Below are positions 1-34,981 of a stretch of 34,981 nt of DNA, in pieces. The notes under the pieces are model-generated. The model saw only the letters and a program-made list of their open reading frames with translations, made no database searches and was not told the origin of the DNA. The stretch is from Clostridia bacterium. GTDB lineage: Bacteria > Bacillota > Clostridia > Oscillospirales > CAG-382. Position 1 is the stretch's first letter. Every line of letters begins with the position of its first letter. Position numbers and translations under genes: made by a program. Location: positions 1 through 34,981 of the forward strand of contig JAFSCS010000022.1 in NCBI GenBank assembly GCA_017436675.1. The letters run 5' to 3'.

Positions 1-123
1 CTGAAAACCTATGAGGAGGCTCGCCTCCTCATAGGTGAGTTCATTCGTTTCTACAACAACGAAAGAATACAAACTAAAACAAAACTGACTCCGCTTGAAA
101 AACGAAGTCAGTATATTGCTTAA
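1..123 (+). CDS. IS3-family transposase, C-terminal fragment
   Basis: The frame is open from the left edge and stops with TAA at 121-123, giving about 40 residues. It contains the segment FIRFYNNERIQ followed by KLTPLEKR. The YNxxR(I/P)Q...L(T/S)P signature is typical of the end of the rve integrase core in IS3-family OrfB transposases, where it follows the catalytic DDE residues. The catalytic residues themselves lie outside the window, so activity cannot be judged. The stop is followed within 60 bp by a plausible terminal inverted repeat, so this is the intact 3' end of an element and not an internal fragment. No other IS piece is visible in the window. Confidence 0.85.
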   Translation: MKTYEEARLLIGEFIRFYNNERIQTKTKLTPLEKRSQYIA

Positions 124-181
124 AACTTAATATTTACTACCATAGTAGCTTTTTTGTGCTGTCCGTACAAATCGGGGCACA
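1..181 (+). mobile_element. Right end of an IS3-family insertion sequence
   Basis: Downstream of the transposase stop, 151-181 reads TTTTTGTGCTGTCCGTAC... and ends in GGGGCACA. Read inward on the other strand it begins TGTGCCCCGATT, which fits the TG...CA termini of IS3-type elements. A short hairpin (CTAC-CATA-GTAG, 137-148) followed by T residues sits between the stop and the end. The left end and target duplication are outside the window, so the exact boundary (about 181) is inferred. Confidence 0.6.
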
Positions 182-208
182 ACAGGGTTACCATATAAGC
201 TCTTATTC

Positions 209-1603
209 TTATTGAAGATCGTCGGGACGGTACATCGTCTCGGGTCTGTTTTCGTTGTCATAGACCTCAAACGGATCGTAGTATTCCATCATTCTGTCGT
301 AGAATTTATAGGAGCCGTCATCGGACTGACGTGTTGCGTACAACAAGGTCTGTCCCGTTACGTTAAATCTATCCATAAAGATATTGCCGACGCTTGCGCC
401 CTTTCCGGGGAAGCCGTTGATTAGGTAGTTCATTGTTGAAGTACCGTTGAATATCTTAAAGCCTGCATCAAGGAGCGCTTTGTGGTTAGCGGTATCGTAT
501 TTCGGCCAATCACCATAGGGGTAGATGAAGATATTGGTATCGCCAACGATGGATGCGACCTCTTCTTTCCATTTTCTACAGTCGCGAATGGTCTTTTCTT
601 CGCTGAAGTTACTCATTCTGCCGTGTGCATAGCTGTGGGATGCGAAGGTATAACCGTTTGCCTTCAACCAATCGACAACGACCTTTGCTTCCTTTCTTTC
701 CTTCGCTACGTCATAGCCTTGCTCTGCGAAGCTTGAGTCGGTACGGTATCCGAGGATACCCGCAAAGCCTGTCAATGCAAGTGTGATCTTTGCGCCTTCA
801 TAGGAGAAGTCGGGATGCATATCGATGAAATCCTCCAAAATAACGAAGATCTCATTGTCTTGGGAATACTCTTCTCTGCCGTCCTTGAAGAGTGTATACG
901 TCCATAGCTCATTATCTCTGATGACGAGCTTATCTACCATTCCTTGATTCGTCTTTTTCGGATCATAGACAACGTCGTCGATCGAGATCACGAGAGGTTT
1001 CTTTCCCTTCGGAACGGTAATTTTGCTTTTCATTTTTGCTTTTTCGACACCGTCTTCCTCATATATATCGTAGATGGAATTGAAGTCAACGAGGACGAAG
1101 TCGTTATCATAGAGCGATTGGAGCACCTTTTTCCACTCGGGAGCTGTCAAGCAATCGGTGAATGCTGCGTTGGACGCAAGCTCGGGATATGCTATCAAGC
1201 AATGGGTGAAAAGGTGACGGACGGAAAGTCCGCTTACTTGCCAAGTTTCGCCTGTATATGTGGGGCGAGATACCTCGGGTTCGCTCGTATCGGGCGGGGT
1301 TACAACAGGTTCGCTCGTATCGGGCTTCGGGGGCTCGGTGCTAACGTCGCCCGTGCTCGTGTCGGGTATTTCTGTGCTAACGTCACCCGTGCTTTCGTCT
1401 CCTGTGCTCGTATCGGGGAACGATTCGACGGAAACATCAATGTTCCCGCTGAGGATATCGCTGATATCGAGGTTCGGGATCGACGTAGCGGGGATACTCA
1501 CCTCACTCGGCTCGCCGAGAAGACCGCTTCCGAACAGTACGCCGAAGATGACTGCTACGAGGAGCAAAACGGTGAGGATAGCTATCATAAAATTATTTTT
1601 CAT
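209..1603 (-). CDS. Membrane-anchored polysaccharide deacetylase-like (NodB) protein
   Basis: A 464-residue exported protein. The N-terminus is short and basic and is followed by one hydrophobic segment (about residues 3-30) that should act as a signal anchor. Next comes a linker of roughly 100 residues built from repeated D-T-S-(T/E) and S-T-G-D-V words, then a NodB-like catalytic region. Visible NodB motifs are SIDD (about residue 207, the TFDDG position), HSYAH (about 322) and YPYGD (about 359), which would supply the metal-binding Asp-His-His set and the substrate groove. Its likely role is deacetylation of a cell-surface sugar polymer, but the family is broad. An upstream in-frame ATG at 1654 has no ribosome site and lies about 8 nt from the predicted transcription start. 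The ATG at 1603 is preceded by GGGAG, so it was chosen. Confidence 0.8.
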   Translation of the reverse strand: MKNNFMIAILTVLLLVAVIFGVLFGSGLLGEPSEVSIPATSIPNLDISDILSGNIDVSVESFPDTSTGDESTGDVSTEIPDTSTGDVSTEPPKPDTSEPVVTPPDTSEPEVSRPTYTGETWQVSGLSVRHLFTHCLIAYPELASNAAFTDCLTAPEWKKVLQSLYDNDFVLVDFNSIYDIYEEDGVEKAKMKSKITVPKGKKPLVISIDDVVYDPKKTNQGMVDKLVIRDNELWTYTLFKDGREEYSQDNEIFVILEDFIDMHPDFSYEGAKITLALTGFAGILGYRTDSSFAEQGYDVAKERKEAKVVVDWLKANGYTFASHSYAHGRMSNFSEEKTIRDCRKWKEEVASIVGDTNIFIYPYGDWPKYDTANHKALLDAGFKIFNGTSTMNYLINGFPGKGASVGNIFMDRFNVTGQTLLYATRQSDDGSYKFYDRMMEYYDPFEVYDNENRPETMYRPDDLQ

Positions 1604-1668
1604 TATTTTAGTTTCTCCCTCTTTATTTTTTTCTTTTTTTGTGGAGTTATTCATTTATTAACTTATAT

Positions 1669-1697
1669 ATTATAATTTATTTTTTCCATTAAGTCAA
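1669..1697 (-). promoter_or_regulatory. Sigma-A-type promoter for the NodB-like gene
   Basis: On the minus strand TTGACT (1697-1692) and a perfect TATAAT (1674-1669) are separated by 17 bp. The predicted start near 1662 gives a leader of about 59 nt to the ATG at 1603. Confidence 0.8.
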
Positions 1698-1720
1698 CAG
1701 AAAACGACATTTTTTGATAA

Positions 1721-1751
1721 AAAAATAAAAACGCCCCCGAAGGAGCGTTTT
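1721..1751 (-). terminator. Rho-independent terminator of the DUF4364-nth operon
   Basis: On the minus strand the stem AAAACGCTCC pairs with GGGGGCGTTTT around a TTCG tetraloop and is followed by a T-rich run. It lies about 100 bp past the nth stop codon. Confidence 0.85.
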
Positions 1752-1851
1752 AAAAGGAGAATATTTAGTTATAGAAAGTAAATAATGACGGAGGGGTGTT
1801 ATTCTGTTTTTATTATTCCGCACATATATATTTGTTGTCAAGTGGCAAGCA

Positions 1852-2478
1852 TTATTTATATTTACAAACGCTTTGCATTTCGCACTTATCACATTTTGGG
1901 CTTCGGGCGGTGCAGATATCCCTACCGAACATTACTATTCTATGGCAAAAGTCGGATTGCTCGCTCTTCGGGATCAATTTATCGAGCTCACGTTCCGTTG
2001 TAAGCGGGTCAGGCTTTGTCGTCAGACCGAGGCGATGGGTTATTCGGATACAATGGGTATCAGCTACGATACCACCGAGTCCATAGATATCGCCTCTTAC
2101 GAGGTTTGCGACCTTTCGACCTACGCCGCCGAGCGTCAGCAGGTCTTCCATTTCTTTCGGGACTTTGCCGTCGTATGTATCGCAGATACGCTTTGCACAA
2201 GCGCGGAGGTTTTTCGCTTTAGAATTATAGAGTCCGACGGAACGGATCAATTCTTCGAGCTCGCCCTCTTTACTTTCTGCCATTGCTTTTGCATCGGGCA
2301 GTTTTTCAAAAAGCGTTTTCGAGACGATATTTACTCTTACGTCGGTACACTGTGCGGACAATATTGCCATTACGAGTAGGCGAAACGGATCGCCGCCGGA
2401 GTCGAGCCCGCACTCGACGTTGCCATACAATTTTTTCAGGTATTCATCGAAAAGCGTTGCTTTTTCTTTTTTTGTCAT
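1852..2478 (-). CDS. nth: Endonuclease III (DNA glycosylase/AP lyase)
   Basis: Base-excision repair enzyme that removes oxidised pyrimidines and cleaves at abasic sites. The 208 residues match the normal family length. The helix-hairpin-helix reads LGGVGRKVAN with catalytic Lys122. The catalytic Asp is Asp140 in VADTH. The C-terminal [4Fe-4S] cysteines are 189, 196, 199 and 205, in the canonical C-x6-C-x2-C-x5-C spacing. All of these sit about two residues from the E. coli positions as remembered. The ATG overlaps the stop of the upstream DUF4364 gene (TAATG), so the two are probably translationally coupled in one transcript that ends at the terminator near 1730. Confidence 0.96.
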   Translation of the reverse strand: MTKKEKATLFDEYLKKLYGNVECGLDSGGDPFRLLVMAILSAQCTDVRVNIVSKTLFEKLPDAKAMAESKEGELEELIRSVGLYNSKAKNLRACAKRICDTYDGKVPKEMEDLLTLGGVGRKVANLVRGDIYGLGGIVADTHCIRITHRLGLTTKPDPLTTERELDKLIPKSEQSDFCHRIVMFGRDICTARSPKCDKCEMQSVCKYK

Positions 2479-3011
2479 TATTCGAAGATATAGTTCACGT
2501 CACCCGACAGCAACGCGAGGACTCCTTTATAGATATTATCGTTATTCTCGTTGAAGTTATCCTTCAATTTTTCCGCGTAGGCATAGTCGGTGAGCTTCAA
2601 GGAGAGCGAGAAGATCGTTTCGTCGTCTTTTTTCAGGTTGCAATTGAGCATTACGCTTTTGTCGGCGTTATACTCGATCTCAGCGGTGCTTTTGACATCG
2701 GTGCGATAGAAATAGTAGAGCTTATTCGCCGATCTTGCGGCTTTATGCATTATTCCCGAATACATCGATTCATATTTTTTTATTGCTGTATGCCCCGTCA
2801 GACTGATCTTAAAGGTTTCTTCTTCGCCATCGAGTTTTTCAACAAGTCCGTCACGAAGCAGCTCTACAAAAGAATCGGCAAATTCGAAGCCTGTTACGAC
2901 GCCGTCGTGGTCGGTTATATCGTTGAGACGGATATATGAAAGCGGTTCGTTGATGACCTCCAAAAGCGAGAGGATATATATTTTTATTTCTGTTTTATCT
3001 GATAATTTCAT
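2478..3011 (-). CDS. DUF4364 family winged-helix-like protein
   Basis: A 177-residue protein with the DUF4364 pattern. The N-terminal part (LSDKTEIKIYILSLLEVINEPLSY...) looks like a winged helix, with a segment reading SFVELLRDGLVEKL that resembles its recognition region. A beta-rich C-terminal half follows and ends in a short acidic stretch. Members are common in Firmicutes and often sit near housekeeping genes. Function is not established, and DNA binding is only an inference from the fold. It is the first gene of a two-gene unit with nth, with a 1-bp stop/start overlap. An AT-rich divergent promoter region separates it from the acyl carrier protein gene. Confidence 0.8.
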   Translation of the reverse strand: MKLSDKTEIKIYILSLLEVINEPLSYIRLNDITDHDGVVTGFEFADSFVELLRDGLVEKLDGEEETFKISLTGHTAIKKYESMYSGIMHKAARSANKLYYFYRTDVKSTAEIEYNADKSVMLNCNLKKDDETIFSLSLKLTDYAYAEKLKDNFNENNDNIYKGVLALLSGDVNYIFE

Positions 3012-3045
3012 TAAAAAAGCCTTTCGATCGATGATTGGTTTTTAT

Positions 3046-3074
3046 ATTATACACTATTTTTTGAAAAAATGTTG
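3046..3074 (-). promoter_or_regulatory. Probable promoter for DUF4364-nth
   Basis: A perfect TATAAT is at 3051-3046 on the minus strand. No good -35 is visible at 17 bp (CAACAT, 3074-3069), so this rests mainly on the -10 box. Confidence 0.45.
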
Positions 3075-3102
3075 AAAATTTTGAAAAAATTTGATTTTTC
3101 TA

Positions 3103-3131
3103 TTGAAAATCATTGAAATATGTTTTATTAT
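3103..3131 (+). promoter_or_regulatory. Promoter for the acpP-U32 operon
   Basis: TTGAAA (3103-3108), a 17-bp spacer and TATTAT (3126-3131). The surrounding sequence is highly AT-rich. The predicted start near 3138 gives a leader of about 25 nt. Confidence 0.65.
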
Positions 3132-3162
3132 ATATGAAAATAAATAAATGTGAGGTATGCTT

Positions 3163-3399
3163 ATGACAGAAATTTTTGACAAAGTAAAAGAGATTCTTTC
3201 CAAACAGTTGAGAATAGACGTTGCTCAGATCGATGACGATTCTGTTATCGTTGAGGATCTCGGCGCTGACTCTCTCGACCTCGTTGAAATGCTTATGACG
3301 TTTGAAGATACTTATGGTTTTTGCATTGAAGACGAAGACGCTGAAAAATTGCGCACGGTCAGAGACGTTGTTGAATACATAGAAAACAATGTTGAATAA
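3163..3399 (+). CDS. acpP: Acyl carrier protein
   Basis: A 78-residue acidic four-helix carrier. The phosphopantetheine site is Ser37 in LGADSLDLVE. Length, acidity and the sequence around the serine match fatty-acid-synthesis ACPs more closely than peptidyl carriers. The start is decided by the ribosome site. TGAGG (3151-3155) lies only 1 nt from the ATG at 3157 but 7 nt from the ATG at 3163, so the shorter product was chosen. The last 11 bp overlap the next gene. No other fatty-acid genes are nearby, so it may be a stand-alone or secondary ACP. It is distinct from the second carrier at 12846-13088. Confidence 0.9.
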   Translation: MTEIFDKVKEILSKQLRIDVAQIDDDSVIVEDLGADSLDLVEMLMTFEDTYGFCIEDEDAEKLRTVRDVVEYIENNVE

Positions 3400-5395
3400 A
3401 TTTGAGTTGCTTTCCCCCGCCGGTGATATGGAGTGCTTGAAGGCTGCCGTTTGGGGTGGTTGTGATGCTGTTTATTTAGGCGGAAGCAAATTTAACGCTC
3501 GCGGAAATGCGAGTAATTTTGACAACGATAATATTAAGAAGGCGGTAAATTTTTGCCGCCTTTTTGGTGTTGCGGTATATATTACTTTGAACACGCTCGT
3601 TTATGACAAAAACGTTTCCGAGATACTCGATTACGTTTCTTTTCTTGAGGATGAGGTGAAGCCTGACGCATACATCGTTCAAGACATTGGCTTGATGGCA
3701 CTCATTCACGAAAGGTATCCCGATGCTGTTATACACGCGAGTACTCAATGTTCCGTTCACTCCGCTCATTCGGTAGAGCTTTACAGATCACTTGGGGTTT
3801 CGCGGATAGTCGGTGCAAGGGAGATGACATTTGAGGATATCAAGGCTCTTTCCGAAAAGATAGAAGTCGAAATGTTCGTTCACGGAGCCCTTTGTGTTTC
3901 GCAAAGCGGGGGTTGTCTTTTTTCATCGATGGTTGCGAAAAACAGCGGCAACCAAGGAAGATGTGCTCAGCCTTGTCGACTTCCCTTCAAGGCAAAAAAC
4001 GAATATGCACTCAGTCTTCGCGATCTTTCGCTTTCAAGCTGCTTTACAAAGGTGCTTTCAAGCGGTGCAAGCTCGTTCAAGATCGAAGGGCGAATGAAGG
4101 ATCCAAAATACGTTTTCGGTGTCACGAGTGTATTCCGTAGACTCATCGACGAGAAACGGAATGCGACGAAAGAGGAAATACGGTTTCTCGGCGATCTTTT
4201 CACAAGAAGCGGATTCACAAAAGGATATTTTCAAGGTGATATCTCGAAAGCGATGTTTGGAAGACGAACTGAAGAAGACAAAGCACGTACTGCTTCAATT
4301 GAGCTTGAGATCGTTCCGAAAAAGCTTTTTTGTGATGCGCACTGTGTTATTACACGAAACGCGCCGATGATGTTGACCTTGAGCTATGGCGATATTTCGG
4401 CGACGGTATTCGGCTCTGTGCCAAACGAGGCGATCAGCTCACCGAGCGACAGCGAATCGGTGAAAAAACAGATCGCAAAGATGGGTGCTACCGATTTTGT
4501 TCTCGAAAAGTTTACTTGTGATATTGAGCCGAAGCTTAATGCTTCTCCGTCGGAGTTAAACAAGATGAGACGGGAAGCTTTGGAAAAGCTTTCGCTTGCG
4601 ATCATCGATAAAAACACACCCAAAAGAAGCGGGAGAGTTCCTGCAATTATAAAAAAGGGGGCGAGCGTTAAGACAGAAAGCTACGACGTATATCGCATTT
4701 ACTCGCCGTTTATTCCAAAAGGAATCGACGAAAATGATGTGCGGTATGTTGATATACCTATTCAAAATACGGCGATCTGGAAGCAATTCAGTGCGTCAAA
4801 GCTACGCTTGATCTTGCCAAGGGTGATATTACTTGCGGATGAAGACGAGGTCAGATCGCTTTTGGCGGAGGCGAAGGAATACGGTGTTTCCGATATTATA
4901 ATACAAAACTTATCCCATCTATCGTACTGTGGAGGATTCGAGGTTCACGCTTCACTTTCGCCCGCACCGACAAACAGCACGTCGATGCGCATTATTGCTC
5001 CGTTATTCAAGACAGTTGAGTTCTCCCCCGAGATGACCGAAAATGCTATTTCGAGAATTGAAAAGCCGATACCTACTGAGGCAATAATTTACGGTCGAGT
5101 TCCTTTGATGCACACGATGACTTGTGTTATTGAGAGCATGAGCTGTGGCGAATGCAAACGAGCAGGAAACGGCATTTGTACCGCAAGGCTTATCGACAGG
5201 ACGGGAGCATCGTTTCCAATAATTCGTGAATTTGGTCATCGGACGGTCGTTTTCAACTCTCACCCGACTTATTTATGTGACAAAGCGGAAAGGCTTGACA
5301 AATGCGGTGTCGGTGGACGGATATTCGTATTCACCGATGAAAAGGCGCTCGCGAATTGTCATTCGCCAAACATATTTACAAGAGGATATTTTTAA
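3389..5395 (+). CDS. U32 peptidase-family protein with DUF3656 (RlhA/TrhP-like RNA hydroxylation type)
   Basis: A 668-residue protein opening with the U32 hallmark ELLSPAGDMECLKAAVWGGCDAVYLGG, cut short here at its conserved core (about residues 6-32). The family signature EMFVHGALCVSQSGGC covers 161-176. Cys169, Cys176, Cys192 and Cys196 are candidate iron-sulfur ligands. The long second half (about 370-660) corresponds to the DUF3656 type and ends in a Cys-rich segment (MSCGECKRAGNGIC). Despite the peptidase name, characterised relatives carry out prephenate-dependent 5-hydroxylation of tRNA uridine or 23S rRNA cytidine, so RNA modification is the better guess. The ATG lies inside acpP with an 11-bp overlap and no strong ribosome site, suggesting coupled translation. 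Confidence 0.85.
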   Translation: MLNKFELLSPAGDMECLKAAVWGGCDAVYLGGSKFNARGNASNFDNDNIKKAVNFCRLFGVAVYITLNTLVYDKNVSEILDYVSFLEDEVKPDAYIVQDIGLMALIHERYPDAVIHASTQCSVHSAHSVELYRSLGVSRIVGAREMTFEDIKALSEKIEVEMFVHGALCVSQSGGCLFSSMVAKNSGNQGRCAQPCRLPFKAKNEYALSLRDLSLSSCFTKVLSSGASSFKIEGRMKDPKYVFGVTSVFRRLIDEKRNATKEEIRFLGDLFTRSGFTKGYFQGDISKAMFGRRTEEDKARTASIELEIVPKKLFCDAHCVITRNAPMMLTLSYGDISATVFGSVPNEAISSPSDSESVKKQIAKMGATDFVLEKFTCDIEPKLNASPSELNKMRREALEKLSLAIIDKNTPKRSGRVPAIIKKGASVKTESYDVYRIYSPFIPKGIDENDVRYVDIPIQNTAIWKQFSASKLRLILPRVILLADEDEVRSLLAEAKEYGVSDIIIQNLSHLSYCGGFEVHASLSPAPTNSTSMRIIAPLFKTVEFSPEMTENAISRIEKPIPTEAIIYGRVPLMHTMTCVIESMSCGECKRAGNGICTARLIDRTGASFPIIREFGHRTVVFNSHPTYLCDKAERLDKCGVGGRIFVFTDEKALANCHSPNIFTRGYF

Positions 5396-5397
5396 AT

Positions 5398-5425
5398 AAA
5401 CGAGCTTTAGGGCTCGTTTTATTTT
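5398..5425 (+). terminator. Rho-independent terminator after the U32 gene
   Basis: The stem AAACGAGC (5398-5405) pairs with GCTCGTTT (5412-5419) around a 6-nt loop and runs into TTTATTTTA. It starts 3 bp after the stop codon. Confidence 0.85.
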
Positions 5426-5432
5426 ATTAATA

Positions 5433-5460
5433 TTGACAATTCTTATCAATGTGTTATAAT
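5433..5460 (+). promoter_or_regulatory. Strong promoter with extended -10
   Basis: Consensus TTGACA (5433-5438), a 16-bp spacer and consensus TATAAT (5455-5460) preceded by TGT, the extended -10 form. It should drive the unknown gene at 5492 and the DUF4855 lipoprotein. Confidence 0.85.
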
Positions 5461-5491
5461 TTAATAAATTATCATACAAAGGAAAAATGAT

Positions 5492-6037
5492 ATGCATTCG
5501 AGTTGGAATTTTGATTTTTCGGCATTACCGAAATATGACGTTCGAGACAAAGCTCCATACGTTTATGACAAATTTTTTGAGATCAAAGAAAGCGATGCTT
5601 TATGCGGGATCTATTCTATCGTTGAAATATCGATGCTCAACTACATTGGAGCTTTAGTATTACTCAAAAACAAGTCAGAGCCTCGGGTGGTATTGAACGT
5701 TTCGGAAAATATTAATTTCACGGACAATTTTTCAAGGAGTGCGGACGGAAGATATATATTTTTGCAGGCAAGTTTTTTCGATAAGGCGAAGAAACGGATC
5801 GATCGCCCGATCGTTGTTTTTGATCTTTTAAAGGAGCGATTTTCAATTTTCAAAACCGAGAACCTTGGCCCTGCTTATGAGATAGTCGAAATAAAAAAAG
5901 GTGTATTCAAGGCTATTGCCGATGAGGTGCAGAAAAAGTCCGACAAGCGACTTCGAAGATTGACGAAAAAGAAGATCAGGTTAAATTGGTTACGATGGCA
6001 CGCGTTGGATCAATTTGAGATGTTTATAATGAGATAA
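5492..6037 (+). CDS. Conserved-looking protein of unknown function (181 aa)
   Basis: I do not recognise this family. The product is soluble, with no signal peptide or transmembrane segment. The centre looks beta-rich, with alternating strands such as YIGALVLLKNKSEPRVVLNVS and RPIVVFDLLKERFSIF (about 50-75 and 105-120). The tail is strongly basic (KKSDKRLRRLTKKKIRLNW, about 147-165). Translation is supported by an AAAGGA ribosome site about 10 nt upstream of the ATG and by a near-consensus promoter. Only 16 bp separate its stop from the start chosen for the DUF4855 lipoprotein, so they are probably co-transcribed. The basic tail could bind nucleic acid or phospholipid, but nothing fixes a function. 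Confidence 0.65.
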   Translation: MHSSWNFDFSALPKYDVRDKAPYVYDKFFEIKESDALCGIYSIVEISMLNYIGALVLLKNKSEPRVVLNVSENINFTDNFSRSADGRYIFLQASFFDKAKKRIDRPIVVFDLLKERFSIFKTENLGPAYEIVEIKKGVFKAIADEVQKKSDKRLRRLTKKKIRLNWLRWHALDQFEMFIMR

Positions 6038-6053
6038 CGAAATAGGATCGATG

Positions 6054-8666
6054 ATGTTTATGATGAAAAGATTAATTTGTATATTGATTACAGTATTGAT
6101 GGTATTACCGCTTATTGCTTGCGGCGATACAAGTAGTGGAGAATCCGCTAATGCAGAAAGCGGATATCAAGAGGAATCGCCCAACGAGGTATCTGAACCG
6201 TTTGTTTTCAGCGAAAAGGTCGAGAAGATCAATTCATTTATGGTTGGAGAGATCGATCGTTCGCTTAAGGCAAAAAATCTTTTTCGCGGATCGAAATATA
6301 CTGCAAGTCGAGAATGTGACAGCAATTATCCGGACCCAAACAATGCCAAATTGACTGACGGAATGGTGATGGACATTGTATACGGATATCACTATCACGC
6401 AGGATGGAGCGGCGGGCAACCTATCAGCTTTTTATTTGATCTCGGTGAAACGAAGCATTCTATTGCCGATATTTCCGTTTCGTGTGCAAGGATAATCGAT
6501 TATGGTGTTGGGCTTCCGTCCAACGTTACCGTTCAAGCATCTCATGACGGCAAGGTCTTTATTGATATCGGGAAAATAGCTACTCCAAAGGATCTGCCCG
6601 AAACTACAAATTATATTTATTATTTTTCTTTTCCGAAGTCGGTTGAAGCAAGATATATCAAGATCAATCTTGCAGTTCAAGAGGCAAATCGTTTGCTTTT
6701 GGATGAGATCTGTGCTTTTGAATATTGCGAGGATGGAACTATTGACAATACTTTAGGGCACAAATACGATCAGACACTCGTTATTGAGGATTTTTACGGT
6801 TACGAACTCAACCTCGGCAAGTCCGACGTTAAGGTAAGCGAGAGCGATGCAGACTATAATACGACTCGAAATCTCGCAACTATTGATGGAGTTGACATAC
6901 AGATCGAGCATTTTGAGCCGTTTTTCGTGGGACACACCAACAGCGGTATGGAAGACATACATATGTTGACTGATGGGGTCTATCACGGTGACGATATCGA
7001 AAATGATTATTTCAAATTCTACAGAGGTGCCGGAAGGCACGTTGTTGTCGATCTGGGAGTTACAATGGCTGTTGATGGATGTAAGTTGACGTTCCAAGAC
7101 AGATACACCTGGGGTATCACGACACCGGTGGTTTATTATATCAGCGTTAGTGAAAACGGCACTGATTGGGTAACTGTTTTTGCCGAGCATAATCCCGATT
7201 ACGGAAAGACTTCTCGAATTAAAGACACAAGAAGCTGTGAGTTTGAAAGCTCATATCGTGCGAGATACGTCAGATTGACCTTCCCTACCGTTCCCGACAA
7301 CGAGATCTCTTGTCAGGTATATATGGGTGAGTTTGAGGTGCTTGGAAGAAAGAATCCCGAGGGCGCAGTCTCAGCTACACCGAACAATGATATTAAATAC
7401 GGAAGATATCCCGATCCTAAGGAATTCGGAATTGAGGATATTTTATGGGCAGGTATCGGCAACGAGGTCGGTGAATTCTGTGAAGGATATCACGTTATGA
7501 CCGAAGATACTGCATATCGATATATTACTGAATTCGACCAAGACGGAAATCCAATCGGAACACTTTTTGATTCGGTGGGCTTTACCACAAGAGGCAATTT
7601 GAATTGGCACGCAGATCGTAACGAGGGATATTCGTGGTTTTTGAAGCTGTTATATTCCGAAGGAATAAATTTAGACGCGCTGGATGCTGCGAGAGGCCGT
7701 CTTAACAAGGAGCTCGGCGTTTCGGAAAAAACGACTGTATTCGTGTCCGTGAACTGTCCGAAGATCGGCGATGTTTTCAACGGAAAGAAGATCGAGACTG
7801 CCGATGATTATATTAGCTGTTTGAAATGGATGGCTGATTCCGCTATTTCCGAATTCAACAAAAAGGGTTACGTTAACATTGAGCTTAGGGGTTTTTATTG
7901 GCAGATGGAGAATCTTCGTCCGAACAAATGGGATCCTGACCCGGCCTTCGACACGGAAGCCGCTATTGCTTTCAACGATTACGTTCATTCACTCGGATAC
8001 ATTTCACTTTGGTGTCCATATTATTCTAATATCGTGGGGCTCTATCACAGCTTATATTACGGCTTTGACATCACACTTTGGCAACCTAATCACGTTTTCT
8101 CGGCATCAGAGCCGCAGCGACTTGATATTGTTTCCGAGCTTGCCAAGATATACGGTATTGGTGTCGAGATCGAAGTTGAACCTAACAAGCAGAGTAAAGA
8201 ATCGCTCGAGAGATATCGTGAATATTTGAAGGCAGGCGTGAAGTATGGATTCATCGATTCCATCAATGCGTATTATCAAGGAGCTATTCCCGGAATGTAT
8301 ATTGAATACAGTGATTCCGAGTACGAGATAGAAAAGGCTATCTTTGACGAATCGATACTATACCTTAAAAACCGTTTGAACAAAGAATATTATGCCGATA
8401 CTAAACACGATCTTAGCGGTTTTGAAGACGCTGAAGCAACGGTAAAACATGGAAAACAGGTCGTTATCGACATCGGAGAGATCGGCGATATCGAAACAAG
8501 GTTTTCACTAACTCCGATATATGGTAACATCAAGCTTGAGCGCGATGGAAAATTGACATACAACGCAATGAAGAGATACATTGGAAACGATCATATTGAA
8601 TTGACGCTTTTCGATGGTATTTCCGAAACGAAAACTATCAAGATCGATATTGAAATAACAGAATAG
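6054..8666 (+). CDS. Lipoprotein with two discoidin-like domains and DUF4855
   Basis: An 870-residue secreted lipoprotein. The signal peptide ends in the lipobox LIAC|G, with Cys23 as the lipidated residue. A low-complexity Ser/Glu linker follows. Two F5/8-type C (discoidin-like) beta-sandwich regions lie at about 75-222 and 270-428; each contains the LTDG or VDLG words and a final ARYIKI or ARYVRL strand typical of the fold. DUF4855 spans about 460-775 (ILWAGIGNEVG through RGFYWQMENL and SLWCPYY), and a short beta-rich tail completes the protein. The architecture fits a surface protein acting on or binding carbohydrate, with discoidin modules for sugar binding. DUF4855 has no activity I can state with confidence. 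Four ATGs cluster at the start; AGGA at 6044-6047 favours 6054. Confidence 0.8.
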   Translation: MFMMKRLICILITVLMVLPLIACGDTSSGESANAESGYQEESPNEVSEPFVFSEKVEKINSFMVGEIDRSLKAKNLFRGSKYTASRECDSNYPDPNNAKLTDGMVMDIVYGYHYHAGWSGGQPISFLFDLGETKHSIADISVSCARIIDYGVGLPSNVTVQASHDGKVFIDIGKIATPKDLPETTNYIYYFSFPKSVEARYIKINLAVQEANRLLLDEICAFEYCEDGTIDNTLGHKYDQTLVIEDFYGYELNLGKSDVKVSESDADYNTTRNLATIDGVDIQIEHFEPFFVGHTNSGMEDIHMLTDGVYHGDDIENDYFKFYRGAGRHVVVDLGVTMAVDGCKLTFQDRYTWGITTPVVYYISVSENGTDWVTVFAEHNPDYGKTSRIKDTRSCEFESSYRARYVRLTFPTVPDNEISCQVYMGEFEVLGRKNPEGAVSATPNNDIKYGRYPDPKEFGIEDILWAGIGNEVGEFCEGYHVMTEDTAYRYITEFDQDGNPIGTLFDSVGFTTRGNLNWHADRNEGYSWFLKLLYSEGINLDALDAARGRLNKELGVSEKTTVFVSVNCPKIGDVFNGKKIETADDYISCLKWMADSAISEFNKKGYVNIELRGFYWQMENLRPNKWDPDPAFDTEAAIAFNDYVHSLGYISLWCPYYSNIVGLYHSLYYGFDITLWQPNHVFSASEPQRLDIVSELAKIYGIGVEIEVEPNKQSKESLERYREYLKAGVKYGFIDSINAYYQGAIPGMYIEYSDSEYEIEKAIFDESILYLKNRLNKEYYADTKHDLSGFEDAEATVKHGKQVVIDIGEIGDIETRFSLTPIYGNIKLERDGKLTYNAMKRYIGNDHIELTLFDGISETKTIKIDIEITE

Positions 8667-8673
8667 AATGCTA

Positions 8674-8705
8674 TTGTAATATTCAGTTATTATTCCGAAT
8701 ATAAT
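8674..8705 (+). promoter_or_regulatory. Possible promoter for the flavoprotein gene
   Basis: A perfect TATAAT is at 8700-8705. The nearest -35-like TTGTAA is at 8674-8679, with a long 20-bp spacer. The -10 overlaps an upstream ATG at 8704, which argues against that ATG being the real start. Confidence 0.35.
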
Positions 8706-8730
8706 GATCAACAAAGATTTGGAGAGAAAC

Positions 8731-9348
8731 ATGAAGGTCTTACTTATAAACGGCAGTCCGAGGGCGAACGGCAACACGGCGTTAGCACTTTCGGAGATGG
8801 TAAAGGTATTTGAAAACGAAGGTATTGACGCTGAAATAGTACACATTGGTAACAAGGCGATCAGAGGATGTATTGCGTGTGGCGGATGTGGTGAGAAAGG
8901 CAGATGCGTTTTTGACGATGCAGTAAATGAGATCGCGGCGAAATTCGAGGAATGTGACGGTTTAGTTGTCGGAAGTCCCGTTTATTATGCGGGTGCCAAC
9001 GCGACGCTTACTGCGCTTTTGACGAGATTATTTTACAGCACGCGGTTTGACAAGCGGATGAAGGTTGGTGCGGCGGTCGTTGCGGCACGGCGCGGTGGGC
9101 TTTCCTCTACCTTTGACGAGCTGAACAAATTTTTCACGATATCGGGGATGCCTATTGCTTCGAGCAAATATTGGAACAGCATTCACGGTTCCCGCGCGGG
9201 TGAGGCGGCACAGGACGAAGAAGGCTTGCAAATTATGAGAACTCTTGCTTCCAATATGTCTTTTTTGATCAAGAGCATTGCGCTTGGAAAAGAAAAATAT
9301 GGACTTCCCGAAAGAGAAAAGCCCATTTCAACAAATTTCGTTAGGTGA
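8731..9348 (+). CDS. NADPH-dependent FMN reductase / flavodoxin-like protein with a four-Cys motif
   Basis: A 205-residue flavodoxin-fold protein. The FMN phosphate loop GSPRANGNT is at 8-16, and SPVYYAGANATL at about 84-95 is typical of the NADPH-dependent FMN reductase group. Residues 47-59 read CIACGGCGEKGRC, that is Cys47, Cys50, Cys53 and Cys59 (C-x2-C-x2-C-x5-C). This resembles the cluster-binding loop of iron-sulfur flavoproteins (Isf), so an Fe-S cofactor is possible but unproven. Its role is probably redox chemistry on quinones, flavins or another electron carrier. The start at 8731 has GGAG 7 nt upstream; the ATG at 8704 lies within a -10-like box. A bidirectional terminator follows. 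Confidence 0.85.
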   Translation: MKVLLINGSPRANGNTALALSEMVKVFENEGIDAEIVHIGNKAIRGCIACGGCGEKGRCVFDDAVNEIAAKFEECDGLVVGSPVYYAGANATLTALLTRLFYSTRFDKRMKVGAAVVAARRGGLSSTFDELNKFFTISGMPIASSKYWNSIHGSRAGEAAQDEEGLQIMRTLASNMSFLIKSIALGKEKYGLPEREKPISTNFVR

Positions 9349-9360
9349 ATATTTTCAAAC

Positions 9361-9392
9361 AAAAAAATGCAGAGCTTCTCTGCATTTTTTCT
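9361..9392. terminator. Bidirectional terminator between convergent genes
   Basis: TGCAGAG (9368-9374) pairs with CTCTGCA (9378-9384) around a 3-nt loop, flanked by an A-run on the left and a T-run on the right. It works in both directions. It serves the flavoprotein gene on the plus strand and the PAS/SDR pair on the minus strand. Confidence 0.9.
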
Positions 9393-9393
9393 T

Positions 9394-9750
9394 TTACATT
9401 GTATACAGCGGGGTGGTTTCTCTGTTGCGGTATTCGTGCTTTTCGTAATAGCCGATGAGGTTACCGCTATCATCACGTAAGGCTACCATATAGACGTCCT
9501 TATTCTCTTTATCGTTTCGTGAGGTATAGACGACGTTATTTTCTTTTGAGGATTTAAACCACGACAGGACCTTTTCTATTTTTTCGTTTGAGTCGGAGTT
9601 ATGACACGCTTTGAGGCTTTTGCCAGTGAGGTCGGCGTGGTATCTTTTTTTCGATGATGGGTTCATATAGACGATCGTAGAGTCGAGGTCGCATATAACT
9701 ATTGGTGCGGGATCTTGGTCGATCACGCTTTTTAAGAGACTGTTTATCAT
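9394..9750 (-). CDS. Single-domain PAS protein
   Basis: A 118-residue soluble protein consisting almost entirely of one PAS fold. APIVICDLDSTIVYMNPSSKKRY (about 15-37) is the typical first beta pair and helix. LTGKSLKACHNSDSNEKI follows, and the closing strands include VYMVALRDDSGNLIGYYEKHEY (about 86-107). No output domain is attached, so it probably senses a small ligand or redox state and signals through a partner, or acts as a ligand-binding protein. It follows the SDR gene by 9 bp with an AAGGTG ribosome site, so the two are likely one transcript. The cofactor cannot be predicted. Confidence 0.75.
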   Translation of the reverse strand: MINSLLKSVIDQDPAPIVICDLDSTIVYMNPSSKKRYHADLTGKSLKACHNSDSNEKIEKVLSWFKSSKENNVVYTSRNDKENKDVYMVALRDDSGNLIGYYEKHEYRNRETTPLYTM

Positions 9751-9759
9751 TATTTCACC

Positions 9760-10551
9760 TTATTTTAGTATTAATTTTATTATTTTGAAACGAAGCTCTT
9801 TCGGCAGGACGTCCAGAAGCAAAAGAAGAGGGTTACGGTTGAGCTTATATGCGAAGCGTGGTGATCTTTTGTTCAATATTTTGGATATTTTCTTTGCGAG
9901 CTTTTCGGGGCTGACCGAACGCGCTTCTACTGCATCGACGATTCTTTTGAAGCGTTTGGCGTTGCAGGAATAGAGCTTTGTATTCTTGCAAAAGGAATCA
10001 AGCGCGGTCGTTGAGACACCGAGCATTGACGTATTAACTGCACCTGAACGGAGGACGCTTACGCTTATTCCGAGGAGTTGGAGCTCCATTCGGAGTGAAT
10101 ATGCATATTTATCGAGTGTGGATTTCGTTATTGCATATATACCCGTAAATGGCAGTGGATCGAGCGATGCGAGCTCACTTGTGACAAGCAGGAGCTTTGA
10201 GCCTGTTTTCAACATTGGGAGAAATATTCTGTTCACGTTAAAGGCACCGTGGACGTTGACATCAAATATTTTTTTGTATTTTTCCGAGCTGATCTCGACG
10301 AGTGAGTCGAGCATATATATTCCCGCTAGGTGTACTATCGCGTAAAGCTCGGTGGTATAGGTGCTTATTTTATCATAGGCGGACGATATTGACTCATCGC
10401 TTGTGAGGTCGGCTTCTATTGGGATGACGTTATTAGCGGGCTGCTCGACCGACTTATCCAAAGCAAACACGGCAAAGCCGTTTTCAACGAGCATTGACGT
10501 TACTGCTTTACCCATTCCGCCGTACGCACCCGTCACGAGAACGTATTTCAT
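9760..10551 (-). CDS. Short-chain dehydrogenase/reductase
   Basis: A 263-residue classical SDR. The dinucleotide-binding motif TGAYGGMG is at 7-14, an LAG word takes the place of NNAG (about 75-77), and the catalytic Ser125, Tyr139 and Lys143 lie in VTSELAS and YAITK. The cofactor preference is unresolved: Asp32 after the second strand (ALDKS) tends to favour NAD(H). The last 35 residues form a hydrophobic/basic helix that could touch membrane or a lipid substrate. The substrate is unknown. It has its own promoter and precedes the PAS gene. It sits just beyond the terminator of the NRPS operon, so it is probably not part of that pathway, although it points the same way. Confidence 0.88.
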   Translation of the reverse strand: MKYVLVTGAYGGMGKAVTSMLVENGFAVFALDKSVEQPANNVIPIEADLTSDESISSAYDKISTYTTELYAIVHLAGIYMLDSLVEISSEKYKKIFDVNVHGAFNVNRIFLPMLKTGSKLLLVTSELASLDPLPFTGIYAITKSTLDKYAYSLRMELQLLGISVSVLRSGAVNTSMLGVSTTALDSFCKNTKLYSCNAKRFKRIVDAVEARSVSPEKLAKKISKILNKRSPRFAYKLNRNPLLLLLDVLPKELRFKIIKLILK

Positions 10552-10576
10552 TATATTCTCCGATCGTTTTTCTTTG

Positions 10577-10605
10577 AGTATAACACATTATCTTGCAAAT
10601 TACAA
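10577..10605 (-). promoter_or_regulatory. Promoter for the SDR-PAS pair
   Basis: On the minus strand TTGTAA (10605-10600), a 17-bp spacer and TATACT (10582-10577) preceded by TGT (extended -10). A GGAG ribosome site follows close to the SDR ATG. Confidence 0.7.
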
Positions 10606-10606
10606 C

Positions 10607-10647
10607 AAAAAGATCCCGAGTTGGCTTGTGACAAACTGACTCGGGAT
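10607..10647 (-). terminator. Rho-independent terminator of the NRPS operon
   Basis: On the minus strand ATCCCGAGT (10647-10639) pairs perfectly with ACTCGGGAT (10621-10613) across a 17-nt loop and is followed by C and five T residues. It lies 7 bp beyond the GH13 stop codon. It is the first convincing terminator downstream of the promoter at 27240-27268. Confidence 0.8.
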
Positions 10648-10653
10648 AATTAT

Positions 10654-12255
10654 TTATTTTTTCACCCAGAAGGATTGGTATGGTTTTAATGAAGCACCTA
10701 TTTCATTATAGTTATTGAGCAATACTTCTGCATTCGTTGGTACACAGTCGGGGAGTGATCTTTCCTCGGGGGAGAAATTGCTGATGACGTAGACGACGCT
10801 GTCGTTACTTGTTCTTGTATAGACGCTGACGTCGTTTTCGTTCATAAGAAGCTCAAATTCTCCGTCCTTCAGGCAAGGATCGTTATTACGGATGCTGAAG
10901 AGCTTTCTGTAGAAATTCAGGACTGAGCTTTCTTTTTTCTCCTGCGCTTCGACTGTGAAGCCATCATCGATCTGTGTTTTTATCCACGGCTCACCCGTTG
11001 TAAATCCGCCGTGCTTTTCGCTCGTCCACGGGATCGGTGTTCTTCCGCAATCGCGGCTGCCGTACTGCATTTTCGCGAGAAGCTCTATTTCGGTATATTT
11101 TTCGGAGGCTTTAAGCTCATTATAGGCGTTAATAGTCTCTATATCACGGTATTCGCTCATTGAATTGAAGGTTGGATCGTGTAGTCCAAGCTCTTGGCCC
11201 TGATATATGAACGGTACTCCGCGCATACCGTAGAGCATTGATGCGAGCATCGTTGCGCTCTCATAGGGGTAATTATATCTATCGCCAAATCTGGAAAGTG
11301 CACGAGGTTGATCGTGGTTTTCCATTACCAAGACGGGATAGCTATCGTTTTTAAGCCCGTATTCCCACTTCGCGAGGATATCAACGAAAGCTTTTTTATC
11401 AAGCGGCTCGGGATCGAATTTATCACCACCCACTCTGCCAAGAAGAAGATGCTCAAACTGAAAGGTCATTGTGAGCTCTCCTCTTTTTTCGCTTGTCAGC
11501 ATTAAAGCTTGGTCGGGAGTGAGTCCCCAAGTCTCACCTACTGTCAATGCTTTATGCGGTCCGAGAGCTCTTTCGTGGAGCTCATGGAGAAACTCGTGCA
11601 AACGAGGTCCGTTTCCGCCTGCATAGGCTCTTGTGAAATCCTTCGAGATATTATTGATGACGTCACATCTGAATCCATCGACGCCCATATCAAGCCAATA
11701 GTTTATCATATCGGCGATCTCTTGGCGCACTTTCGGGTTTTCCCAATTCAGATCGGGTTGCTTTTTCGAGAAAAGATGCAAGTAATACTGTCCCGTTTGT
11801 TCGTCGTATTCCCACGCACTGCCGCCGAATGCCGCCGTCCAGCCGTTCGGCTCTTTTCCGTCGACGGGATCGCGCCAGATATAGTAGTCGCGATAGGGGT
11901 TATCCTTACTCTTACGGCTTTCGACGAACCATTCGTGCTCGTCGGAGGTATGGTTGACGACGAGATCCATCAAAAGACGTATTCCTCTTTTATGCATTCC
12001 ATCGAGCATTTCTTTGAATTCATCCAGAGTTCCGTACTCTGCGGCTATGCCTCTGTAATCAGAGATATCGTAGCCGTTATCGTCTCCGGGAGAAGGATAG
12101 CACGGCGAAAGCCAGACACAATTAACGCCGAGCGATCTTATATAGTCAAGCTTTTCAATTATTCCGCGTATATCACCGATACCGTCGCCGTTTGTATCGT
12201 TATAGCTTTTCGGATAGATTTGATACACGACTGATTCTTTATGCCATTGTTCCAT
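10654..12255 (-). CDS. GH13 alpha-glucosidase (oligo-1,6-glucosidase type)
   Basis: A 533-residue cytoplasmic glycoside hydrolase that hydrolyses the non-reducing alpha-glucosyl residue of short sugars. All GH13 regions are visible: DLVVNHTS (97-104), the nucleophile Asp198 in GFRCDVIN, the acid/base Glu241 in VGETWG and the stabiliser Asp315 in ENHDQPR. The residue after the nucleophile is Val199, which in characterised enzymes goes with alpha-1,6 (isomaltose-type) activity, while Ala or Thr there goes with alpha-1,4. A C-terminal beta domain follows. The ATG at 12255 overlaps the last 17 bp of the transferase gene and has GAGG 6 nt upstream, so it was preferred to the GTG at 12270. Its place at the end of a peptide-synthesis operon is unexplained. 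Confidence 0.92.
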   Translation of the reverse strand: MEQWHKESVVYQIYPKSYNDTNGDGIGDIRGIIEKLDYIRSLGVNCVWLSPCYPSPGDDNGYDISDYRGIAAEYGTLDEFKEMLDGMHKRGIRLLMDLVVNHTSDEHEWFVESRKSKDNPYRDYYIWRDPVDGKEPNGWTAAFGGSAWEYDEQTGQYYLHLFSKKQPDLNWENPKVRQEIADMINYWLDMGVDGFRCDVINNISKDFTRAYAGGNGPRLHEFLHELHERALGPHKALTVGETWGLTPDQALMLTSEKRGELTMTFQFEHLLLGRVGGDKFDPEPLDKKAFVDILAKWEYGLKNDSYPVLVMENHDQPRALSRFGDRYNYPYESATMLASMLYGMRGVPFIYQGQELGLHDPTFNSMSEYRDIETINAYNELKASEKYTEIELLAKMQYGSRDCGRTPIPWTSEKHGGFTTGEPWIKTQIDDGFTVEAQEKKESSVLNFYRKLFSIRNNDPCLKDGEFELLMNENDVSVYTRTSNDSVVYVISNFSPEERSLPDCVPTNAEVLLNNYNEIGASLKPYQSFWVKK

Positions 12256-12865
12256 TTTGTACCTCATCACAACATATCATTTTGATTTTTGTCGGTTTTT
12301 CGCTACACAAACAGAGGGTGTAGCCTTTTTTAAAGTCGACCATTTCAAAATAAACGTTCTTTTTTTCCCAAGCCTTTGGCAGCTTCGTTATATTATCGGG
12401 GATGATACTATACGTCCAAAAGTTATCGTCGATCCCCTCACCCGTAAATTTGACGTAGCTTTCCTTAGCGCACCATACCTCGAAAAAATTGGGTTTTACG
12501 TTCTTTTCGACGTAGCTATGCTCCTTTGGGTGAAAGAAGCGTTTTGACAGCTTCAAATAACGCTCTGCGCTATCGACATCAGTTTCTCCGCGAAGGCGCT
12601 CGTGAATTTGGAGATCGACGCCTATCTCTCGGTCAGACAACGCGATCAAGCAATAATCACCGCTATGTGTTACGGAAACGTACACGCCGATCGGTGCAGA
12701 AACGTATGGTTTTCCCTTCGGCTGTCTTTTGATCGTTACCGACACATCGTTTCCAAGATAGCTTTTTACCGATGAGGTTATCAGCTCATCGGTAGGGGTA
12801 TCGTTTTTCAGATAGACGAAAAGGCAGGTCTTCCCTGCCGTTTTCTTATACGTTTGTATATCCAT
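12239..12865 (-). CDS. Sfp-type 4'-phosphopantetheinyl transferase
   Basis: A 208-residue enzyme that moves phosphopantetheine from coenzyme A onto the serine of carrier domains. Diagnostic motifs are VSVTHSG (63-69), IGVDLQ with Mg-binding Asp84, and WCAKESYVKFTGEGI (131-145) with Glu135 and Lys139. Length and motifs fit the Sfp class that serves NRPSs and not the shorter AcpS. It should activate both NRPS T domains and the adjacent ACP. The gene starts inside the ACP gene (20-bp overlap) and its end overlaps the GH13 gene (17 bp), giving tight translational coupling. The C-terminal lobe is short compared with B. subtilis Sfp. Confidence 0.93.
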   Translation of the reverse strand: MDIQTYKKTAGKTCLFVYLKNDTPTDELITSSVKSYLGNDVSVTIKRQPKGKPYVSAPIGVYVSVTHSGDYCLIALSDREIGVDLQIHERLRGETDVDSAERYLKLSKRFFHPKEHSYVEKNVKPNFFEVWCAKESYVKFTGEGIDDNFWTYSIIPDNITKLPKAWEKKNVYFEMVDFKKGYTLCLCSEKPTKIKMICCDEVQNGTMA

Positions 12866-13088
12866 TCTTCTTCATATACTCGATGACATCCTTCACAAGA
12901 TGCATCTTCCACACGTCTCTACTCGGGATCTCAACGTCAAAATGGTCCTCGAATGCGCTGACGATATTCATTATATCGAACGAATTGAGTCCAAGATCTT
13001 TTACGAAATCCGTTTCATAGACAAGTCCTTTTTTGCCTGTAACTTTTCCAACGACCTCTTGTATGAACTGAAAAAGTTTTTCTTCCAT
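12846..13088 (-). CDS. Pathway-specific acyl carrier protein
   Basis: An 80-residue carrier with the phosphopantetheine serine at Ser36 in DLGLNSFDIMN. The LNSFD core differs from the ADSLD of the housekeeping-type ACP at 3163-3399, which fits a dedicated carrier. It lies directly between the acyl-AMP ligase (23 bp upstream) and the phosphopantetheinyl transferase, which overlaps its 3' end. The simplest role is to hold the acyl group made by the ligase and offer it to the first condensation domain of the NRPS. It could instead carry an amino acid, but no third A domain of amino-acid type is present. Confidence 0.9.
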   Translation of the reverse strand: MEEKLFQFIQEVVGKVTGKKGLVYETDFVKDLGLNSFDIMNIVSAFEDHFDVEIPSRDVWKMHLVKDVIEYMKKNGYTNV

Positions 13089-13111
13089 TGGTTATCTCCT
13101 GTTTTGCGTTA

Positions 13112-14761
13112 TTATATCAAATGACGCTTGATTTTTTGAAGTGCTGTTTTTGAAAATTCTTGTTCTCTTATATTGATCATTTGGATCTGTTGGTAAAGAG
13201 GAAGCTCTTTATTGATCTCATTGATCTCTGTTTGAAGGATCTCCAATATATCGTAGGAATTCATTCCCTCGGTTTTTTCTTTATCGGGGAAGATACTCGT
13301 TGCTACCTGAACGTCATCCGTTGATACTCCGCTAACGGCACCGTAGACGACCACGTCTTTTACAAGAGGAAGCTTTTTTATTTTTTCCTCAAGCTTTTCG
13401 GGAGAAAGCTTTTTTCCGTTTTTGAACACTATCAGGTTCTTTTTTCTTCCCGTGATATATAAAAATCCGTCTTTATCGATCTCGCCGATATCACCGGTTT
13501 TGAACCATTCACCGCTCATTGCCTCTTCGGTGAGCTCCGGCAATTTATAGTATCCCTTCATCACGTTCTTTCCGCGGACCAATATTTCTCCGTCCTCCAA
13601 TTTCACCTCACAATTGTGAGAGATCAGACCGACAGAATCGAATTTATTCATTTTATTTCTGTTCACGCTGACAAGCGGTGCACATTCGGTTATGCCATAG
13701 CCTTGAACGGTCAAGACACCCATCAAATAGAATTGCTCCATTATTTCGGGGCTCATATGTGCGCCTCCGCAAATGATCAATTCTATTGTCCCGAAGCATT
13801 TTTCCTTCAAAATATCGATTGCAGAGAATCTTTTATTTATTCCGAATTTGAGAAGTATTTTTTTGAGCTTCAGAAGCTTTTTGAGTCCTTCCGTTTTACC
13901 GAGCTCTTCCACTGTTGCCCACATTTTGCTATTGATCGTTTCAAGCATCAGCGGTACGGTCAACATGGTGTGAGGCTTTGAAAGTTGGATATCGCGCATT
14001 ACTGTTTTCAAATTTCCGTTGATATAGAGATGCGCTTTTCCGATCAACATCGAAAGCACGGAGCAGGTCAATCCATACGTATGATAAAATGGCAATGAGG
14101 TGAACGCCACATTTCCGATCGCTACGTTTGCCAACGCATCACTTGCATTCGTCAAGATAGCCTCTTGGCTGAGCATTACCGGCTTCGAATAGCTTGTTGT
14201 TCCCGAGGTGAACACTATTGATGCGGTCATATCGGGAGTTATGCTCTTTTCTACGTCCTTGTTTGCATTGCCGGACGCTATGATCGTCTTACCGTCCTCT
14301 ATGAGCTTATATATTGACGTAGCACCTTCGCTTTCATACATCGTAAACATTGGAATACTGCCGTTTTGATATTCCTTACATATGCTTTCAACAGTTTTGG
14401 AGCAAAAGAGTGCGCTGACATCTGCCATATTGAGCATTTGCTCAATGGTCTCATTAGGCTGTTCGATATCTACACAAACAGCGACTGCTCCGCAATAGGT
14501 TGCTGCAAAATAGGTCAACAACCACTCATAGCTGTTTTCACCGAGTATTGCGATATGCTTCCCGTTGAGTCCGAGAGCTATTAACTGTTCTTGAAGGCAT
14601 ACTATATCATCACGCCATTTACCGAGATCAACGCCCATCTCCTCACCCTTTCGAGTGAACCACGAGATCGCAGGCTTTTTTTCGTTTCCTATTGCCAGGT
14701 CATCGATCATATCTCTGAAGCGCAAATAGTATTTTACCTCGTTTAATGGATATTTTCTCAT
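13112..14761 (-). CDS. Acyl-AMP ligase (fatty-acid-activating ANL enzyme)
   Basis: A 549-residue adenylate-forming enzyme. The P-loop-like A3 motif is FTSGTTSYSKPV (184-195), with Ser and Pro where Gly residues are common. YGITECAPLVSVNR is the A5 motif, TGDIG and GRKKNLIVFKNGKKLSPEKLE make up A7-A8, and the catalytic C-terminal lysine is probably Lys543. The LCFA-CoA-ligase-like A5 and hinge point to a fatty or aryl acid. In this setting the acceptor is likely the ACP encoded next to it and not free CoA, so it is probably a FAAL-like loading enzyme for the lipid starter. GGAGG lies 6 nt before the ATG at 14761; the longer reading from 14803 has no such site. Confidence 0.88.
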   Translation of the reverse strand: MRKYPLNEVKYYLRFRDMIDDLAIGNEKKPAISWFTRKGEEMGVDLGKWRDDIVCLQEQLIALGLNGKHIAILGENSYEWLLTYFAATYCGAVAVCVDIEQPNETIEQMLNMADVSALFCSKTVESICKEYQNGSIPMFTMYESEGATSIYKLIEDGKTIIASGNANKDVEKSITPDMTASIVFTSGTTSYSKPVMLSQEAILTNASDALANVAIGNVAFTSLPFYHTYGLTCSVLSMLIGKAHLYINGNLKTVMRDIQLSKPHTMLTVPLMLETINSKMWATVEELGKTEGLKKLLKLKKILLKFGINKRFSAIDILKEKCFGTIELIICGGAHMSPEIMEQFYLMGVLTVQGYGITECAPLVSVNRNKMNKFDSVGLISHNCEVKLEDGEILVRGKNVMKGYYKLPELTEEAMSGEWFKTGDIGEIDKDGFLYITGRKKNLIVFKNGKKLSPEKLEEKIKKLPLVKDVVVYGAVSGVSTDDVQVATSIFPDKEKTEGMNSYDILEILQTEINEINKELPLYQQIQMINIREQEFSKTALQKIKRHLI

Positions 14762-14783
14762 ATCCTGCCTCCATTTTCTTGTT

Positions 14784-15809
14784 TTAAGAGCAATATTTCG
14801 CAATAAACTCGTCTGTACCGAGCTTATTCACCAATCTTTGCAACGCTTCGACCACGTTAGGATCGAATTGAGCTCCCTTACATCTTTCGATCTCAGCCAT
14901 CGTTTTCTCAAAGCCGAGACTTTTTCTGTAGGAACGGTTGGATATCATTGCATCAAACGAATCGGCAACGGAGGTGATCCTTGCTTCGATGCTTATTCTG
15001 TCGCCGGAAAGTCTATCGGGATATCCGTTTCCGTCGTAGCGTTCGTGATGCTGTCTGATTATTGAGAGCATCTCCTTGAAGGGAGAATATTCGCTTAGTA
15101 TTCGTTCGCCATCGACAGGATGCTTTTTTATTTCTTCAAATTCATCCGGTGTCAAGGGTCCGTTTTTCAAGAGGATAGAATCTTTTACACCGATCTTTCC
15201 GATATCGTGGAAAAGACCTGCTATTCTTATCTTTTCGACCTTCTCGTCGTCCATTCCCAGCTCCTTGGCTAAAGCTGCTGCCAGCTCGGACACGCGCTCG
15301 GAATGACCTTTTGTTTCTTTATCTCTTGTTTCGACGACGTTTCTTAAGATATCTATCGTTTGCATATATGCGCTCGAAAGACTTTCTTGATATTCTTTAA
15401 TAACTCGCATTTGACGGATCGATTTTACGCACGATTCAACGAGGAGCTCGAGTTGGTCGAATCTTTCATTTTTTTCATAGTATCCTTGGATGTCAAGCTG
15501 ACGGATAGTTTTTACGGGTGGTGCCATACTCTTATGCCCAGTCAGCAAAACGATAAAGATATCCTTGTTGAATTTTCTTACCTCTTCAACAACTTGGTCG
15601 CCACAGATCGGGCTCATCAAAAAGTCAAGAAGGAGGATATCGTATGACGATTCGCGGATACGCTCGATCGCTTTCAGCGGATCGTTTTCTACGTCGACCT
15701 CATAGCCCGAACGATTGAAATATGCTTTTATCGTTGACGTTATTATCGGGTCGTCATCAAGAGTCAATATCGATATTTGATTTTCAAAGGTTTTCTTATT
15801 TTTTCTCAT
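14784..15809 (-). CDS. Response regulator with HD-GYP output (c-di-GMP phosphodiesterase type)
   Basis: A 341-residue two-domain regulator. The receiver domain (about 11-125) has the acidic pocket DDD (18-20), phospho-acceptor Asp62, Thr90 and Lys113. The HD-GYP domain (about 150-340) has H169 in GHSERV, the HD pair 201-202 in FHDIGKIG, HH 254-255 and an intact GYP (262-264) in YDGNGYPD. Metal-ligand positions look complete, so degradation of cyclic di-GMP is likely. The start at 15809 has GGAG about 11 nt upstream and shares one base with the stop of the histidine kinase gene (TAATG). The kinase is therefore its natural partner, and phosphorylation may set phosphodiesterase activity. Confidence 0.93.
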   Translation of the reverse strand: MRKNKKTFENQISILTLDDDPIITSTIKAYFNRSGYEVDVENDPLKAIERIRESSYDILLLDFLMSPICGDQVVEEVRKFNKDIFIVLLTGHKSMAPPVKTIRQLDIQGYYEKNERFDQLELLVESCVKSIRQMRVIKEYQESLSSAYMQTIDILRNVVETRDKETKGHSERVSELAAALAKELGMDDEKVEKIRIAGLFHDIGKIGVKDSILLKNGPLTPDEFEEIKKHPVDGERILSEYSPFKEMLSIIRQHHERYDGNGYPDRLSGDRISIEARITSVADSFDAMISNRSYRKSLGFEKTMAEIERCKGAQFDPNVVEALQRLVNKLGTDEFIAKYCS

Positions 15810-17692
15810 TATTGATCTTCTCCATTTGATGCTGTTGCAGTACGAATATGTACTATATCCAACGGGATCCTGATACCAAAGGTGCTTCCTCCGCCCTCTC
15901 GGTTTTCTCCCCACATTTCTCCGTTGAATTTACCTCTGATAACCGCGTTGGACATATAGAGTCCCAAGCCTGTGCCCAGTGCTCCCTTGCTGGTTACCAT
16001 TGATTTGAATAGCTTCGCCAATACGTTTTCCGGAACGCCTGTACCTCGGTCGTTAACAAGGATCTCCAAATTTGTGTCATCGTGTTTTACGACGAGATCT
16101 ATATCTCCGCCGCCAACTTGCTTTTGAGCATAGATAGAATTGCTCAGCAGGTTTCCGATTACTTGGATCAAGTTATTTATATCACCTTGCAACGAGATCT
16201 CCTCGCTTTTATCATAGGTGATATTCAACCGACATCCGCTGTTCAAAAGCTCATGACGCATCAAAAGGGTGCATCGTTTCAGCATTTCGTCTATTGTGAA
16301 GGTTATTTTATCATCTGTACTGATGTTTGCAGCTTGACCTTTTATCGCGGTTATGATATCTGACATATATGCGGTAGATTCCTTTACCTTAGAGAACCAA
16401 TCCTTCATTTCGTCGTATATCTCGCGATAGTCGTCTGCGGTAACATCGCTGTCAGTGAGACTTTCCTCACACTCTTCAACGAGATTTTCGGCTGCCGAGA
16501 TACATCCGGAAATACTCATTATCGGTGTTTTGAGGTTGTGCGCCAATCCGCCGATCATCTGACCGAGGAAAGCGAAACGCTCTTGCTCCATCATTCGCTC
16601 TTGGCTATCCTGGAGACGTTTCATACTTTCGCGAAGCTGTGTTATATCCTTGAACAATACGACGTATCCGGTTATTTGGCCATACAGCTCCAAGGGAGAG
16701 ACGTCGACGACAAAATAATATTTTTTCGAAACGTCATTTACTGTAAACGTGACGGATTGCTCATACGAGATATGGCTTTCGCCTTCTTTACTCGAATCAA
16801 CAGCGGCTAAAAGGCTGTATATTACGTTTTTTTGGGAGCTCTCACCTATTTTCAGGCAATCGCTCAGCTTTGTTCCTTCGACTATTCCGTATTCTTTTCC
16901 AAAAAGCTCTTGGAAGCTACGGTTATATTTGACAACAAGTCCCGTTTCGCTGAGCACGATATAGCTATCTGAAATAGCGTTCAGTACGTGCTGTGTAGCT
17001 ATCGGGCTGATGTCAAGCACGTGAAGCTGGAATATTGCGATCCCGTTGAAGATCAACGTCACCATAAAGCTGAGTGGTGTTGCGGTTATCGGTATATCCT
17101 GTCCGCTGAACGTAGCAGCCACACTGACCAAAAAGGGACAGAGACCGCTTATTATAAACATCACGCACTGCTTCCAATACAAAGACGTTTTATTCTTCAA
17201 GCCGAAGCGGATCATATATACTATACCGGATATCAAGAAGATATAGTTGAAAGCACCGCTAACGAGAATATACGGTCCAAATATGATCTCACTTTTTACG
17301 ACCGAAAACTCGACGTAATACAAATGGTGGAGTGGGTTCGTCCAAGATATCAAGACTGTTATCAGCGGGAAGATGAAAAGAAGCTTCATCCACGTCTTCA
17401 TTTTCTCGTAGCCTTCGACGAAGGATATTGCGATACACAGATAGAGTGGCGACATCAACGCTCCGCCGGGTTGCATCAAGCAGTCCAAAAAGAACATCAA
17501 GTCGTTATTATCTGTTCCGACAAATCGCATTATTATCAACGGGATGACCCATGATGAATACGCCAGAGACAAAAAGAGGAACAATTTATTCAGTAGAGCG
17601 CGTTTTTTTTGCGTTTTTCTGCTCCAAACGATAAAATACGCCACTATTATCAAAGATATGGAAAATATAACTACCGAAAGAGCTGATACCAT
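15809..17692 (-). CDS. 7TM-PAS sensor histidine kinase
   Basis: A 627-residue membrane kinase. About seven hydrophobic segments fill residues 5-225, matching the histidine-kinase 7TM input region seen in Firmicutes and spirochaetes. A PAS domain follows (about 235-350: ISDSYIVLSETGLVVKYN). The dimerisation/phospho-acceptor helix has His385 in GGLAHNLKTPIMS, and a full HATPase follows (N-box NLLSNSIYA, then NDRGTGVPE, GTGLGLYMSN). The H-box reads HNLKTP and not the common HE(I/L)(R/K)(N/T)P. It starts 3 bp after the NRPS stop with GGGGAA as ribosome site and overlaps the HD-GYP regulator by one base. It may sense a membrane-soluble signal, possibly the pathway's own lipopeptide product, but that is inference. 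Confidence 0.92.
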   Translation of the reverse strand: MVSALSVVIFSISLIIVAYFIVWSRKTQKKRALLNKLFLFLSLAYSSWVIPLIIMRFVGTDNNDLMFFLDCLMQPGGALMSPLYLCIAISFVEGYEKMKTWMKLLFIFPLITVLISWTNPLHHLYYVEFSVVKSEIIFGPYILVSGAFNYIFLISGIVYMIRFGLKNKTSLYWKQCVMFIISGLCPFLVSVAATFSGQDIPITATPLSFMVTLIFNGIAIFQLHVLDISPIATQHVLNAISDSYIVLSETGLVVKYNRSFQELFGKEYGIVEGTKLSDCLKIGESSQKNVIYSLLAAVDSSKEGESHISYEQSVTFTVNDVSKKYYFVVDVSPLELYGQITGYVVLFKDITQLRESMKRLQDSQERMMEQERFAFLGQMIGGLAHNLKTPIMSISGCISAAENLVEECEESLTDSDVTADDYREIYDEMKDWFSKVKESTAYMSDIITAIKGQAANISTDDKITFTIDEMLKRCTLLMRHELLNSGCRLNITYDKSEEISLQGDINNLIQVIGNLLSNSIYAQKQVGGGDIDLVVKHDDTNLEILVNDRGTGVPENVLAKLFKSMVTSKGALGTGLGLYMSNAVIRGKFNGEMWGENREGGGSTFGIRIPLDIVHIRTATASNGEDQ

Positions 17693-17695
17693 CTG

Positions 17696-20600
17696 TTATT
17701 CCCCTTTCCAAAACTCACGAAGAACGGTTTTGACGTCGATCGGTGAGGTTTCTGCTCCGAGCATCTTCAAAGTCTCTGTTGTTTGCTCGTTTGTAACTTT
17801 TACGTTTGTATTTATTGAATTTGAATTGATGGAATTCAACAATATTGCCCAAAGAGCTCCGTCTATTTTCGAGGAGTTATCTCTCAGTGCTACATAGAAG
17901 TCGTTCATATTCACTATTTTGTTATTTTCGTTTAGTGACAAGAACACCTTCTCAAGAGTCGGAGGCTCGGGATTCATAATATGAAATACGGTATTATCCG
18001 TGTTTTTCAAAAGAACTACCTCTCTTGCACTCCTGTCGATCGGCATCAGGTCGATCCTTGAATCCTTAACGCTATTCGGGATCACGCCAAGCTGTGTATA
18101 CCCCTTCATCGTCAGATAAAACGCGTTTGTTTCGGGATCCTTTTGGAATTTGCCGTCGGTTTCTCTTCCGACAAGTCTTCCGAGTCGAAAGATCTTTGCA
18201 GAAAGTCCGCAATCGATCGCTTCAAAGACGGCTTTTTCTGCAAGATATTTACTTTTTACATAAATATTGCTTTTCCAATCTTGACCAACGTCAAGGTCGT
18301 TTTCGGTAAAGGTCACGTCATTTTGACATTCACCGCTGACGCTGCACGTTGAGATATGGTAGAATTTAGAACCGCTGATTTTTGAGATCGCGATCATATT
18401 TTCTGTGCCGCCAACGTTTGTTGCCATATACTCATCAACATTTGATGCATAATGGCGTACGTCTGCTGCGCAATGATATATCTCGTCTATTTTTGTTGCA
18501 AGATCTTCATATTCCGCTTCAGTCATTCCGAGGCTTGATGAGCTTATATCTGCTTTTATTACAGATATTCTTTTCATCATTTCTTCTGCTTTTTCCTCGC
18601 CAAAATACCAAGCGAGTGTATTTTTCATTCTTGCGACGTCGCCATCACGAAGAAGGCAGATAAGATCTTTTTCTTCCCTTTCGAGCAATTCCTTTACAAC
18701 ATGTGCTCCGAAAAAGCCCGTTGCACCGCTGACGAGTGTTTTTTTCTCGTTACAGTATTCTATAGTCTCGAGGGTTTTTCCGTCAGCGTTGAAAAATCTT
18801 ACTTGATCCGCTATCGTTTGATTTTGATAGAACTCGGAGAGAGACATTTCAAGCTTATCGTTATAGAATCTACTCAAAACGTTAAGTGCTCCCATCGACG
18901 TACCGCCGACGTTGAAGAACGACGCATTTATATCGCTGACCGATCCGCTGAGGACGGAATTCCAGACGCTCATTACGTATTCTTCATTGACATTGACCAA
19001 GCGTTTCGGCTCAGCAATAGTCGTTATTTCGTCATTATCGTCCATTATCGGTGTTTTTTCGAGTATGACGGTATGACGTTTTGATGCCATTTCACGCAAG
19101 GTCATAACATCGATCTTATTCGTTGCGGTCAAGGGCATTTTATCTAACCATATGATCCTCGAGGGGATCATATATGGCGGAAGTACTTTTTTTATTGACT
19201 CGAATATCTTCGCGTCGGTAAGTGAAGGATCGGCTGTATAGAAGGTGCAAAGCTCCATCGATCCATCCTCTTTTTTGAGTGCAACTGTTGATGCCTGGAC
19301 GTTTTCGGCAAGGTTCTCGATCGCAACGTTGATCTCGCTGAGTTCAACACGCTGACCGTTCAATTTTACCTGTTGGTCGCGCCTTCCGATATAGTCAAAT
19401 CTTCCGTCGAGTCGGAGGCGAACGATATCACCGCTGCGATACATTTTCTCGCCGCTGAACAAGATATCATCAACGAATGACTCATTTGTGAGGTCATCTC
19501 TTCCGATATATCCGCTAGACAAGCATTCACCTGCGATATACATTTCTCCGCAGCCTGTCGGGATGACAGGTGACATATTTTCGTCAAGTACATACGTCCT
19601 GGTATTTTGGAGCGGTGAGCCTATCGTAATATGCTCTCCTCTTCTCAGGTGCTCCATTGTTGTAAATACTGTCGCTTCGGTCGGTCCATACATATTCATC
19701 AGCATTCCGTCGGAATGGTCATAGAATTTATTGACAAGACGGTCTGTTACGACTTCTCCGCCGAGCAACACGATCTTTATATATTTTGCGGCTTTTTGGA
19801 ACGCCTCGTTCTCAAGACACATAGAAAGCCTTGCGGGAGTCATTTCAAAAACGCTTGTTTGGTAGGTTTCAACGAGAGATGCCAATTTCCACGGCAGCAT
19901 CATTTCTTCCTCGTCTGCAAGTACGACCGTCCTTCCGAGTGCGAGTGCTATCAACGTCTCCACGACGAAGCAATCGAACACGGAGTTAGTTGAGCAAAGG
20001 ACATTTCCTTCGATGGTGCTCAACAATGCTTTCATTTGGGAATATAGGTTGGATACAGAACGATGACGCAATTTAACGCCCTTCGGACGTCCTGTCGAGC
20101 CGGAGGTGAACAAAACGTTGCAAACGCTGTCATTTGTCGGAGCAAGACGACGTTGATCCACCGATTCACCGAGCGGAAGCAAGGTTATTTCAAACACATT
20201 CTCGTTATCGACAAGGTTTTCGGGAAGAGTTACGTTTTCATCGATCAACATCAATCTCGCGCCCGAGTCTTGCATCATATAATTGATCCTTGCCTTCGGG
20301 AAGGAGTCAAGAACGAACATATACGTGCATCCGGCCTTCAAGACACCGTACATTGCGGCGATCATATCAGGAGTACGTTTCAAGCAAAGAGCGACACACT
20401 CGCCTTTTTCGATGCCTTTTTGCTCGATATAGTCTGCAATTCTGCTCGCACGCTTTTCGATTTTTTTGAACGTTACTCTTTCACCGTGGTAGATCACGGC
20501 GGTCTCATCACGTTTCAAAGCTATTGTGCTTTGCAAAATCTTATGGATCGGGCGATTCAAAAACGGGGTGACCTTATAGTTAGGTGCATCGAGATACTTT

Positions 20601-23600
20601 TCTTGGTCTTCCGCTGTCATTATTCTGACATCGGAAAGAAGGGTATTTTTCTCCTTTATCAATTCGGACGCTATATTTCTTATACAATTAGCATAGAATT
20701 CTATCGTTTCATTTTTGAACAGACTTGTTGCATAGGAAAATCCGAGCGATACTCGATCGTTCTTTTTCGAAAGCTCCAAGATCATATCCATTTTTACACT
20801 ACCAGTATTGATGGGCATCAATTCCATTTTTACGTCACCGACAGAAAGACGATCAACGTTTACGGGACTTTGAGTCATCATTACTTGATAGAGTGCGTTT
20901 TGCTCGCCGCGAGGAAGCGAGAGCACGTTTATTATTTCTTCAAGTGTCACATGTTGGTTATCGAGCATTGAGGTGACTTCATCTGAAACCGATCTCAACC
21001 ATTCCTCCACCGTCATTTCGCCGTTCAGCTTCAATCTCAGCGGCAAGGTGTTGATAAAAGGTCCGCATACTTTTGACGTTCCGACGATATCGCGGCCTGC
21101 GACAGGTGCGCCGATGAGTATATCCTTTTTGCCTGAAACTGCTGACAAAAGCATAGCGTATGATGCTAAAAGGATAGAATATTCGGTTATACCGTTCTCT
21201 TGACAGTATGATTCCAAAGCCCTGCTCTCTTTTTCGCTGAGAAGGACTTCATAAGTTTTTCCTTTATAATCAAATTTTTTCGGTCTCGGAAGATCTCCGA
21301 CAAGCTCAAGCTTCTCGGGGAGAGACTCGAGGTGAGTCTTCCAATACTCAAGCATTTCGGTATTTTTTTGGTCTTTATTTATCGCGTCAAGGTAATCGTA
21401 ATAGTCACACTCAACGTTTGTTGCTTCTTTTTTATACGCTTTATCGATTCTTTGGAGGATTATCGGAGTCGTTAAGCCGTCGCCTATGATATGGTGACTG
21501 TCAACGAAGAGATAGCTCTCATCAAGCGGAGACGTCCATATACCTGCTCGCAACAACGGAGCTTCGGAGAGGTTGAAGGGACGAACGAAATTTTTCGATG
21601 CTTCTTCAAATGAATTACCCAAAACAGTTTCAAGCTTGAAGCAGACGTTATCAAGAATACGCGCAACGACACCGCTTTCGGTTTGGACGAAAGCTGTTCT
21701 GAAGATGGCGTCTTCTTTTATCAAGGTCACGAATGCGTTTTCAAGAAGCTCGAGATCGGGCATTTTTTCCAATTTAAACGCGCCGCACATATTATAGGAA
21801 TATCCGTCGGTATCGAGCATTGACTGAACGTAGATGCCTTGTTGAATCGCGCTCAGCGGATAGGCCGATCTTTTATTTGTTTTCACGAGGGATATTTCAA
21901 GCTTATTTCTATCGGTCGGGCGTGATATCGGATGAGGTGCTTCACCGTTGAGGTATGCGGACAGCTTCACTGCCGTTCTGCAAGCATAGAGATCGGCGAT
22001 ACGAAGCTTTTTCGACAGGCTTTCCTCGATCTCCAAAACACACTGCATTGCATTCAAGGAGTTTCCGCCATTTTTAAAGAAATCGCTTCCACCGTGGATA
22101 GAATCATTATTCAGAACTTTTTTGAATATTTCAAGGATACGCTCTGCATTTTGGCTGAGTTGATCATAAACGATCTCATCATCGAAGCACGGAGTCGGAA
22201 GCGCCGACTCATCAATTTTGCCGTTTGCATTCATCGGCATTGAATCGACGCGCAACACGAAGGACGGGATCATATATTCGGGAAGATACGTTGCCGTATG
22301 GGCAAGAAGGTCACTTTCATTGAGCTCAGTCTCGGAGCAGTAATACACTCCGATCTCCTCGGTGTCATTGACCTTACATATTTTTGCATAAGCCGACAAT
22401 ACGCCCGTAAAGGATTCGACGCAGGAAGCGATCTCTCCGAGCTCGATCCTTAAGCCGCGCAATTTGATCTGGCTGTCTGCTCTGCCGGTCAACACGATCT
22501 CGCCGTTTGGTGTCCAATACGCGATATCGCCCGTATCATAGATACGATCGTTGCTAACGAACGGGTTACGGCGGAACATTTTATCGGTCAACTCGGAATT
22601 ATTACGATATCCGTTTCCTACACATTTTCCGCCAACGAACAATCTTCCGCTGCCGCCTATCGGCAATGGGTTGAGCCATTGGTCGAGGACGTACATTTTA
22701 CAGTTGCCCATCGGAGTACCGATGGTAATTTTATCGGCGTGAGAAAGCTCCTTCATACTTACCGCAACGGTAGTTTCTGAAGGTCCATATTGATTATATA
22801 TACGTGCATTTGTGCACATTTTGAGCTTTTTGAGTAATTCTGTTGGGAAATGCTCGCCGCCACAGACGATGCTTTCCATTCTCCACATTACTTTTTTGAA
22901 GGTTTTGTTACTTAAAAGCACGCTAAGGCGAGACGGCGTCATCGAGAAAAATCCGACTGCATAGCTGTTCATAAGCTCTGCGAGGCGTTCGGGTGACTCG
23001 AGGTCGCTGTTTGTCGGGAAAACGATCGTTCTGCCGTTAACGAGCGCAACGATGCTCTCAAGCATAAATGCATCAAAGCCAACGTTACATACGGACAATA
23101 CTGCTCCGCTTGCATAGACGGATCTCATCTCTTCGCAGAGGTTCAAAAGGTTACGTTGTGTAATTTCAACGCCTTTAGGCTCGCCGGTGCTACCGGAGGT
23201 ATAGACGACGTATGCTAATTTATCGCCCTTAGACATTTCCTCACACTGAGGTCTGATAGTCGGGATACCGTATGCTTCATCGACGACGTCAAGCGTTATG
23301 ATCGTTGTATCACATTCGCCGAGGCGTTTTTTTCCGCTTTCATCGGTTATGAGCAAAGCGGCACCGCTCTTATTTAATATCGTCTTTATACGTTCCTTCG
23401 GCAAAGAGTCCGACAAAAGAATAAATGCGTGTTCTTGTTGGAGTGTGCCGAGCATAGCGGCAGGAAGATCGAATTTTCTCGGAAGCATTATTGCAACGAG
23501 CTCGTTTTCACCGTTTACTGCTTCGCTGATGGCAGAGGCAAACTGAGCGCTTCTGTGCAACAGTGTTCCGTAGGTCATACGTTCACCGTTATGAATGATC

Positions 23601-25024
23601 GCTGCTCTGTTGAGATATTTTCTGCTATTTTTAAGCACAGCTTCATAGACGGAACGATCTTCGAGATATTTTTCCGTCTTATTGAAGGTATAGAGCACCT
23701 TTTCCTTTTCTTCAAGCGACAAAACGTTGAGAGAATGGATAGGGCTATCGGGCGAGGACAAGGCTTCGCTGAGGATATGGCACAAGTTATTGTGGAGAGC
23801 AGTTATCTCGGTCTCCGTGAAATACTGCGCCAGATAATCGTAGTCTACGGCATACTGCTGGTGATCCTTCAAATTGGTGAGATGGATCGTCAGCTGTTCA
23901 GCCTGATATCCGCAATAATGCCATCTGCCGCTAAGATGGACAGAAGCATCGCGGCTTTCGTATATTTTGCTGTCTTGGTAAGAAAGGGCGATGTTGAAAA
24001 GTCTTCCTTCCTTATTTGACAATTCACATATTTTCGAATAGGGATAACGTTGGTGACGAAGGAGCTCGTACCATTTATCCATAAGATCTTCGTTAAAGGT
24101 ATTGAGAGTCCAAGAATCGTCTATCTCGTTATAGAACGGCAAGGTGGTCACGAACATACCCGTGCTTTGCTTAAACTCATAGCTTGTACGGTTAAAGATC
24201 GGAACTCCTATTGTAAATCTATCGGCGCCGCCGTTACGTTTAAAGTAGATCGCGAGAGCCATATAGAACACGGCAAAGGGCGCGACTCTTTTTTCTTCGC
24301 AGAACGAGAAGATGGCGTGGTTGATTATTTGGGGCAGCTCGAAGCTCATTCGTCTTCCGACAGGGCTTGTTGATGCTCCGCTTATATTTTTCAAGGACGA
24401 GGGCTCGCCGATGTTTTCGACTATGCTTTTCCAATAGCTTTCATCACGGCTGTATGCCTTCGAGGACATATAGTCGAGCTCCTCTTGAACGTGGAGACGG
24501 TAATCGGGTGTTTCATCGAGCGAGAGCTCGTCTCCCTTTAACAATTCGAGATAGGTCTTTCCTATCTTATTGCAGATCATTATCTGTGACCAGCCGTCAG
24601 AGATGATATGGTGCAATTTCACAAGGATGCCGCCGCTGTTTTCGGAGTCACGGAAAAGGACAAAGCGATAGAGAGGGCCGCCTTCAAGTGGGATCAGCTC
24701 TCTTGTTACAGCGTTTTCCCAATTCTCGATACCTTCCCCGCTTGTATTTGTAAAGTCATAGACGGGAAATTCCTCTTTCGAAAACGGGGCGTGGTACTGC
24801 ATCATCTCGCCATCAACGTTGACCAATTGAGTACGCAAGGACGGATCGCTTTCGACAACACGGTTGATGCTTTGCTGGAGTGCAACAAAATCAACTCTTC
24901 CTCGAATGCGTACAGTTGTACTGATGTTGTTGACAGACGTTCCCGCAAAGGCACGTTCGAGGTTCAAAATATTCAGTTGGCTTAACGATAACGGGAAAAG
25001 TTTTTCCCTTGCAATATCCTTCAC
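17696..25024 (-). CDS. Two-module NRPS with terminal thioester reductase (C-A-T-C-A-T-R)
   Basis: A 2442-residue synthetase. C1 spans about 5-440 (HHIISDG near 137). A1 is about 450-940, with YTSGSTGEPKG near 605-616, NQYGPSETT near 745 and a conserved Lys in NANGKID. T1 carries its Ser in GGNSL near 987. C2 is about 1045-1480 (HHIIGDG near 1176). A2 is about 1490-1985, with TSGSTGRPKG near 1640 and MYGPTEAT near 1779. T2 carries its Ser in GGTSM near 2042. The R domain is about 2095-2440, with GATGFFG for NADPH and a YVKSK catalytic pair near 2255. All core motifs look intact. C1 is N-terminal with no preceding module, so it probably takes the acyl group from the ACP. Reductive release would give an N-acyl dipeptide aldehyde. 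There is no epimerase or thioesterase. Translation starts at GTG with AAGGAT upstream. Confidence 0.95.
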   Translation of the reverse strand: MKDIAREKLFPLSLSQLNILNLERAFAGTSVNNISTTVRIRGRVDFVALQQSINRVVESDPSLRTQLVNVDGEMMQYHAPFSKEEFPVYDFTNTSGEGIENWENAVTRELIPLEGGPLYRFVLFRDSENSGGILVKLHHIISDGWSQIMICNKIGKTYLELLKGDELSLDETPDYRLHVQEELDYMSSKAYSRDESYWKSIVENIGEPSSLKNISGASTSPVGRRMSFELPQIINHAIFSFCEEKRVAPFAVFYMALAIYFKRNGGADRFTIGVPIFNRTSYEFKQSTGMFVTTLPFYNEIDDSWTLNTFNEDLMDKWYELLRHQRYPYSKICELSNKEGRLFNIALSYQDSKIYESRDASVHLSGRWHYCGYQAEQLTIHLTNLKDHQQYAVDYDYLAQYFTETEITALHNNLCHILSEALSSPDSPIHSLNVLSLEEKEKVLYTFNKTEKYLEDRSVYEAVLKNSRKYLNRAAIIHNGERMTYGTLLHRSAQFASAISEAVNGENELVAIMLPRKFDLPAAMLGTLQQEHAFILLSDSLPKERIKTILNKSGAALLITDESGKKRLGECDTTIITLDVVDEAYGIPTIRPQCEEMSKGDKLAYVVYTSGSTGEPKGVEITQRNLLNLCEEMRSVYASGAVLSVCNVGFDAFMLESIVALVNGRTIVFPTNSDLESPERLAELMNSYAVGFFSMTPSRLSVLLSNKTFKKVMWRMESIVCGGEHFPTELLKKLKMCTNARIYNQYGPSETTVAVSMKELSHADKITIGTPMGNCKMYVLDQWLNPLPIGGSGRLFVGGKCVGNGYRNNSELTDKMFRRNPFVSNDRIYDTGDIAYWTPNGEIVLTGRADSQIKLRGLRIELGEIASCVESFTGVLSAYAKICKVNDTEEIGVYYCSETELNESDLLAHTATYLPEYMIPSFVLRVDSMPMNANGKIDESALPTPCFDDEIVYDQLSQNAERILEIFKKVLNNDSIHGGSDFFKNGGNSLNAMQCVLEIEESLSKKLRIADLYACRTAVKLSAYLNGEAPHPISRPTDRNKLEISLVKTNKRSAYPLSAIQQGIYVQSMLDTDGYSYNMCGAFKLEKMPDLELLENAFVTLIKEDAIFRTAFVQTESGVVARILDNVCFKLETVLGNSFEEASKNFVRPFNLSEAPLLRAGIWTSPLDESYLFVDSHHIIGDGLTTPIILQRIDKAYKKEATNVECDYYDYLDAINKDQKNTEMLEYWKTHLESLPEKLELVGDLPRPKKFDYKGKTYEVLLSEKESRALESYCQENGITEYSILLASYAMLLSAVSGKKDILIGAPVAGRDIVGTSKVCGPFINTLPLRLKLNGEMTVEEWLRSVSDEVTSMLDNQHVTLEEIINVLSLPRGEQNALYQVMMTQSPVNVDRLSVGDVKMELMPINTGSVKMDMILELSKKNDRVSLGFSYATSLFKNETIEFYANCIRNIASELIKEKNTLLSDVRIMTAEDQEKYLDAPNYKVTPFLNRPIHKILQSTIALKRDETAVIYHGERVTFKKIEKRASRIADYIEQKGIEKGECVALCLKRTPDMIAAMYGVLKAGCTYMFVLDSFPKARINYMMQDSGARLMLIDENVTLPENLVDNENVFEITLLPLGESVDQRRLAPTNDSVCNVLFTSGSTGRPKGVKLRHRSVSNLYSQMKALLSTIEGNVLCSTNSVFDCFVVETLIALALGRTVVLADEEEMMLPWKLASLVETYQTSVFEMTPARLSMCLENEAFQKAAKYIKIVLLGGEVVTDRLVNKFYDHSDGMLMNMYGPTEATVFTTMEHLRRGEHITIGSPLQNTRTYVLDENMSPVIPTGCGEMYIAGECLSSGYIGRDDLTNESFVDDILFSGEKMYRSGDIVRLRLDGRFDYIGRRDQQVKLNGQRVELSEINVAIENLAENVQASTVALKKEDGSMELCTFYTADPSLTDAKIFESIKKVLPPYMIPSRIIWLDKMPLTATNKIDVMTLREMASKRHTVILEKTPIMDDNDEITTIAEPKRLVNVNEEYVMSVWNSVLSGSVSDINASFFNVGGTSMGALNVLSRFYNDKLEMSLSEFYQNQTIADQVRFFNADGKTLETIEYCNEKKTLVSGATGFFGAHVVKELLEREEKDLICLLRDGDVARMKNTLAWYFGEEKAEEMMKRISVIKADISSSSLGMTEAEYEDLATKIDEIYHCAADVRHYASNVDEYMATNVGGTENMIAISKISGSKFYHISTCSVSGECQNDVTFTENDLDVGQDWKSNIYVKSKYLAEKAVFEAIDCGLSAKIFRLGRLVGRETDGKFQKDPETNAFYLTMKGYTQLGVIPNSVKDSRIDLMPIDRSAREVVLLKNTDNTVFHIMNPEPPTLEKVFLSLNENNKIVNMNDFYVALRDNSSKIDGALWAILLNSINSNSINTNVKVTNEQTTETLKMLGAETSPIDVKTVLREFWKGE

Positions 25025-25051
25025 TATCGCTATCCTTCTTTCATATTTCTT

Positions 25052-25081
25052 GAAAAAATAATGATCGTTATGCTTCGATCA
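25052..25081 (-). terminator. Weak terminator-like hairpin between the cyclase and NRPS genes
   Basis: On the minus strand TGATCG (25081-25076) pairs with CGATCA (25067-25062) over an 8-nt loop that contains the cyclase stop codon, and TTATTTTTT follows. The stem is only 6 bp, so read-through is expected; it could act as an attenuator or as an mRNA processing/stability element. Confidence 0.35.
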
Positions 25082-25970
25082 GCTCGAAGCGGTTTCCTCC
25101 GTTTTGCTTTGCGGAGTACATTGTTTTATCTGCTATACAAAACAGCTCGTCATATATAAGATGCGGTGTTTTTGCCATTACCACACCGACAGAACAGCTC
25201 ATTTCCCCCTTCGGGATAGTTTCGGAAGCCATTTCCGACACCAAATCAACTATTTGAGCACATTTCTTTTTTACGATCTCAATATCCTCTACGTCCTTCA
25301 TCAAGACGAGAAATTCATCGCCGCCTATACGACCGACGATATCGTTATTTCTGAAAAGTCTTTTGAAGATCGAGGACATCATCACCAATACCTCATCGCC
25401 TACGATGTGACCGTAATTGTCGTTGATCTTTTTGAAGCCATCGATATCGATTATCATCATTGCAAAGCTTCCGCTTTCGTGAGAGATATATTCTTCACAA
25501 AGATCGCGAGTGGTTTTTGTATTATAGAGCATAGTCAACGAGTCGCAAGAAGCGCGAGCAGTCGTTTCGGTCAATTTTTGTTCGTATTCGGCAAGTCTTG
25601 TTTTTTGGGTATCGTAGATAGTCTTAAACTTTGATATTACGACGAACAGTCCGACAAGATACGTTTTTCCGTCGACAGTCGTGCGCAAGCCTCGGTTCAA
25701 CACCCAGCTTCCGTCACGTGTCATCAGCATCAACTCTATCTCATCACCGTTATTAAGCTGGACGAGCAGATCTCTTTTCAAACGAGGTGCATCGTTACTC
25801 AAGATAACGTCAAACAAGCTCCTTTTATCAAGCTTTTCGCAATCGCAGATCCCGAGTATCTTTTTTACACCGTCATTTTTGCCATCAAAGATGACGTCTT
25901 CGCCGTCAAACGAACACAAATACTGTGCAAAAAGCTCACTATTTAATTGTCCGATGACTCTCTTATCCAT
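25068..25970 (-). CDS. Diguanylate cyclase with N-terminal PAS-like domain
   Basis: A 300-residue soluble protein that should make cyclic di-GMP from two GTP. The N-terminal half (about 10-115) is PAS-like (MTRDGSWVLNRGLRTTVDGKTYLVGLFVVI). A short coiled linker (115-140) joins it to a full GGDEF domain. SCDSLTMLYN starts that domain, DIDGFKKINDNYGH carries the metal/GTP site, and the active site is an intact GGDEF at 216-220. The inhibitory I-site RxxD is present as RNND (207-210), exactly five residues before GGDEF, so product inhibition is likely. The ATG at 25970 has AAGGAG upstream and lies inside the end of the BTAD regulator gene (28-bp overlap). The NRPS follows after 43 bp. Confidence 0.93.
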   Translation of the reverse strand: MDKRVIGQLNSELFAQYLCSFDGEDVIFDGKNDGVKKILGICDCEKLDKRSLFDVILSNDAPRLKRDLLVQLNNGDEIELMLMTRDGSWVLNRGLRTTVDGKTYLVGLFVVISKFKTIYDTQKTRLAEYEQKLTETTARASCDSLTMLYNTKTTRDLCEEYISHESGSFAMMIIDIDGFKKINDNYGHIVGDEVLVMMSSIFKRLFRNNDIVGRIGGDEFLVLMKDVEDIEIVKKKCAQIVDLVSEMASETIPKGEMSCSVGVVMAKTPHLIYDELFCIADKTMYSAKQNGGNRFELIEA

Positions 25971-27166
25971 TGATAGTTCTCCTTGTCGTCCGGTTCTAAC
26001 GGGCACACTTCATAGCGAAGTAATGCGTCGGCACGGGTGAATTTTTTATAATATGATTTGATTATTCTTTCACATACCATACAACTGTTTTCATAGTTGG
26101 CACGCGGAAGCATTATTACGTATTGTGACACACTGCACTTCGCTGCAGAGTCTCCTCTTCTCAGTGATTGGCGGATCACGTTCTCGACGTTCGGCATCAC
26201 ACGGTCAAGCTTTCTCAAGGAAAGCTCTCCATCCTTGTCTACGGCGGAGATCAGGGCGATATGAACGGCGATCCCGTTTCTCATTACGGAACGAGCCATT
26301 GAATAGTAGAGAACTCTGAAAAAGTCATATTCACAGATCAATGCGCCTGTTTTTTCCGACGATTCCTTCAATTGTTCTTGAAGTGTACTGATAGAGATTG
26401 TATGTGAGTTATTGGTCTTTATTGCTTCGTGGTACAATGCGCGAGTCTCTTCGGAAGGGATCACTCCCAGCTCGGAAAGAAGGCGTTCGCTGAGCTTTTG
26501 ATATACCTCGATCGCTTTTTTCTGCTTTCCGCAAGCGAGATAGGTCTGCATACACAAGCAATGGACCTCTTCGTTATATGATTCGATGTTGGTGGCGATA
26601 CGACAAAATGCCAACGCTTCATCAAAGCGTTTTTCCTCGATCATTCGAGGAACGACATTACGAAGGCAATCAATGAATACGTTATGGAAATACGCAGAGA
26701 TCGGGATCACCCAAAACTCAGACGACATTTTGTCGAGAAAGTCGCCTTCATACAGCTTTAATGCTTCAACGACTTTTTCAAGCTCAAGAGTGTCGGCATC
26801 ACTGATCACGCTCTCAAAGGTATCGCAATCGATCTCAACTCTGCACTCGGGATTCCACATATAGCCGTCGTGAGAGCAGATTATCAGCTGTTTGCCGGCA
26901 CCGCTCCAAAGGTAGTCAAGCTCTGCTCTTGCTCTATATAAAAGAGTTTTCAATGCACCACTCGGGTTGACGCCTTTATCCTCGTCGCCCCAGATCAGCT
27001 CTATAAGCTCCTTTTGTTTTACAATGCGTTCACGATGGTATACCAAATATGCGATCAACGACCACACCTTTTTTGATCTGTTGGCAGTATTCGAGATACT
27101 GTTCTTTCCGTCGCTAATTGTAAAATCTCCAAACATTTTTACCTTCAGAGACATCATTGACACCAC
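25943..27166 (-). CDS. BTAD/SARP-type regulator with degenerate GGDEF-like C-terminus
   Basis: A 407-residue probable transcription factor and first gene of the NRPS operon. Residues 6-105 form an OmpR/SARP-type winged helix (MFGDFTIS, KKVWSLIAYLVYHRERIVKQKELIELIW, ALKTLLYRARAELD). Residues 110-250 are the helical bacterial transcriptional activation domain (TPR-like; ALKLYEGDFL, AIEVYQKLSERLLSELGVIPSEETRALY). Residues 275-390 look like a relic GGDEF domain. RRGD (336-339), five residues, then SVSQY (345-349) and VIML align with RNND-x5-GGDEF-LVLM of the cyclase encoded next door. It is therefore probably catalytically dead but may bind c-di-GMP at RxxD. Start choice is uncertain: GTG at 27166 is 5 nt from GAGG, while ATG at 27157 is 14 nt away. 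Confidence 0.85.
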   Translation of the reverse strand: MVSMMSLKVKMFGDFTISDGKNSISNTANRSKKVWSLIAYLVYHRERIVKQKELIELIWGDEDKGVNPSGALKTLLYRARAELDYLWSGAGKQLIICSHDGYMWNPECRVEIDCDTFESVISDADTLELEKVVEALKLYEGDFLDKMSSEFWVIPISAYFHNVFIDCLRNVVPRMIEEKRFDEALAFCRIATNIESYNEEVHCLCMQTYLACGKQKKAIEVYQKLSERLLSELGVIPSEETRALYHEAIKTNNSHTISISTLQEQLKESSEKTGALICEYDFFRVLYYSMARSVMRNGIAVHIALISAVDKDGELSLRKLDRVMPNVENVIRQSLRRGDSAAKCSVSQYVIMLPRANYENSCMVCERIIKSYYKKFTRADALLRYEVCPLEPDDKENYQWIRESSDN

Positions 27167-27207
27167 ACCACCCTCAAGTGTTAATAATTCCTTCGTTTTT
27201 TTACATA

Positions 27208-27221
27208 GGGGACACTACCCC
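27208..27221 (-). promoter_or_regulatory. GC hairpin in the leader of the BTAD regulator mRNA
   Basis: GGGG (27208-27211) and CCCC (27218-27221) flank 6 nt, an isolated GC-only stem in very AT-rich DNA. It lies about 12-25 nt after the predicted transcription start and about 40 nt before the start codon. No T-run follows it, so it is not a terminator. It could be an operator or a mRNA stabiliser. Confidence 0.4.
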
Positions 27222-27239
27222 AATATGAATACTATGTTG

Positions 27240-27268
27240 AGTATATCACAATTATTTCTATTTTACAA
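27240..27268 (-). promoter_or_regulatory. Main promoter of the NRPS operon
   Basis: On the minus strand TTGTAA (27268-27263), a 17-bp spacer and TATACT (27245-27240) with TGA before it (extended -10). The predicted start near 27233 gives a leader of about 67 nt. Confidence 0.75.
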
Positions 27269-27282
27269 GTGTTTTTTCAAAT

Positions 27283-27316
27283 AAAGTGACCGAAAAATTG
27301 ATTTTTTTGTCACTTT
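27283..27316. promoter_or_regulatory. Perfect 8-bp inverted repeat, candidate operator
   Basis: AAAGTGAC (27283-27290) and GTCACTTT (27309-27316) are separated by 18 nt, which themselves contain AAAAA/TTTTT. The repeat lies 15-48 bp upstream of the -35 box of the NRPS-operon promoter. It could be a dimer binding site or a cruciform-forming element. Confidence 0.5.
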
Positions 27317-27330
27317 TTTACCGTTTCTTC

Positions 27331-27367
27331 TTAGTTTACATAAATTCAACTTTAGTTTACATAAATT
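27331..27367. repeat. Two exact 16-bp direct repeats 21 bp apart, candidate SARP/BTAD operator
   Basis: TTAGTTTACATAAATT occurs at 27331-27346 and again at 27352-27367, with a start-to-start distance of 21 bp, or two helical turns. OmpR/SARP-type winged helices bind direct repeats spaced by whole turns near -35 boxes. The second copy ends 16 bp before an extended -10 at 27384-27389 that has no -35 of its own. Confidence 0.65.
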
Positions 27368-27380
27368 TTGATGATCTCGG

Positions 27381-27389
27381 TGGTATAAT
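27381..27389 (+). promoter_or_regulatory. Extended -10 without a -35, possibly activator-dependent
   Basis: TGG followed by TATAAT (27384-27389) forms an extended -10 facing the pilus-like operon. At 17 bp upstream there is only ATAAAT, but the direct repeats occupy this -35 region, the arrangement expected of a promoter that needs a bound activator. Confidence 0.5.
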
Positions 27390-27412
27390 TTTACTCTTGG
27401 CAGCTTCCTCTA

Positions 27413-27441
27413 TTGACACAAATAAACGATTATGATATAAT
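27413..27441 (+). promoter_or_regulatory. Consensus promoter for the pilus-like operon
   Basis: TTGACA (27413-27418), exactly 17 bp, then TATAAT (27436-27441) preceded by TGA (extended -10). The predicted start near 27448 leaves a leader of about 29 nt, too short for a riboswitch. Confidence 0.85.
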
Positions 27442-27476
27442 AATATGAAAATTTATGTTGTTTTATGAGGTTATTT

Positions 27477-29129
27477 ATGACCGTTTCCAAAAAAAGAGGA
27501 ATATTACTTTTTTGCTTAGTTCTTCTCGGACTGATCATTTTGGCTTTTTCGTTGTTCTCCATTTTCGGAGGCGACGGTAATGACGAGAACTCAAGCTCGG
27601 ATATCACATCGACCGGCTCTATGGCTGAAGTATCCGAGATGCCACCCGAGATGAGCGATGATCAAAGCAAAGCACAAGAGAGCTCGAGCGATGATGGATC
27701 AAGCAACGCTATAGATGAAAGCTCGAAAAATGATGAAATATCTGATCCTTTCTCAACTGATGATGAGTCGAGATCCATATCTGCTGACAGCAGTGTTGCA
27801 GAATCGTTTGAAGCTCCGTCGAAGGATGAGTCCGTTGGTACTCCGTCAAAGGATGAGTCTGTTGGTGCTCCGTCGAAGGATGAGTCTGTTGGTACTCCGT
27901 CGAAGGATGAGTCGATTGGTGCTCCGTCGAAGGATGAGTCTGTTGGAACTTCGTCAAAGGATGAGTCTGTTGAAACTCCGTCGAAGGATGAGTCCGTTGG
28001 TACTCCGTCGAAGGATGAGTCCGTTGGTACTCCGTCGAAGGATGAGTCTGTTGGTACTCCGTCGAAGGACGAGTCCGTTGGTGCTACGTCGAAGGATGAG
28101 TCTGTTGGAACTCCGTCGAAGGATGAGTCGTTTGGTGCTCCGTCGAAGGATGAGTCGATTGGTACTCCGTCAAATGATGAGTCGATTGGTACTCCGTCGA
28201 AGGACGAGTCTGTTGGTACTCCGTCGAAGGATGAGTCCGTTGGTGCTCCGTCGAAGGATGAGTCTGTTGGAACTACGTCGAAGGACGAGTCAAAGGCTGA
28301 TAACACGGTGAGTGAATCCACTCCGTTTGACAAGCCTGCGCAGATCACTATATTGAAGCCCGTTGCATCGGGAAAGCTCGTTAAGCAAAACGCATCGGCA
28401 ATAATTGATTATTCCAACACTAAAGACGGATACGTTATGGTAAAATTTATTGCTGACGTTGACGTTAAGCTCAAGGTTCAAGTCAAAGGGCCGACTACGA
28501 CTTATACATACAACATTATTAAAGGAGAATGGACAGTTTTTCCGCTATCTGACGGGAACGGTACATATTCGATCAAGGTATACAAAAATGCGTATGGTAC
28601 GAAATATTCAACGGTATTGTCGCTGAATAATTTGATCATCGATCTTGACGATGAATATGCACCCTTTATCAGACCGAATCAGTACGTTAATTACGAAAAT
28701 GCGGTCAATACGATGGAAAAGGCTTCAGTCCTTCTCAAAGACAGTATGTCGATGCTCGAGAAGGTTGAGACGATATACAACTACGTGACTACCAATATCA
28801 AATATGATTATGAAAAGGCGGCAACGGCCCAAAGCGGATATCTGCCTGACCTTGATCATGTTTTAAAGGTGAAAAAAGGTATTTGCTTTGATTATGCGGC
28901 TTTGATGACGGGTATGCTGCGATCGCAAAATATCCCATGTAAGCTCGTTGTCGGTTATGCAAATACTGAATATCATGCTTGGATCAGCGTTTACTCGCCC
29001 GAAACGGGATGGGTTGACGGAGTCATTTATTTTAACGGAGTCAATTGGCAACAAATGGATCCGACGTTTGCTTCCGGCGGGAACAATGATCTTGACAAGA
29101 TCTCTTATACTACTAAGTACATTTATTGA
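27477..29129 (+). CDS. Membrane-anchored transglutaminase-like protein with KDES repeats
   Basis: A 550-residue exported protein. One hydrophobic N-terminal segment (about 8-32) should anchor it. A Ser/Asp/Glu-rich stalk includes 18 copies of a 9-residue unit of the type PSKDESVG(T/A) (114-272). A beta-rich region follows (about 285-400) and then a transglutaminase-like/papain-fold domain (about 410-545). Its triad is Cys470 (KGICFDYA), His500 (YHAWISV) and Asp528 (QMDPTFA). Such domains may act as proteases, amidases or crosslinkers of surface proteins; the substrate is unknown. The ATG at 27477 has GAGG 6 nt upstream; the ATG at 27465 overlaps that site and was rejected. It opens the pilus-like operon, with PilC 38 bp downstream. 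Confidence 0.88.
   Translation: MTVSKKRGILLFCLVLLGLIILAFSLFSIFGGDGNDENSSSDITSTGSMAEVSEMPPEMSDDQSKAQESSSDDGSSNAIDESSKNDEISDPFSTDDESRSISADSSVAESFEAPSKDESVGTPSKDESVGAPSKDESVGTPSKDESIGAPSKDESVGTSSKDESVETPSKDESVGTPSKDESVGTPSKDESVGTPSKDESVGATSKDESVGTPSKDESFGAPSKDESIGTPSNDESIGTPSKDESVGTPSKDESVGAPSKDESVGTTSKDESKADNTVSESTPFDKPAQITILKPVASGKLVKQNASAIIDYSNTKDGYVMVKFIADVDVKLKVQVKGPTTTYTYNIIKGEWTVFPLSDGNGTYSIKVYKNAYGTKYSTVLSLNNLIIDLDDEYAPFIRPNQYVNYENAVNTMEKASVLLKDSMSMLEKVETIYNYVTTNIKYDYEKAATAQSGYLPDLDHVLKVKKGICFDYAALMTGMLRSQNIPCKLVVGYANTEYHAWISVYSPETGWVDGVIYFNGVNWQQMDPTFASGGNNDLDKISYTTKYIY
27816..28292 (+). repeat. 27-bp tandem repeat, 17 full units plus one partial
   Basis: The unit runs CCGTCGAAGGATGAG then TC(T/C)GTTGGT(A/G)CT and encodes PSKDESVG(T/A). 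The array stays in frame. Copies differ at a few codons (S-I-G, S-F-G, V-E-T, S-N-D), and those differences are mostly single-base substitutions. It forms an extended, charged stalk in the transglutaminase-like protein. Confidence 0.95.
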
Positions 29130-29167
29130 TAATAGATTCTGATGAAACATTCATTTTGGAGAGCATT

Positions 29168-30214
29168 ATGAGAACAATAGATTTGGGTGATCTCGTTTTG
29201 AGTGACCTTTTCAAGCAGCTCGGATTGTTGATGCAATCCGGAGTTATGGTTGGAGATGCATTAAATATTATTGCGGAAGATAAGACGGAAGAAGGTTATT
29301 CCAAGTTGTTGAACGATCTTTCGGAAAAGGTCCATGAGGGAGCCTCTCTTTCGGATGCTTTAAAGGGATCGGGTGAGTTTTCCGCTCACGTTATCGGACT
29401 TATCAAGACCGGCGAACAGGTCGGTCGTCTCGAGGAAACCTTCGCTTCGCTTTCTCATTATTTCGAAAACAAGGACAGAAGAAAGAAAAAGCTTCGCGAC
29501 TCTTTGACTTATCCTTGCATCATTCTCTCGCTTATGGTCGTTGTTATCGTTGTTTTACTGACTCAGGTATTACCTATTTTCAACGACGTCTATTCGTCGT
29601 TGGGAGGTAAGCTGACCGGCTTGGGAGGTGCGTTGTTGATCATTGGAAATGCACTTGGAGCTGCTCTTCCTTACATCGGTATCGTTTTCGGCATTGTTTT
29701 GATCATTTCTTGCATTATTGTACTTGTTCCGTCTCTTAAAGAGAAATTCGGTAATTTGATCTTGAGGATGTTTGGAGACAAGGGCGTTTATCGAAAAATG
29801 AACGATGCTGCATTCGTTCAATCGCTTGCTGTTGCAGTTGGAAGCGGAATACCCTTTGAGGAGGGCGTGGTGCTTGCATCGGAGCTTTTCAGCGACAACC
29901 CGAAGGCAAAGCTCAGATGTGAGAAATGTGTTTCGCTTATCCAAGAGGGAGCTTCGTTCGATAGTGCGCTGCTTGAAAGCGGCATTATCTCAAAATCATC
30001 TGCATATATGCTCGGGATCGGTATTCGTGCAGGAAAAGGAGACGAGACTATACTCGATATCTCCAACAGAATGGCTGATGAAGCCGAGGATGCGATCAAC
30101 GATCTTTTGGCGAAGATCGAGCCTTCGCTGGTTATTTCCACTTCACTTATTACGGGAGTTATTTTATTGACAGTTATGCTCCCTCTTATTGATATTATGA
30201 AGACGATCGGATAG
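29168..30214 (+). CDS. pilC: Type II secretion/type IV pilus inner-membrane platform protein (GspF/PilC)
   Basis: A 348-residue protein with the duplicated T2SSF layout. The first cytoplasmic four-helix domain (about 10-110) reads LFKQLGLLMQSGVMVGDALNII...IKTGEQVGRLEETF. Two adjacent membrane spans follow (about 118-145 and 155-195). The second copy (about 210-310) reads FVQSLAVAVGSGIPFEEGVVLA...GIRAGKGDETILDI, and a last span lies near the C-terminus (about 320-345). It would form the inner-membrane base on which the ATPase turns and pilins assemble or retract. The ATG at 29168 has GGAG about 6 nt upstream; the longer reading from 29126 overlaps the preceding gene and lacks a ribosome site. 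Confidence 0.93.
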   Translation: MRTIDLGDLVLSDLFKQLGLLMQSGVMVGDALNIIAEDKTEEGYSKLLNDLSEKVHEGASLSDALKGSGEFSAHVIGLIKTGEQVGRLEETFASLSHYFENKDRRKKKLRDSLTYPCIILSLMVVVIVVLLTQVLPIFNDVYSSLGGKLTGLGGALLIIGNALGAALPYIGIVFGIVLIISCIIVLVPSLKEKFGNLILRMFGDKGVYRKMNDAAFVQSLAVAVGSGIPFEEGVVLASELFSDNPKAKLRCEKCVSLIQEGASFDSALLESGIISKSSAYMLGIGIRAGKGDETILDISNRMADEAEDAINDLLAKIEPSLVISTSLITGVILLTVMLPLIDIMKTIG

Positions 30215-30223
30215 GTCTTTTTT

Positions 30224-30529
30224 ATGAAACTTTTATCAAAGCATATTTACAAAATATTTTTACCAACGATCGTTGTATTCGTTTTATTGTTCTTTTTGAG
30301 TGCTGTCTCCAACCTCGACAACGGGAAAAGTGACGAGGACAAGAAGCAGCTTGAGGAGTTGCTCAACAGAGCGGTAGTTTCCTGCTATTCTATTGAAGGT
30401 GCATATCCGCAAAGCATTGAACATATTATTGAGAATTACGGGATTCAATACAACGAAGAGGAATACGTTATCAAATATGAATTTTATGCTTCTAATTTGA
30501 AGCCTGATATTACTGTATTGGAGCGATGA
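30224..30529 (+). CDS. Small single-TM pilin-like protein (101 aa)
   Basis: It has a short basic N-terminus, one hydrophobic helix (about 10-30) and a small soluble domain with KKQLEELLNRAVVSCYSIEGAYP (about 40-62). This resembles the head-proximal helix and YP turn of pseudopilins. A classic prepilin peptidase site (G before F-T-L-x-E) is absent, so it may be a pilin-like subunit that is not processed or one with a divergent leader. It sits 9 bp after pilC and 1 bp before the next gene. I infer a structural or accessory role in the pilus-like apparatus from context; no enzymatic motif is present. Confidence 0.75.
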   Translation: MKLLSKHIYKIFLPTIVVFVLLFFLSAVSNLDNGKSDEDKKQLEELLNRAVVSCYSIEGAYPQSIEHIIENYGIQYNEEEYVIKYEFYASNLKPDITVLER

Positions 30530-30530
30530 G

Positions 30531-31046
30531 ATGAAGAATAGGATTAAAAAGGCTGACGTCAGCATTATTGCTCCGCTTTTGACACTTATCGTTTTTAGTG
30601 TTTGTGTTCTTTTCGTTTTGCTTTTTGGTGCAAGGCTTTATAAAGAGGCTTTGGCACGTGACAAGGAGAGCTTCGAAAAACGAACAGCCGATCAATACAT
30701 TGCCACAAGATTTCGACAAGCAGACGGAGATATGTTTAGCTTTGTCGCTGATTTTGAAGATTCTGACGCCAATGACGCAGGAGATACGTTGTTTTTTGTA
30801 GAGAAGGTCGGAGATGAGATCTATTTTACTCGAATATATTGTCACGACGGATATCTTTGTGAATTGTTTTCGTCAGCCGACGATGTGTTTGAACGCGGCG
30901 ACGGAGAACGTATCTTGCCGCTTGAAAGCCTTTATTTTGAGGAAAAAGACGGTTTATTCAGAGTGACTATCGAGCACATTGACGGAAGAAAGGACGAGCT
31001 TTTGCTCGCTAAAAGAAGTGAGATCGGAGGTAATTATGAGAAATAG
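30531..31046 (+). CDS. Single-TM protein of the pilus-like operon (DUF4860-like)
   Basis: A 171-residue protein with a basic N-terminus, one membrane helix (about 12-35) and an extracellular beta-rich domain containing FRQADGD and GDTLFFVEKVGDEIYFTRIY (about 62-102). It resembles the DUF4860 family from memory, which I recall in clostridial pilus-like loci; I cannot verify this without a search. The N-terminal helix followed by a globular head is the minor-pilin plan, but there is no clear prepilin cleavage motif. Its last 11 bp overlap the following gene. Its likely role is a minor pilin or assembly factor. Confidence 0.75.
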   Translation: MKNRIKKADVSIIAPLLTLIVFSVCVLFVLLFGARLYKEALARDKESFEKRTADQYIATRFRQADGDMFSFVADFEDSDANDAGDTLFFVEKVGDEIYFTRIYCHDGYLCELFSSADDVFERGDGERILPLESLYFEEKDGLFRVTIEHIDGRKDELLLAKRSEIGGNYEK

Positions 31047-31410
31047 AGCATTTTTACCCTTGATCGAGCAGATCCTTATGATCGTCGTTTTTGCGATCGT
31101 TTCGGCTGTTTGTATTGGTTGCTTTGCCAAATCAAGAGAGATCTCGATTGAGACCGAGCTGAAGGATAGGGCTGTTGTGCTTGCTCAAAACGCCGCTGAG
31201 GAGTTCAAGGCTGTCGGATCGGAAAAGACAATCACGAGGTATTATGACTTTGATATGTCGCAGACCGAAAACAGCGGTGTATTCACAGTCGTTTGCGATC
31301 CTATCGATGACGAGGATCCTTTTTTGGAGACTGCGGTCATTTTGGTATTATCCGACGAGAAGCCCCTTTTTGAATTGAAGGTATGTCGACAGGAGGGACA
31401 GGACGGATGA
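31036..31410 (+). CDS. Minor pilin-like protein with LPLIEQ motif
   Basis: A 124-residue protein beginning with a basic leader and then AFLPLIEQILMIVVFAIVSA. LPLIEQ aligns with the FTLIEL start of mature type IV pilins, and its Glu falls at the conserved +5 position if cleavage follows the Phe. The residue before the cut is not Gly, so processing by a standard prepilin peptidase is doubtful. After the helix comes a small beta domain (EKTITRYYDFD...FTVVCDP). The ATG at 31036 is 5 nt after GGAGG; the longer frame from 30979 lies inside the upstream gene. The stop overlaps the next ATG (ATGA). Confidence 0.78.
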   Translation: MRNRAFLPLIEQILMIVVFAIVSAVCIGCFAKSREISIETELKDRAVVLAQNAAEEFKAVGSEKTITRYYDFDMSQTENSGVFTVVCDPIDDEDPFLETAVILVLSDEKPLFELKVCRQEGQDG

Positions 31411-31766
31411 AAAGAAAAAACGATTACAGTGCTCCCATTGTCGGAGGCACGTCTCTCATTACTATATTTGCTACGATATGCTTGATCGTTTTTACATTAT
31501 TGACGCTAAGCACTGTCGTTGCGTTTCGCAATTTGGCTTTTGCGTCGCACGAAGCCGTGAAGGATCATTATGATGCAGATTCTCAGGCTGAGGCTGTTTT
31601 TGCCGCTCTCAGACGTGGAGAGTGTCCTGAATCCGTGAAGATAGATGGAGATTTTTATTCATACAACTGCCCTATTTCCGATACACAGACGTTAGAAGTT
31701 GAATTGTCTTTTGTTGACGGTAGATGGGATATTATCAAATGGTGTGCTGTAAGCACGAACAATTAA
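31407..31766 (+). CDS. Minor pilin-like protein with GGTSLITIF helix
   Basis: A 119-residue protein with a polar leader, a Gly-Gly and then a long hydrophobic helix (GGTSLITIFATICLIVF, about 15-31). The +5 position is Thr and not Glu, unlike main pilins but as in some minor pilins that do not need the Glu. A short alpha-beta domain follows (HYDADSQAEAVFAALRRGE, about 55-75). ATGA coupling to the previous gene and an AGGAGG upstream support the start at 31407. It is the last of four consecutive small TM proteins before pilT and is probably part of the same complex. Confidence 0.78.
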   Translation: MKRKNDYSAPIVGGTSLITIFATICLIVFTLLTLSTVVAFRNLAFASHEAVKDHYDADSQAEAVFAALRRGECPESVKIDGDFYSYNCPISDTQTLEVELSFVDGRWDIIKWCAVSTNN

Positions 31767-31790
31767 TTTTCGAAAGTTGAGGAAACCAGT

Positions 31791-32846
31791 ATGGCAAAGC
31801 TGATTCAATATTTGGAAAACGCAGTCGCTCATCAAGCCTCGGATATTTTTATTATTGCAGGCGGATCGGTCAGCGAAAAGGTAGACGGACATATTCGTCC
31901 GTTTGATGACGTCAGACTTTTACCACCCGACACGGAGGGCTTGATCGGTGAGATATATTCGCTCGCTAACAGATCGATGGACAAATATATTGCCACCGGT
32001 GACGACGATTTTTCTTTTTCGCTTCCCGGACTTGCTAGATTTCGTGTTAACGCATACCGTCAACGCAATTCTATGGCGGCTGTTGTTCGTGTCGTTTCGT
32101 TCGATATTCCCGATTGGAAGGACATTCATATTATTCCGCAGGTGATGGACGTTGCCGATATTACGCACGGAATGATACTTTTCACCGGAACTGCGGGCAG
32201 CGGTAAGTCAACGACTCAGGCTTGTATCATAGATAGGATAAACAAGACGAGGGGTTGTCACATTATAACGCTCGAGGACCCGATCGAATATCTTCACAGA
32301 AACAACAAAAGCTTAGTCAGTCAAAGAGAGGTCGCGATCGACACCGTTGACTATCTCTCGGCCTTGAGATCGTGTCTCAGACAAGCTCCCGACGTTATTT
32401 TGCTCGGCGAAATGCGTGATGCGGAAACGATACGCACTGCTATAACTGCTGCGGAAACCGGTCATACCGTTATTGCTACGATGCACACAAAGGGTGCTGT
32501 TAACGCGATCGACAGAGTTATTGATTGCTTCTCGGCTGAGCATCAGGCACAGATACGTTTTCAATTGGCTACTGTTTTGAGGACGGTCGTATCACAACAG
32601 ATGCTTCCTGACAAGGACGGAAATATTATTCCTGCTTTTGAGATAATGCACGTTAATAATGCTATCCGCGGAATGATACGTGATAACAAGAATTATCAGA
32701 TCGAAAACGCTATTACCGCAGGACGCGGCGAGGGTATGGTAACGATGGACTCTTCTATCGTTCAACTATATCGCGACGGTATTATTACAAAGGATACGGC
32801 GATCAATTTTGCGGATCATCCCGACCTTATTCAAAAGCACTTATAA
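31791..32846 (+). CDS. pilT: PilT-type hexameric ATPase
   Basis: A 351-residue secretion ATPase of the PilT class. The N-terminal PAS-like domain (1-110) contains HQASDIFIIAGG, matching the PilT opening HxASDLHL. Walker A GTAGSGKST is at 133-141, the Asp-box EDPIE at 162-166, Walker B VILLGEMRD at 202-210 and the His-box GHTVIATMHT at 224-233. A C-terminal arm follows with NAIRGMIRDNKNYQI, matching the AIRNLIRE motif of PilT. PilT proteins usually power pilus retraction. No PilB extension ATPase is encoded in the window, so this one may act alone or with a distant partner. GAGG lies 8 nt before the ATG. Confidence 0.94.
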   Translation: MAKLIQYLENAVAHQASDIFIIAGGSVSEKVDGHIRPFDDVRLLPPDTEGLIGEIYSLANRSMDKYIATGDDDFSFSLPGLARFRVNAYRQRNSMAAVVRVVSFDIPDWKDIHIIPQVMDVADITHGMILFTGTAGSGKSTTQACIIDRINKTRGCHIITLEDPIEYLHRNNKSLVSQREVAIDTVDYLSALRSCLRQAPDVILLGEMRDAETIRTAITAAETGHTVIATMHTKGAVNAIDRVIDCFSAEHQAQIRFQLATVLRTVVSQQMLPDKDGNIIPAFEIMHVNNAIRGMIRDNKNYQIENAITAGRGEGMVTMDSSIVQLYRDGIITKDTAINFADHPDLIQKHL

Positions 32847-32862
32847 AAAATATTCTAATACT

Positions 32863-32899
32863 AAAAAACCTCTTGGATGATTGCTCCAAGAGGTTTTTT
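32863..32899. terminator. Strong bidirectional terminator
   Basis: AAAAAACCTCTTGGA (32863-32877) pairs perfectly with TCCAAGAGGTTTTTT (32885-32899) around a 7-nt loop. It ends the pilus-like operon and the convergent surface-protein gene, whose stop is 8 bp beyond it. Confidence 0.95.
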
Positions 32900-32907
32900 G
32901 TTATAAT

Positions 32908-34981
32908 TTAGAGTTCTCTTCTGCGTTTGGATGCTACAAGGGATCCAACAAGAAGTGATGTTATTGACATTATGAGGAGTGCTGTTATGCTCTTATCACC
33001 TGTTGCCGGAGGCTCCGGAGGTGCAAGAGGCACGTCATCCTCGTAGATATCGAGCAACGGATCGTCTTCCTCGGGCTCACTTTCTTCGGGGATCGATTCC
33101 TCGGGAGATTCTTCTACGGGCTCGCTCTCGTCGGGGATTGATTCCTCGGGGGATTCTTCTACGGGCTCGCTTTCCTCGGGGATCGATTCCTCGGGAGATT
33201 CCTCAACGGGTTCGCTTTCCTCGGGGATCGATTCCTCGGGAGATTCTTCTACAGGCTCGCTTTCTTCGGGGATTGATTCCTCGGGTGATTCCTCAACGGG
33301 CTCGCTTTCTTCGGGGATTGATTCCTCGGGTGATTCTTCTACGGGCTCGCTTTCTTCGGGAATTGATTCCTCGGGTGATTCCTCAACGGGTTCGCTTTCT
33401 TCGGGGATTGATTCCTCGGGTGATTCTTCTACGGGCTCGCTCTCATCGGGAATTGATTCCTCGGGGGATTCTTCTACGGGCTCGCTCTCATCGGGAATTG
33501 ATTCCTCGGGAGATTCTTCTACAGGCTCGCTCTCGTCGGGGATCGATTCCTCGGGTGATTCTTCTACGGGTTCGCTTTCCTCGGGGATAGATTCCTCGGG
33601 TGATTCCTCAACGGGCTCGCTTTCCTCGGGGATAGATTCCTCGGGTGATTCCTCAGCGGGTTCGCTCTCTTCGGGGATTGATTCCTCGGTGGATTCTTCG
33701 GGGATCACAACTTCATGAGTATTAGTGATGACAAAGCCTTCTGCAGCGGTACCGCTTATAGTTGTTTCGTACCCGTTAACTGCATCCTCGGATACTGTGT
33801 AGACGATTTCTTTGCCATTGATATATTTTGCGAGAGAATCAAACGTACAGCTCCAATTATCGTTCGACGAGATTTCCTTTTTCGCGATCTCGACACCGTT
33901 TGCATAGAGACGTACTGTGATCGTTTCGGGGCGAAGAGCGTCTGCATTGTCCTCGTCGTTCCAGATCTTTTCAACCTTTACAGAGGTCGTTGAGGGAGTA
34001 TGTGTATTTGTTATGTTGAAGCCGTCTATTGTTGTTTCATAGCCGTCTACTGCATTTTCTGTTATCGTGTAAACGATCTCAATGCCGCCGTCACGATATT
34101 TCGGGAGTTCTTCAAGCTTCCAGCTCCAATTATCAGATTCGGTTACGATCATAGTTCTGATAGTTGCGCCGTCAGCAAGAACGTTAATTTTGATATTTGT
34201 CGGGCGAATGCCGTCTTGGTTATTGTTATCGATCCAAATTTTTGTTCCCTCGAGAATTATTGTCTCGGGAATGTGTGTATTTACTACGAGATATCCGTCA
34301 AGTGTCGTTTCATAGCCATCGACCTTTTCTTCGGTAATGGTATATACTATTTTGATTCCGCCGTCACGGTATTTCGGAAGATCGTTGAAGCTAAAGCTCC
34401 AATCGTCAGACTCTCTGACAACGATCGTATCAATGATAGTACCGTCTGCAAGGAGGTTGATCGTGATGCTTTCGGGACGGAGTCCGTCTTGGTCGTTCGC
34501 ATCCTTCCAAAGCTTTGCACCTTCAACAAGTGTTGTTTCGGGTGTATGTGTGTTTGTTACGTTGTAGCCGTCAACTACTGTTTCGTAGCCGTCAACCTTT
34601 TCTTCTGTGATGGAGTAAACGATCTCGTTACCTGCGTTGTATTTCGGGAGGTCTTCGAATTTCCAGCTCCAGTCGGCTGCTGTTACCGTTATTGTTTCGA
34701 TCACTTCACCATTTGCGAGAAGGTTGATCGTGATGCTTTCGGGGCGGATGCCGTCTTGGTCATTCGCGTCGTCCCAAGTTTTTGTACCTTCGACAACTGT
34801 TGTTGCGGGGGTATGTTTATTTGTTACGTTGTAGCCGTCGACTACTGTTTCGTAGCCGTCTACCTTTTCTTCTGTGATGGAGTAAACTATCTCAACGCCG
34901 CCGTCACGGTATTTCGGGAGGTTATCGAAGCTCCAGCTCCAATCATTTGAAGTTACTGTTATTGTTTCGATGATCTTATCA
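32908..34981 (-). CDS. Sortase-anchored Cna-B repeat surface protein (5' end outside window)
   Basis: The frame stays open to the right edge, so the true start and signal peptide lie beyond 34981; the ATG at 34704 is internal. The visible 690 residues hold one partial and four complete Cna-B-type repeats of about 90 residues (each with KxWxDxNxQDGxRPxxI, a W-S-x-x-F turn, LPKYxxG, IVY(S/T)ITE and DGYET...NTHTP). Fourteen 15-residue SIPEESEPVEESPEE units form a stalk. The tail is PPATGD, a hydrophobic helix and KRRREL. PPATGD is a variant of LPxTG, so cell-wall attachment by sortase is likely. Cna-B repeats commonly act as stalk domains of adhesins or pilins and often contain isopeptide bonds. 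The long stalk suggests display well beyond the cell wall. Confidence 0.9.
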   Translation of the reverse strand, partial: DKIIETITVTSNDWSWSFDNLPKYRDGGVEIVYSITEEKVDGYETVVDGYNVTNKHTPATTVVEGTKTWDDANDQDGIRPESITINLLANGEVIETITVTAADWSWKFEDLPKYNAGNEIVYSITEEKVDGYETVVDGYNVTNTHTPETTLVEGAKLWKDANDQDGLRPESITINLLADGTIIDTIVVRESDDWSFSFNDLPKYRDGGIKIVYTITEEKVDGYETTLDGYLVVNTHIPETIILEGTKIWIDNNNQDGIRPTNIKINVLADGATIRTMIVTESDNWSWKLEELPKYRDGGIEIVYTITENAVDGYETTIDGFNITNTHTPSTTSVKVEKIWNDEDNADALRPETITVRLYANGVEIAKKEISSNDNWSCTFDSLAKYINGKEIVYTVSEDAVNGYETTISGTAAEGFVITNTHEVVIPEESTEESIPEESEPAEESPEESIPEESEPVEESPEESIPEESEPVEESPEESIPDESEPVEESPEESIPDESEPVEESPEESIPDESEPVEESPEESIPEESEPVEESPEESIPEESEPVEESPEESIPEESEPVEESPEESIPEESEPVEESPEESIPEESEPVEESPEESIPEESEPVEESPEESIPDESEPVEESPEESIPEESEPEEDDPLLDIYEDDVPLAPPEPPATGDKSITALLIMSITSLLVGSLVASKRRREL
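33073..33681 (-). repeat. 45-bp tandem repeat, 13 full units plus one partial
   Basis: On the minus strand each unit encodes SIP(E/D)ESEPVEESPEE. Units alternate between a few synonymous versions, for example TCAACGGG versus TCTACGGG when read on the plus strand. This indicates expansion by block duplication and not a single recent slippage event. Confidence 0.95.
33712..34981 (-). repeat. Cna-B domain-coding repeats, about 270 bp each
   Basis: One partial and four complete copies in frame. The three nearest the right edge are the most alike, including shared DNA such as GTAGCCGTC. The copy next to the stalk is the most divergent and carries an insertion (SGTAAEGF) before its NTHE end. Confidence 0.85.

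Follow-up and report, generated by a model that had tools for sequence, protein, structure and literature searches.

A clostridial NRPS operon with a conserved sensor kinase and HD-GYP protein suggests a product-sensing c-di-GMP module

The window is a 34,981-nucleotide stretch of a Clostridia bacterium contig, from a 1.54 Mb assembly that is 54% complete. It carries a minus-strand operon of nine genes, and Pfam places every one in the family that an earlier note on this sequence had given it. The first gene encodes a BTAD regulator with a wHTH, a BTAD domain and a C-terminal degenerate GGDEF domain (25943..27154; Pfam BTAD 5.8e-20). A predicted PAS-GGDEF diguanylate cyclase follows (25068..25970; Pfam GGDEF 1.3e-34), and then a nonribosomal peptide synthetase (NRPS) of 2442 aa (17696..25024; identified by Pfam and by 23 homologous clusters). 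Downstream lie a histidine kinase with a HisKA_7TM sensor, a PAS domain and a kinase core (15809..17692; Pfam HisKA_7TM 6.7e-30) and a REC-HD-GYP response regulator, a predicted c-di-GMP phosphodiesterase (14784..15809; Pfam HD_5 and Response_reg). The remaining genes encode an acyl ligase (13112..14761; Pfam AMP-binding, found in 23/23 clusters), an acyl carrier protein (ACP; 12846..13088; Pfam PP-binding), an Sfp-type 4'-phosphopantetheinyl transferase (PPTase; 12239..12865; Pfam ACPS) and, co-oriented at the operon end, a GH13 glycosidase (10654..12255; Pfam Alpha-amylase).

The genes are closely packed. With ribosome-site-supported starts, the junctions in gene order are -28, 43, 3, -1, 22, 23, -20 and -17 bp, which reproduces exactly the overlaps (28, 1, 20 and 17 bp) and gaps (43, 3, 22 and 23 bp) described earlier. 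The proposed operon promoter (27240..27268, minus strand; TTGTAA-17-TATACT with an extended -10) is confirmed and has counterparts upstream of BTAD in three homologous loci (L031, L035 and L049). The proposed intrinsic terminator (10607..10647, minus strand), missed by a simple terminator scan, also holds. It folds at -19.2 kcal/mol (z -5.0) into a hairpin followed by a U-run. From this arrangement, the nine genes are likely carried on a single transcript. The direct repeats TTTATGTAAACTAA (27331-27365, 21-bp spacing) were considered as a regulator site and rejected, being absent before the BTAD genes of homologs. A type IV pilus-like operon (27465..32846, plus strand) runs divergently and encodes a transglutaminase-like protein, PilC/GspF, a pilin-like protein and a PilT/PilU ATPase. 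It is retained as a neighbour in four relatives and is a possible co-regulated target.

In the NRPS, Pfam finds Condensation, AMP-binding and PP-binding twice each and NAD_binding_4 at the end, giving the order C-A-T-C-A-T-R. Release is predicted to be reductive, giving an aldehyde, and the acyl ligase has a putative role, assigned from its family, in providing a fatty acyl starter. The gut NRPS N-acyl dipeptide aldehyde family, to which the pyrazinones of Fischbach and co-workers reportedly belong, also uses a two-module NRPS with a terminal reductase. Its aldehydes have been discussed mainly as protease inhibitors. The likeness extends to the accompanying genes for acyl ligase, ACP and PPTase, which fit N-acylation. 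Ruminopeptin is a member of this family (PMC12327764). The aureusimine NRPS of Staphylococcus, AusA, shares the A-T-C-A-T-R core and an adjoining PPTase. The window NRPS differs in its additional N-terminal C domain and in its signalling genes, and it scores 1063 bits against the AusA NCBIfam equivalog, below the cut-off of 2500.

Homologous clusters were sought in one genome per species. Twenty-three were readable past the NRPS, with NRPS identities of 36-64%, and came from Eisenbergiella, Diplocloster, Massiliimalia, Oscillibacter-like, Lachnospiraceae and Oscillospiraceae genomes. The order NRPS, kinase, REC-HD-GYP, acyl ligase is kept in all 23, with the kinase directly 3' of the NRPS. The ACP is present in every cluster that reaches that far (22/22) and the PPTase in 18. 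The GH13 gene, which had been counted as part of the system, occurs in 0/23; it was rejected as a pathway gene, and on this comparison it probably does not belong to the system. A GGDEF gene lies upstream of the NRPS in 8 of the 23 clusters. The BTAD gene overlaps it in five of these eight, and a sixth (L051) has a divergent BTAD copy downstream.

Motif alignment indicates that the key motifs of the signalling proteins are intact. In the kinase the H-box (AHNLKTP), N-box and G-box are conserved, as are the REC Asp/Lys, the HD and the HHERYDGNGYP motif of the REC-HD-GYP protein. REC is the best-conserved part, at 60-88% identity between the cluster homologs and the window. The GGDEF protein retains its GG[DE]EF motif, its Mg/GTP residues and an RNND I-site (RxxD). 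Its PAS domain is matched in 6/8 homologs, and a domain search finds no PAS match in the window's own copy. 

The earlier note had described a c-di-GMP maker and a c-di-GMP breaker flanking the synthetase, and a comparative search for clusters keeping both enzymes divides that description. It holds for the window's subclade and fails as a general unit, since HD-GYP is present in 23/23 clusters and GGDEF in only 8/23. Judged by this distribution, the GGDEF and BTAD genes are additions of the window's subclade and the HD-GYP and kinase genes are the ancient part. Chance proximity had been named as the outcome if homologous clusters consistently lacked both signalling genes, and they do not. On this comparison, the link between the NRPS and c-di-GMP is not a matter of chance.

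The association extends beyond these close homologs. Among 391 genomes of the class, a REC profile has matches in 47. Of 40 contexts, 19 place the HD-GYP gene next to both a kinase and an NRPS. The synthetases in those 19 are two-module, one-module C-A-T-R (L118, L124) or C-A-T-TE (L122). HD-GYP orthologs also occur without an NRPS in two families, which rules out a pair exclusive to the NRPS. Some of those in family f78 adjoin a GGDEF-HD-GYP gene, and in f64 the gene adjoins a 543-aa protein of no known family. Nor does the pair occur in all R-terminated NRPS clusters, as five clusters from the window's family and order, only ~26% identical, are without it. The association thus recurs across several synthetase architectures and is neither universal nor exclusive. 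Distant HD-GYP proteins carry about 150 additional residues; a hidden GGDEF was considered there and rejected, because the segment matches DUF3369 (read as GAF-like). The open-access literature searched gave no report of an NRPS, kinase and HD-GYP association, and the open-access papers searched on the gut NRPS dipeptide aldehyde family make no mention of a co-conserved kinase and HD-GYP.

A sensor kinase paired with a REC-HD-GYP c-di-GMP phosphodiesterase is known from RpfC/RpfG of Xanthomonas (PMC6337780). The Rpf/DSF system and the operon share an adjacent synthase for a small lipid-like molecule, a membrane sensor kinase and a REC-HD-GYP protein with intact catalytic residues. The synthases differ, RpfF being of the enoyl-CoA hydratase type, a family absent among the operon genes, and the operon's being an NRPS. 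The kinases differ too. RpfC is a hybrid with REC and HPT domains, whereas the window-type kinase is non-hybrid with a 7TM or HAMP sensor; the window's own has 7TM, PAS, HisKA and HATPase only. The Rpf/DSF system is from Xanthomonas and the NRPS system from Clostridia. By analogy, RpfF-RpfC-RpfG is the closest functional parallel, and the operon is not a member of that system because its synthase and kinase types differ.

The relation between synthetase and sensor was followed in g165, a large genus other than the window's own, where the response regulator is present in 78 of 98 genomes. Sixty further loci were read there. Both the NRPS and the kinase could be typed in 53 loci. A one-module NRPS occurs with a HAMP sensor in 35/35 and a two-module NRPS with a 7TM sensor in 18/18, with no mixed locus (Fisher p 1.5e-14, a value that ignores relatedness). 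Twelve g165 loci have neither an NRPS nor a kinase. Three others remain: two have a 7TM kinase with the NRPS missing or broken, and one has a broken NRPS and a kinase fragment. The exchange takes place at a single syntenic locus, whose flanks share 84-97% identity. Parsimony on the response regulator tree gives 12 type switches. At least five independent switch pairs lie on well-supported branches, and all are concordant (the five pairs alone give p 0.06).

One pair shows how sharply the exchange is bounded. Between L175 and L176, identity is 84-88% for the upstream neighbours and 96% for the one downstream, and within the locus it is 94% for HD-GYP and 84-85% for the kinase core. The sensors are unrelated, and the NRPSs are 2478 and 1409 aa long. 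In 5/5 pairs the jump in DNA identity falls 30-60 nt ahead of the kinase H-box, placing the breakpoint in the linker NQETLMExERLASLGQ. When each type is taken separately, NRPS distances correlate with those of the sensor at r = 0.98 and 0.92 (partial correlations given the response regulator, 0.96 and 0.90), against 0.36 and 0.30 for NRPS and kinase core given the response regulator. Mean identity is 33-48% for sensor and synthetase versus 75-81% for kinase and response regulator. In the window's clade, the NRPS correlates equally with sensor, kinase core and ligase. There the operon travels whole, and the synthetase-sensor inference for the window therefore rests on homology.

Linkage carries part of the NRPS-sensor correlation, because the strongest correlation with the sensor is that of the R domain, which adjoins the kinase. 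This fits an explanation in which the kinase responds to a cue unrelated to the product (host, diet or membrane stress), and the c-di-GMP branch merely sets when a protease-inhibitor metabolite is expressed or exported. Synthetase and sensor would then co-vary as physical neighbours, recombining as one tract that ends in the kinase core, and unlike cassettes must indeed resolve recombination in the first homologous stretch, which is that core. Such linkage does not account for a sensor that has diverged as far as the synthetase (33-48%, against 75-81% for kinase and response regulator), for sensor fold and synthetase type switching together in 53/53 loci, or for the joint loss of kinase and synthetase. 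We consider this explanation unlikely.

Instead, the co-exchange of synthetase and sensor, strong comparative evidence that the two are coupled, points mainly to the product controlling c-di-GMP. We favour, with moderate confidence drawn from these comparisons, the reading that the kinase takes the NRPS product as its ligand, an autoinducer-like signal that lowers c-di-GMP, the operon elaborating a three-gene module. A precedent exists in Firmicutes. In ComQXP, the N-terminal part of ComP is variable and the cytoplasmic part conserved, and the signal gene and sensor vary together (PMC4008528). In g165, likewise, synthase and sensor co-vary over a conserved kinase core and regulator, as in comQXPA and agr. 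Those systems use a ribosomal peptide signal and a DNA-binding regulator, whereas here the product is nonribosomal and the output is HD-GYP.

A sensed product need not pass between cells. It could be monitored for self-protection or flux control only, and a feedback sensor would be useful if the products are reactive protease inhibitors. The output, a second-messenger phosphodiesterase and not a pump or repressor, argues against this, as does the pherotype-like swapping, which is typical of communication systems (PMC4008528). A purely protective role is, in our judgement, somewhat unlikely.

In the window's lineage, the favoured reading of a product-sensing module gains a further component from the genomic supply of c-di-GMP enzymes. 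Five relative genomes (those with L044, L031, L035, L048 and L051) encode exactly one GGDEF, that of the operon, and no EAL. The operon's HD-GYP is also the sole HD-GYP in the L044, L031, L035 and L048 genomes. The genomes compared in this analysis are mostly incomplete MAGs; for these relatives, chance loss of other GGDEFs is unlikely because five genomes agree. In the window's assembly, 54% complete, the operon supplies the single intact GGDEF and the single HD-GYP, and the assembly also encodes a degenerate-GGDEF EAL protein. By contrast, Eisenbergiella tayi has 47 GGDEF matches. The proposal of a dedicated link between synthetase and c-di-GMP is thus supported, because the kinase and HD-GYP are constant, never leaving the synthetase in close homologs, and the operon's GGDEF is the sole one in relatives' genomes. 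What changes is its direction, which appears to run mainly from product to c-di-GMP.

The BTAD protein is a candidate reader of this c-di-GMP. Its last 130 residues match the diguanylate cyclase 3ign in a profile search (3e-8), and their predicted fold (mean pLDDT 80) resembles GGDEF domains at VIA Z 10.2-10.7, including c-di-GMP-bound 5euh and 3ign. The GGDEF active-site motif is replaced by SVSQY. The I-site RRGD is kept, with RxxD at the canonical distance, and RxxD is found in 7/7 BTAD cluster homologs and in aligned homologs from other loci. Catalytically dead GGDEF receptors of the PopA and CdgG type have the same features: a GGDEF fold, a lost active site and a retained RxxD I-site. The BTAD protein differs from them in its fusion to a BTAD/SARP-type DNA-binding regulator. 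By this analogy it is likely a c-di-GMP-reading transcription factor. Other effectors were also sought. PilZ receptors are absent from the seven genomes tested, the window's included. A c-di-GMP riboswitch before the NRPS was rejected, as scans of the window and of 17 homologous loci gave none. At the genome level, no member of the c-di-GMP-I class was found either, in the window's assembly or in those of its five nearest cluster relatives. The only riboswitch among the scanned homologous loci is a fluoride riboswitch, in L047.

These features bear on the earlier note's suggestion that c-di-GMP, with its maker and breaker both encoded in the operon, may act locally and specifically to control product formation. 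GGDEF and HD-GYP share one operon, are the sole such enzymes in several genomes, and stand behind a BTAD regulator whose C-terminal domain is of the c-di-GMP receptor type. Most homologous clusters lack GGDEF and BTAD, though, so such control cannot be the basic function, and neither the window nor the 17 loci scanned contain a c-di-GMP riboswitch. As the principal role, local control is conceivable yet doubtful. As an addition to product sensing, c-di-GMP may feed back on product formation via the BTAD-degenerate GGDEF regulator.

We therefore picture a widespread clostridial module in which the NRPS would be the signal synthase, the histidine kinase the receptor and REC-HD-GYP the output. 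The NRPS, with acyl ligase, ACP and PPTase, would make an N-acyl dipeptide aldehyde, either open or cyclised, as the domains suggest. This product or a close relative would bind the kinase sensor and activate or inhibit the kinase. The kinase would phosphorylate REC and switch on c-di-GMP hydrolysis by HD-GYP, as expected from the families and their intact residues. In the window's subclade, PAS-GGDEF would be the module's own c-di-GMP source. The BTAD-degenerate GGDEF regulator would read c-di-GMP and exert feedback on its own operon, with the divergent PilT-bearing pilus operon as a further possible target.

A bolder joint reading, whose prospects we judge evenly balanced, makes NRPSs the autoinducer synthases of Clostridia and takes NRPS and sensor as an exchangeable specificity cassette, a nonribosomal pherotype, set on a conserved kinase core and HD-GYP, with lipopeptide aldehydes made by the cells read as a fall in c-di-GMP. 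As part of the same evenly balanced reading, c-di-GMP would be a private messenger in the window's lineage, where one operon would hold the cell's only diguanylate cyclase and a c-di-GMP-reading transcription factor. If true, quorum sensing would gain a class whose chemical code is modular and swappable, and a second messenger would be serving a single pathway. Clostridia would then also have, in the BTAD-degenerate GGDEF family, a transcription factor that reads c-di-GMP. A receptor kinase and a second-messenger output beside the synthetase would give the gut NRPS aldehydes a testable native role, signalling, with the receptor named.

A pilus-like operon that includes a PilT/PilU ATPase (389.6 bits against a cut-off of 319) and a PilC/GspF protein runs divergently from the NRPS operon (27465-32846, plus strand). 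It is preceded by a promoter with a perfect TTGACA-17-TATAAT arrangement (27413-27441). Genes of this operon also adjoin the homologous NRPS cluster in four loci from other genomes (L035, L044, L048 and L049). Between the two divergent promoters lies a direct repeat, TTTATGTAAACTAA, present on the minus strand in two copies 21 bp apart (27331-27365). The same repeat was searched for upstream of the BTAD genes in the homologous clusters and was not found there. A transglutaminase-like protein (27465-29129, plus strand) carries a long tandem repeat of the SKDESVGTP type, and a neighbour of the pilus operon, an LPXTG cell-wall protein (32908-34704, minus strand), combines four Cna_B domains with a proline-rich, extensin-like stretch.

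Immediately past the NRPS-operon terminator is an SDR-PAS gene pair (9394-10551). Its promoter (10577-10605, minus strand) reads TTGTAA-17-TATACT with a TG element, and both hexamers are identical to those of the NRPS-operon promoter (27240-27268, minus strand). Judging from these sequences, the pair and the NRPS operon may be co-regulated.

At loci read in genomes of family f64, a 543-residue protein without a Pfam match replaces the NRPS ahead of the kinase and HD-GYP genes (L119, 3854-5485; L117, 4176-5807; L149, from 3147). At L121 (6500-7714) a one-module NRPS ends in 400 residues that match no release-domain family, possibly a novel off-loading domain. Four of the close homologous clusters carry, after the PPTase gene, a member of an uncharacterised protein family of about 140 residues (L044, 21006-21434; L031, 15852-16268; L033, 14356-14763; L035, 23097-23513); this protein is absent from that position in the window.

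Many clostridial genera also have, remote from NRPS genes, BTAD regulators whose C-terminus is a degenerate GGDEF fold with a conserved RxxD motif (L156-L174). Such proteins could form an unrecognised family of c-di-GMP-reading transcription factors.
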